From Branchiostoma lanceolatum (taxonomy: Eukaryota > Chordata > Leptocardii > Amphioxiformes > Branchiostomatidae), in the NCBI RefSeq assembly GCF_035083965.1, contig NC_089727.1, positions 19,595,269-19,659,268 on the forward strand: a stretch of 64,000 bases of DNA, in the 5' to 3' direction. The translations under genes and the position numbers were made by a program. The notes under the pieces were generated by a model. It was not told the origin of the DNA. It did no database searches and saw nothing but the letters and a program-made list of their open reading frames with translations. Shown in pieces: positions 1 to 64,000 of this stretch. Within the stretch, counting starts at the first letter, position 1. Every line of letters begins with the position of its first letter.

Positions 1-237
1 ACCAAGAATGAAGACAGTCCATCCAGGCATTCTGGAGTTATCATGTTCACAGATGGAAGGACACACGCACACACACGAACACTGACGAAAACATTAGCCT
101 GGAATCCAAACCTACAATGTACTATAGCTCCGGAGTCTCCTCTATTTTGCAAAGAGGTCAAACACGGGAGCTATAATAGGTTTGGATTCCAGGCTACGAA
201 AACATTACCTTCTCAGCGAAGGTAACAAACAAATGCT
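1..237. repeat. Dispersed repeat with a nested MITE
   Basis: Positions 1-95 and 196-237 read as one interrupted repeat on the reverse strand. It is the same head module seen at 21.25, 28.77, 37.41, 43.32 and 57.87 kb (a GAGAAGGT start, then a TTTTCG stretch and TG-rich sequence). Positions 96-195 are a 100 bp inverted-repeat element with ends AGCCTGGA and TCCAGGCT. The host sequence acgaaaacatt is duplicated on both sides (85-95 and 196-206). No coding potential is visible. Confidence 0.6.
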
Positions 238-700
238 ACCAAAAACATATCATCTTCTATGGGCAAAGGTAAACAAGTCTTAAAACTTACAGGAGGAACT
301 TGTGCCTGCACCACCAAAACCAGGCATGCCAAGATTGCAGCAACCCTCAGCTTTACTTCCATCTCGTCTTTTGCTGTTCACCTGTTCAGTTCACCTGTTA
401 CACATACAGCTGATAGTCACACCTGTCACATGCCAGTAAAAGTACAAAGTTCTACGATCACAGGATAAACCAAAGTCCCACAACAACAAGTAAACACCAT
501 TACAACATGGTCATATGTTAGTGAAAGTTTGGAATATACCACTAGATGAAAATGTGATCATTTTATATCATGTATTATCTATGAACAAAATATGTAAATG
601 TTTAATAGGGTTTAGATCAATGCATATTCAGACGAGTGAATTTGTTGTTAAACGTCATTTCTTTAAAAAATGAAAATTGAACTTTTTTAAATACTTTAAA
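238..700. other. Intergenic, nothing recognised
   Basis: AT-rich sequence upstream of ATOX1. Short open frames here resemble no family, and no strong repeat was seen. Confidence 0.5.
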
Positions 701-745
701 ACGCATTCTTTAAAACGCCCCTACATATGTAATGTACTCTACTAC

Positions 746-755
746 TCTCGCGAGA
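746..755. promoter_or_regulatory. TCTCGCGAGA core-promoter palindrome
   Basis: A perfect TCTCGCGAGA palindrome lies about 50 bp upstream of the ATOX1 start codon, with a second partial CGCGAGA at 767-773. This element is known from TATA-less animal promoters, where it is bound by BANP. The start codon sits in AAGATGGCG, a YY1-like context that is also common at such promoters. The function here is inferred from position and sequence. Confidence 0.6.
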
Positions 756-805
756 TTTTGTATACACGCGAGATTACACGAGACTTCCGTAATCTGAAAT
801 TCAAG

Positions 806-2804
806 ATGGCGACACAGGTGAGAAATTTGTTGTTTCGACCATGTTTTTGACACGTTTACATCTTATTTTTGGTTCCAAAACTGTGGCTGTGTGTTGCTCT
901 ACAAGCTAGTGGTCGTTGGTTTCATTCTTGACTCTAAAAGATGTAATTTTAGTGGATAAAACTATTTTAATTCGCGGAAATGAGCAGAATTTTACCCAAC
1001 TGTCCAGCTGTTGTTATCGTCACCAAAAATTATGATTAAAGTAACAATAACATAACATATGGGGGGAACTAGTGTATGTATATGTAGTAGATCAGACGAT
1101 ATCTGTGTTGTCCTCTTTGATGTCGATCTATCTCAATACATTACTCCAAACAAGCCTTATAAATTCAGAAGGCAATTGTTACTGTAATTTCTTACAATTT
1201 TCGCAGTAGTTTTAAGTTCACGGTTTCCGCCGGAATCTCTCCAACTTTTCTTTCCATTAATACTGTACATTGTACGGCTATAGCACTACCGCTGGCATAA
1301 ATTCAGTAACTTCGAACACTTCATTTTACCACGAACAAACAAACCACGAAATTAAATCCCCGCAAACTTAAACTTAAAGGGTTTTACAGTACTAAAAGGG
1401 GCGTGTCCATGAACTTTGGACAGGCGGTCTGCCAGCCTGGCTCTGAACAGCTCAACTGGGTGTCTGTATCTGCTCTCGGGGTCTGAAACTTGAATGTTTT
1501 TAAGTATACCAACCCCAAGTACGCCTCTGGGCAGGCTTCAAGATTTCTTTTATTTGTTTATCTTTTTAAAACTTCATTTATTCACTTAAATCTAGTGAGT
1601 ATCGGGCATAAAGCAGTGCTAATATAACACCTTCTACTCTATTAATAGTACAGGATTTCAAAATAGTGTCTGTGTTGGTATTTATGTATCTTTAAGTTTA
1701 AATATCTGTTGTGCTTAACATAAAATATGTGATAGAAATCTTGACCAATATTCATGCAATCTAAAATATCTTGCATATGCCCAATACTAAAAAGAAGCAT
1801 GCAGGCTCGCATATGGAGAGGCAGAACCCTAGCAGTAAGCTCCAAGTCCAAGCAGAAGTTGTGGTGAAAGATTGGTCTCTGACAGCCAGGCTTTTTGCAT
1901 ATTCTCTCATCCAAGCCCATCCATGCATGCTATGAGGGAAGAGTTACTGTAGCTCAGTCAGAGAAGTCACTGGCAACTGTCAGTGAAGAGAATACTTTAC
2001 ATGTATGTGTATATATAACCTTTCCCCCAGCATACTACATGTATGCTTGAAGATGAGCCCCTTTACCAGGTTTTCAGTTGAAAGTTCATCTGTGTTGGTA
2101 GATGTCATTCTGAATCAAGGTTGAACTGTACTTAATGGCAACACAAAAACACAGCTTCTATGACGTCACGTTATGCAGATAAGACATGTGACTCGGTGAG
2201 AAGTGGATTATAAGTTGCAGAAAGTCTGTGGCGCCCTCCATCTCTATTAAGGGACGGTTGTAAAGCCCTGATGTAGTCGGCTTCTTTTATTCCTCTTGCG
2301 AAAAAGTCTGCTTCTGTGTCCAAGATTCTCACTTTGTCCAGTGCGACTGAGTGTTTCTGAGTATACCAGGTTTGATTGAATTATACAGTACAATCGGTTG
2401 TGAATATGACTTTTGTTGTGTTCCCCCTACAGACGCATGAGTTCACAGTGGAGATGACGTGTGAGGGGTGCTCTGGTGCCGTCAACAGGGTGCTGGGGAA
2501 AAAGCAGGGTGAGGGGTCTCTTCTATAATCAGACCTTTGATTTGATTTATTTATTTGGCTGTAAGAAAGAACAGCCCAATAACCTGTATTCTACATTCAT
2601 GCCCTGTTGGGCTCATGATGACTGAGGATGACTAGTACTATTTTACCTAATACTATTGAGATGATGGTTACAGGTGTGGAGAAGTTTGACGTTGACCTTC
2701 CTGGTAAGAAGGTGTTCGTGACCACCAATCTGACTTCTGACGAGATCCTGGAGACTCTTAAGAAAACGGGGAAGGCCACAAACTACGTGGGGACCAAGAA
2801 CTGA
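806..2804 (+). CDS. ATOX1: Copper chaperone ATOX1
   Basis: ATOX1 is a cytosolic copper(I) carrier that passes copper to the P-type ATPases ATP7A/B. There are three coding exons: 806-817, 2433-2508 and 2674-2804. Joined, they give 72 residues, close to the 68 of vertebrate ATOX1. The copper site MxCxxC is present as MTCEGC near residues 12-17. The conserved basic loop KKTGK lies near the C-terminus, and the chain fills one complete heavy-metal-associated (HMA) domain. The start is the only ATG before the first GTGAGA donor. Immediately after the stop codon the exon ends at a consensus donor (TGAGG then GTGAGT at 2807). This implies an intron in the 3' UTR with a candidate acceptor at about 3364. 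The identity is firm; the UTR exon is inferred. Confidence 0.93.
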
Positions 2805-2806
2805 GG

Positions 2807-3990
2807 GTGAGTGGGATAATGGGTGTCTGAAAGTAGAGGTTCTTCTTCTATAATTGTCTTTTTGTATTGGCATCCAGTTCTAGAAAAAAAGCCAAGTCAA
2901 AGATAATCAAAGGGGCTTGCATGTCCCCTCTCTTTAAGCCCTCTTTGTAAGGCCCTCTCTATTCTATCTGCACCTATTTCATATAGAAAGCTATGTGTAA
3001 TTCCTAGCGAGGTGGCAAAATTTGTCATAACAGCCCCCCCCCCCATGATTTGAGCTTAATTTGTCTGTGGCTCTTCTGAATGTCAAGACATGTATACTTT
3101 GATTTTGTGATCAATGTTTTAACTGCAATGGGAATAACAACTGTCTAGTTTATAGAAACATCAACCTCGGTGTCGGATAGCTACATTTGTAGTGGCTCAG
3201 ATAAATAAAACTTTCTCTGATGGTCCAGTTTACATTTCCCATTTTGATGTTCTTTTTTTTCTGTTTGAGATTACAAATATCTGAAAAGAATATTCTGTGT
3301 AATCAACAAACAAAAAATGAACACATCCAGGACAATACTGACTTTTTTCCTCTCTTATACTAGCAAGAAAGATGTCTCCATGGCAACAAGACCAACTCCG
3401 AAAAGCTCCCTCTGTCATCGCATCGTGGTGTCACAGGAAAAACGGCCACATCACCAATTGAAAAATAATCAAGCATTATCTGCTTTATCTAATCTCCAAG
3501 CAGATGTTGGGAGGCAGAATGGTCACGTTTTCCGAGCTGCCGTTTTCTGTTACAAACTGCAACTCTTTGTAACAAAAAGGGGCAGCAAGGAAAATGTAAC
3601 GATTTCTCCTCTCAACATCTGCTTGGCGATTACGATACATACATGTATGAAGTGAGCATTGTCAGCATCTAAGTAGTGTAGGTGGATACTTATAAGCGTG
3701 ATAATTTCTGGTGTAGATTATTAAAGTAATCATGATGATAAATTACACATTTATGTGATAATTTTTGTGCTGTTACTAGTACATTGTACTATAATGTCAA
3801 GCTGTAATTCCAGTAGATTTGAGCTCAAAGCTCTACCTTTAATTTTGTTGCAATGATGTTAATAAGTTCATAACACACATCTTGGGGAATGTTATGATCT
3901 ACTTTTTTGAAACGGCAGAATAAACAAATTTTGAAAACTCCAAAGTGAATAATTTGTGTTGAATGAGAAACTCTAGTTGATTATACCATA
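2807..3990 (+). other. ATOX1 putative 3' UTR intron and terminal exon
   Basis: A consensus donor directly follows the stop codon. A pyrimidine-rich acceptor (ctcttatactag) ends at about 3363. Possible poly(A) signals (AATAAA) lie near 3205 (inside the predicted intron) and near 3920. No protein-coding continuation is evident. Confidence 0.4.
3493..3628. repeat. MITE with CCAAGCAGATGTTG ends
   Basis: Inverted ends CTCCAAGCAGATGTTGGGAG and CTCTCAACATCTGCTTGG enclose about 100 bp. Related ends recur at 9.15-9.52, 51.71-52.08 and 56.36-56.53 kb. The copy lies in the predicted terminal exon of ATOX1. Confidence 0.65.
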
Positions 3991-4400
3991 GGTTAAAATG
4001 GCATTATATCTTTGATTCTGAAACAGTTTGGCTGTAGCACATAAAGAGACATCCAGGGCTTCTTCTGTACTAGCTAAAAGCTAGTAAAAAGAGCTAGATA
4101 ATATTATAATAGTAATATGGGCAGAAAAAGTAAGGCATGTAAAATTACTTGACTGGAAATTAAACTTGAGGTATTGAACTGCATCACAGCTTGGTATCTT
4201 TGAATTTTTTTGTTTATTACTATTCCAGGTTCATAGAAACACTGACTCTATATTCTTTATTTTTACTTGTGTCTACATTTTTCTTTGTCTTCAAATTCAC
4301 CTTTCCACTTTCTGAATAAATATACATAAAGATTAACTGAAATGACCAGGAATTTTGATACAGGTAAAAGTTCATTTCAAGTAAAAAATCAGACACAATT
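3991..4400. other. ATOX1-FRG1 intergenic
   Basis: AT-rich sequence between two convergent genes. On the reverse strand, AATAAA signals near 4415-4420 and 4439-4444 could end FRG1 transcripts. Nothing else was recognised. Confidence 0.4.
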
Positions 4401-4740
4401 ATTAACATCACACGTTTATTGTTACAGTAGCTCTCTCCTTTATTTCATGTCCAAAGTGGTAAAGATTTGTCCTCAGCTTTTTCAAAGTCAAACCTTTCCA
4501 ATCTCTTTACAGTAACTGTTACATGTTAAACTTGGTATTTTCAGTAAAAACTTTACTGTATATGCCATACAGGATCCCTTGTAATTTGTATACTAGTAAT
4601 GGAAGAAAACCTACTTGTTTAAAAATACACATCATTTTCAACACAAAAACTATTGAGTGTTGTTAAAGTTTCAAAAATGCCTGGATAAGTCTAACGTCCA
4701 GATGTTCAGTGCCCCCCTCCCCCATTGTGCTTTTGTTTCG

Positions 4741-7700
4741 TTATTTGCAGTATCGGTCTGCCTTCATCTTTTCTCTCCTGTAACACAAAGAAAATATAAA
4801 TTAGTATATAATATAGAAAATCATCATCATTATTCACATGGTAAAGCTCTACATCATATCAGTACCAGCACTGCGGTAACTAAAATGTAACATTAATTGC
4901 TTTTATTGGAGTTTTAAAAAGTAAAGGTAAGCTATTATGTGCAAGTCTTGAAATATTCGCTGTGGTAAGTAACCACTAACTGCGAAATCGTAACACCGTA
5001 AATACAATGTATGTAAACCTCTTGATTTAAGACTGTACAATAGGATTGCTTCCACTGCGAACTTATAAAACACATTGAAAAGCTCCTAATGCGAAATCAA
5101 TTCCTCACAAAAATAAATTGATTAACAACATATAAACTCAGACATGGGCTTTCTTAGAATCCGGAACTAAAATATGTTAGAAACAACTGAAACATTTTCT
5201 AAGGTCTAGATAACACCAATAGTAAGTGCCTCTCTTATTTTTCACTCACTCATCTGCGCCGCTTTTCAGTCCTTTCACTGAAAATTTTTTTTTATACATT
5301 AACTGATTAAGTATGTATTCTTCTTATTTTTACAAGACATACATGTAGACCTCACCTGTCCAAAAGAGACTCGTGTAGGGTGCCTTTCTCCTTGGCCTTC
5401 TTAAGTTTGGACCTGTCTTCTGGGTTGATTCTTAACCTGCGGTCCTGGTAACTTTGGAACTTCTTCCTGTATGTGTCAAAACAGCATCATATCACACGAG
5501 AACACACTACATTTCATAAAAATGAATCATACAGTAAAGATTTTTCATATGACATGTACTTCGAACCGTGAAGTTGCAGTTTGGCACCCAAATCCCTATT
5601 GGTTACAGAGTTAGGCAGAAGTTAAAGACATGCAAATAGTTACAGTAACTCAGTTACTGTACAGTAATAGTGTTAATATCTGCACGCTTTTTTGGCCAAG
5701 CACACTGGGTCACCCCTGCTCTTCTCTATAAGTGTGTTGGGTTCTTTTACGTGCAGAGGTTTGACCCTTGAGGCTTATGCCCGAAGCTCCCTCATACACG
5801 GGGCCACCGGCTTTACGTGACGTCACCAAAGAAATGGTTCAGGTAAAAATGAGTTTCACGTACACATAGTTGACTTCTGCCTCCTTCAGCGAGCCTTTCT
5901 CTTCATCCGGTACATCCACTTTTTGTTTCTTGACTTTTTCTACGTTTGTTCTGATCTGTGGGGAGAACACAGTGTCAAAAAAATTTAAATTTCTTTATAC
6001 ATGCACAGGTCCAACAAATTCACATTTATGCTAATCTTTAAGCTACAATAATGTACCAGAAACTAATTCATAAGTCACTATGATATTACATGTAAAAATG
6101 GAAGGCTGTTCTTCTGAATGTTTACTGAGGCTGAATAAAACTGTTAAGTTACTCTCATCTCCCAAATAAACGTACCGGTACGTTTATTTTTTTCAGCCTC
6201 AAAATCCACCCAGTACGTTCTTATTTTGGACAGTACGTTTATTATTTTTTTGAAAATCAGAGTTTTGCTAACCAGGGATCCCATTGAAATTGAAAGTTTG
6301 GGTTTTCCTGCCCATATTTCCCGGCATTTCTGCTCATAATTGGCTATTTTTCGCCCAAGCGGCGTTGATTTCCCTGCCGCTATGACCCGCCCTTTGTGAA
6401 ATCCCGGCGTAACTCGTAACGTATCGGTAGATCTCTATGACACTACAAAGTCAACGTTGTTATTGGGAGAAAATAAGACGCCACACTGACGTTTTGAAAT
6501 GCAATTCTTTTTGTATAAACAACTTTGACAGTCTCTGTTTACATCGTAAACTAAAGCACGCTGATCAGAAAAAAAATATACATGCCAGCGGCGCACAGTG
6601 TTTCAAGTACGTTTAACGCATAAATTTCTCTACTCACGTGAGATACAGTCCTTCCCAAAATGAAAATATAAAAACACCACCACAAAAAAACAGTGTCTTA
6701 GCATCAAAAAACTGTGTAATTACTTTCAATATATATCAAAACATTTCAATCCTACCACAAACATGGAAATTTAGCGCTTGGAGAATCGCCACAGTATTAG
6801 TAAAGTGAGTAACGCATTGGACGTCAGTGACTCTGGCCGTGGGAACGTTTTGTCATGGAAGAGCTCACTTCGAAGAAGGGGAAACAACTCTTTTTTATGT
6901 ACAAATAAAACTCCTTTCCCTTGGTCAGAAATGTGTTTTGCATTTTTACAAAGAGAATTTTAATATCAAAGTCTATATATAAAATTGAATTTCAATCTAG
7001 TCACCGTTATTATCACTTAAAAATGCTTTAGAAAAGATCACCCCTCTACAGAAAAAATACCAGAGCTTTCTAGGAATATGGGTGAAACTTTCTGTTAGCC
7101 CCGCCCCTTTCTGTCGGCGGCGCCGCTGTGTCTAGCTCAACTTTTCATGTGTAACATGAGAACCTTGTGCTTTGTGGCAACATTGGAAAAGGCCTGAGGT
7201 TTCTCACAAATTTGTTGACAATTTAGTTTCTCAAAATTAATGTTTTTTGCTACATACAAGGGTGATTTGTGGATTTTAAATCATTTGGATTGCAACAACA
7301 AAAACCAGAACATTATATAATATTGTCCTTGATATAATATGATAATGTCCTTGACACAACACAATTATTTGTGGCATGTAATGTTTACAAATCGTAATGT
7401 TTACAAATCTATATTTCTATATGCAATGCATATAAGATAAAAGGAAAGTAGGGAAAGATAAAAAGTTACATCATATAACGTCATAGTTCTTCCTTTTCTC
7501 TATACATGTATATGGCTTTTACAAATAACTGAAATAAGTAATAACTTTACCTGTGATGACCATATATTCAGGATATTGAAATCTTCTGTTCATGTTCTAA
7601 ATCTTGATACATTTGTTTAAAAACAAAGAGTAGACTTTGAAAGTGTTGCCCATCCAAGAGAACTGAGCAGTTTGGCGACTACTTGTCGTGTTTTGATTTT

Positions 7701-10700
7701 ATGTCAGTATATACAACAATTTTCCTTGATCACTTGCTTCAAGTTCCAAGTAGAAAATGCATGTATCATGTATATTTTCACTTGTTGAATTTGAAAGCAC
7801 CGTTGGCCCCCGGTTAGGGTTCATAGCGAAGAACCTATGCCCAATTTTTCAACATTACTACTATATTTTTTTGAAGTGGCAAGCAAGAAGATGAACAAGA
7901 TGTGTGCAGTTATTCTGTTCAATATTTATACACTTTACTGGTATGGTCCTCAGACAGGCATAAATGAATAAAGAGAGCCTACAGCTACCTTATCATCTTC
8001 TTTCCCTCGGACACAGTTTATCTGTAAATTTGGTTAATTTTCCGGGGGGTATGTTTATTCCGGGGGGTACGTTTATTAGATTTTGAAAATTTGTCCGGGG
8101 GGTATGTTTATTCCGGGGGGTATGTTTATTTGGGAGATGAGAGTACAATAACGAATTACATAATGAACTACCTAATGTTGATTTTGAAATATCGAATTGT
8201 GGTGATTCCACTGCTTTACTACCGAATTGTTTTGACGCATTTACTTTAAAAAAATGGTAAAGAGTAGTTTTCCCTTTGACCATCAAATTATGAATCGCTG
8301 TGAAAATAATGAATTTACTGTACCTTGATCATCTCGCCATCGCCCGCTGTCTTGGTGGTGGCGACAATGTCCCCGCTGTCGTTACACGTTACGAAACAGC
8401 TGTTTCCGGCCAACAGCGCCATTTTACCCTGCAGACAACAAAACAACATCAATCAAATTAGTACAGGTCTGGAGGAGCATCCTCATTGGAAAACTTAAAC
8501 AATACTCGTACTTGCATCTAGATGTGCAAAGGTAAGATGTGACAGGTCGTTAAGTGTAATATAGACCAGCTGCTGCTAAAGCTGGTGTGTTATGGTTTTA
8601 AGGACGGCCATACTGAATATATAGATACAGATACACAATATATACATTTGTATATATATATAGTTGTGTTCTTTTAACCCTTGTCCTGCTAGCTTTCCAG
8701 AGCACAAGTATACACAATGTACATGTACTACCACTGCTGAAGTGCCTTGACACATTTGAAACAAAGGGTACGAGTTTAATATTGCTCGTTTTTAGTTACT
8801 CCGCTCTGCTTGGGTGCAACATACAAATTCTACTCCACAACCCGACAATTGTCGGGGCTAGCATTATGACAGAACAAACCGACAATTGTCGGGCACAGCA
8901 GGACTAGAGTTTTGAGATAACACTGGAAAGCAATGATTCTATAACACAAAAAATGCAGCTCATTTGCTATCAACAATACACAACTGTAACAGTTACAGTT
9001 GTGAGCTCTTCATAGCAAGTTCACAAAACAAAGACAGGGAAGCCAGACTTCACTCCCTTACCCATAGAGCTTTGCAACCATTGGAGTCCCACAGACAGAA
9101 ATAGCAACACTGAGAATCATATAGCAATACCGAACTGTACACAACAAACACAAATCTCCAAGCAGATGTCAGGAGGCAAAATTGCGACATTTTCCTGTGA
9201 CATGTTGCGACAGGCAACATACGTCGTGGAAGACCCAGGAAATCATGGTTGGAGTGTGTCAGGAAGGACATTAAGGTGTGTGGCCTCACCAGCATGGACC
9301 CCTGGACAGAGCCACTTGGAAGCGCGGTGTTAAGACTAGCCGACTGCTGCCCACCCGTGTTAGGGACCCCAGCAGCAGTATAATCAAAATTAATAATGGA
9401 TACTACTAATAATACTACGTCCTAGCTGTCTGCAGTGTCTGTTTCCTTAGACTTAGAGGTAGTTTGTAACAGATACAGAACGTTCGGAAAACATCACAAT
9501 TCTGACTCTCAACATCTGCTTGGATAATAAATAACATGCCATGTTAATGTAGTAGCTAGCGTCCGTATCATTACGTACTTCCTGAAACACGGGCTCCCAC
9601 TGTTCCCGCGGTCCGATGGCTTCCGCACGTCCGATCACCACGCCCTCGGAGTTCACGCCCAGGTACTTCCCGTACCCTGACTTCAGAGCGATCTTGGTCT
9701 CCGAGACGACGATCGCCGTGAGCTGTTCTGTTGGGTCTGGTCCCTCCCCATCTGTATTTACATAAAAAACAGGGAACATTGGTTACATGATTATGTACAA
9801 CTGGTTGTAATGATTACCGTTTCATTACGTATATTGTTTGGGCTTTAAATACATGTACATTTTCCTACAAAGGTGTTAGGTAAAAGGTAAAGGTAAAAGT
9901 TACATAAGTCACATAGCCTTTTTGAGGCTCTAGGGGCAGTGGGTTGTTATTTGAAAGCGGAGCCCATCAATTTCCTTCAACCACCAGTCCTGTAGTACTT
10001 AGGCCCAATTTACACTTGTTCAATAAAACTGTAGTACTACACATGGTAGTCTACAACTGTAGTAGACTTCAGATTCATGTCCACTTTACACTCAACACAG
10101 GAAGCCTAGCAGGACACCCCACTGTTCCTGATTGTCACGAAACTGTAGTGACCTATTGTGACCTTTGAAAAATCGCGGGAGGGAATTTCAGCATGTATTT
10201 TATTTGTGAAAAGGAAGGGGTTTTATCTGATGCAAAATACTAAGGAAAAGGGCCTGACAGCTCGGTTTTACTGAGAAAACTAGAGAATGACCGCAGATGA
10301 CCCGAAATGGAACACGCGGTCAGTTCGAATCACGTCAGATCGAACATGGTTGTTGGCTTCCAAGTGAAGTCTACTACCACTGTACTACAGTTTCGCTTTA
10401 CACCCGGTTCGAAGTCTCGCAGAACCTCCGCCGAAGTGTAGTACTGCTACCCCCGAGGTTGTAGTAGACTTCTGCAGTAGTTTTCTTTTTACACACAGAA
10501 AAAAGCTGTAGTCTACTACAGTAGTAGACTACCATGTGTAGTACTACAGTTAAAAGGACAAGTGTAAATTGAGCCTAAGTATTACTAATACTATTAGTAC
10601 TACCTCTTCAAACGAAGTTAGGTACCCATTCACACCTGTATGTAGTAGATGTAAGGAAAGTAAGTGCCTTTCCCAAAGATACAACACAGTCTTTGTAATG

Positions 10701-12703
10701 TAAATGACTACTGCTTCTGAACTCAATGGACACAAACAAACAAACAAATAAACAACAAACAAACAAAACAAACAAACAAACATCACCTGCATGAGGAGCG
10801 CCCAGTGTAAACAGTCCAGTGTCCATGGCCATCACATAGCTACTGTTCCCCAGCTCTATGGCAATGTTGTTCTTGATCTGGTCAAAAGTCTCCACACTCC
10901 ACCAGCCACCTAGCAGATGGAGACAAAACTGCAGGTTTCATACATTTTTTTTGTCAACGTCGCAACATTTACAATTTTGTATGTTGAACTCTGTAGCATT
11001 TGTGGCCATGTGGTCAGGGTATATACTATGTCTATAGTCGACTCAAAATCTAACAGTTCTGGGTTTCAAATCTCTAGCAAGCACCAATGTTACACATGCC
11101 CATTTACACCTACATGTACTAGTATTTCCTCAGTCGACCTGAAAAAAAGAGTTACCTAACTTGGGTTAAAGCTATAGGTCCCGTGTTTGAGGAGCATTTT
11201 TAAGAACCCACCACACTAATTGGTAAGAGTAGGATATATTTTCAGTCCTCCTACTGTATGAGGAATACTACATATGACTTTAAAAAGGCAAATACGTCCT
11301 CCTAGAGTCTCCATGGCTCAAGAGTACAGTACTAGTAGGCATCCTTCCAGATGTGAGTGGATCAAACTTTATACAGTCTGACTCTTTTCTTACGCAGCTT
11401 GTACTTACATAACTGACATACTTACAAAACTGGCCATGGTGAGTTTGTGACATCTTGAAGCTGTTTAATTAATTATTGGTTATGCTGGACAAAAAAAGAA
11501 ATAAAAACAAACCGTGTAGTTCTTGGTCCTGGCGCAGCTCATCAACTGAAGGTCCGGCTGAGTCAGCCTCTCTGTCTCTCTTACGCTTCTTCTTCTTGTG
11601 TTTCTTGTGGCTGTACATTAGAACACGAGCAAGAGCGATGGCATCACGGTGACACAGTGGTAGGAAAAAGATTAATTGGTAAATGAGCTGCTAATCAAAA
11701 TGTTAATTGGTGAAGCTCCTATCTCACTGCACCTGCTGCACGTTGGCAACCACAAATACGCTGCGACCGAGTGATTTCAATGTGCACTCAACGATTTCCA
11801 TTGATAAGAAATGAATCTTTAACGCTTTGTGTGTTTTGTTGTCTTTTTAGTCATACTTGTATGGTAATACCACGTACGTTTGATATTTCTATTATAAAGT
11901 CAAGGGCAACACAAACCAATTTAGGATGCAGCAAGGCCGTCAGCAGTGCCTCGGGTCCAATGAGATGGGGGCTTAAGTAATCTGATATGTTAACACCGTT
12001 CTGCCTACCAGCTGCAGTCAGAGTAAGGAAGCTAGTAGTATCTCCTATGTACATGTAAATATAAAAGAGCGATCGCTTGTATTGATACAAACTGAATCTA
12101 ACAAATTCATCAGGCAGCCTTAGACTTCTCTTTCCGATTCCCCTTAAATCATCAACTCGTGTAAAATCTGGAACTATTTATGCAATATTTTACAATTTAT
12201 TAGATATAAACATTAATATATTTTTTGCCCATAGTAAAAGCTTTGTGGATTCATGATTTTGTACCACACTTATACAAACTTATTACAAGTAGAGCAGCAA
12301 AAATATCATGATGACAAAAATTAAGAAAAAAGATTATGAAGAAAATTAAGAAAAAAGATTATGAATTTATATTCATAATCTTTGTTATCATGATTTTTGC
12401 TGCTCTACTAGTGATAAGTATGTATAAGTACAAAATCATGAATTCACAAAGCTTTTACATATTGTCAAATATCTCTCTGTAGCTTGCAAATCATTTTCAT
12501 GCCCGTCAATAATTTCTAGATTAGATTATAAGCGAAAGAAAACATCAAGCCGAATAAAATTATGTAAAGTGGGGAGGGGGGCATAGAGGGGCAACTGAAA
12601 GGCAAAGCAGTTTCTCGGCTCCGAAACGGATGTGCTTTTACCTGCTCTTCTCTCCCTTCAGCTTCAGCTTGGACGACTTCACGAAGTTGTACGAGTCCGC
12701 CAT
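4741..12703 (-). CDS. FRG1: FRG1 homologue (actin-bundling, spliceosome-associated)
   Basis: FRG1 proteins bind actin and RNA, sit in nucleoli and Cajal bodies, and co-purify with spliceosomes. The eight coding exons in transcription order are 12703-12642, 11610-11513, 10909-10787, 9751-9579, 8428-8324, 5955-5864, 5466-5356 and 4777-4741. Together they give 266 residues (human 258), with every phase closing. The N-terminus [13 protein letters not shown] is followed by a lysine-rich nuclear signal ([10 protein letters not shown], about residues 23-32). The beta-trefoil (fascin-like) core then carries the family hallmarks [24 protein letters not shown] and [10 protein letters not shown]. The C-terminus [11 protein letters not shown] to MKADRYCK is also typical. 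Large introns hold many transposon remnants. The gene is head-to-head with UBXN6. Confidence 0.95.
5690..5830 (-). repeat. SINE core fragment in FRG1 intron
   Basis: Read on the reverse strand, this contains the motif of a cleared gradient, 'ggtcccgtg' and a run to 'aaagaaccc', as in the fuller SINE at 19.99-20.41 kb. It is a truncated fragment with no tRNA head. Confidence 0.45.
6150..8145. mobile_element. Non-autonomous DNA transposon, about 2.0 kb, in FRG1 intron 6
   Basis: The ends are inverted copies: ACTCTCATCTCCCAAATAAA at 6151 and its complement ending at 8145. Inside each end the subterminal unit AATAAACRTACC is repeated. Four GGGGGGTAYGTTTATT units lie in direct array at 8043-8130. 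The interior has no long open frame, so it is non-autonomous or decayed. It occupies most of the intron between the sixth and fifth exons. Confidence 0.7.
8676..8905. repeat. Repeat with two ACAATTGT palindromes
   Basis: The block starts near CCCTTGTCCTGCT and closes with AGCAGGACTAGAG, weakly inverted. It contains CCCGACAATTGTCGGG (8841-8856) and CCGACAATTGTCGG (8879-8892). Confidence 0.45.
9155..9523. mobile_element. CCAAGCAGATGT-ended element
   Basis: The ends are CTCCAAGCAGATGTCAGGAG at 9156 and CTCTCAACATCTGCTTGG ending at 9523. This is the same end family as 3493-3628. It encloses the retrotransposon fragment at 9229-9381. Confidence 0.55.
9229..9381 (+). pseudogene. Non-LTR retrotransposon ORF2 tail
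   Basis: The forward frame reads a typical C-terminal tail of an endonuclease/reverse transcriptase [38 protein letters not shown], then a stop at 9381. Only this tail remains. It lies antisense within an FRG1 intron. Confidence 0.65.
9999..10578. mobile_element. 580 bp inverted-repeat element
   Basis: The termini TTAGGCCCAATTTACACTTG and CAAGTGTAAATTGAGCCTAA are inverted. Long subterminal arms rich in GTAGTAGAC and GTAGTACTACA follow. There is no coding capacity. It sits in FRG1 intron 3. Confidence 0.65.
11161..11400 (+). repeat. SINE core fragment
   Basis: The words 'aggtcccgtgtttgaggagc' and 'aagaacccaccacac' match the core of the SINE at 19.99-20.41 kb. The tRNA-like head is missing. 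Confidence 0.5.
11711..11976. repeat. Old copy of the AAGCCCCC MITE family
   Basis: A diverged relative of the elements at 33.13 and 49.72 kb. Its ends are eroded (AGCTCCTATCTCACTGCACC and GAGATGGGGGCTTAAG). The core word 'gtgttttgttgtctttttagtcatac' region is shared. Confidence 0.6.
12233..12459. repeat. Foldback MITE, AT-rich
   Basis: GTAAAAGCTTTGTGGATTCA at the left is inverted as TGAATTCACAAAGCTTTTAC at the right. Inner arms pair through TAGAGCAGCAAAAATATCAT. The centre holds a tandem AAAATTAAGAAAAAAGATTA duplication. Confidence 0.7.
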
Positions 12704-13258
12704 GTGTTAGGAAAACCTTTAAATCCTGAGCTCTGAACCAAGAAAGTACGAAGGACGCGCTAATGCTGTCGTCTCAGTGATGATACAGTGCTGAAGCGAC
12801 ATCTAGCGGTTTTGACCTGTACTGCAGAGTTAGACATAGATTTATTTCATCGCCGAATAAAATCTCATCATGATCCCTTCGATTGGTCGTTGTGTTAAAC
12901 ATGGTCAAATACAACGATCTTATTAATTGAATCATTGTCAAAGTCAGTATGATATCAGTTTTTTTTATTTAATAATAATACATTTCTTCACGTGCAGACA
13001 CCCCTTTGTAGAATGATGGTATAATCCGGACTCTGTGAAGTAATACCGTAGCTGAAAGCGCAATCAAATTTCATTGGACCAACGAATAGCTCTGTCGAGT
13101 TTTCACCAATCGAAGTAAAGCAATTTCTGACATACGGGAGCATAACAAAGGCGGAAGCCACTGTATCATACATAGACGTGTTGCGTTTTCGTCCTTATAA
13201 ATCGACCAAAAATACTTTATTTTCGTTTGACAAGCTACACAAGAAGTGTTCAGCCGTC
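12704..13258. promoter_or_regulatory. Shared FRG1/UBXN6 divergent promoter region
   Basis: The 555 bp between the two start codons must hold both promoters. It contains CCAAT-type boxes: ATTGGTCG near 12884, CATTGGACC near 13072 and CCAATCG near 13108. No TATA box is convincing at either start. Co-regulation is possible but only inferred. Confidence 0.45.
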
Positions 13259-16036
13259 ATGAAGAAGTTCTTCAGCAAGGTCAAGACCGAGGTGACCTTC
13301 AAGAAGGCAGGAGAAGGCCACAAACTGACTGAAGACACGCGAAGCAAGTCGGTCCAGCCAAGGACCCCCGCCGAAAGAGCCCACCCCTCCCAAGGAGCCC
13401 AGCAAGCCGGCGCCGCCGCTTTAGCAAGACTCGAACAAAAAGACCAGGGTAAAACCAAGAGGACGTCGTCTGCTGTCAAGGCGGCTGCACGCGCTGAAGC
13501 CGCAGAAAGAGAGGCTAGGAGTAACGCTAACAGTGCATACGCGACCGGTACGCGTACGCAATCTGAACCTGAAGTACAGGACTGTGCACCTGTAGTGTTG
13601 TCGGTGTCAGGGGTGAGGTTCATCTGCCCGCTGTCCGGACAGTCTGTTCCTAAGGAGGGGCTGGATCAACACAAACGGGAGTGTATCGTGACGTATTTGA
13701 TCGACAGTCCAGTAAAGATGTCAGCCACCATGATACAGAGTCTCAACAAGGGCAGGGACAAGGTTGGTATATAATGCTTCTACGCATGTGCAGTTTCAAA
13801 ACTGAAGGCCCCCGAGATATAAACAAAACCCGTCGGGGCCTTCACCTTTGACACTGCACATGCGTAGTAGCAACCGTGAACTGGCTTATAGCATACCTGG
13901 GCTGCAAAAACGTTTGATACATGTGTTCCGGACTGGGTAATAACTTTGGGTTATCACACAGGCCTCCATAGAGTATCTAGAATGCCTTCTGAGTGCGCCG
14001 CTATCGAAAATTCGAATACTGGATTCGGTTGTTGGAATGTGCGGCTTTTACAATTTTTTGTTCGAGGACACCAACATTTCTCAACTTCTGGCGCATTTCG
14101 CATTGAAACGTGCACGTGTGTTGTCTCGGGTGGGTAGGACATAAATATAGAATACAACACGGGGTATTCTGTATCACCCGAGGTACTAGCCCGACCGCGA
14201 GTAGGATCACCTGTAGGCCGGAGGGCGATCCGACCCGCGGGAGGGCTAGGACCGAGAATGATGCGGAATACACCGTGTTGTATTTTATTTATGTCATGCC
14301 CACCCGAGAAAACACAAATTTCAATGCGGAATGCGCCAGAAGTGGAGGGAGTTTTGTGTCATCGAACAAAAAACTGTAACAACATCGATTCCAACCTCCG
14401 AATCTGGTATTCGAATTTTCGAAGGCGGGGTGCTCAAAAGGCATTCAAAATATTCTATGGAAGCCCGTGTGATACAACTCTAGAACCTCATGTGATACGA
14501 ATAGTTATATCACACGGTCTGGAACACTTGTATCAGGCTCAGGTATGACATAGATAATTAAAAAAAACACAGTGTATTCTGCATCACCCTTGGTTCTGGC
14601 CCTCCTGCGGGCCAGATCGCCCATAGGGCGATCCCACCCGCAGGCGGTCTTGTACCTCGGGTGATACTGAATGGATTATTCTATATAAAAAACATTAATA
14701 ATTTGTGACAGCTAACATTTGTGGTATACTGGAGGTCATGGTTGAAACGACAGCAGTGACACAAATTAAAAACTAGGCCATAAATGTGGCAAATTTATGA
14801 TGGAGAAGGTACTGGTAGTATCTAACAGGCAAGAAGATGCCTTCTACACCGAGACGTCCTTAGATATCCTAAAGTAAAATATAAAATCATAGACTAAGAT
14901 ATGTTCTAGATTTACAGTATTAGATTTACCTATATCTGTTATATTATATATTGTATGGCATATATTTACAGTTCTTCATGCTCATGTTGTTATCTGGTTA
15001 TCTGGACTGCTTCTAGATGTTGCTTTTCATAAAGTTGCTTCTTCATTTGTAATAAAATAATGATGAATTGATGATAGTAAATTATCGAGGCAAGATTGCA
15101 TCTGTTATACAGTAAATCGATATATCTACATGTATGTGTTTCAGCCAGACACACTCCTATCTCCATAGGCTTTTGCTACTGTGTTAAATTCAACTATTGC
15201 ACGCATTTTATGTTTATAATTTGTTCTTGGAATCCTTTTTAAAGGTCCAGGTCTGTGTGGACACCCTGCGGAAGTATCTAGAGAACATCTTGGCTAATCC
15301 AACAGAGGAAAAGTTCCGCAAGATCCGCCTGTCAAACAAGGCCTTCCAGGACCGCGTGGCGACCATGGAGGGTCATGAGGAGTTCCTACAAGCCGCCGGG
15401 TTCTCTCTGAAGGAACTACCACATCAGGATACTGTGGAACCCTTTTGGGTCCTCAGTGAGGATAAGTGCGAGGACTTAGACAGTCTCAAGACCTCTGTTG
15501 ACATTATTACCACAACAGAGCCGCTTAAGTTCAAAGTCGATCGCATGATGCAAGTTCTTCAGCCAACCGACCGTGTTGCGGAATTCCGTCTACCGGACGC
15601 GTTTTATAATCTCACGACGGAGGAGATAAAGCGGGAACAGCAGGACCGGACCGACGCGGTACAGAAGAGTTTTCAGCTACGCACGAAAGCCATGCGAGAA
15701 CGCGAAGAGCAACAGAACCTTCGGAGGTACAACTTCACGCTCATCCGCGTACGCTTCCCCGACAACGTGCTCCTCCAGGGCGTGTTCCGGGCGCAGGAGA
15801 AGCTGTCCGCGCTGGTGCAGTTCGTACGCGATGCGCTGGTCAGCGATTGGCTACCGTTTGTCTTAAGTTCGGCGACGGGTCAGAGGTTGGAGGAAGAAGA
15901 GGTGTCCTTTGCGGAGCTGGGATTGGTGCCTGCTGCTGTTGTCAACTTCACATGGGACCCTTCTATCATGGCAGATATTGCAGCACAGCAAGGGGCAGCC
16001 TCCAACAACCAGTACCTCAAACCTGAGCTCCTATAG
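13259..16036 (+). CDS. UBXN6: UBX domain protein 6 (p97/VCP cofactor)
   Basis: UBXN6 (UBXD1) is a cytosolic cofactor of the AAA ATPase p97/VCP in endolysosomal sorting and damaged-lysosome clearance. The two coding exons 13259-13762 and 15245-16036 encode 431 residues (human 441). The chosen ATG gives the conserved N-terminus MKKFFSKVK. The upstream in-frame ATG at 13178 lacks family support. Residues 169 to about 227 form the PUB domain (VDTLRKYLENI, EEKFRKIRLSNKAFQ) that binds the p97 tail. A basic helix with EEIKREQ and LRTKAMRERE follows. The UBX domain occupies about 331-407. The chain ends LKPELL, where the human protein has a few more residues. The single intron holds a large foldback repeat. 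Confidence 0.95.
13779..13868. repeat. MITE with CTACGCATGTGCAG ends
   Basis: A near-perfect hairpin: CTACGCATGTGCAGTTTCAA is inverted as TTGACACTGCACATGCGTAG, with GAAGGCCCC/GGGGCCTTC inside. Relatives lie at 23.83 and 31.33 kb. It begins 16 bp after the UBXN6 exon 1 donor. Confidence 0.75.
13894..14552. repeat. 660 bp foldback element in UBXN6 intron
   Basis: Almost the whole segment is one imperfect palindrome. The outer ends are CATACCTGGGCTGC and CTCAGGTATGACATAG. Inner matching words include GAATGCC, CGAAAATTCGAAT and GCGCCAGAAGT. Single arms of the same element recur at 23.22-23.50 and 30.76-30.99 kb. Confidence 0.7.
14560..14690. repeat. Second copy of the GC-rich foldback centre
   Basis: Resembles 14155-14275: a CATCACCC-type start, GGGCGATCC palindromic words and a terminal GGGTGATACTGAA. 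Confidence 0.55.
14691..15200. other. UBXN6 intron, nothing recognised
   Basis: AT-rich intron sequence without a visible repeat or open frame of interest. Confidence 0.4.
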
Positions 16037-16400
16037 CCCTCAGTATAGAATCAACATGTATAATCTCTTCTCTTCACATATATGTACACACTTTGATCCA
16101 AATTCCTATGTTCCAGTGAAAGTTTGGAACAGCCAAAGCTCCTCATCAATTGACAGACATTATGATTGGTATCTTAATATGAATGATATTCTTTTTTTTG
16201 TCATTGATAACTTACAACTTGTCCTGATGGCTGCTGCATTCTCGTAGCTTCCATATTCTTGGCAATTGGTCCAATTATGTTAGCCCATATGTTCAAATCA
16301 AAATTGGAATGGTCACAAGTCTCCTGACTTAGACTCTGATGACATGAACATTGCTCTCTTATATAATGATATAAGTTAGCTAGAGGTGTACTGTGCACGT

Positions 16401-16926
16401 AGTGCTGGGTACCTAAACCCTGGACCTAACATAGCCTGGAATCGAGACCTATTATAGACTTGGGAGCTACATAATAGGTCTGGATTCCAGGCTAGACCTA
16501 ACATGGACTGGACCTAATGTTTAGATTCAAGTCCGAATAAACCTAAACGTCTGGAAACAAGTCCGAACTTGAAAAAAAACGTCTCTCGCTTATACTCTAG
16601 ATCTGTCTCTTTTTTGTTTTAACCATCTTAAATCTTCCTTAGATAATAAATTAGATTGTAAAAATTTGCACTGGAAAAATATGAAAACATTGCTGTTTTT
16701 TGTGTTTATAATTACACTTTTGTGTTTACTACTGACTATATATAATTTCGCACATATAGTTTGTTGCATGTAGAATATATGCCAATATGCAATTTTACAT
16801 GTAACAGGAAAGAAATATTTTTAGCACACATATGCCATGGGTTCAGGTCCGGACTTGTAAATGAATCTGAACCTCTGGATCTAAATCCGGACCTGAACCT
16901 GAACACGGGTTTAGGTATGCAGCACT
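16401..16926. mobile_element. Foldback element AGTGCTGGGTACC with nested MITE
   Basis: The ends AGTGCTGGGTACCTAAACCC and GGGTTTAGGTATGCAGCACT are inverted. Tgcacgt occurs on both sides (16394-16400 and 16930-16936). A 61 bp MITE (16433-16493, AGCCTGGA ends) is inserted inside. It is flanked by a 10 bp duplication, gacctaacat (16423-16432 and 16495-16504). A related fragment lies at 26.96-27.04 kb. Confidence 0.65.
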
Positions 16927-17029
16927 AGGTGCACGTGTATATTGGCTATCAAGTTTCCAGTGGACTGACCATTTGAAGGGCTACCACTACCAGAAGCATG
17001 GTTTAGCCAGGCTATAGGAGATGGCCTAC

Positions 17030-17560
17030 AAGGGAATTACCTGTATTGATATGATAGCCTCATTGGGCAGATAGATCAATATATCTCTTTCTAACTGTCT
17101 GTTAAGTTTTATCACCAAAATAGATTTCGAAGATTTATGCTTTAGGGAGAAACCACCAGTCTTCTTCTGTGCTGTGCAAATGTCAGAGAAGTATTGACAT
17201 ACAGCTGTACTGAAAATACAGGAGCTACATGTAACACTGTCTACTTGGGAGTTGCAGGGTAGGGTTGGTTTCATGTACAATAGATAATAATTTCTGTGAA
17301 ATCTGACTTGCACTACGTATTCGTTTTGAAAATTGAGTTTAAACCGAACTGAGTTTTTTGGTAAACTATAAGATAACGATAGGCACAACAACATCACAAA
17401 CATTTGTCTTAACAATTTGTTTATAAAGGGGGAGCGTTTTATTAAAACACTTCATGGAGGAATCGATGCTATAACATTGCTATTCCATATATTTTGTCCT
17501 TATTTTTGTCCTTCAAAGTCTTGAAAACATTTCCGTGAAATCCGACAACAAAATGATCCG
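17030..17560. other. Intergenic, nothing recognised
   Basis: A 129-codon reverse frame (17026-17415) has no family resemblance and irregular composition. It is probably chance. Confidence 0.4.
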
Positions 17561-17569
17561 ATGTCACCA

Positions 17570-17785
17570 CACGCTTGAAAATTAGGCGACCGCCATGAGC
17601 AGGGATTGTGCTCTGTTCGGTCCCAATTCGTGGCGGTTGCGGTCGTGTTGGACGGGTGGTCGCCTTGGGCAGGCAGCTTAATGCTTGTGCCTATGGGGAA
17701 AATTTTCGGGACCGAGAAAAAGCGGTCGCCATGGCCAGGTGGTCGCGTTGAAAAGGTGGTCGCCTAGGCAGGTTTGACTGTATGT
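17570..17785. repeat. GGTCGCC-rich repeat
   Basis: The block is built of GGTCGCC/GGCGACC words and ends AGGCAGGTTTGACTGTA, a typical inverted-repeat end. The left end has GGCGACCGCCATGAG. Confidence 0.5.
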
Positions 17786-17789
17786 GCTA

Positions 17790-18660
17790 TTGAGAGTTCC
17801 ACTCAAAGGCCTTTCTTCCCATCTCTCCTGGAGTATAGATTACTGTGTAAGTTGTACTTTTAACTGTAAGATTGGGACAATGAAGTTGTTAATTGTTATT
17901 ATGTTAAGGTACACAATGTATCACAGACATGGAATATTGTTTGAAGAGAAATTGCTAGAAAATGACTCGCTTGTTGAAATGACAAGACTAAATATTTTTT
18001 GTCAATGCAGTACCCAACATCATATCATGCTGTGGGAATCAACTTTTGTGCAGTTATGGTGTTGAATTTATGGATGCATGATATTTAGTGTAATATGCAT
18101 AATATGATAATGATGCATATATTACATGTTTTACCGTGTTGCTTGTTGTTCCTTCCGGATCAGATGAATATCGAATACAAACAATGTATGTAATGATGGA
18201 AAACTTAGAGCTATTAGGTGAATTCGTCATACAATGTTGAGGAATATTTTGTGTTAATTGTGCAATCTTGTAATGTCCTGTGCCTAATAATTGTTTTTCT
18301 ACCATAACTGCCACAGTCTCAGTACTATGTTAATGTCCATTGAACTGTACAGGCTTTTTATGTGACATGTTGGAGAACAAGTGTGCATCTGTTACGCACT
18401 CCAACATGGCTGCTGCTCTACTCCAACATGGACGCCTGGTCATTCACATTGCTATCATTATGATTTAAACAAAAAGACTGTATTTGACAAGAAATTTCAG
18501 CAGCGTTTCAGCTTTTGAAATGGCCAACATAACTACTGATTGGAGTATTGGCTCTTTAGGATATTGTTGCTGTTTATAAAATGCAAGGAAAAAGATATGA
18601 CATTGACTTGTCAGTGGTGGGATCAATAGTGTACAGAATTTTAAGAACTAATAGCAGGTT
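17790..18660. other. Possible UBXN6 3' flank, nothing recognised
   Basis: AT-rich sequence with no supportable gene. It may include an extended UBXN6 3' UTR, which cannot be delimited by eye. Confidence 0.3.
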
Positions 18661-18673
18661 TCTTTGTTGTAGA

Positions 18674-18885
18674 CACTGTAAATGCATTTAAGTTGGCGTG
18701 GTTTTAATCTCGGGGTAGGGAAAAAATGGAGCGTTCGCGGTGGTTTTAAGTTCACGTTTGAGAGAGAATTGAGACAATACTAGAGTAGGCCAAAAAATTT
18801 TGTGGTACTTTTATGTTCGCAGCAAAAAGCTTACCGCGACAACTGTGAACATAAAACCACAGCAAATATTTCTACATTTACAGTA
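18674..18885. repeat. ACTGTAAATG-ended MITE
   Basis: CACTGTAAATGCATTTAAGT at the left pairs with the TACATTTACAGTA end at the right. Inside are inverted 'gttcgcggtggttttaag' and 'gaacataaaaccac' words. A diverged relative lies at about 1195-1391. Confidence 0.6.
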
Positions 18886-19980
18886 TCTCAGCAAGTATAT
18901 GATGTTGTAGAGTTATGCGTTGTTCATTATGGTGATATTACAGAATTTTTCTGTGTAGCATTTGTATGGGTTCATTGGTGGACATTAAAGAAGGAGTATT
19001 ACACAGTTTTAGAATAGTTTGTGATATTGGAAATAAAGTGTACGAAATGCATATTACTCTAGAAGTTGCATTCATTTATTTTTTGTCTGACATACATGTA
19101 TTTCTTATGCACAACAAGAGTTCCACTACCTCATATCTCCATGAACAATTCTATTCATGCAAATGACTTACACATTTGCGTAATGTATGCTTGGTCATAA
19201 ATGCCTTTATCTAACTTACACATGTTGCAATATTGACAGTCCTATAATCTTCCAATTAAATGAATTATGGTGTTTTTGCATTGATTATGCAAATTAGGAA
19301 TTTATTTGCATACTTGGTATCTGTTGATGCTCCACTTTCCATAAACTACATATGTTACATGTATTTAAGTCTGATAATGGAAGACACTGCAAATAGATTT
19401 GCCTCATTGGCTATGCAAATTTTGCTGGTTCAATGAGGTATGGTAGCGCAAGAACTGTTACGTACTAAGCTACTAAGATCAAGTAAGTCTCAACCCCGGG
19501 GTGTTATTCAGCCTGTGCAGAAGAAAAAAAAACACGTTAAGTTTAATCTGTACAGTATCCTCAAGTTGGTAAACTTTACAAGATTTTTCCACAATTGTCC
19601 TTGAATACTGTATATGTAAATAACGTTAATAACTCCATAATTTCGTCTGTTTTCTTTGTGCTACTGTTTCTGACTAACAATACACCTCCCCGCCCGTGGT
19701 TGTGCGGTCCAGCTGGGCATTTCGCATAATTACACAAGCCGGATAAGTGCACCAAAACACTGACAAATGGGTGGTGCAGTTAAGCGGATTCTACTGTACA
19801 GTATACCGACATCAGAAGACAGTATCAGTGAACGTATAGGGGAGAAGGAAAGAGCTGCACTGGGACAAAATCTGCTGTACGAACGGAGAAAGTTTATTGC
19901 AAATTCCTGCCCGAAGGCTAATTGCAAATAATATACATAAAAGAACAGGGTACAAAATACAAATTTGTGTATTATGCCAC
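18886..19980. other. Intergenic, mostly AT-rich
   Basis: There is no supportable gene. Around 19845-19945 is a retroposon-tail-like segment (AACGGAGAAAGTTTATTGCA, then GGCTAATTGCAAA) also seen near 27.41, 50.72 and 62.14 kb. Confidence 0.4.
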
Positions 19981-19986
19981 ACAGTT

Positions 19987-20411
19987 GTGGCGTCGTGTGG
20001 CGCAACTGTAGAGCACGCGGCTGTCAAATAATGGGTCCCGGGATCTAATCCCAGGTGCGCCCAGAGACATGTCCGAACTTGCGCCCCGACGTTGTGCCCT
20101 TGGGAAAGGCACTTAACACGACTTTCCTCACTTCACTCAGGTGTAAATGAGTACCTAGCTCATCTAGGGTTAGGGACGTCCATCGGATAGGACGTTAAAT
20201 GGAGGTCCCGTATTTGGGGAGAGCAACACCCCGCGCACGTTAAAGAACCCACCACACCTTTCGAAAAAGAGTAGGGGCATGCCCCGGTGTGCGATGGTCC
20301 AAATCTTACAGTCCGGTCTGGGATGACATCATGAAAAGGTGATAGTTCACCTGTTATGTCAATCCTTCCACAAAATGTGGTAAATCAAAATAAATAAATA
20401 AATAAATAAAT
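19987..20411 (+). mobile_element. tRNA-derived SINE
   Basis: The head has RNA polymerase III boxes: A-box-like TGGCGCAACTGTAGAGCACG and B-box-like GGGTCCCGGGATCTAATCC. The body contains TTGGGAAAGGCACTTAACAC and GGAGGTCCCGTATTTGGGGA, and the tail is (AAAT)n at 20387-20411. The head is too mismatched to be a functional tRNA gene. Confidence 0.75.
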
Positions 20412-20616
20412 GTATGAAAGCGGCTAAACTAGATTATATAAACGTAATTGTCTATAACTAGTGAAGGGTTTGTCTTCTCTTTTGTAAGCGATGGAATACG
20501 TTATGTCCCACCTTTTCAATAATTTGTGGGGTTTGGTAGTTAATTTAAAAGAAGAATAGCATTTTCTTTGTCTGTTAGCTTAGAGAAATTCGGATAGATT
20601 TTAGAGATGAATATGA
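20412..20616. other. Flank upstream of stathmin-like copy A
   Basis: Ordinary AT-rich sequence before the start of the tandem duplication, which begins near 20617. Confidence 0.4.
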
Positions 20617-20770
20617 GTTCTCGAACGCCATTTATGACGCGCAACGATTTGCCAACGTTCCTCGGATATACATCGTTTATGATGTCATATTCCATCTTCA
20701 AGCTTTGTTTGGAACAACAAAGATTCAACCCCCGTTTCATTGACTGGACACGGACACAGTGCCTCCCAAG

Positions 20771-23700
20771 ATGTGGGAGACGATTTTAACGTTTTTGTCG
20801 TGTTGCACGACTTCGAACAAGATTTCTCCTGAGGAGACGCCAGCAGATGAACCTGAGGACGAGACTATGGCCAAAGAGACCGCGGGTAAGTTAACGCACA
20901 TTTACAAAAATGTACCAAACGGTATCGTCTGGTTCGAGTCGTTAATGGCCACAGAAGTAGCCTGGAGTCCAGTCTTCTTAGTTTCTGTCTGCTATCCTAG
21001 CTCCGATCCGGTAGCGGACTAAAGCTGGACTCCAGGCTAAGGCTGGACTCTAGGCTACACAGAAAAGAGATGTGAGTCTGGTTTGGACTGTACTGTCATG
21101 TCCCCATAGAATCATAAGCTCTGTTATTTTCTTAACTTGTACAAATACGTAAAATTGCCAAAAAGGTTTAAACGCCATAGGCATTTTGTCGTCTAACACA
21201 AATCCGACCGTTCCCATGGACTGAAAGAACAGTTCTTCTCGATTTCAACTTTTTTTATACCTTCACGAAGAAGGTTGTGTTTTCGGCGCCGCTCAGTGTG
21301 GTTGGTCTAGTGGTTGGGTGTGCTTCTAATTCTGGTTGTTTGTCTGTCTGTTTGTTTGTTTCTTTTTGGGGTGACAGCATAATTCGAGGGCTGTGGATTC
21401 ATAATTTGGCAGGCGGGTAAGAAAACGAAGGTCGAGTTAGATAATGGGCCACCTGGCGGCATTCTACGGCACTGTAGGAGAACTTCCGGTTTTGATATCT
21501 TTTCAGAATCGTCAGCAATTCTTCCAATCAGCAGTCCGCCTGCCCCCATCATGTCACAACCCCGACCGGAGAAATCCTCGACCGACATCCTGGCCCAGCT
21601 ACGATCTGAGGGAGTGCTACCCGGTCTCAAACAGCGCGACAATGCCGTCGCCTTCCAAGTACCGGCCGAGAACCCCGACACTCCTCCCCGCTACCACATG
21701 AGGCTGAAGAAACTCGAGAAAAGGATGCAGGACCGGCGTGAGAAGGTGAAGAAGCCATGCCCGGAATCTGCTGACGATCTGAAGAGGCAGCTTAGCGACG
21801 CGGAGGTTAGGAGGCAGGTAAGGAAATGATTCTACTTCAGATTTGGCAAATGACATGGTTGGATGTGTACTTTAAAACATCGGATAAAAACAACAGAGAT
21901 GAAGCCTCAATGGAATGGTGATGTATAGACAGAGGGGCTAGTCGGGATGAACGAAAAAAGAGAACATATTTTCGATTCACAGTTTAATTGTAAGGTGCTG
22001 TTTTCGGCATGTCTGTGTGTTTGTTTGTTTGTTTGTACTGCCGCGTGCTCTGAATTCGAAGTTGTTGTCCAAGAAGAATCCCTAGAGCTTTTTAATTTGT
22101 ATAGATGTTATATTGATTGCTGTTGTTGCTTTTTAACTCTAATGTTTATTGCATCTTAAGAGCATTTTTACTAATAGTTTCAACATATTTCATTTTACTT
22201 GTACATTTGTTACATGCAAGTTGTTACCAATTAAACTGAAACTGAAACTGATGGATTGTAATGACAGTTGGTATGTGGGTAGGTATCGGAATGACGAAGG
22301 TCAAGAACGAATATTGGTTTCCTGGCGGCATGACTTGGTACTGCATCGGAACTACCGGGTTTTATATCTCTCTGTCCTGGACATACATGGGTCTTGATAT
22401 TTTGGTGAAAATTTTATGCTAGAACATAGTGGCGTAGGCTTGTGTTGCCTAGCAACTTGTTCTAGAACCTCCGAAAATAATTTTATCAGGTTGGTAGAAC
22501 ATAGGATATTGGAGATTCTTTTTACATTAACCAGTAAATCTCACCTGCTGACAGTTCGGTGTCTGTCAGACACCTTCTTCAGAGATTCTGACTTGAGTAT
22601 TGCTTCTCGCCGCTATAAGTAACAACCTCGCTATTTCAGCGGCGAGAATCAGCACTCAAGTCAGAAGCTCTGAAGAAGGTGTTTGATAGACACCGAAACG
22701 TCAGCAGGTGAGAGTCACTGGTTGTGTAAAAAGAATTTTCAACATTCTTTGTTCTAGAACTGCTGTGGCGTTTTGGTGTTAATCTTTCAAAGAGAATAAC
22801 TAAAGACATGATGACGGTTTTTTCATGATTTTGGGCTTGCAGCTAGCTTAGACAAGAAAAGCACACAATTAAATGCAAATTATGTAGATCAGAACTTGAC
22901 TTGCATAATCAATGAATACATTCTATAATTCCGGTGTTTTCTATAATAGTAGCCTCTGCCAGGCCCCGCGGATGGCTGACAAAATAGTGGAAGTTGGCCA
23001 AATTGTGTGAATAGTATGCTAAGAGAGTCGGATTCCGAGTAGTGATCATTTTCCATCCATATCTAGTGGTCACAAATTGTAACCTCTATAGCGGACTAAC
23101 TTCTCTGGCAAGTTATACATGTATCTTTATATCTATATTATTACGTCTATTTGGCCTATTTCTTCGAGTTTTCCAGCGACCTGTACGTAGAGCCTTGTAG
23201 AGGCTACCATAATAGTATTTCATACCAACCCGAAAAAAACACACATTTTAATGCGAAATGCGCCTGAAGTTGAGAGACTCTTGTGTCCTCCAACAAAGAA
23301 ATCGTAACAACATCGATTCCAACCTCCCAATCCGGCATTCGAATTTTCGACAGCGGCGCAACCGACGCACTATGTATTCTAAATATTCGATGGAACCCGT
23401 TTGATACAACTTAAAACCCTGTGTGATGGTGAAAATTATCAGCCGGTCCGGAACACCAGTATCGAACGTTTTCGTGGCCCAGGTATGACATAAATGTAAC
23501 GTAATTAACTTTTATCAGGTTGAACTTTAACAGATACCGATCATTACAGGATCTGTTGGCCAAGAAGAGCGGCAGGATTTCTACAGAGTCCGCGGAGAAA
23601 GCAGCCAAGGTCAAGGCCAAGAAGACGAGCAGCACCGCTTTCGTCGTCACCTCCACTAGCGACTCTGACATCGTCGCTACCCGGGAATCGCAGAAGACCA

Positions 23701-25323
23701 AACGGATGGAGAGACGCCTGGCTGAGAGAAGAGCGCGTGTGAGTAAGACAGCGACGGCGGACGCACTGGAAACGCGTCAGAACCTCGCTGCAAAACGCCG
23801 CAAGGTGAGTCAACTATAAGTCCATTCGTAGATTCGAGTACGCAATTGCAGTGTCAAAGGTGAAGGCCCCTGAGACGTAAACAAAACCCGTTGTTATGCA
23901 AATCGATACAAAGGTCGAGGCAGAACTGTATACACGCCAGGGGCCTTACCCTTTGACACCGCACATGCGCACTCGAACCTACGAATTGTCGTATTCACTA
24001 TGATACACACAAAAAAACAAACCAGAAAACAAAAAAGGGGAAAATTTCTTTGGGTCGTAACAAGAAAATCTAATGGGTGATATCCTTACGAGCATGGATT
24101 TTTGCCTGATTTCGATAAAAGGAGAAATTTCGTTCTCTTCTGGCGATACATAAGAAAATGTGTCGTGTTGTAGCCTTGTGTTACCGTTATTTGTACAAGT
24201 GACTCTAGTGAGGTAGCCGTGGATGTAGTTGTAGTAAAACTCGGCCACTACACAATTGTCACTTTCTGCACTTCTTGATCATGAATACATGAATAAAAGA
24301 CTTGTCAGCTGTGATATCACGTTTAGTAGCTTTGCTTCTTGTTACAGCATCCATGGTCTCTCTTTAAAAATCAGGCATCTTGTTTTTTTTCCTTTGCCCA
24401 TCTTTAATTTTTTCGTGCTCTTGCACTAAATTTGATGTTTGCAGGGATGGCATTCATAAGATTTACTTGCTGTGGCTCATCCAATTGTGTTGTATCTTGA
24501 CACATGGCTGTGCTCTTTCTAGTACTGCAGTGTATTTTTAACGGTTCCTTTCTTTTCAAACAGTAGGAGGAGAACCGTCGGAAATACAATACTCAAACCG
24601 TGTAATAAAGTTGCAAAAACAAGCATTAAACGCTAAGATTAAGCCGAATGCTTACATCTGTTTGAAGAATGTATATCATGGTTCCGTCTCATTCATTCCA
24701 GTTTCCAATAAGATGTGGACATGCAGAATGATAACGTTTCTCGACCTCCCGGTTTAATCATTTCAAACTTTCAAGGCTTCACGTGCTTGTTCATTGCTTC
24801 GCTTTGCCGCAGATGTAGACAGGCTCCGTGCTTCAAGTAACCGGGAACTTGAGAAAAGGTTACACCTTATGCTTAGGTCCCAATTGGAAAAAGGGTAGTT
24901 CATTGGGTTTTTCTTTTCTTTTTTCATTTACGGGCTACGTGACCCCGTGAGACACCCTGCCGGCCTCAGTTTTTGGGCCCGGCCGGGACCCCGGATCATT
25001 TTAACTCGGCGTTATAATCAACGCGGGTATGTTAACAAATAGACGCCGTGAGGTAATCGTGCGAGCACCGGGAGCTACCTCCCGTACCCGGCAGTTCACC
25101 GGGACAAATTTGTGGCTTCGGGTCCCGGCCGCGGGAATACAACCCCTACGGGCACCGGCGCAATCATAGAACCATAGCATTAGATTGTTTGGAGATAATG
25201 TTAATTTTTCCCTCCAAAACGTACCAGGACCACGAGGTGGCTACCGTCTCCAAGGCTAAGAGGCTCGCCCGTCCCCACACGATCAGCCCCGCCCAGCAGG
25301 AGCCAGGCTGTGCCGGCAACTAA
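20771..25323 (+). CDS. Stathmin-like protein, tandem copy A
   Basis: Exons 20771-20885, 21507-21817, 23550-23804 and 25228-25323 join in phase to 258 residues. The best resemblance is to stathmin-domain proteins of the STMND1 kind. A cysteine-bearing N-terminus (FLSCC, residues 8-12) could be palmitoylated, as in neuronal stathmins. Next come PISSPPAPI, then EKSSTDILAQLRSEG and PPRYHMRLKKLEKR. A charged helix DLKRQLSDAEVRRQ follows, resembling the stathmin tubulin-binding helix (EEIQKKLEAAEERRK). It is split by an intron at the equivalent place. The rest is coiled-coil-prone and ends in a basic tail. The family assignment rests on short matches only; microtubule regulation is inferred. The ATG at 20771 is conserved in copy B; an upstream ATG in B is ACG here. 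Confidence 0.6.
20959..21055. repeat. AGCCTGGA MITE in copy A intron 1
   Basis: AGCCTGGAGTCCAGTC at the left and GGACTCTAGGCT at the right are inverted. Middle words TCCGATCCGGTAGCGGACT follow. The orthologous insertion in copy B is at 28443-28540, so it predates the duplication. Confidence 0.6.
21249..21506 (+). repeat. Repeat head supplying the exon 2 acceptor, copy A
   Basis: CCTTCACGAAGAAGGTTGTG, TTTTCGGCGCCGC and a TTTGTTTG tract mark the same dispersed module as 43320-43540. Its distal part ACTTCCGGTTTTGATATCTT runs straight into the splice acceptor of exon 2 at 21505-21506. The matching part of the 43.4 kb copy reads ACTTCCTGCTTTGATATCTT. Confidence 0.6.
21830..22430. other. Intron 2 of copy A, left part
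   Basis: Contains a second partial repeat head with a GTTT run near 22015-22035. Otherwise AT-rich sequence, closely matched in copy B. Confidence 0.4.
22437..22762. repeat. Foldback with CTGAAGAAGG/CCGAAACGTC, copy A
   Basis: Two arms (about 22470-22610 and 22630-22762) pair throughout: GTTCTAGAAC ends, CACCTGCTGAC, and AGCGGCGAGAA centre. The right arm has CTGAAGA, a short GGTGT hairpin, then GAAAC and GTC (22670-22702). The copy B equivalent is at about 29985-30297. Confidence 0.7.
23222..23497. repeat. Single arm of the 13.9 kb foldback, copy A
   Basis: The words GCGAAATGCGCC, CATCGATTCCAACCTCC, GGCATTCGAATTTTCGA and CCAGGTATGACATAAATG match the right arm of 13894-14552. It ends about 53 bp before the exon 3 acceptor. 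Present at 30755-30990 in copy B. Confidence 0.65.
23828..23985. repeat. GTGCAGTGTCAAAGG MITE, copy A
   Basis: The left end TTGCAGTGTCAAAGGTGAAG is inverted in CCTTTGACACCGCACATGCG at the right. It starts within 25 bp of the exon 3 donor. The copy B counterpart is 31328-31500; a relative is at 13779. Confidence 0.7.
24290..25190. repeat. Copy A-specific intron 3 insertion with GC-rich repeat
   Basis: Intron 3 is 1423 bp here but 593 bp in copy B; the extra sequence lies in this interval. The part from about 24870 to 25155 (TCCCAATTGGAAAAAGGG, ATAGACGCCGTGAG, GCACCGGGAG) matches 59505-59800, so it is a dispersed repeat. Confidence 0.55.
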
Positions 25324-26100
25324 AGAGAAAGTCCCGTGGATTGCACCAGTGTCGCTGGGTCGGACCAGAGAATATAAGCTCAGAAACATACCTATTGCCA
25401 ATATTTGGTAATAGTTATTTGTGACTCTTGTCATTTGTAGCATTGCAGAAAAAAAGATTTCCAAAGTTGTTGTTTTTTCAAACCTTCATAGAAAATTTTG
25501 AAGAAAAAAAAGTTCATGTTCAAATCGTTCAAGAGAATTTGGTAGAAATCTCGACAGAATAGCCTGACTAGATCAAGCTTCTAGAAGTTATTCCACTAGT
25601 TTTCGAATCTGTTAGCAAACTACTTTAACTGTTCACTATTACTATTTTTTGAAATATGTCGTAAATGCTATTGTTCAGCATTTTTAAAAAGCCATGAAGC
25701 AAAATGACAGAAAAAGTGACAGCAGAAACTATAATGATACTTGTCAATGAGTTCTTTACTGATATTTCATGTTTCTTGACCATGCCATGTTGGCTCTATG
25801 TTACAACCATTCAATTGTACGGTAAAAAAAGTTTAGTTTCCCTGAAATTCAATCCTCTTGTGTTGTGTGATTTTTCATTACCTAGTAACTTCACGAAGTT
25901 TACCATGACTGACATACTGCGCACCATCAGAATTCGAACAAATCTAAAGTCCCGATAGATTGTACTGCACAAATAAGAAAAACTCACGATTTATATTTGA
26001 TGGTATCACATTGAGAATACGCCAGGCTATAGCCATTAATTCAACGAAATCATACATTCGTAAAGTGATTTTAATCTTCTCGACTGATGCATGATGAGTG
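25324..26100. other. 3' flank of copy A
   Basis: Matched in copy B up to about 26050 (32700 in B). No further exon is evident. AT-rich. Confidence 0.45.
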
Positions 26101-28090
26101 TTTTACCCCAGCACCAACACCCCCCCCCCCCCCCAAAAAAAAAAAACGCCACTCGGTCAGAAAAGGAGGCTAATCTACATACCAAAAGTCCTGAAGACAA
26201 GTGCAGCTTCTATCCTGAGTTATTCCCGTTCCGAATCTAAAAAGAAAAAAAAAATTCTGCACTGCCACTGGGCTGATCTCGCCTCAGCTCCGATGCATTT
26301 TAGCTCAGGTTACATGTTCACAAATAAGACTTTCTCACACTGCACCAGAGTGTATTTTCGGAATTTGCTTCCAGATAATGCTCAGCAGAGCCTGCAACAG
26401 CTATCCTGGAACTCGTCCAACACTCTGACCAATCACAGAAGAAAGTGGACACATTTCACCCAATCAGACGTCCTTCATGAATGAGCTGCAGGGTAGCGGG
26501 TCTCCGATCATATTCGATAGCGTATGTTTATACTCTGAGGATTATTAAGCTCGCCATTGATGAATCTCTATGATACGCTACGTATACAACTCTACAAGCG
26601 TTAGATAAATGACTGCCCTATATTCGTTTATGTGCAAGTTCCTGTACTCATGGCACCTATTGACATGTGGAATTCCAGAGTATTACGCTAGGAGGCACGA
26701 CTTCCTGGGACATGTTGGATTGTTTGGGACGCAAATACCGGCTGTACCTAGACGAGTACCTATACGCCGGCCTTTCCCCTTACCTATCTGAACAATAGAA
26801 CCATCAAGAAAGTTCTGACATGAAACAGCCTGGGTTTAGAGGCACGAGGCTGCTAGACACATCACAAACCTTAGCCAGCAATACCAGCTACCAGAGCTTA
26901 AACTTGACATCTTTATTCACAATTCTTGTCGCTTGACGTCTTAATGTCACGTTCAAGTGTGACGTCTAGGGGTGGGTACCGGTACAGAAAATTCAGGTCC
27001 GGGTCAGATCCAGAAGGTCAGGTCGAGACCTGGACCTGATTATAATAGTGCAGCAATACATCATATTTTGGAGAGCGAGACGGAAGTACAGCTCTGTGGA
27101 TCCTACAAATTATGTTCAAATTGTATATTAGGATGATATGATTTACTTTCGCGGGAAGGAGAAAATGGAGGGCTCAGGGTGGTTTTGAGGTCGCGATGTG
27201 GTACTTCGTGATGGGAACACCGGTGCGCATGTCTTTTAGCTGCAGTACCGTTCTCAATCGCTTTAAGAGGTAGTGCGTTTGTTGGTCACGTTGCTTCAAT
27301 TAATAATAACATCAGCATAGATAACCAATGAGGGACAGACTCCGTAATGAGATCAATCATATCAACCAATGACGGAATATTGGTCTGACGGGAGGAGGAA
27401 AGAGCTGTGTTGGGACAAAATCAGATGCACGAACGGAGAAACCACCTGCGAAGAGTGACTTCGTAACCTCTGACCTACCGATGACTTGACCTTAAGATTT
27501 TATTACCCGTATAGTGTATGCAAGACAGTCGCTGAACCGTTATAGTATTTTTGAGTCTGACGGAGCACCTGCCCAATATATTTAAACCTTCATAGTTCGA
27601 AACGCTAACAAGAGTCCTTAGGACACAATTCTCCGTGAAGTATTTATAGTCTAGACTATTTTACAATGTAACAGTGACTATACGATCATAGCAAGTAGGG
27701 AATTTTCGTACCCCGTATCTACCTGAAGTATTGCAGTCAAGCGTAACGGGTTATAACATGGTCGCTATGCCAAGGCAGTGGCCCTTACCATTAATTATAG
27801 GGGTGCAATTTCGATATTGCATTGTCGATAAAAGTAGTTACGGCGTAACAAAGACATTGTGCATCACCACGCCGAACCAGGCAAACGATATGCCAAGTTA
27901 CACACCAAAGCGACAACGGGATCGTGAGTCATAGCTGCGAACGCGCAAACAAATGCATTCCCAATACTCCCAGAAGGAGGTATTCCTCCTTCCCGGAGTA
28001 ACAATTAGTTAGCTTCATGCGTATAGCAATTACTTATAAAACACGCTGAAACGAACAGAATTTACCTAATAACTTGTATATCGATATTCA
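26101..28090. other. Spacer between tandem copies
   Basis: Sequence not shared by the two copies. It holds a C run near 26120, a fragment of the GGTACC/CCTGGACCTGA repeat at 26960-27045 and a retroposon-tail-like word at 27405. No supportable gene was seen. Confidence 0.45.
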
Positions 28091-28254
28091 ATGTAAGTTC
28101 TCCAACGCCATTTATGACGCGCAGCGATTTGCTGACGTTCTTCGAACGGATATACATCGTTTATGACGTCATATTCCATCTCCAAGCTTTGTTTGGAACA
28201 ACAAACATTCAACCCCTGTTTCATTGACTGGACATGGACACAGTGCCTCCCAAG

Positions 28255-31200
28255 ATGTGGAAGTCGATTTTAACATTTTTGTCGTGTTGCACGACTTCGA
28301 ACAAGATTTCTCCTGAGGAGACGTCAGCAGATGACCATCAGGACGAAATCATAGTCAGAGAGACCGCGGGTAAGTTAACGCACATTTACAAAAAGGTACC
28401 AAGCGGTATCGTCTGGTTCGAGTCTTTTGTGGCCACAGAAGTAGCCTGGAGTTCAGTCTTCTTAGGTTCTGTCCGCTATCCTAGCTCCGATCCGGTAGCG
28501 GACTAAAGCTGAACTCCAGGCTTAAAGGCTGGACTCTAGGTTACACAGAAGATCGAGAGATGTGAGTCTGGTTTGGACAGTACTGTTGTATAGAATCATA
28601 AGTCCTCCTTTATTTCAAGGTTATTGAGGGTTATTTTCTTAACTTGTACAAATACGTTCAATTGCCAAAAAGGTTGAAACGCCATGGGCATTTTGTCGTC
28701 TAACACAAATCCGTCCGTTCCCACGGACTGAAAAGACAATTGTTCTTCTCGATTTCAACTTTTTTTTTACCTTCACGAAGAAGGTTGTGTTTTCGGCGCC
28801 GCTCAGTGTGGTTGGTCTAGTGATTGGGTGTGTTTCTAATTCTGTTTGTTTGTCTGTCTGTCTGTTTGTTTGTTTCTTCTTGGAGTATAGCATAATTCGA
28901 GAGGCTGTGTACTCATGATTTGGTAGGCGGGTAAGAAAACGAAGGTCGAGTTTGATAATGGAACACCTGGTGGCATTCTACGGCACTGTAGGAGAATTTC
29001 CGGTTTGGATTTCTTTTCAGAAGCGTCAGCAATTATTCCAATCAGCAGTCCGCCTGTCCCAATCATGTCTCAACCTCGACCGGAGAAATCCTCGACCGAC
29101 ATTCTTGCCCAGCTACGATCTGAGGGAGTGCTACCCGGTCTCAAACAGCGCGACAATGCCGTCGCCTTCCAAGTACCGGCCGATAACCCCGGCAATCCTC
29201 CCCGCTACCACATGAGGCTGGAGAAACTGGAGAAGAGGATGGAGGAACGGCGTGAGAAGGTGAAGAAGCCATGCCCGGAATCTGCTGCCGATTTGAAGAG
29301 GCAGCTTAGCGACGCGGAGGTTAGGAGACAGGTAAGGAAATGATTCTACATCAGACTTAGAAAATGACATGGTTGGATGTGAACTTTAAACATCGGATAA
29401 AAACAACAGAGATGAAGGCTCATTGGTATGGAGATGTATAGACAGAGGGCCTAATCGGGATGAAAAAAAAAGTGAAGATATTTTCGATTCACAGTATAAT
29501 TGTTAGGTGCTGTTTTCGGCATGTCTGTGTGTTTGTTTGTTTGTTTGTTTGTTTGTTTGTTTGTTTGATTGTTTGTATTGCCGCGTGCTCTGAATTCAAA
29601 GTTGTTGTCCAAGAAGAATCTCTAGAGCTTTTTATTTGTATAGATTTTATATTGATTGCTGTTGTTGCTTTTTAACTCTAATGTTTATTGCATCTTAAGA
29701 GCGTTTTTACTGTAGATTCAACATATTTCATTTTTCTTGTACATTTGTTACCAATTAAACTGAAACTAATGGATGGTAATGACAGTTGGTATGTGGGTAG
29801 GTATTAGAAGAACGAAGGTCAAGGACAAATATTGGTTTCCTGGTGACATCCCTTGGTACTGCAACAGAACTACCAGGTTGTTTTTTTTAATCTTTCTGTC
29901 CAGGACATACATGTACTAGGGTCTTGATATTTTGGCGACAATTTTTATGCTAGGACATAGTGGCGTAGGCTTGTGTTCCCTAGCAACTTGTTCTAGAACC
30001 TCCGAAAATAATTTCATAAGGTTGGTAGAACATAAGATATTGGCGTTTTTTTTTTCACACAACCAGTAAATCTCATCCGCTGAAAGTTGGTGTCTATCAG
30101 GCACCTTTTTCAGAGATTCTGACTTGAGTACTGCTTCTCGCCGCTATATGTAACCACCTCGCTATTTCAGCGGCGAGAATCAGTACTCAAGTCAGAAGAT
30201 CTGAAGAAGGTGTCTGATAGACACCGAAACGTCAGCAGGTGAGAGTCACTGGTTGTGTAAAAAGAATTTTCAATATTCTCTGTTCTAGAACTGCTGTGGC
30301 GTTTTGGTGTAAATCTTTCAAAGAGAATATTAATCAAAGAAACGATAACTTTTTTCATGATTTTGAGGTTGCGGTTAGCTTGGACAAAAAAAAAAAAAAA
30401 CACAATTAAATGCAAATTATGTAGACCAGAACTTAACTTGCATAATCAATGAGGACTTTCTATAATTCCGGTGTTTTCCATAATAGTAGCCTCTACCAGG
30501 CCCCGCGGATGGCTGAAAAAAATAGTAAAAGTCGGCCAAATTGTGTGAATAGTATGCTAAGAGAGTCGGATTCCGAGTAGTGATCATTTTCCATCCATAT
30601 CTAGTGGTCACAAATTGTAACTTCTATAGCGGACTAACTTCTCTTGCAAGTTATACATGTATCTTTATATCTATATTGTTACGTCTATTTGACCAATTTC
30701 TTCGAATTTCGCAGCGACCTGTAGAGTCTTGTAGAGGCTACCATAATAGTACTTCATACCAACCCGAAAAACACAAATTTCAATGCAAAATGCACCTAAA
30801 ATCGATTCCATCCTCCGCATCCGGCATTCAAATTTTCGACAGGGGCGCAACCGGCGCGCTCGAAATGCATTCTAAATATTCTATTGAAGCCCGTGTGATA
30901 CAACTTAGAACCCTGTGTAATACGGAAAATTATCACCCGGTCCGGAACACTTGTATCGAACGTTTTCGTGGCCCAGGTATGACATAAATGTAACGCAATT
31001 AACTTTTATCAGGTGGAACTTTGACAGATACCGATCATTACAGGAGCTGTTGGCCAAGAAGAGCGGCAGGATTTCCACAGAGTCCGCGGAGAAAGCAGCC
31101 AAGGTCAAGGCCAAGAAGACGAGCAGCACCGCTTTCGTCGTCACCTCCACTAGCGACTCTGACATCGTCTCTACCCGGGAATCCAAGAGGACCAAACGGA

Positions 31201-31987
31201 TGGAGGGACGCCTGGCTGAGAGGAGAGCGCGTGTGAGTAAGGCAGCGACAGCGGACGCACTAGAGACGCGTCAGAACCTCGCCGCAAAACGCCGCAAGGT
31301 GAGTCAACTATAAGCCCATTCGTAGATTCGAGTACGCATGTGCAGTGTCAAAGGTGAAGGCCCCTGATATTTTGTTTTTGTTTGTTTGTAAGCAAAACAC
31401 GTCTGGGCGTTGTTATGCAAATCAAGACAATGGTCGTGACAGAACTTTATACAAGCCAGGGGCCTTACCCTTTGACACTGCACATGCGCACTCGAGTCTG
31501 AGAATGGGCTTATTCACTATAATGATAAATACCACAATGTAGGAAATATCTTCTTTGCCATAACAAGAAAATCTAATGGTTGAGATTCCTACAAGCATCG
31601 ATTTTTGCCTAATTTAAAAAAGAAAAGAAATTTTGTTCCCTTTAGGCGATACATGACAAGAAAATTTCGAAAATGAGACAATTAAAATTATGTCGTGTTG
31701 TAGCCTTGTGTTACAATTACTTGTACAAGTGCCACTAATCATGAGGTAGCCGTGGATGTAGTTGTAGTGAAACTCGGCCACCACACTTTCAGTATTTCTT
31801 GTTTATGAATACAGGAATTGAAAAAATAACTTGCATTAGACTTTCTGCATCTGTTTGGTGATAAGGTTAATTTTCCCTCCCACTCATACAGGATCACGAG
31901 ATGGCTACCGTCTCCAAGGCTAAGAAGCTCGCCCGTCCCCACATCACCAGCCCCGCCCAGCAGGAGCCAGGCTGTGCCGGCAACTAA
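28255..31987 (+). CDS. Stathmin-like protein, tandem copy B
   Basis: Exons 28255-28369, 29021-29331, 31044-31298 and 31892-31987 have exactly the lengths of copy A and also give 258 residues. I count about 30 amino-acid differences from copy A (about 88% identity). They are concentrated in exon 1 (10 of 38 residues), while exon 3 differs at 6 of 85. The FLSCC motif, the EKSSTDILAQLRSEG segment and DLKRQLSDAEVRRQ are unchanged. An extra in-frame ATG at 28234 could add seven residues. Both frames are open with intact splice sites, so both copies look functional. The family assignment carries the same uncertainty as for copy A. Confidence 0.6.
28769..29020 (+). repeat. Repeat head supplying the exon 2 acceptor, copy B
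   Basis: The same module as 21249-21506, retained in the duplicate and ending at the exon 2 acceptor. Confidence 0.6.
29985..30297. repeat. Foldback with CTGAAGAAGG/CCGAAACGTC, copy B
   Basis: Paralogous to 22437-22762. Here the inner hairpin GGTGTC-TGATA-GACACC is perfect, between CTGAAGA (30201) and GAAAC-GTC (ending 30233). Confidence 0.7.
30755..30990. repeat. Single arm of the 13.9 kb foldback, copy B
   Basis: Counterpart of 23222-23497 with an internal deletion. It ends CCCAGGTATGACATAAATG, about 50 bp before the exon 3 acceptor. Confidence 0.65.
31328..31500. repeat. GTGCAGTGTCAAAGG MITE, copy B
   Basis: Counterpart of 23828-23985. Ends TGTGCAGTGTCAAAGGTGAA and CCTTTGACACTGCACATGCG. 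Confidence 0.7.
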
Positions 31988-31999
31988 AGAGACAGTCCC

Positions 32000-32700
32000 G
32001 TGGATTGCACCAGTGTCGCAGGGCCGGACTAGAGAATATAAACCGAGAAATATACCCGTTGCCAATATTTAGTATTTTGGTAATAGTGATTGGTGTCTCT
32101 TGTTATTTTGAGCACCGCAAAAAAAAAAGAGTCCCGAAGTTGTTCTTCTTTTCAAACCGTCATAGAAAAAAATAGAAAAAATGTTCAAAATGTTCAAAAT
32201 GTTAAAAACGTTCAAAATGTCCAAAATGTTCGAAACGTTCAGACAGAATTTGTTGGAAATCCAGACAGAATAGGCTGACTAGATTAAGCTTCCAGCAGCC
32301 CTTCCACTAGTTTCCGAATCTGTTAACAATAAGTATCTTATGAAATATGTCGTAAATGCTATTGTTCAACATTTTTAAAAAGCCATGTAGCAACATGACA
32401 GTAGAATTGACAGCAGGAACTATGATACTGAAGTTTTATACAGACATTTCATGTTTCTGGACCATGCATGCTATGTTGACTCTACTCTATGTCACAATCA
32501 TTCAATGGTACGGTAAAAAACGTTTAGTTTCCCTGAAATTCAATCCTCTTGTGTTGTGTGATTTTTCATTACCGATTAGCTTCACGAAGTTTACCATGAC
32601 TGATATACTGTGCACCAGCACAATTCTAACTCCCGATAGATTGTACTGCACAAATAAGAAAAAGTCAGGATTTACATTTGATTGTACCACATTGAGGAGA
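32000..32700. other. 3' flank of copy B
   Basis: Matches the copy A flank, with a short array of GTTCAAAATGTCCAAAAT-like units at 32180-32240 that copy A lacks. No exon was seen. Confidence 0.45.
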
Positions 32701-32712
32701 CGCCAGACTATA

Positions 32713-32988
32713 GCATGGAAACCATACCCTCGGTGGATCCCCGGTAGCTCTACGGCGTTGGGAGTGACCCCCGCCCGCCCAGACAGATCAGAGATTGGGG
32801 TGTTGGTTTACGGCCTTGGATTAAATTAGCTCACCACGTGCACCGAAAGAAGGGTGGCAGCGTAAGTAGGGTGGTAGCGGAAGTAGAAAGGCAGCAAAGT
32901 AGAAAGGCTAACAGAAATGGCTCAATAAAGCAGACTGGGCCCGGTAAAACACCCATAAGCCGACCCCTAGAGACTGGGACCGGGATAG
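32713..32988. mobile_element. About 280 bp insertion with 10 bp target duplication
   Basis: gccagactat occurs immediately before (about 32702-32711) and after (about 32989-32998). The copy A flank has a single uninterrupted 'gccaggctat' here. The insert has no clear inverted ends or coding frame, so its class is unknown. Confidence 0.55.
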
Positions 32989-33129
32989 CCAGACTATGGC
33001 CGTTAATTCCATTACTTCCGCTTCCTGCATCTGACCATCGCGTTTTTTTTTCCCCGCTCACGTTTGCACTTTTGACATATTATTACTTCTTGTTAGTGTC
33101 AACGGCAATTGCTGATAGCGGAAGCTGAA

Positions 33130-33382
33130 GCCCCCCTCTCACTGGACCCGCGGCACGCTGGCGGAGTCGCTGCGCATGCGTCCTAAACTGCATTTGCGTT
33201 ACCCTTGACTTTATAATGGGAATATCATTCAAAACTTACAAGTATGACCAAAAAGACAACAAAACACACGAAGCTTAAAAACAGTCGTTTTTTTGTCGAT
33301 GAAATTCGTTGAGTGCTTTGTCAACTCGATCGGCGCAGCGACGCCGCCAGCGTGCCGCGGGTCCAGTGAGAGGGGGGCTTAA
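33130..33382. mobile_element. AAGCCCCCCTCTCACTG MITE
   Basis: The ends AAGCCCCCCTCTCACTGGAC and GTCCAGTGAGAGGGGGGCTT are inverted and extend through CCGCGGCACGCTGGCGG. The paralogous segment at 63.8 kb lacks it, so this is a clean insertion. Confidence 0.8.
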
Positions 33383-33795
33383 GGTAGACAGCGACGACCG
33401 TCAGAAACATACAAGCACCAAGTGACTACAATACCTCATTTTTACGGATATGAATGACAGAATGTTTTGCCCCAGTGTACTTATTCCACCACCCTGCCAG
33501 CCGTATGAATAAAAGCTTCTAGCCCACGAGCCACGCCCCGAAATGAGCAGTGTAATTGTGATTAGACGGCATATATATATGATTGCAGACAGGTAATGTT
33601 GATACAAAAACACGTAGCATTAAAAATTGATGTTATGTAATCGGTAGAGAGCCATATCAATATCAAAACGACATTCCCTTTTCGTAGTAGAAGCTGGTAT
33701 GCATTACTGACAATAGATATCGTTTTACACTGTTTTTCTAGTAATATATGGATTAAGCTCCTCCCCCTAATGCTCATGCGTTCGTCATGTTTTTA

Positions 33796-33803
33796 TGACG
33801 TCA
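33796..33803. promoter_or_regulatory. CRE palindrome TGACGTCA
   Basis: A perfect TGACGTCA conserved in the inverted paralogue at 63147-63154. CREB/ATF-type factors bind this site. Promoter function is inferred from its conservation and its position upstream of a predicted first exon. Confidence 0.45.
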
Positions 33804-33985
33804 CGGATAGTGCATGGGCATTGCACAGAACCGGTTCTTCTAGTTCTAGTTCTAGTTCATTGACTGCAGGCGTGAGGAGAAGGATGTAGCTTCTCCACGC
33901 AGCGTGTTTACAAGAAGGAGGTTTTAATTTTGTCGTCGCAAGAGGAAAAAAAAGAAGTACGTAAAAATCACCCTTACTGGTCCAG

Positions 33986-34174
33986 AGACATCGGTTCAAG
34001 TGCGACGGTAAAGCACCAGGCATCCACCCTGACCCAGAGAACTGTGACAAGTTTTACCAGTGCGTCCCCGGACACCCTCGGCCCTACCAGCGCGACTGCC
34101 TGCCCGGAGGTCTGGTCTTCGACGTTGAACTCCAAGTCTGCAATTGGCCGTGGGCGGTGCAGGCATCTTGTGAG
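33986..34174 (+). CDS. Chitin-binding type 2 (CBM14/peritrophin-A) exon
   Basis: An open 63-codon exon, phase 0 at both ends, between a CAG acceptor (33985) and a GTAAGT donor. It carries one complete peritrophin-A domain with six cysteines (KC, NC, QC, DC, VC, SC) and the aromatic core FYQCV and NWPWAV. Such domains bind chitin in chitinases, chitin deacetylases and extracellular matrix proteins. The remaining exons were not found: an in-frame stop lies just upstream, and nothing in phase was recognised downstream. The following esterase needs a phase-1 donor, so it cannot be joined directly. It is either part of an unrecognised gene or an orphan exon. Confidence 0.7.
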
Positions 34175-34179
34175 GTAAG

Positions 34180-35770
34180 TACATCTAAGCTCTTTATCAT
34201 AACCTTATATACAAGCTAACAGCGCTATGGAAACAGACTAAACTTTCATCGAAAACAAGAATGGGGACCCACCAAATTTGTTTACCGTTCTTCTGATGTT
34301 GTTCTGGATAAATGAGGGATTGGATGCCACTTTTCGGAAGTGTGACGTGAGTGCGGGTCAAAGGTTGTTGGAAGACTGTAATGACACCCGTCTTCTGTTG
34401 GAGTAAAGTTAAATCTGTTTCCATAACGTTATGCACAACACAGATGAGCTCCTCTTGCTTTATGTAGATATAATCTTTCATTGTTTGTTAGCGGGATAAA
34501 TGATGTATGAACAACGCTATTTTGTGTTTGTAAAAACTGTATTGTACTTTAATCCAATGCACTGTCTGGCAGGTATAAATAGCTGACCGCCCGTCCAAAC
34601 CACAGAGCGGGCTTTAAGCCATGCGGGTCGCATGGCAAAAACAAGGTGCAGAATACTTTGTAGGGGGAGGTACTATTTCGCAAATGTGCAGTGTTTGCTG
34701 AAATACCCACTTAGAATAAGCGGGCAGTCTGCCTGAATATGAAAATGTAAAAAAGTTGTGGTAAGAAGATATTAAAGTGAATATCTGAAGCCAAAATGTA
34801 TTATCCACAGAGATATAGGCTATTCCCAAATCACCCCGTCCCATAAGAACATTTGCAAACTTCAAGGGGTATGTACAGGGGGGTTAGACTCCAATGATTG
34901 CCCACATTTTGTGATTTCTGTGGTTAGATAGACCATATCCAAATTCTGAAATACGTAATTTACAAAGTTGGAATTAATCCCCCCCCCCCCTCTAACAATA
35001 GCGTTCATGCATAGGACCGCATTGATGCTGCAACGCCACTATGCGGTCAGAAGCAGCATAGCATAGTTTATCACAGGTTTTTAACAAATCGGCACACATT
35101 CAACTCAAATAAAAAGAAAAATTCAATACCGATTCATATTCATAAAAAGACTCCGTAATCACTAAACTAGCATAGCAAACCTGGCGTTTATGTAGCACAA
35201 ATACTTATCTCTAATTTCTAGTATACATGCTATGAAAACAGGCTTGGGCTTACGCCCTGAAGACACACAACCAGAGAATGTCAAATCCATTTATTTGCCA
35301 GCTAGATGGATGGGTATTTGTTTTGTTTCTCCCTTTGTATGTTTTGTGTGCATGCAAAATATAAGGAACCTAAATTACACAACCGATCCTGTTAGAAGCC
35401 AGTTTCAAGAACTCCACAACACGAAAACACTGTCAAAAGTATGGTTATTGCTTCATTCTAATCTAAGTGATGAAAGTATTGTTTATGGGTGGATCTCGCC
35501 CCCTTTCTCCGCATCCCTCTCTCTCACGCGCTCTTTTAGTAACTTTTATATTCTGTCCCTTGTGTCTACTGCTGCAGTTTCTGTATGTTCAGTGGGTGGT
35601 GAGTGCCAGAGGGGGGTGGGGGGGAGGGTGAACTCTCTCTCTAATTTTGTCTTGCATCTTAAATGTTACAGTCCAGTTGTTTCCAGACCATGACTTAACA
35701 TTTTCTTAATCTCTCCCGCTGTCTCTGATGTGTTTATGGCAAACACAGAGCGTGTTTAAGAATGTTATTT
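34180..35770. other. Intergenic with weak inverted repeat
   Basis: TATGGAAACAGACTAAACTT at 34225 and AAGTTAAATCTGTTTCCATA near 34405-34424 are inverted, suggesting a small MITE at 34.22-34.43 kb. The remainder is AT-rich with a C run at 34980. No supportable gene. Confidence 0.4.
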
Positions 35771-35777
35771 CTGGGGA

Positions 35778-36338
35778 TTGACAATTGTCTATTCATCAAC
35801 AAAATGGCAAAGAAACCAATCAATCACTCTCAAAGCCGCAAGCTTTGCAAAGCTGAAAAGAGTATGGAAGGACAGACACATAAAGCTCAGGACTAAAATC
35901 CAAATATACAACTCATCTGTGCTTTCGACAGTACGCTATGGCTCAGAAACCTGGCAAATGACAGTGAAACTAGAAAAACGTCTTGATGTTGCTGATCAGA
36001 GGTGGTTACGAGCCATTCTGAGGGTGAGATGGCAACAGCACATCTTCAACGAGGAAGTGCGCAGGAGAACGGGTCAACCTTGTTTGTCTACTTTGGTGTG
36101 CAGAGCACGAGTAAGGTGGCTTGGACATGTTGCAAGAATGCCAAGGACACACCTCCCACGGATGGCATTAAACTGGGTACCACAGGGGAAAAGAAGGAGG
36201 GGAGGTCAACAGATTACATGGGAGAAAACAGTCATGAGAGACTTGGAGGAACTGGGCTTCACTTGGGAAGGAGTGAGAAGGCAGGCACTGGACAAAAGTG
36301 CGTGGAAAGCATTGGTGGCCCGCATCGTCGACAAATGA
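35778..36338 (+). pseudogene. Non-LTR retrotransposon ORF2 C-terminal remnant
   Basis: An open frame of about 186 codons resembles the end of an endonuclease/reverse transcriptase: KIQIYNSSVLSTVRYGSETW, then RWLRAILRVRW, RVRWLGHVARMP and GRRGGQQITW-like basic stretches before the stop. The catalytic reverse transcriptase core is absent, so it is 5'-truncated. Confidence 0.75.
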
Positions 36339-36339
36339 A

Positions 36340-37400
36340 AGCGGCGACGATGATGATGATGATGAATCATTCTCACTCACTCATCTCCTCCGCGTTCCAG
36401 TCTTTCACTGAGGCGGGCCGTCAATATCCATCTCTATCTATAGGTCACGCCGAAATAGTTACAGCTGGATAAACGTACCCGCTAGGTCATTTGTAGGCTT
36501 TGTTGACTTCTGCAAACATACGCGTAGAAAGACCACGCCACCCATATAGTTCTGAGTCTTAGACGTACTGCTGCTCTCACCATTGCCACTTGGACCATGT
36601 TTCTCATGCTACTAGCATGCCTTTGGGCAAAAGGTGGGTTTCTTTTATGTCATATATTACCTTTGGTTTGAACTAAGATCTCCAGCGCAATCTAGTCACT
36701 TGTCTTGGTTGTCCCATCGTCACAAGATCTCACAATGGCTGAGCGTCCCTTCCCTGTGTGACGTGATGACATGTTGCCTCGCCTTTCTGACAGCCCTTCG
36801 ATCCTTCGCGTGGACAACACGATTTGCCCTTGAAAAATCCTAACCGCCGTATAGCATTGTTGCAATTGCCTCAAAATGTCAACGTTCCTGTTGAGTGTCT
36901 ATCTCAATAGTTACTTGCTTTAATATCATAGAATTGGCAAAGGGTCCAAAGACTGTAGGCTAACGTTATACAACCCCCATTATACAACATCCACCATTAC
37001 GGATAATGAAAATCACGAATTTGGTTGTTCTTGAATGCAATGTGCAGTCGATTCTAAGGGTTAAAACTATATGTGTGAGACCTGTAAGTCCATAGTTTTA
37101 AAAGTGCTGGAGTATTTGTTTGATTGTCTGTGTTTCTGTAGTTCTCAATATACACACACCACAACGTAACATTGCCATGCAAACTCAGTGCTGTTTGTTC
37201 GTGATACCTGAGGCGTCCCTGTCTGCCACCTCTAGTTGTCTTGAAGTATGTATATCTGGAAAAGGAAATGGAACCTTGTTTACTCACAACATTGCATTGT
37301 CATCATTCCAATGGTTGGCACAAGACATCGCCTTAATCCTACGTTGGGAGGGGCTAACTGCATCAGATTATGTAAAGTGACCTACATTCGAGCAGCGCGT
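36340..37400. other. Intergenic, nothing recognised
   Basis: No repeat family or gene was identified. Confidence 0.4.
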
Positions 37401-37404
37401 GTGA

Positions 37405-37862
<458 letters not shown>

Positions 37863-38026
37863 CTATGCGTGTATTTCTGGACAACATAACGGAAGTAGTT
37901 GTCGGGATGGATCTGTTTGATATCTTGTATATCAGAAGGTAATTCCGACACTCGGAAATATACGTTTGATAATGACCCCTTAGCGGCTTCTGGGGGTATT
38001 GAATCAGAAAACTGTGTGCTCTAAAG

Positions 38027-41000
38027 ATGGCCGATATTGCCATTTTCTACCTAGTTGCTGCTGAAAGCGGCGATGGCGGTCGCACTGTGCCTACCAACGG
38101 TGGGGATGTGCGCGGAACAGTGCAGTACATCAAGGATTTGCCCGACAAGCCAATCCACACTTTCCTGGGGATCCCGTACGCAGCGCCCCCTGTCGGAAAC
38201 CTGCGGTTCCGCGCACCACAGCCTGTGGTTCCATGGGAGGGCGCCAGGGACGCTACAAAGCCCGGTCCCTACTGTCCGCAAGGTCAAATGGTCTTTCAGC
38301 TCTTCCCCTACAAATTTCATCACTACGATTTCGACGAAGACTGTCTAACGATAAACATCGAAACGCCTACAGTTGAAAAAGATGCCGAATTGCCTGTAAG
38401 TTATTCTATTCAGTATCATATATTATCTAAATGGTATCCTCTATTACTAAGTTGAAAAAAATGCAACAGCATACATACTGACTCAATAATATAATACCAT
38501 ACCCATGTTGATGTTGACGAATAAGACAGTTCCAAGTGCGCATGTGCAGTCGTGACGCATTGTGGTCTAAGGTCAAAGTTTAAGGACGCTTGTCATTCTT
38601 TTTCTATATTCCATAGAATTTTATCTTAGACACAATATGCATGCGCACTTGGCATTTTGAATTGGTTTATTAAAAACACAGAACAGTTATAGAGCTTCCT
38701 GTCCTAAAACATGGGATTAATGTAAAAATCGGATGTCAAATGTCACCTAGCCAAGTATTAATACATTCAAAAAAATCACATTCAAAGGGTTGTTGGACAT
38801 ATAAACTCCATCTAGTGCATAATAAACACATCTCATACAGCACAGGTCGTCCGTAATTGCTTCAAAACAAACATGGTGACCTATGACCTGTGTCCCAAAG
38901 TGACCTTTACCCTGTTCGTACAAAACATTATGTGTCTGTGTCAAATTCACATTTCAATGAAAATTACCAATTAGGTAATGCTGTGGATCCACGGAGGGGC
39001 ACTGTTCTTGGGATTCGGGTATGTCGCGCCATTTGCGGCCCTGGTTGCTCAGCAAGATGTTGTTGTCGTGACGTTCAACTATCGCCTGGGTGCCCTGGGC
39101 TTCCTGAGCACTGGGGACGAGAACGCTCCTGGGAACTTCGGCTTCCTGGACCAGGTAAGCTACTCCCATGCCATTCACGGGTTTCACACTTCCCAGAAGT
39201 ACTTGTGCTGGGATCCGGAAACGGATATTCTCCAGGCGACAACAATTTCACTCAGCGTGCGAAACCACTAAACATGGTGGTATGTGGGCGCAAGAAATCT
39301 AATGTAACCGAGTAAAACACAAACACAAAAACAACTCAGAGACGGCAGTTTGGTGCAGAACCGTGCAAAGGACAGGGTTAATTTAATCTTTAATGCCTTT
39401 CTGATGGAACACGAGATGTGACCTACATGTATGAGGTCATCGGGCGGAACCAACTAAACATTGGCTAGTTGTCCAGAAAAATACCTTTGTCCACAAAACT
39501 TGTCAAATTCACATCCTCACTATTATTTGCCGGACAGCTCATAATTTCCTGTGTTTTACCGTCCTTTTACTCAAGGTTTTAGCTGTTTCCTTCTTTGCAC
39601 GCTGAGCGAAGTTGTTGTCGCCTGGAGAATATCCGTTTCCGGATCCCAGCACAAGTACTTCTGGGAAGTATGAAACCCGTGAATGCTATGATATGCCTTG
39701 TTATGCTATATTATGCCAAAAAAATAGTTAAGCAACTGGATTTTGAAACAGACGTTTCAGACAACATCCGCTATCTTACGTCAGTGACTAAGGAAATTTA
39801 AGGTTTTATACCCAAACTCTCAATGGATATGTTAATAAAGTGAAGACAATTTCGGACAGTTTAGTAGAATAGTATGTCAAGACAAGGCTGTATGCTAAGG
39901 AATCAGTTAACGTCTGAAACGTCTGACTGTTTCAAAATTTCATCTAGTTGCTTGAGTAACTATTTTTTACTAGTACCCAGATGTCTAACTTTCATCAACG
40001 TATATTATGTTATGTTATGTTGTGTTATGCTACGCCACGCTACGCCACGCTACGCTATGCTATGCTATGTTATGCTATGCATCGAGGATTATCAACGGGA
40101 ATAGATGTATCCAGACGACAGCCCACCTGCCAGCGCTCAAGTCTAGACGTGACGAAGCAGCCTTAAAACTCTTTCAACAGATGCAATCTGAAGACCATCC
40201 CTTGCACTACATGACAACAAGCAGTCGGCAACAACAAACCGGCAGAACTCTCAGAAACCATAACCACAGAACTCTACCTACTTGTAGGACCGAACGGCTG
40301 AAGAACTCGTTTCTGTTTCATGCCACAAAACTGTACAACCAGTCACTTTCGTGAACTTTTAAACGTGTAATGTGGTAAAAACCATCGTTTTTAAATTGTA
40401 TTGATCTTTAAATCGTCCTAACATGTATATTTATGGCTATCTAAACTCGTCATTCCTGTCCGAGGGTTTATTCTTAATGCCACGCACACAAGCTTGCAAT
40501 TATTTTTATAGTTCAAGGACATTTTAGATCAAATTGAACTGTGACCTGTATTTTGTATAACTAGTGGAACCTACAATTGTTACTGTCAGAACAATTCAGG
40601 ATATCCAGTAGGATATCCTGCCAGTCTGCATATTTTGAATAAAGTTACTATGCTAAGCTGTGCTATGTTATGCTATGCTATGCTATGCTATGCCATGCTA
40701 TGCTATGTTATGTCAGCTATTTAAGATATCTTAAAAATCAACAAGGGCAAGGTCTAGTGTGAATAGTGATGTTTGTATTTAGCGTTCGGGTATAATTTAC
40801 AATCTTACTAGTAAAGATATTGTTATTATTGAGTCTCGCGAAATATTGAAGTATATAGATTAAATTGTATTATATTCCGTAGGATTGCATGGTACACTGA
40901 TAGAATTACATTGTAATCGGTAAAGTTTCTGAAGTTAGTTATAGAATCATAATGTATTCGTAAATTTGCTAAGTGTACAAATGAAATTGTACTGTGCTCG

Positions 41001-44000
41001 GTAAAATTGCTATGTATAACTGGGCACCCCTATTAGCATTCCTATCAACTAAAGTTTATAATTTTTCACGTTTTCTATAAGTGAGTGCTGGTGACAAAAC
41101 ACAAAAGTTTGTATCATAATCATCTTAAAAGGACTAGCATTATATGAAATGTTGACATCTATTAGAAAGCGATAGCATTGTAACAGTGGGGATCAACCTC
41201 CACTAACTGACCAGTCTAACTGGTCCGGACCATTTAGCCTAGTGGTTAGCGCGTTGAGTTCCTAAGCCGTGCGGGTCGAGATTGGCGCTAATCAGTGCGT
41301 GAAAAAGAATAAAGATTTCTCCATATTTAAAATGCTTCCCTTTCACAGGTCGCAGCAATGGCTTGGGTTCAAGAAAACATCCGAAACTTCGGAGGGGATC
41401 CGGACCGGGTGACCATTTTTGGCGAGTCCGCCGGTGGGGTGAGCGTTGGTAATCAAGTCGTTTCCCCTCTCGGTAAGGGTCTGTTCCGGCGAGCGATCTC
41501 TCAAAGCGGCACCTATAACACGATGGAGATCGAGAAGAAACCTCTAGAGATTGCTACAATCTTTGCAGAAGAAGTCGGCTGTGAGGCAAAAGATACGGCG
41601 ACCCTGGTGGATTGTTTGAGGCAGAAGACTGCAGATGAACTAGTGCACGGTGCTGAACGCATGATGAAATTGGATAGTGGCGAATGGGGCAAATATTTCT
41701 ATCCCTCGCTTGACGGAAACTTTTTCCCAGAACACCCGAGGGATCTGTACAACAACGGCCAAGTCAATGACGTAGACTATCTTCTTGGAGTAAACAACAA
41801 CGAGTATGGATTTGTGATGCCATCCTCGATGAGTTCTAATTTCGGACCAGACGGAATGACAGAAGACGCCTTCATTCTCGAGCTGGAGCAACTCGTAGAG
41901 AGAAACTATCCGGTAAGAATATGATGAGCAAAATTGGCACCGCGTAAAATGACATTGTTTTGGCGACGGTGGTCTCTGTTAATGTTTTCGTTTTATATAT
42001 ATAGTAAGTTTATTGATTCGTACATTCATTCGTCTCTAAAATACATGGCAGCGTCCTCAGTGCAGCAGAGGACGCTGAATTGTGTACTTTAGGTATACAT
42101 GTGTTACATTTAACATAATGTAACTCAAATTTACACATGCAACTGGGGCCTCACTTGCATAAATTATATCAGTTCATCACCTTCTCTACCCAAATGACAC
42201 AAGTTATCCGATATATTAAAGTCCTGTTTAAAACAAGGACATTATAACATTTCCTCATTGATAATGTAAATGAAACCCTGATTTCTAAACGTTCCTCATT
42301 ACTGATGCAAATCATCGCTTAAGCTATCTACATACCAAAAATCATGGTGATCCGTCAGCCCCTTCGTGTGTTATTCTGTGTCAAAGTTTAAGGGGAAATT
42401 CCCTCCGATCGGCCCACAACTGACCAATCCTACCATTGTTTTTGAATCAGGGTACAAAGAAGGACAGTATCGTAGCAGCCGCTCGCAAAGTGTACCGTGA
42501 CCAAGACAACCCAGATGATCCAATGGCCATTCAGCACCAGTTTACACTATTCTCTGGCGACCAAATGTTCGTGGCACCAACTGTCGATACCGCAAGCAAA
42601 CACGCAGGTAAAATTGCATATTTTTATTTATATATTTATATATACAAGATACATGTACAATGACAGATATCTATTTTTCTTATTCAGAAGTAAGACTGAT
42701 ATATTATGTTTTTATGGGGAACTAAGTTTTAAATTTGATTAATTGACATGTATTAGGATCCGTGACATGGGGGTGTCCCTGCGGTGTAGTGGTCTGCGCC
42801 TTTGCTACTGTGCCACATCTGGTTCAAATTACTTGGACCAGAAGGACTGGGGTTCTAGCCCCAGGTAGGGCACCTCTGGACAAGAGGCGCATTGATTCAT
42901 ACCAAAGACTTTATAAAAATGGTACATACTTATGAAACAGTATGGAAGTTAAACACACTCCACTGCCAGTGGACTAGCCCCCTGCTGCAGTGATTGCACC
43001 ACAGTGTGGCCCCAGGGCTATGAAACGGAGATGGGCACCGCCCTATACATCAATTATGGTGTGGGAGGATTTTAACTATCTTAAGGATCCGTGACGGGGG
43101 GGCGACATAAACTCTCTGGCACTTTTACCCAATTTACAACGTTACGTTTCGGTAATGTCACGTGATTAGTCATTAGAATATGTTGACGACTGCAATAATG
43201 ACCAATAATTTCTGACTCATTTTTTATAATGTTGAGACACCGTCTAGATCTTTCCCTTGGACAGAGACAGCAGTCGGTACTTCCAACCACCTTTGACCCC
43301 GTGGTGACGTGTGTCCTCAGTTATTGCCTTCGCCGAGAAGGTTATGCATAGGGTAGCGTTTGTTTGTTCGTTTGTAACGACCAGCATATCTCGAGAAGAG
43401 TTGAATGGATTGTTTTGCTATTTGGTAGGCGGGTAGGTCTTGATGAGACTTGGAAATGATTAGATTTTGGGTCCCCTGGAGGCTTGCTACAGCACTGCAG
43501 CGGAACTTCCTGCTTTGATATCTTGTGTTCTGGAAATGCTTTGGTCCTGATTTTTGAGTGGTAGATAGCTCTTTGGAGAGAGAGTAAGTGGTATAGGTTT
43601 TCGCCCCCTAGCGGCTTTTTTTGGAACTGCAAGGAGCAGGTTTTGGTTCAGACTTTGAAAGGGAATACCTCGAGAAGGGCCTGATGGATGGTCATTAATT
43701 TTGGTAAGTAGATAGCTCGAGTGATGATGTACATGATTAGATACTTATTATGCTTATAAATATCTATTTTGCATAGTTAATGAGGAAAGTTTATACAGCC
43801 GCCAAATTTCATGATAGGACTCTCAAACATGTGACATATGTATCTGAGGAAGAGAGAAATATTAATAGATAGCAACTATGCAAATGAGGACCTCCTTTGT
43901 ATAATAAATGAGAAAATACAATAACTCAAGATGGGCTTGATGGGTGGTCATGAATTTTGGTACGTAGATAGCTTACGTGATACTTTCTATGATTGGATGA

Positions 44001-47000
44001 TAATTATGCAAATTAGATTGTAATTCGCATAATTAATGATTAATTTTAAAAACCTGCTGTGTTCCATGATATGACTTTTCAAATATGTGGCATTTGTAAC
44101 TGAGGAAGAGAGGGATGTTGATAGATAGAAAATTTGTAATTGTAGGCCTAATTTGCATAACTAATGAATGACTACTATAATTCCATACAGGTAAATGATG
44201 GCAATTTCATACTTGTGGCATTTGGAAGTTATGTGAATGTGAACATAGTTCAATCAAATTACGCTGATAAGGACCTTATTTGCATAATTGATGATGTTAG
44301 CACACCTTTCTCAAAGCTCATATATACTTTGGACAACGTCTGTTATTTGGGTGAAGACGATCAACTAGTATGATGTATAATTGATGAGAGGCACTCCTAA
44401 TACGTCAGTCATAAAGGTTAAAATCATTTGGCGAAGGTATGAGGTCGTGGAACTCGAAAAATTGGCTTCTCCCAATCTTCAGGTTAAATCTAAGCTAAAA
44501 CCTTTTCCATAATAGGTGTTTACTGTTATTTCAATTTTTTTTAATTTTATATTAGAATCTGGGTCTAAGGTTTACCTTTATGAACTTCACTACGTGCCTT
44601 CGGCCAAAGCTGCTTCCCGGCCGGAGTGGGCAACTGGCTGTGACCATGGAGACGACCTGCGCAGTATGTCCGGCTGGCCGTTCCTGGACATACGTCTAGC
44701 AGACGGGGGCGTGCTTCCATTCTCATCGGAAGACAGGAACTTCAGCCGCCACATCATGACGTACTGGGCTAATTTTGCTCGTTCCGGGTACGTGTGCTAT
44801 ACTACTTTTCATTGTACCGGGTACGTGTGCTATACTACTTTTCATTAACCCTGGGAACCAGACTAGGACCGGGCCGTCAGCGAGTCCCATCGGCGGCCCG
44901 AGGCAGTCACCCCGCCCGATCTAAATTAAAGCTCCGGGAAGTTTAAATGGGCTAACTTTGCTCGTACCGGGTAAGTCCCGACGACAGTCTGGATCCAAGG
45001 ATACTTCTCATTCAGATCTAGCGTAAATAAAAAAGGGAGCAGGATGTAGGGGGACTGTCTTTAACCCTATCCAGACTGGGCTTTTTTGGTATATCTGGGA
45101 ACGGGGGGGGGGGGGTTGGGCTGATTCGGCCCCCCCCCTCATAATTTCCGAACGGTATGATGTATCATCACCAAATTTGCAGGGAGTGATATTCACGTCA
45201 AGTTTTATAATTCCTGTAATTTTGGTGACGTTATGACGTAATATGACGTAATTATGACGTCATCGGTGTGATTTTATTGGCTAATTAGGGAATTCCCGTA
45301 ATATCTAAAGGAATTAAACAAAAAGGTTTGTATTATTCATTTTAAGGTATGCAAAGGCATACAACGTCAATGGTAAGTGCGTTGACGTCAAAATTACGTC
45401 ATAAAATGGCGTCATGTGTTGTTAGTGATCCCTTGGGATCCGCCATCTTGGATCCGCCATTTTGAAATTTTTAAAAATCCTTCTTTTCCACTTATGACCC
45501 CAAAGAACACTGAATATAGACTAAAAACGTTTATCTAAATGTTCCTGGTAAAGAAAATGTCAGGTATTGACGATTTTAAGGGCGAAAAAGCCTGCTGATA
45601 CCTGAAATACTGATATAGTCCGCCATCTTGGATTTTGGCTGATAACGTCATCAAATTAGCATAAATTATGAATATTAAATCAGGAAAGTTACATCTAATT
45701 ACATGTAATGTTATACATGTAGGAAAACTAGTGTAGTTGTGGAAGAAAACCCGAGAAATATCATTGTTTTCAAAAAATTCATGATTTTTGCATAAAATGC
45801 CAGTCAGAAACCCGTTGCCATGGCAACATGAAAAAATGATAAACTTAAACCATTATTATAAAATTGTTGGCAACAAAATTTTAGGAAAAGTCACCAAGTT
45901 TGGTTGTCCTAGCATACATCGTTCGGCAGAAATACGATGTCAAAGTTGGCGCGGGCACTTTTAGCCCCCCCCCCAGTCTGGATAGGGTTAAAGGCACCCA
46001 GAGCATTTTATGATCCTTGAAAACTGGAAATGTTCTTGTTGCTGTAATTTCTATAAAATTGACATTCAATGCCACTGTTTACCATATTTGCGTGCAGATT
46101 TCTTTTCAAAAGTGCTCAAAAGCGGCACAAAAATAAGATACATGGTGATCTTTTAGTTTCACGCGCCAAGTGTAAATAGACCAACATTATAGCCCCGCAC
46201 ACCTCCGTCAAAACGTAGAAATGCAAACTTAAAACATAAAGTTGCAAATATTTGATGAACGTGTAGTCACTCTCTCATTTGCTGAACCGCTAATTATGAT
46301 GGACAGTCAGGATCAGTTTGTTAGGGTTTGGATTTTCTATCAGTTCTCACCACACAATGACATCGTATCTTTGCTCCTTTAATGTCGATATGTAATGGCA
46401 AAGTGTTATTGAAACTTATTTTGTGTAGGTATGACAAGAAATTGGATTTTTTTTTAAATTCAAGTTTCAAGCCTCATAAAATGCTCTGGATGCCTTTAAG
46501 AGTGACGCTGTGCAATTCAGAAAAGTGAGCGGTGTTTTTTTTTTATAGCGTGAGCGGTGTTAGATGAAAAGTAAATCGACTAAAAACAAGATGGCCAACA
46601 CACTCACACAAACACGCGCGTGTAACAAAAACAAAAACATACTACTTTTTGCAATTCAAAAATAGCGTATTAATAACTAGCAACTAACTCCTTCCGCCTG
46701 TTTTCTTTTTCAAGTTGTAGTTTCAATTTTATATTTGTTGCTTCCCAGCCAGCAACAAGAAAAAAATGTAATAGTAAAATTATTAATTGACACCCGAAAG
46801 GGGTCTGCAACGGAGGCTAGTGTTATATAAGCAATTGTGCTTTGTGACTGATAATAAATATTTGATAATAATGAAATAAAAACAAATGTTGATTTATTCG
46901 ATCAGGAACCCGTCTGATCCTACCGGTGGCCCCACTGACAGCCCCGTCGTACCAGAGTGGCCTCAGTACACACATGACGACCCCGCCTACATGAACCTGG

Positions 47001-47104
47001 GGCTGACGTCATCTAGTGACGTAGGGTTGCACCCAGAAAGGACGGCACTATGGAATGACGTCATTCCTAAACTTGTGGCATCGTCCAATAAAGAGGAATT
47101 ATAG
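38027..47104 (+). CDS. Type-B carboxylesterase / cholinesterase-family enzyme
   Basis: A serine hydrolase of the alpha/beta-hydrolase fold. Exons: 38055 (or start 38027)-38395, 38975-39154, 41349-41912, 42451-42607, 44556-44787, 46906-47104. Numbered from the ATG at 38027 the protein has 566 residues. Family marks: VRGTVQ, FLGIPYAAPPVGNLRF, EDCLTINIETP, LWIHGGALFLGFG (oxyanion hole), FNYRLGALGF and PGNFGFLDQ. The triad is intact: Ser210 in GESAGG, Glu335 in NNNEYGF, His454 in CDHGDD. The C-terminus is KEEL, a KDEL-like ER retrieval signal. The ATG at 38027 gives no signal peptide. An acceptor (TTTTCTACCTAG) at 38043-38054 suggests an upstream signal-peptide exon not found here. A poly(A) signal lies at 47228-47233. 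The substrate is unknown. Confidence 0.9.
38533..38663. repeat. MITE with CCAAGTGCGCATG ends
   Basis: CCAAGTGCGCATGTGCAG at the left and TGCATGCGCACTTGG at the right are inverted. Located in esterase intron 1. Confidence 0.7.
39172..39686. repeat. Foldback with 90 bp arms in esterase intron 2
   Basis: The arms 39172-39263 and 39597-39686 are near-perfect inverted copies (e.g. AAGTACTTGTGCTGGGATCC). The left arm begins 18 bp after the exon donor at 39155. Confidence 0.8.
39995..40082. repeat. (TATGC)n-like array, left
   Basis: Degenerate TATGT/TATGC/TACGC pentamers. A similar array lies on the other side of the retrotransposon tail at 40650-40710. Confidence 0.75.
40086..40354 (+). pseudogene. 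Non-LTR retrotransposon C-terminal tail
   Basis: The frame reads RRDEAALKLFQQM ... TERLKNSFLFHATKLYNQSL and stops. This follows the usual end pattern of CR1/RTE-like ORF2 proteins. The upstream part is missing. Confidence 0.6.
40650..40712. repeat. (TATGC)n-like array, right
   Basis: Pentamers TATGC/TATGT follow an AATAAAG motif at 40636-40642. They probably mark the 3' end of the retroposed unit. Confidence 0.7.
41225..41295 (+). repeat. tRNA-like SINE head fragment
   Basis: TAGCCTAGTGGTTAGCGCG resembles an A box and GGGTCGAGATT a B box. There is no foldable acceptor stem, so it is a SINE remnant rather than a tRNA gene. Confidence 0.45.
42757..43092 (+). mobile_element. tRNA-derived SINE with target-site duplication
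   Basis: aggatccgtgac flanks the insert on both sides (about 42757 and 43084). The head has CCTGCGGTGTAGTGGTCTGC and GGGGTTCTAGCCCC boxes. Located in esterase intron 4. Confidence 0.65.
43320..44480. repeat. Dispersed repeat with tandem modules
   Basis: Starts CCTTCGCCGAGAAGGTTATG. It then carries repeated modules of the type 'gatgggtggtcatgaattttggtacgtagatag', with AATTAGGA/ATGCAAATTA words between. The last part resembles the arms of 55.93-59.16 kb. It fills esterase intron 4. Confidence 0.6.
44850..45000. repeat. CCCTGGGAACCAGACT MITE
   Basis: CCCTGGGAACCAGACTAGGA at the left faces GACAGTCTGGATCCAAGG at the right. The GC-rich interior matches the style of 54703-54920. It lies just beyond the esterase exon 5 donor. 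Confidence 0.5.
45061..45991. mobile_element. TTAA-flanked inverted-repeat element, copy 1
   Basis: The ends TTAACCCTATCCAGACTGGG and CCCAGTCTGGATAGGGTTAA are perfect inverted repeats bounded by TTAA. Interior words CCGCCATCTTGGAT and TGACGTCA-like repeats recur. The size (0.93 kb) and TTAA suggest a non-autonomous piggyBac-type element. No transposase is encoded. Confidence 0.7.
45988..46499. mobile_element. TTAAAGGCA element abutting copy 1
   Basis: TTAAAGGCACCCAGAGCATT at the left is inverted as AATGCTCTGGATGCCTTTAA at the right. It shares the TTAA of the preceding element. Confidence 0.6.
46500..46880. other. Esterase intron 5 tail, nothing recognised
   Basis: AT-rich sequence before the last exon. 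Confidence 0.4.
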
Positions 47105-48238
47105 CCCAATAAGAAATAGCCTGGGACTCAAATGACTGTGTATCTCTGTTATATTGTATCTGACCCTTACCTCTTCCCTCATGACCTTAATGAAAAGCGG
47201 CCTGCGTGCCGATTTGAGCTTATCATGAATAAACAAAGGTTCTAAGTGGCCTACAAAGCCAGTCACAGAGAGATGAAGTAACTAATGGTCTGTGGAGTTA
47301 GCAGGTAATTTTCAAGAGGTCCGTCTGATAAGACAGAATATAAAAACATGTTAGCATAGAGAACAGTAAAGACACTCAGAGAGCTACGGCAGCTCGCAGG
47401 AAAGAAGGCACAGTGGAAAAAATGAAGAAAGACCGAATGTAGCCAGAGGTTGTTTCCACAACCTCTGAGCCGCAGAACACAGTGGATCATCATGTAAGCA
47501 TAACCAGTATCACGTAGTCATAGGCAGTCCGTCTTAAAAGTCTCCCGTTCTCTGAGAAAGCTTCTAAGAAAAATCAATTAAATGCAGTGACATATTGTTG
47601 TTGCCGCCTTTTGCCAAAATCCGGACAGCTTCTTTGAAAGCTGTGACTTATTTACCTTTCAAAATCAAACTTTACTCATGACAATAAAAGAAGAGCCAGT
47701 CCAAGCATGTCATTCATGATAACAAAAACCAAAAAACTTTTGAGACATTGAGAAACAACACTAGCTATGATGTATGGGTATATATTGCAACATCCAGAAA
47801 GTTTATTTCAAACATCGATAAACAGCTGTAAAAGTGTATACAAACTAGGGCATTTTCTATGCCGTATGCCTTGCTATAGAAAAGGCCATACCTGCAAGGC
47901 GTTGCCCAAAAGTAGTTCCCTAGGGAGTGCGTTCGCGGAATTCCTAGAATATTTTGCAAACCGAAAGCAGTACTATACAATAGGCTTCGCCCATGAGGCG
48001 TCGCCAAAAACCGATTACTGATAATATATCACAGATTAAACGTAAACAATTTTCATTAAGAAGCGAGACTAGAAATATTACAATACTAGCAAGTGCAATG
48101 TGATTATATCATATTTTCAAAATGTAAACAACTGGGACATTCATAGATACTGTAAATCATGACCAAACTAGAAACATGTCATTAAGAAGAACATTTAGGA
48201 GCTGTTGGGGTTTGATAGACGATGAAATATAATCAGGA
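47105..48238. other. Convergent 3' flanks of esterase and FkbM-NodB genes
   Basis: An AATAAA for the esterase lies at 47228-47233. A reverse-strand AATAAA near 47802-47807 could end the FkbM-NodB transcript. No other gene was seen. Confidence 0.45.
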
Positions 48239-49285
48239 TCATTCTCCGATACAGTCTGAGAGGCTGACAATATCAAATCCAGAGCTCTCATGCAGATAAT
48301 CCAGCAGATATCCTGATATCAAGTAGCTGTCGGGGTAGTCCGAGTCCAGGGTAAGGACGCCACCTGCCGGGGATAGTTGTTCATGCAGCATGCGGAGAGC
48401 ACGTGGCACGCGCATGACGTCTGTGAACTTGTAGTAATTCTCCTCTGTCAGCACGTGTTCTGTATAGAAAAAAATATTGCCTACGTTTTCACAACAGAAA
48501 ATAATGAAACCATTATTGGGGATAAAAGACGTGAATTTCTTAACGAAGCCACCAAAATACAAATTACATGATTTAATCTTACCGTTCCTTAAAAAGTCAC
48601 CAAGTAACTCAAATTTCACCTTTGTTTTGCCGACAGCTATCGACAAACCAAATCTCATCAAGATCCACCCACTGCTTCTCAGATCTTACTTTGAAGAGCC
48701 AAACAAGCTAGCTCAGTCGTATACATTGTATCTCACCTGACTGCGCCAGATTACGTCAGGAATTACGCCATACGTCAGGCATTGCGTCAATTACGCCAAA
48801 TTACGTTACGTCGGGCGCAAACCGTCGCGCAGTCCAAATGAGATACGCGCTTAACTAAGTAACAAGTGCTCATTGTACGTACGTAAATGGCGAGAAACAA
48901 ATGACACCAAAACGAAAACCCTCTTGGTGAAGGTAGATCTCTTCGGAATTTCACAGTCTAAGTTCAAGCTGCAGACCAGATTCAAGTTGGCTTTCTTGTG
49001 AATCGCAGTGTTGCCAATGAATTAAGAACCAATGTACAACGATACAGATTGATTCAAAAGGGATTTGCAGTGATTGCGACACTTTGCGCTAATTGCGAAT
49101 TTTATTTTTAACAGTCGCAAGTTTAGGCGATGAAGGCTAATGTGTTTCGCAATTTGGCGCAGTCCAGTATCATATCCGCTCTCTCTCTCTCTCTGTCTTC
49201 TTTCCCTCGCTCTTCCTTTCTTTCCCTCTCCCTATTTCTCTCTTTTCTCCTCTCTCCTTTCTCTCTCCCTTCTCTCTCTCCCCTC

Positions 49286-49326
<41 letters not shown>

Positions 49327-52300
49327 TCTCTCCCCTTCTCTCTCTCAATCTCTCCATACCTACTTGTCTCTCTTTAACTATCTCGCTGGGTCTTCCATCT
49401 CTCCGTCTGCCCCCCTCTCTTAACATCGATCAATAACGTACACATTCCTGGACCCTGCTTACCGTTAGTCGCCATGTTCAACGGAGGGAATCTGGCTGTC
49501 GGTTGGACGATTCTCAGTCCCCTCCCTCTCGCTACATCCCTGACTCTGTCCGTGATGACATCGGGTAGGTAGTAGGAGGGCTGCAGTCCGATCTCGCGAT
49601 GGCGGAGGAGTGCGCTGACCAGACTCATCCGCACCCAGCTGGACCCCATCATGGCGAAGTGACCGGGAGGAAATGGCTGACTCTATAAGGCACAATTTGC
49701 ATAGGTATGTATTGCTAAGGTTAAGCCCCCCTCTCACTGCACCCGCGGCACGCTGGCGGCGTCGCTGCGGCCGATCAACTTGACAAGCTTAAAGGAAGGT
49801 AAAGCAGTTTTATTCCCCGAAAATTAGATTTTGAAAGTCATTCTATTTAGTCATTTCCATACATGATTAGTTCAAACAACACTATCACAATGTATAGCGA
49901 CGTTCATCATGCAAAAGTACGACGTCGTTGTGATGTGAGAACTCACAAAAAATCGTCACTGCCATAAAAATTTCAGCATTTATCTATGTCCTCTTTTTTG
50001 GCCATAAAACTGCTTTACCTTCCTTTAAGGTACTCAACGAATTTCATCGACAAAAAATAATACTTTTAAGCTTTGTGTGGTTTGTTGTCTTTTCGGTCAT
50101 ACTTGTACGTTTTTGATGATATTCCCATTATAAAGTCAAGGGTAACACAAATCCAGTTAAAAACGCAGCGACGCCGCCAGCGTGCCGCGGGTCCGGTGAG
50201 AGGGGGGCGTAAGGTTAAGGTACATTTCTGAATTATTTCCGGTAGCTTCTAAATGGAAGTGGGTGAAGTCTGCCTTGTTAATTTTTTTCAGTACTTGACG
50301 ACCGATTAAAAGAGGTCAAGGGATAGGTGAGGTGAGGATAGGGGACATTCTACGTTGAGAAATTTGGTGACTTAACCATTTCGATACAACCACCATTTTT
50401 TACTGAGGAGATTCGGGTATTAACAATTTGAAAGAGACAATGAAGGTTGTTGTATATTGAATTTTGAATACTTTGTTCTTTATGTAAAGATGTAACTACA
50501 CAGACACACAAACGCTACTGAAAACATAACCTTCCTGGCAAAGGTCAGTTTTCTCCTATAAACATCCAACATCACTAGCACTCAAACCGTGCATTGTCTT
50601 CAATGACAGAAGAAAGGTTTCTATTAAAGTTTTCTTTAAAGAATTTAGTGTCAGTTGTTAAACTAGAGTTGTAGAATACTATATTGTTCACTGTTTCTTC
50701 ATGTTAAATGTATTTGTAATTAGCCTACGGGCAAGAACTTGCAAGCAAAATTTTACTCATCTAGAAGTGTTAAGATAGTCCCTTTAACTAAATCTGTCAA
50801 CCGCATAGAGATTATAGGGACTTGTGTACAATGTATAGAATGACGACCGAACCTCTCGTATTCCTATGGTGAACCTCTTGGCCCAGTCTGACACTAGGTT
50901 GGGGTAGGCTTCCACGAAGTCCCCGTACACGAACAGGGTTGCCGGCAGGTTGCTGCCGTGCGCCGCGATGGTCTCCACCAGTTTAAAGGCAGCCTTGCCG
51001 TTCATCCCGACCTGGACCGCAACGGTTACACTTTTGTCTCCGCCCGAACAACTAGAGATGACCGCTCCCGGAGAACCAGGCACGTTTGCTGGGACCTGCG
51101 CCAAAATATATATATGTTGTTACTGTATGTTGACCTCATTACGTAATATGTCATGACCCCATGACGCTGGAGGTCACCTGCCTCGTGATTCGGCCATCTT
51201 GTCCGCCATCTTTGTTCCTTGAGTAAAGTTCACTGATTAAAGCTGTACTCGGTTTGCACTTCAAGTTACCGTCTGGAGTTGCCCCTTGCGGTCCAATTTG
51301 ACGCTGTGCAATGTGAACATTAACAGTAGAATACATTTTGATTGGTTATTGTTTATTGTTTAAACGCATTTATACAAATATTTAAAAAAATGTATAGGGC
51401 AAAAAACATGCAGGGGGGCAGAAGCCTATGTGACTTTTCGTTGGCTTCCCCTCGAAACTAGACAATAGGAATTTTAAAAATTGTACATAATCGAAACTAA
51501 GCAAAACTGACAAAAGAAGAAATCAAATTATACCTCCATATATAAATATGAACATTAGCAATATCACGTTAACAGTGGTTTAGTAATCTCAATAATGGGG
51601 GCAAACATACGGCAAAGGTCTAGTGGTCGCGACGGACTACATGATTCTGCACGAACAACTATGACTAGGGATGGTAGTGTCACCAAAATGAAAGCAGATC
51701 TGCAGTGGATTAATCTCCAAGCAGATCTAAACGGGGCGCAAAAAAACGTATATGCTAGCCAGAGAAGGTCCAGTCAGCCTGATAAGCTCCAGCCAGCCCC
51801 GTTGTTTCTGAGGGGAAACATTCCCGCTGTGAACTGGCGCGGCCGGCTACGTTCGTCCCATATTCAGGTTGTAAACGATAATCCCTGCCAATGTTCACAT
51901 TGGAGTTTAAAGCAGGCACGAGGAGGAGTAGAGACAGCTCTCTCAATAGGTTGCCCCTCCTCGTGCCGGTTGATAACCTTGTTCAGGCCCGTCTTAGCGC
52001 AGATCCTACGGGGCTGGCTGGAGCTTATCTGGCTGACTGGACCTTCTCTGGCCCCGTGTAGGCCTGCTTGGAGATTACAGTGGATGTCACTTGAGGACAG
52101 AAGAACAACGTCCATACTTTGCATGATGTACAAAGTGACTAATAAACTTGTGAGTGTACCGACTGATAAGAATCTAATGCCAGCTCAGAAGGGACTGGAA
52201 ATAGTCATGCTTTTATGTTTTCGAGTACTCGAGGATTGCGGTGTTCAAAAATGATTTTCCGAGAGCAATAGTAGAATGGAACTCGTTATCATCAAGTAGT

Positions 52301-55300
52301 GTAGGAGTATCCTCACTAAATAGCTTTAAAGAACGGTTGCAGTCAGATAGGCAAAGACTAGGTGTAACGACAGACCGTTCGATGTAATGTAACCAGCTGC
52401 GCCGCGGACGAATGGCGGTTAATATACCAGCTATATAGAGATACACATACATGACAGTATTTTGTATAGCAATTTTTAACGTCCGTCAACTCTTGGTATA
52501 TACAATAAGGTGTTATGAATGAGTTACAGTTATATACCGAACAATTCCAACCCTACTTTTACTTACCAGCACTTGGATGGCGTCGAAGTCTGCGTAGTGG
52601 CGACCTTCGCCCTCCCACAGCAGTGTCGGAATACTGGTGCTCTTCTTCAACTTAGCTATGAGGTCTCTCTGTTTCTTTAAGGTCCATCCTGCCACAGGCC
52701 ACCCGAAATGCCACTCACCGTAGAACCTGCATGTAGGCGCAAAGAGAAGAAATAACTTGATAGCATCTTTCTTTATTTGGTATCTTTGCAATCCCCATAC
52801 ACTTAACCATCGACATCAACTGTTACATTAAATGACCTTAGCATACAAAGGTACAAAACACATTGTATAACATCATATCTCACACATAACACTATATACA
52901 TCATTGTCATACATCATATGATACAAAAAGCATAATCCAAATATCATAGCAAGCTTACAGGTAAATCACTGTATCATGAACAGGTCGATCGAAATTTCGA
53001 TGATATATTGATATCCACAAAGTGTAGGAATCAATAGGAATTTCTCTTATTTTCCTTGAGACGATTCCACGTCGAAGAAGGATGTGTTACAGCAATCCAT
53101 TAATTTGATCATACTGTCGATTCTTACTCTCCACACAGAGGAGTGGGTCCGGCTGGTTTTGACGCGGTTTTAGGCGTTTTTGTCGGGCTTTCAATTTTGT
53201 TATGTTTTTTTTTTTTTGGTCTCACCAGTGTGTGTTGCTGAGACAAAAAGACATAACAAAGTAGAAAGCCCGACAAAAACGCCTAAAAACACGTCAAAAC
53301 CAGCTGGACCAACTCCCCTGCTTGAAAAGTAGTCGATTCTGACCTTGTTTGATTCACAATGGTGCTTAAAACAATAGCTTAAAACCCTATCCAGACTGGG
53401 GGGGGGGGGGCTAAAAGTGCCCGCGCCAACTTTGACATCGTATTTCTGCCGAACGATGTATGCTAGGACAACCAAACTTGGTGACTTTTCCTAAAATTTT
53501 GTTGGCAACAATTTTATAATAATGTTTTAAGTTTATCATTTTTCATGTTGCCATGGCAACGGGTTTCTGACTGGCATTTTATGCAAAAATCATTAATTTT
53601 TTGAAAACAATGATATTTCTCGGGTTTTCTTGCACAACTACACTAGTTTTCCTACATGTATAACATAACATGTAATTAGATGTAACTTTCCTTATTTAAT
53701 ATTCATAATTTATGCTAATTTGATGACGTAATCAGCCAAAATCCAAGATGGCGGACTATATCAGTATTTCAGGTATCAGCAGGCTTTTTCGCCCTTAAAA
53801 TCGTCAATACCTGACATTTTCTTTACCAGAAACATTCAGATTAACGTTTTTAGTCTATTTTCAGTGTCCTTTGGGGTCATAAATGGAAAAAAAGGATTTT
53901 TAAAAATTTCCAAATGGCCGATCCAAGATGGCGGATCCCAAGGGATCGCTTACAACACATGACGTCATTCTATGACGTCATTTTGACGTCAACGTACTTA
54001 CCATTGACTTTGTATGCCTTTGCATACCTTAAAATGAATAATACAAACCGTTTTGTTTAATGCCTTTAGATATTACGGGAATTCCCTATTTAGCCAATAA
54101 AATCACATCGATGACGTCATAATTACGTCATATTACGTCATAACGTCACCAAAATTACAGGAATTATAAAACTTGACGTGAATATCACTCCCTGCAAATT
54201 TGGTGATGATACATCATACCGTTCGGAAATTATGAGGGGGGGGGGCCGAATCAGCCCCCCCCCCCGTCCCAGATATACCAAAAAAGCCCAGTCTGGATAG
54301 GGTTAACACCCACACGAGTTTTTTTTTTCAATAACATGCTGTAGTTTTGCCTTCCCAAACAACAATATACTGTATGGCATGAAGTATAGAAAGTGCAATT
54401 ACAGAACATGAACATACCAATGTCCTTGTAACGTTATGATTATCATTATTATTTTCTAAAATTTAAAGGTTTTAACGTTATATACGATAGGTTTTAATAT
54501 GTACATGTTGATGTAGGAAATATTGTTATAGCCCGTTATGCTGTCCGTTGTAATGTCTTGTCTTTGTCAGCAGGCTAGTTGAGCAGCCATGACTGTGTGT
54601 CCTGAACAATAAATAAATAAATGATAATGTCCTTGAAGTAATCTCTAGGAGTTTTCCTTCTTAAACAAAAGCTGCTAAGACATCAGAATACAAAATACCC
54701 TGGGTTCCAGACTGTTTATCGGGCCTTTTTAGCCGGTTCCCTTTAGCCGTTACCTTGTAGTCAGCTTCTTCGGTGACACAGAGACCCCAGCCCGCAAAAC
54801 CCTAATTAGCGCACCGGGGGATTTCTAGCCGGGGAATTGACCGGCCGCGGTTCACTCCCACGGGCTCATTTCCCACCGTAGGAAATCGCTAGCGACCCGG
54901 TACTAGTCTGGCACCCAGGGAAAATACAAAATGAAGCGTCGTACTTATCTATCCACTTGAAGGTGCCATCTTCTAGCATTTTCTTCAAGACATCGAACTC
55001 TCCACCCTCTATATCCATCTTCAAGACCACGTAGTCCTCCAGCCTCGTGTTCTCCTGGATCCAGAGGGACAGGTCGACGGTGTCGACTGTGTGGCGACGA
55101 GTCATTCTCTGTGGCCCGCCGGCTTTGTCCTTTTTCACCGCATCATCTACAAACAGTGTACCCCCTCCCCATTTCACGTACTTCCCGTGGTACGTGCCTA
55201 AATCTGGTGACCACGCAGCTTCGGCGTACGCCGTCATTTTACCTGTCAAAGCAAAAGCCCCAGTCACACTTGTGCGTATATAAAAGCCCGCATGAGTTGA

Positions 55301-58300
55301 GTTAACATGTTTTTTTTTAAGATTGCAGCCGAAGAAGTTATTTCTTTAGTTTGATAACTAGACTGCTCAACGGTGGGTCAAGGTCGAAAACAGCTTATTC
55401 CCCGCAAACTTTACTTGAACCAAAACATGTTACTGTGGAACTCATACAGACTTGAATATACGCACAAGTGTGACAGGGCCCAAATATCTTTTTGTCATTT
55501 TTTCACCGCGTCATTAACAAACAGTGTACCCTCTCCCCATTTCACGTACTTTCCGTGGTACTTCCCTATGTCTGGTGACCACGCAGCCTCGGCGTACGCC
55601 GTCATTGTACCTGTCCAAGCAAAGATCTATTTGTCATTTTTCACCGCGTCATTTACAAACAGTGTACCCCCTCCCCATTTCACGTACTTCCCGTGTTACG
55701 TGCCTACATGTATGTCTGGAGACCACGCAGCTTCGGCGTACGCCGTCATTGTACCTGTGGAATCAAAGATCTATTCGTTAAGATGGATAATGGGTTCATA
55801 GCGGTCGTTACACCAATAGCACCAAAATACAGCATTCCCGGATTACTTTTTTAATTCAGAAGTATTATCAAATAAACACTTGTTGTATGTACAAAATATA
55901 TACACTTCTGATGTTATTGAACATTTCTTTTCAAACTAGAGTTCCACGAACACATTATCTTCGCCAAATAATCAAGGCTTATTATGGAGAGTGATTAATA
56001 TTTACATGCTCATCACCCCCTGCAAATTTGATCATGCACCATACCATTTGGAAGTTATGATGGGGCGAATGAGTCCAGTCTAGAAAGGGTTAAAAAATCA
56101 TTTGGTGGTACAGGACTAGTATATGTGTCTAGTGTGCTGATATACGTTATAACTGGTCACGAAAAAATTTGAGTATGTTGATATTATATGGGCCACAAAG
56201 GTTCGATATTGCAGTGTTGTAAGTTGAAAGTGATGATGAAATGGCACAGTCAATATATATGAATAGAATAAATCTTTATTCCATATCATACACATCTTGA
56301 AAGACATAGTACATGTGACTTTTCCGCACCTAGAAGTGGTGCAGTTTTGGTGCAGTATACTCTCCAAGCAGAGGAGTGGGTCTGGCTGGTTTTTGACGTG
56401 TTTTTAGGTGTTGTTGTCAGGCTTTCTATTTTGTCCTCTTTTAGTTAAGTCGCCAACCGTGTTGAACAAAAATGCCTGAACTGAACACGTTAAAAACCAG
56501 CTGAACCCACACCTCTGCTTGGAGAAAAGTGGGTGCCTCATCTGTTTATTTATTTGACCTACATGTACGTTTATGCAAGGCCATCTGTTTACATGACCTG
56601 ACTGTCCCATGTCCCATAATGAAGTGCAGTGGGTTAACAAACTTTCCTTACTAATTATGCAAATAAGCTCCTGATTTGCATAATTAGTCATTGATTATGT
56701 AAAGTACCATCTGAGCTCTCTACATACCAAACATCACGACGATCTATCGACCCCTTCTCAAGTTATTCATGTCCGAATGTCAAAACAAAAACACCCACTG
56801 CAGTTCTAAACAAGCCGCTAGGGGGCCCAACTTTACAGAACTTACTTTCTGTGGCATTAACTATCTACCACACAAAAATCATGACCATAGCACTTTCAGA
56901 AAATATGGCCCAAAATTTTTAAGCTCCGCTGCAGTACCTTAGGTACCCGCTAGAAGGCCCATTATCGAACTTGACCTTCCTTTCTGTAAACTCTACCCAT
57001 CTACTAAATATCATACAGATCCATCAACAGCTTCTCGAGTTATGCTGGCGACATACAAATACACATCCACACAAAGCCCGCTGCAGTACCGACGGAAAAT
57101 GCCAGGGGAACCATTTTTGAACTTGACCTCCATTTTCACAACATCTACGCACCTGCAAAAAATCATGAAGATCCATTAACGTTTCCGTCACTTTTTTTGC
57201 CTACATACAAACACAAAAAAATGCAAAGTCCGCTGTAGTACTGTTGAAAAACGCAAGGTAAACCATTTTCGAACTTGACCTTCCTTTGCACAACCACTAC
57301 ACACCTACCAAAAATCATAACGATTCATTGAAGCTTTCTTGAGTTATGCTCCTGACATACATACGGACCCACCCGACAGATTTTTCAACCGAAAACATAA
57401 TCTTCCCGAGTACAAGTACTCGGCGAAGATAATCATACTTAGGCCACAGCAAGTAATTTTTGTGGATGACATCAGCGCGCTCATTAATTTTCGCCTGATT
57501 TCGAAATAAAAAACAAGAAATTTCATTGCCCTCCGACGGTGGTCAACATGCCAAAAATTTGCAAATATGTCGTAAACGTTGACAGTCTAAGGTGTTTCAT
57601 TGCATATGAATACCCAGTGTAGTTCCTGCCCATGATGGTATGATAACAAGCTGTTTTCTGCATTTGTTCTAGCAAGGACATTATATAAATAATGGGGAGA
57701 GGGGTCTAGTTGATTGAGCTGTATACACAAGGTGTTTCATCGCATATGAATACCCAGTGTAGTTGCTTCAGATGGTGGTACTGTAGGTACAACAAGCTCT
57801 TTTCTGCATTTGCTATAGTTAGTCTATTAAGATGTATACACATCTACAAGGACATGTTTATCTTCGCCGAGTATTAGTACTCGGGGAAGATTATGTTTTC
57901 GGTTGAAAAATCTGTTGGGTGGGTCTGTATGTATGTTAGGAGCATAACTTAAGAAAACTTCAATGAATCTTTATGATTTTTGGTAGGTGTGTAGTGGTTG
58001 TGCAAAGGAAGGTCAAGTTCGAAAATGGTTCACCTTGCGTTTTTCAACAGTACTGCAGCGGACTTTGAATTTTTTGTGTTTGTAAGTAGGCAAAAAAAAG
58101 GTGACGGAAACGTTGATGGATCTTCATGATTTTTTGCAGGTGTGTAGATGTTGTAGAAACGGAGGTCAAGTTCAAAAATGGTTCCCCTGGCATTTTCCGT
58201 CGGTACTGCAGCGGGCTTTGTGTGTATGTGTATTTGTATGTCGCCAACATAACTCGAGAAGCTGTCGATGGTTCTGCATGATACTTAGTGGGTGGGTAAG

Positions 58301-60851
58301 GTTTACAGAAAGGAAGGTCAAGTTCGATAATGGGCCTTCTAGCGGGTATCTAAAGTATTGCAGCGGAGCTTCAAAGTTTGGGGTGAAATTTTCTGGAGGC
58401 GCCAGGTTCATGATTTTTTTTATAGTGGATGGGTCTTGGGGCAGAGAACAAGTGGTGTAAGTTTGGGCCTCTTGACGACTTGTTTTGAGCTGCAGTGGGC
58501 CTTTATGTATGAAACTTTGGAGGAGGATAACTCATGCAGGGTTTGGTGTATCTTTATTGCTTTTGGTTCGCAGGTACCTTAGGTGATGATTAACATAATG
58601 AAATGTATAGTATGCAAATTGAGACTTCATTTACATAATTAAAGAGAGTAATGTATAATCCCATTGATAGCTGTTACCCGACCTCAATTCAGGGACACTT
58701 GGAGGATTGCCTGGCTTGGGATTTAGGTCACCCAGCTGTGTGCCAGCTGTGCGCCCTTCATTTGGTAATAACTCAAGAAGGGGTCAATGGATCATCATGA
58801 TTTTTGGTTTGTTAGATAGATAGATGGTAATTATGCATATGGGACCCAATATGCATAATTGATGAGGAAAAACCATAATTCCATAGTGATCAATGGCAGG
58901 AATTCGATACTTGTAGCATCTGAAACTTCATTAAACTTGTTACATATATCAGCACACTCTACACATATACTAGTCCTGTACCACCAAATGATTTTTAACA
59001 CTATCTAGACTGGACTCTTTCTCTCTCCCCCCCCCCCCCCCAGCATAACTTGGTGTGGTGCATCATCAAATTTGCAGCGGGTCATAAGCATGTAAATATT
59101 AATCACTCTCCATAATAAGCCTTGATTATTTGGCGAAGATAAAGTGTTCGTGGAACTCTAGTTACTGTTGAATCAAGGAGGTTTTATATTATATATGAAT
59201 GAATACAGGACTAATACATTCGTTGAATACAGGACTAAAAGACCTGTTGGTCATGATATCATATTTCGTCGCCTCCATTCTTGTTTGACAAGAATTATGA
59301 TCTCAAAATGTGAAAATATAGGAATCTTGTTTTTTTTGGCCCGCCTTGTTTTTTTTTCGCCCTATCTCATTAATTTTGGAGTCTGCGGAGGATGTCATCC
59401 ATAAAATTTACTTGCTGTGGCCTTAGTTCCATGACGAGTTTTTGGTTTAGAGATAGACAACACAGAGACACCGCTGTTGCAACACGTATGCAAGTAATGT
59501 TTCGGTCCCAATTGGAAAAAGGGGCCCCGCCGGGTAGTTCACGGGATTGATTTTCTTTTCTTCCACTTTCGGGCGTGACCCCTACGTTGCCCCGTGGGGC
59601 ATCCTGTGGCTTCCCCACGGGTCCCGGGCCCCGCGTTGACTTTAACTCGACGCGAGACTCGGTAGCAAATAGACGCCGTGAGCTATTCGCGCACCGGGAG
59701 GTACCCATCACCCCCCACCCTCACCCCCACCCCCCCGTAAGTATACCGGGCAGTCTACCGGGACAAATTTCTGGCTTCGGGGCCCGGCCTGGACTACATC
59801 CTCTCCAGGTACCAAAGCATGATGGAATCTTGGCAGAGTGGCATAGCCTACCGTTCTTGTTGGAAGCGGCAATCGGACAGTGCAGCACATGGTCTGGATA
59901 GGGAGTGAAGTAGGGAGCCATCCTGGAGTCCAGCTCGAAGGAGTGCACGGTGAACTCCTTGCCGGCCGGGTACATCTCCCGCAGCATCTGTACACTAGAG
60001 GCGACGTTACCGCCCACGTCTAGAAAGATCTTCTTAGGTCTGCCGTCAGAATGTTGTACGTGTCTGGAAATAATGAAAGCTCGACAAACTCGTTACCGAC
60101 ATCACCATCAAAATACTCAATGACATTGTGCGTATCTGTACGTATGTGTGCGTGTATATTATATACGTTATGTGTATGTATTTGCATGTCTAAAAATGGA
60201 TACGCATAGTAACAGTGGCCTGCATTTTATGACAAGAGGTGTGGAGGATTTTGGGTGAGTGACTTGGAGAGGGGGAGAATGGCATCAGAAAATATTGCAT
60301 GTAAATATCAAACTTAAAGTCTCTTAGCACGAATGTTCATCTGAGTTGGTAAAATAAATAGTTAGAAATAAATTGTTCTCCCACTCAATCACCGGAATTT
60401 TCGACCGAATCACTCGGTCCTCATCGGCTATTTGACCCAAGCGCTGTAGACACGTGATTTCGCTCGTGTGACGTCAGCACCGGGTCAAAGTTCGTCGGAA
60501 GTCGGTACCACCCCCCCGGCCTGGTTGAGATAAGGTTTGTGTGACCTGATTTATCTTAGTTGATTTTAGTTCTACCATCGCGGATCCTTTTTAATGTTAT
60601 AACATTCTTCTAAATATATAATACGTTCATACAACAAATACCCCCGTCCTTTCTATGTTATACATGAGATGCTCATACATACAACTTGATATTACTTACG
60701 GCTTCATCCATGGTAGGTCTTTATATGGTAAATCCTCTCGCCTGGACTCCACTGGTGATTTTGTGTCACGTGACGTACAGATGAAACACAGGAAACAGCC
60801 GAGCACGAACGCGATGACATAGAAAAGGCGTCGCGAACGAGGTAACTCCAT
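48239..60851 (-). CDS. Membrane-anchored FkbM methyltransferase fused to a NodB-like domain
   Basis: Seven coding exons: 60851-60700, 60063-59852, 55242-54945, 52726-52567, 51095-50853, 49676-49463 and 48459-48239. All phases close and give 499 residues. A type II anchor lies at about residues 8-25 (RLFYVIAFVLGCFLCFIC). The FkbM-type (Methyltransf_21) SAM-dependent methyltransferase follows, with IFLDVGGN (63-70) and VVLKMDIEGGEFDVL (193-207), closing in FYGEWHFGW. From about 296 a polysaccharide deacetylase (NodB) fold is suggested by SVTVAVQVG, PATLFVYGDFVEAYPNLV and the final GFDIVSLSDCI. The NodB metal-binding TFDD and HxxxH motifs are not visible, so activity is doubtful. It is probably a Golgi/ER glycan-associated enzyme, an inference from the anchor and the folds. 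The donor at 50852 (GTTCGG) is the weakest junction. Confidence 0.8.
48750..49150. other. Intron 6 of FkbM-NodB gene
   Basis: Short ATTACGTCA/ATTACGCC repeats at 48750-48810. Nothing else was recognised. Confidence 0.4.
49176..49355. repeat. (CT)n-rich tract
   Basis: An irregular CTCTCT/CCCTCT low-complexity sequence. Forward Ser-Leu-rich frames here are artefacts. Confidence 0.9.
49723..50211. mobile_element. AAGCCCCC MITE with a second MITE nested inside
   Basis: Outer ends AAGCCCCCCTCTCACTGCAC and GAGAGGGGGGCGT, with aaggtt on both sides. The core matches 33130-33382. Inserted at 49789-50028 is a different element with ends TTAAAGGAAGGTAAAGCAG and CTGCTTTACCTTCCTTTAA. The outer element ends 46 bp from the exon 6 acceptor. 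Confidence 0.75.
50212..50780. other. Intron 5 of FkbM-NodB gene
   Basis: Contains a fragment of the dispersed module (AAAACATAACCTTCCTGGC near 50520) and a retroposon-tail word (AGCCTACGGGCAAGAACTTG at 50723). Otherwise unremarkable. Confidence 0.4.
51100..51700. other. Intron 4 of FkbM-NodB gene, right part
   Basis: No gene or clear repeat was recognised. The 219-codon forward frame at 51595-52254 runs through the foldback below and is not a gene. Confidence 0.4.
51714..52078. repeat. Foldback with CTCCAAGCAGATC ends
   Basis: GGTCCAGTCAGCCTGATAAG at the left is inverted as CTTATCTGGCTGACTGGACC at the right. The centre carries inverted CAGGCACGAGGAG/CTCCTCGTGCCGG. The ends resemble the CCAAGCAGATGT family. 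Confidence 0.7.
52088..52386 (+). pseudogene. CR1-like retrotransposon tail, frameshifted
   Basis: CMMYKVTNKLVSVP is followed, after a frame change near 52230, by NDFPRAIVEWNSLSS and SLNSFKERLQSDRQR. This is the usual end of CR1-type ORF2 proteins. It is non-functional. Confidence 0.65.
53128..53327. repeat. Foldback MITE with CAGAGGAGTGGGTC ends
   Basis: The arm TTTTGACGCGGTTTTAGGCG and AAAGCCCGACAAAAACGCC pair across a T-rich loop. A relative is at 56361-56525. Confidence 0.7.
53379..54306. mobile_element. TTAA-flanked inverted-repeat element, copy 2 (inverted)
   Basis: A close, reverse-oriented copy of 45061-45991 with the same ends and TTAA at both borders. It lies in intron 3 of the FkbM-NodB gene, 7.4 kb from copy 1. 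Confidence 0.7.
54703..54920. repeat. CCCTGGGTTCCAGACT MITE
   Basis: CCCTGGGTTCCAGACTGTTT and AGTCTGGCACCCAGGG are inverted; the interior is GC-rich. It ends about 24 bp from the donor of FkbM exon 3. Confidence 0.65.
55494..55610 (-). pseudogene. Partial duplicate of FkbM exon 3 (inner copy)
   Basis: The first 115 or so bases of exon 3, with its acceptor (GGACAG), are repeated upstream. The frame reads MTAYAEAAWSPDIGKYHGKY and later DAVKK, then stops at TGA. The downstream half and donor are missing. Including it would truncate the protein. Confidence 0.75.
55633..55754 (-). pseudogene. Partial duplicate of FkbM exon 3 (outer copy)
   Basis: A second copy with acceptor CCACAG and MTAYAEAAWSPDI. 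A short ACATGT insertion is followed by an in-frame TAA, then sequence ending in KNDK-stop. The same half of exon 3 is represented as in the inner copy. Confidence 0.75.
55930..59163. repeat. 3.2 kb foldback with 1.3-1.5 kb arms
   Basis: The left arm 55930-57430 and right arm 57870-59163 are inverted copies. Outer ends: ACTAGAGTTCCACGAACAC and GTGTTCGTGGAACTCTAGTT. Inner ends: CATAATCTTCCCGAGTAC and GGGGAAGATTATGTTTTCGG. Each arm contains several related modules of about 190 bp (CGCTGCAGTAC, AACTTGACCTTC, AAAATCATGA). A MITE (56361-56525) interrupts the left arm only. The spacer 57431-57869 carries a tandem pair of 'aaggtgtttcatygcatatgaat' units. Confidence 0.75.
56361..56525. repeat. CTCCAAGCAGAGG foldback MITE
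   Basis: TCTCCAAGCAGAGGAGTGGG is inverted at the right as CCCACACCTCTGCTTGGAGA. It is inserted in the left arm of the large foldback and absent from the right arm. Confidence 0.75.
59495..59800. repeat. GC-rich dispersed repeat
   Basis: Shares TCCCAATTGGAAAAAGGG, TAGACGCCGTGAG and CGCACCGGGAG with 24870-25155. It lies in FkbM-NodB intron 2. Confidence 0.55.
60120..60690. other. Intron 1 of FkbM-NodB gene
   Basis: No repeat family or exon was recognised. A short C run lies at 60508. Confidence 0.4.
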
Positions 60852-60963
60852 TGTTCAACACTTCCTTCAGGATCTGTAAGAAATCAAATATGTAATTTTG
60901 AACTTCTCAGTACCATAGATCTAGTTGTCACAGATGATAGTTATCCTTCTGTTCCCAGCTCCC

Positions 60964-61200
60964 CTTAACCCTATTCAGACCTAACTTTTCTGGTCACCCT
61001 GTGACCGGGCGGCGTGCTTTTGAGGCCCTCTTCTTCGGACCACTGTAACTCCTAAACTACTAATCGTATGACCACTAACTTTTTAGAGGATGGTGTATAA
61101 GTAAAATATGTGTAATATGCCAACTTAGATGTCATAATGACGTCATATGACGTACTTATGACGTCATTCACTTGGCTTTATTGGCTGGAACCGTATAGGG
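60964..61200. repeat. Diverged relative of the TTAACCCTAT element
   Basis: Starts TTAACCCTATTCAGACCTAA and carries ATGACGTCATATGACGTA words like the interior of 45061-45991. Only one end was found. Confidence 0.4.
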
Positions 61201-62880
61201 TATTGGCAATGAATAAACACCACAGCTTGGCCTTGAGTGAAGTAGACAGACGAGTGTGATATATATAAGGGGGGCCTGGTCGGAGGCGTACCGAGAACGC
61301 TTGACGCTAAATTCCGGAGCTACAAATGACACTAAATTCAGTCAGCCTCTCAAGTCCTACTCTGAATTCTGAGTCAAAACTCACACACCTAGCGGCTTAA
61401 CTCCTGCGTCATGATCTTTGCATTAAACACATCAGTGATAATTGCCAAGTCTAGACTAACGCGAGGTCACACGTGAGGTCTAACGTGGGATACTGCTGTA
61501 TCAAATGGAGTCTAACCGGTTTGTTGACTTATAATACGAGGCACTTTTGAACTACGAACTTTCACCTCTGGCATGGAAGGCCACATTTGAGCCCGATAAA
61601 CAGCACAGCTTGCTTATGAATGAAGACCTTAGACTTTAATAAGAAACAGACCATTTTTTTTAGGTGAGCAGGTGAGCATGTTTAACTATTTTGATCTTCA
61701 CATCAGTCATGGGACTGTTTCGACCACACCCAAATAATAGCATCACACATATGAACAGTTCGTAAAGTTGGTCTAAAATCCTCAATTTTGAACGTATTTT
61801 ATTTGCCCGAATAAGGTAAAAAATGACCAACAAAACAGTCAATATGTTGTTAGTAATACCTTCGGTAGATTAACTGCAACGCTGGTCACGAGTGTCATTT
61901 CGTATAAATCATGAACCCTTCTAAATGTTATTGTACCAACTAACAAGTCTTATTAATGATGAAGACCTTTATTGTACATTTTTGCCCCTCTGGGCTTAGT
62001 TCAGATCACAGAAATATACATGTTTATAAACATACATATACTTGAACAGGTGACTTTACCAAGGGACAGCTGTTCACCATACGTTCAACATGGCTGGAGA
62101 AATATGTATCAAATGAATAAAGTTTGATATGAAGTCTATTGCAAGTTCTTCTCGTAGGCTAATTGCAAAAACATTAACATGAAAAGGACGGACAGACAGT
62201 GAAAAATGTTAGTATTTTACAACTGTAGTTTAACGACCATGGGACTAAATTCTAACTTACTGGGTTCGGCTTCTTTTTCCGAGACAGTAGAAGATAAATG
62301 ATCCCACTTTTTTCTGTAAAGTGTGGGTTTTGTGAAGCTAAGAGGAGGGTAGTTTTTTTTCTGCAAACGTGATAAAAAAAGGATATAATTTTGTGGCCTC
62401 TTTAAACAGCTCTTTACATAATTATAACTTTATTGCACAACAATTGCACAAGGTACAAAGTATGGCATTCACTGGTATATAGATAACACTCTATTAGGTT
62501 AATCAGTCTATCTTATACAATATGGTGTAGTAGTATGGGATGACAATGGGATTTTACAATCATTGGAGGAGTTTCTAACGTGTAGACATTCTTTGATATA
62601 CTTCCCAATGTATACCATGCATGGGTTGTCACATGTCATGTACTTAAATTTGCTATTCAAGTCCATTGAGACATGTACTTCGTAAGTGAGAGACCCCAGT
62701 TCGAATCCGGGAAAGGACATCCTGGTCGGAGCTGCATTCGTAGTTCGGAAGGGACGCAAAAAATGGTTCTTGGTTCGAGGAGGTGCTTCGAACATGTTAA
62801 AGGGCACTACAACAGCCTTATTACTCAGTTTGGTACCTACTAGCTGTACTGCAGATTGATATAAAGGTAAAACACACCTT
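61200..62880. other. 5' UTR intron of FkbM-NodB gene
   Basis: Contains two retroposon tails (near 61960-62030 and 62400-62470, reverse strand) and the AGGCTAATTGCAAAAA word at 62157. No exon is visible. Confidence 0.4.
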
Positions 62881-62896
62881 CCATGAATGTACATAC

Positions 62897-63120
62897 CTTT
62901 CACGTGAAGCCTGGTCCTACTATAACGGGCGTGTTCCCCAGAATCTACGGGAGCTGACGCGAGGGGCTCCGTACGACTGATGTCTCTGGCGCTCCGGTAA
63001 GACGCACTACTTTTTTTCCTATTTTGATGTGAGCCGTGAAATGTGACGATAAAACCTCCTTCTGGTTAACACACTGCGTGGACAAGTTACATTATTCTCA
63101 CGTCTGTGGTCCATAACCGG
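62897..63120 (-). promoter_or_regulatory. Predicted 5' UTR exon and promoter of FkbM-NodB gene
   Basis: The ATG exon begins at an acceptor (TTTCTTACAG at 60874-60883), so a non-coding first exon is required. A strong donor, GTGAAAG then GTATGT, lies at 62896/62897. The upstream sequence is the part shared with 33.80-33.99 kb. The transcription start cannot be placed. Confidence 0.5.
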
Positions 63121-63146
63121 TTCGGCTCAAGGCCATGCACTCTCCG

Positions 63147-63154
63147 TGACGTCA
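63147..63154. promoter_or_regulatory. CRE palindrome TGACGTCA
   Basis: Conserved with 33796-33803. It lies about 250 bp upstream of the predicted donor of the first FkbM-NodB exon. Confidence 0.45.
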
Positions 63155-63239
63155 TAAAAACATGACGAACTCATGAGCATTTGGGGGGAGGGGGTAGCTT
63201 AATCCATATATTTCTAGGAAAACATTGTAAAACGATATT

Positions 63240-63660
63240 TATTACATGTCTGTCATTATCCTCTGCAATATTTGTCAATATTGTAATTTAGATAGAATTG
63301 AGGACGAAAGTCATTTTGTTTTGGAATGTTCATTATACAACGATGAGAGAAATATCCTTTATAATTATATACAAGATAAGTTCCCTAGTTTTGAATATAC
63401 AAACAGCACTGAAAAATTCCAATATATTATGAAACTGAACAAACCATGTATTGCGAGCTCCATATCTACATACATCTACAATTGCCTTAAGAAGCGAGAA
63501 GTCGAGCCTGTAAATAGTAGACAAGTATAGATTCCTATTAGACATAGTAAGATATCACATTCTATTACGTTATATTATCACCACTGTATGTATTCCTTTG
63601 CTTATCACCATGACCTGTACTTAGCTTGTTTAAGGATAAATGTACAATAAAGGTCTTTCA
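63240..63660 (+). pseudogene. Non-LTR retrotransposon 3' end
   Basis: The frame CNICQYCNLDRIEDESHFVL, then ECSLYNDERNILYNYI, is the zinc-knuckle-like end of a LINE ORF2. A 3' tail with AATAAAGGTCTTTCATTCAT follows. It is 5'-truncated. Confidence 0.7.
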
Positions 63661-64000
63661 TTCATTATATACATGCCGTCTAGTCATAATTACATTGCTC
63701 ATTTAAGGGCGTGGGCTAAAAGCTTCTTTTAAATAGGCTGGTAGTGAGGTGGAATAAGTACAGGGACGAAACATTCATGTACGTGAAAAGGGGGCATTGT
63801 AGTCTCTTGGTGTTTGTGTGTTTTTGACAGTCGGTCTGTACACACTAGATTCCGCTGTTGGCATTTGTCTTCGACACTAACAGGAAGTGATAATGGGTCA
63901 AAATTGAGAGAATAAAAAACGATGGTCAGATGCAGGAAGTGAAAGGTCAGAGTTCATGAATGAAACATACCAGAGAGGTATTGAAAGAAACTACTTAATT

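Follow-up and report, generated by a model that had tools for sequence, protein, structure and literature searches.

Drosophila Star and human METTL24 are membrane or secretory FkbM-like proteins in which a membrane or signal segment is joined to an FkbM-type domain, and neither is known to have a NodB-like C-terminal domain. A deacetylase module joined to a group-transfer module is found in NDST, the heparan sulfate N-deacetylase/N-sulfotransferase, a type II protein of the Golgi. Here we analyzed a 64,000-nt stretch of Branchiostoma lanceolatum DNA (the window), where a predicted chain would combine an N-terminal anchor, an FkbM methyltransferase and a second alpha/beta domain. This chain differs from NDST in having another transferase and the reverse order of modules, and in that the deacetylase of NDST is active. 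Literature searches for FkbM with polysaccharide deacetylase, nodB or amphioxus, judged by the records listed, found no such protein; the record for FkbM with nodB concerns a bacterium. No FkbM paper was found in the Branchiostoma literature, and none joining Star/Spitz with FkbM.

Gene model and exon junctions

Seven minus-strand exons join in phase to encode 499 aa followed by a stop codon (Table 1), so that the exon number, phase and length given in an earlier note on this DNA were reproduced from the exon coordinates. The chain would be two residues longer (501 aa) if the alternative exon 6 acceptor were used. The start ATG is directly preceded by an in-frame stop, and an acceptor-like AG (unscored) sets an exon start at 60873, ahead of this ATG. 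The introns of the gene are rich in repeats.

Table 1. Predicted exons and exon-like copies at the locus (positions within the window).
Feature	Coordinates	Strand	Content
Exon 1 (coding part)	60700..60851	-	N-terminal basic residues, hydrophobic segment (residues 9-27)
Exon 2	59852..60063	-	Beginning of FkbM domain, including the SAM-binding motif IFLDVGGN
Exon 3	54945..55242	-	Core of FkbM domain; motif KMDIEGGE
Exon 4	52567..52726	-	Final portion of the methyltransferase (EWHFGWP), with a strong donor and a phase 0 end
Exon 5	50853..51095	-	Start of C-terminal domain; ATLFVYG, resembling NodB structural motif mt7
Exon 6	49463..49676	-	Middle of C-terminal domain; acceptor possibly 49682
Exon 7	48239..48459	-	Last part of C-terminal domain, followed by the stop codon
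Partial copy of exon 3 5′ half, in intron 2	55498..55614	-	Open; without the DIEGGE part
Second partial copy of exon 3 5′ half, in intron 2	55630..55764	-	Contains a stop codon

A rough splice consensus was used to rank the 12 splice sites against all GT or AG on the minus strand. Five fell in the top 1% (acceptors of exons 2, 3 and 7, donors of exons 4 and 6) and four in the top 2.9-5.5% (donors of exons 1 and 2, acceptors of exons 4 and 5). The remaining three were weak, namely the donors of exons 3 (top 16.5%) and 5 (top 13.7%) and the acceptor of exon 6 (top 27.8%), for which the alternative at 49682 ranks in the top 16.9%. Codon log-odds trained on 664 codons from other genes of the window were positive and coding-like in the frame used in all seven exons (GC3 0.54-0.71), with exon 6 scoring higher in a different frame; equally high scores were reached by 3-15% of 190 open stretches, a set that may include true exons. 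While the partial duplications of exon 3, the many intron repeats and the three weak splice sites would be compatible with a decaying or non-functional gene copy, every exon is uninterrupted by stops, codon use is coding-like throughout and the chain has the FkbM motifs, and we regard decay as highly improbable.

We also consider it improbable that two neighbouring genes, one of exons 1-4 and the other of exons 5-7, were joined in error. Such an error could account for the coincidence of the exon 4/5 junction with the domain boundary and for an AATAAA at 51357 in intron 4, yet AATAAA is also found in introns 2, 3, 5 and 6. Moreover, the donor of exon 4 ranks among the best 0.1% of minus-strand GT, phase 0 is preserved at the join, there is no ATG on reading back from the start of exon 5 to the nearest in-frame stop, and intron 4 holds no candidate first exon (pattern: phase 0 end at a GTRAG donor).

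The anchor and the methyltransferase half

Residues 9-27 are hydrophobic, with a mean Kyte-Doolittle value of 2.43 and the six best windows all within this segment, in agreement with the N-terminal membrane segment claimed previously. A basic N-terminus precedes it, as in type II membrane proteins, and the best reading of the chain is as a type II membrane protein probably of the secretory pathway, with its remainder predicted to be lumenal. The whole chain lacks an N-glycosylation sequon, a somewhat unusual feature in a lumenal protein that counts mildly against this placement.

The predicted assignment of the N-terminal half to the FkbM methyltransferases is solid. It scored 34.1 bits with PF05050 (Pfam) and 39.8 bits with TIGR01444 (NCBIfam), exceeding the curated cut-offs of 22.7 and 37.7, respectively, and profile-profile comparison with four bacterial FkbM proteins gave a probability of 96. 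DVGGN and KMDIEGGE (motif definitions DxGxN and KxDxEGxE) align with four bacterial members, and the ExH region that follows aligns with two of them. The methyltransferase that the earlier note had recognized from IFLDVGGN and DIEGGE therefore stands. Short bacterial members such as WP_309163929.1 of Pelagibacterium have the DxG SAM motif and KxDxEGxE in common with the amphioxus chain, which differs from them in its hydrophobic N-terminal segment, about 225 additional C-terminal residues and six introns in the coding part.

In plasmids, four records matched, each confined to the FkbM part (query 60-249, 61-227, 174-227 and 171-227). Scans of viral, phage and prokaryote collections, which detect close relatives only, gave no stretch matching a pattern in viral contigs for the whole chain, 11 matching stretches in viral contigs for the C-terminal half (none confirmed), no match in phages, and 15 stretches in prokaryote genomes for the FkbM part (none confirmed).

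Likeness of the C-terminal half to NodB domains

The likeness of the C-terminal half to NodB, which would make it a CE4-type domain, is plausible but weak. With the whole chain as query, PF01522 scored 17.4 bits (E 0.0046), below its curated cut-off of 23.1, and it gave 13.3 and 12.1 bits with two pieces of the chain, being unlisted for other pieces. It was also unlisted when the C-terminal half was scanned separately as 251 or 227 aa. NodB remained under every curated cut-off examined. TIGR02764 (PdaB) gave E 0.11 with the whole chain and 0.034 with the C-terminal half, and the fourth phmmer match was a peptidoglycan GlcNAc deacetylase (E 0.49). For exon 5 modeled alone, a low-confidence beta-alpha-beta-alpha-beta model (pLDDT 59.8), the first Foldseek match was PdaA of B. 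subtilis (E 1.2, prob 0.35, 42 columns). These four pointers are not independent, because all fall on one stretch of exon 5. A second structure comparison of exon 5 (VIA) had no CE4 chain among the 50 listed of 996 aligned, a result that excludes nothing. Exon 7, also modeled alone and with low confidence (pLDDT 66.8), had nothing meaningful among the 50 Foldseek matches listed (best E 0.14). The C-terminal half had no match in PHROGs, and neither half had a PDB match by sequence below E 0.3.

We then compared the C-terminal half with profiles of bacterial NodB proteins, gathered by scanning prokaryote genomes with a bacterial NodB protein. Of 35 NodB domains collected, 24 were used in the profile sets and 11 were dropped as partial, unusual or near-duplicate; L117, L118 and L120 were second matches within genes already counted. 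Decoys were open frames called mechanically in the fetched loci, and many of them were GC-rich; removal of 73 NodB-like frames from 353 left 280, of which 120 were used in local hhalign and 150 in the repeat of global hhalign. Global alignment to the classic profile (seven canonical bacterial CE4 proteins) scored 13.46 over 193 columns, the best result of five profiles (classic, all, cda, nod2 and puuE). In the repeat, none of 150 decoys or 150 shuffles scored as high as the C-terminal half on classic, and 0/150 decoys and 1/150 shuffles did so on the enlarged set, "all", which is not independent since it contains classic. There was no signal on the other three profiles, where 65, 144 and 141 of 150 decoys and 47, 138 and 147 of 150 shuffles scored as high (cda, nod2 and puuE, respectively). 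In an earlier global run, shuffles above the C-terminal half numbered 1/60 (classic), 0/60 (all), 14/60 (cda) and 57/60 (nod2). The probability that hhalign itself assigned to NodB was only 1.6-2.6%.

The local and HMMER modes give no NodB-specific signal. In local hhalign, 23 of 120 decoys on classic and none of 120 on all exceeded the C-terminal half, and the methyltransferase half scored above it on both profiles. HMMER gave the C-terminal half 0.2 bits on classic (5/300 shuffles as high), 2.1 on cda (0/300), 3.7 on all (1/300) and nothing on nod2 or puuE; the methyltransferase half obtained 8.4 bits on classic and 2.0 on all.

Alternatively, the C-terminal half may be some other alpha/beta domain, for example a degenerate Rossmann/methyltransferase-like domain or a tryptophan-synthase-like barrel, with a single beta-alpha-beta-alpha stretch resembling NodB by chance. 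We judge this somewhat unlikely: all 300 controls fell below the global alignment to canonical CE4 proteins in the repeat on classic, PF01522 came ahead of Trp_syntA (E 0.22) on the whole chain, and the matched stretch, ATLFVYG, has five of the seven letters of ATFFVLG, the structural NodB motif mt7 on beta-2 as given in the available portion of PMC10967932. Likewise, there was no signal in a profile comparison of the C-terminal half with FkbM (80 of the 353 decoys, unfiltered, one of which scored 590 and is presumably itself an FkbM protein), and a second FkbM domain was rejected. With a sub-threshold PF01522 match and low-confidence exon models, the claimed NodB-like fold is not fully confirmed. 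The claimed order of anchor, FkbM methyltransferase and second alpha/beta domain holds as a gene model, with the last only tentatively NodB.

Catalytic residues and possible function

Catalytic motifs, as defined in the available portions of PMC10967932 and PMC5855634, were read from the best alignment of the C-terminal half with canonical CE4 proteins, and none of MT1-MT5 is intact. At MT1, TFDD reads AVQV, with both aspartates replaced (Q and V); at MT2, H(S/T)xxH reads REPFP, the metal histidines being R and P; at MT3, RxPY reads YLPD, which keeps the proline and has Y for the arginine; at MT4, DxxDW reads RFPPL; and at the MT5 histidine the sequence is TLDS, with D in its place. With the catalytic and metal residues of CE4 enzymes substituted in this alignment, deacetylation is unsupported, as is the glycan deacetylase function hinted at earlier, and an active deacetylase was rejected on this basis. 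An active bifunctional methyltransferase and deacetylase, for which the domain order and the NDST precedent of a deacetylase and a sulfotransferase on one Golgi anchor might speak, is consequently extremely improbable. If the C-terminal half is a NodB barrel at all, it is probably a dead one, sharing with enzymes such as PdaA a possible collinear barrel and the mt7-like stretch. Catalytically inert NodB proteins are described in the available portions of the same two articles, namely ECU11_0510 of E. cuniculi (2VYO) and BA0150 (4M1B), which by description only resemble the C-terminal half as NodB proteins without catalytic or metal residues. Those portions mention no methyltransferase fusion for either, a feature predicted for the amphioxus chain.

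We give roughly even chances to a secretory-pathway methyltransferase with a catalytically silent NodB-like barrel in one type II membrane protein. A single transcript would encode the anchor, a lumenal FkbM SAM-dependent O-methyltransferase and then the barrel. The methyltransferase would act on a hydroxyl of a glycan or glycoconjugate, presumably in the ER or Golgi, and the barrel, having lost its CE4 metal and catalytic residues, might serve in substrate binding or in keeping the enzyme's shape, without deacetylating. The more specific proposal that a Golgi O-methyltransferase recognizes its glycan through the fused dead barrel, a retired deacetylase turned glycan-binding module, and so is a candidate sugar-methylating enzyme of invertebrates, is rather unlikely.

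Glycoproteins of molluscs, microalgae and mosses are reported to carry O-methylated sugars (PMC8699351, PMC12507850 and PMC8773788). The word methyltransferase does not occur in the main text of these three articles or of PMC10301044; such absence is no evidence of the enzymes being unknown, but all four describe the chemistry and name no methyltransferase. If the C-terminal half is not NodB, the gene would encode an anchored FkbM protein of the ordinary kind, its tail unassigned. If one transcript encodes the whole chain, it would offer a concrete animal candidate for sugar methylation and an example of how a deacetylase fold can be reused once its chemistry is lost.

Gene model and neighboring features

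Seven open exons on the minus strand join in phase into a predicted gene model whose product has 499 residues; an alternative start of exon 6, at 49682, would make it 501. Exons 1-4 encode an FkbM methyltransferase half, and exons 5-7 encode what we refer to here as the C-terminal half. Directly 5′ of the first ATG (60851) lies an in-frame stop codon, and an acceptor-like AG precedes position 60873, which suggests that a 5′ untranslated exon is located farther upstream. An AATAAA at 47807, approximately 0.4 kb beyond the stop codon, fits a transcript end; such signals are also present in introns 2 to 6.

We assessed coding potential by codon log-odds, using as a training set 664 codons from other genes of the window. 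All seven exons scored above zero in the frame used, and exon 6 scored higher in a different frame. Splice sites were scored against a rough consensus and ranked against sites on the same strand; by this measure five of the 12 were in the best 1% and three were weak, including the exon 5 donor and the exon 6 acceptor. The junction between exons 4 and 5, which is the domain boundary, preserves phase 0, and the exon 4 donor there ranked in the top 0.1%. No candidate for an alternative first exon behind this junction was found under the pattern tested.

Several repeats lie within or around the gene (see table). One of the two partial copies of exon 3 contains a stop codon, and the 0.93-kb inverted repeat is perhaps a recent mobile element. 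Elsewhere in the window we observed a direct duplication carrying an open stretch in each copy, for which there was no Pfam match at E 0.01, together with carboxylesterase family matches, an FRG1-like exon, and a PUB and UBX domain stretch that we take to be UBXN6-like.

Features of the predicted gene and of the surrounding window
Feature	Position	Strand	Remarks
Predicted gene, seven exons	48239..60851	-	
Exon 3, two partial copies of its 5′ half in tandem	55498-55614, 55630-55764	-	in intron 2; acceptor-like starts
Inverted repeat, 0.93 kb	45061-45989 and 53383-54306		95.7% identity; one of the two within intron 3
Foldback, 0.79 kb	56652-57436 and 57854-58641		84% identity; in intron 2
Direct duplication, 3.7 kb	20610-24294 and 28090-31818		85% identity
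Repeated open stretch in the duplication	21383-21829 and 28927-29343		
Carboxylesterase family matches	within 38003-44848	+	three stretches
PUB and UBX domain stretch	15188-16036	+	
FRG1-like exon	9453-9782	-	

Methyltransferase half and N-terminal anchor

The methyltransferase half matched both PF05050 (3.7e-8) and TIGR01444 (39.8 bits) above cut-off. Four plasmid records matched the FkbM part only, the longest match covering residues 60-249 at 25% identity. Two of these records supplied four bacterial FkbM proteins, which align with the chain at the SAM motif, here DVGGN, and at the KxDxEGxE motif; profile-profile comparison with these four gave a probability of 96. Of the mechanism proposed below, only the FkbM domain itself and its motifs are directly shown. 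At the N-terminus, basic residues followed by a hydrophobic segment suggest a type II anchor, and the remaining chain is inferred to be lumenal.

Probable affinity of the C-terminal half to NodB proteins

The C-terminal half is nearly an orphan by ordinary search. PF01522, the model of the NodB polysaccharide deacetylase (CE4) family, gave 17.4 bits with the whole chain and 13.3 bits with exon 5 alone, and was not listed for the C-terminal half; the PdaB model gave E 0.11 with the whole chain and 0.034 with the C-terminal half. Matches of similar or better strength compete with these NodB-type matches, namely Trp_syntA and, in exon 5, methyl-coenzyme M reductase. Exon 5 alone was predicted to fold as beta-alpha-beta-alpha-beta (pLDDT 59.8), and the best Foldseek row for it was PdaA of B. 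subtilis, at E 1.2 and amid many unrelated folds.

The whole domain was tested with NodB profiles built from bacterial proteins. In global alignment with seven canonical CE4 proteins, the C-terminal half aligned over 193 columns in the correct order. No decoy or shuffle, of 300 in total, reached its score, while in a separate run one of 60 shuffles did. An enlarged NodB set gave a similar result (one of 300 controls higher), and three more distant NodB subsets gave no signal in global alignment of the C-terminal half. Local and HMMER modes were not specific, because the methyltransferase half outscored the C-terminal half on the canonical profile in both modes and, in local mode, on the enlarged profile as well. 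Taken as a whole, a NodB origin of the C-terminal half seems likely, by a fair but not a wide measure, and is unproven.

Apparent loss of catalytic residues and proposed function

In the canonical CE4 alignment, the catalytic and metal-binding motifs MT1 to MT5 are largely replaced: the tandem aspartates of MT1 by Q and V, the histidines of MT2 by R and P, the arginine of MT3 by Y (its proline is retained), the DxxDW of MT4 by RFPPL and the histidine of MT5 by D, a reading that depends on a single alignment of a distant relative, whose register a fold model could shift. Neither a TFDD nor an HxxxH string occurs anywhere in the C-terminal half. The motif ATFFVLG, which PMC10967932 presents as structural in NodB1.1 proteins, is kept as ATLFVYG. 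Inert NodB proteins are known, and in those described in PMC10967932 and PMC5855634 the missing residues are of the same types as in the C-terminal half. Retention of the core together with loss of the active site is what one would expect of a pseudoenzyme, and the glycan-deacetylase role hinted at in the earlier note is therefore unsupported.

No description of such a fusion was found in the literature, within a search limited to open-licence papers. Where the protein would reside, what it would methylate and what the barrel would do are deduced here from knowledge of the family. Most likely, the FkbM half would carry out SAM-dependent methylation of a hydroxyl on a lumenal glycan, while the C-terminal half, as a silent barrel, would bind the substrate or a partner.
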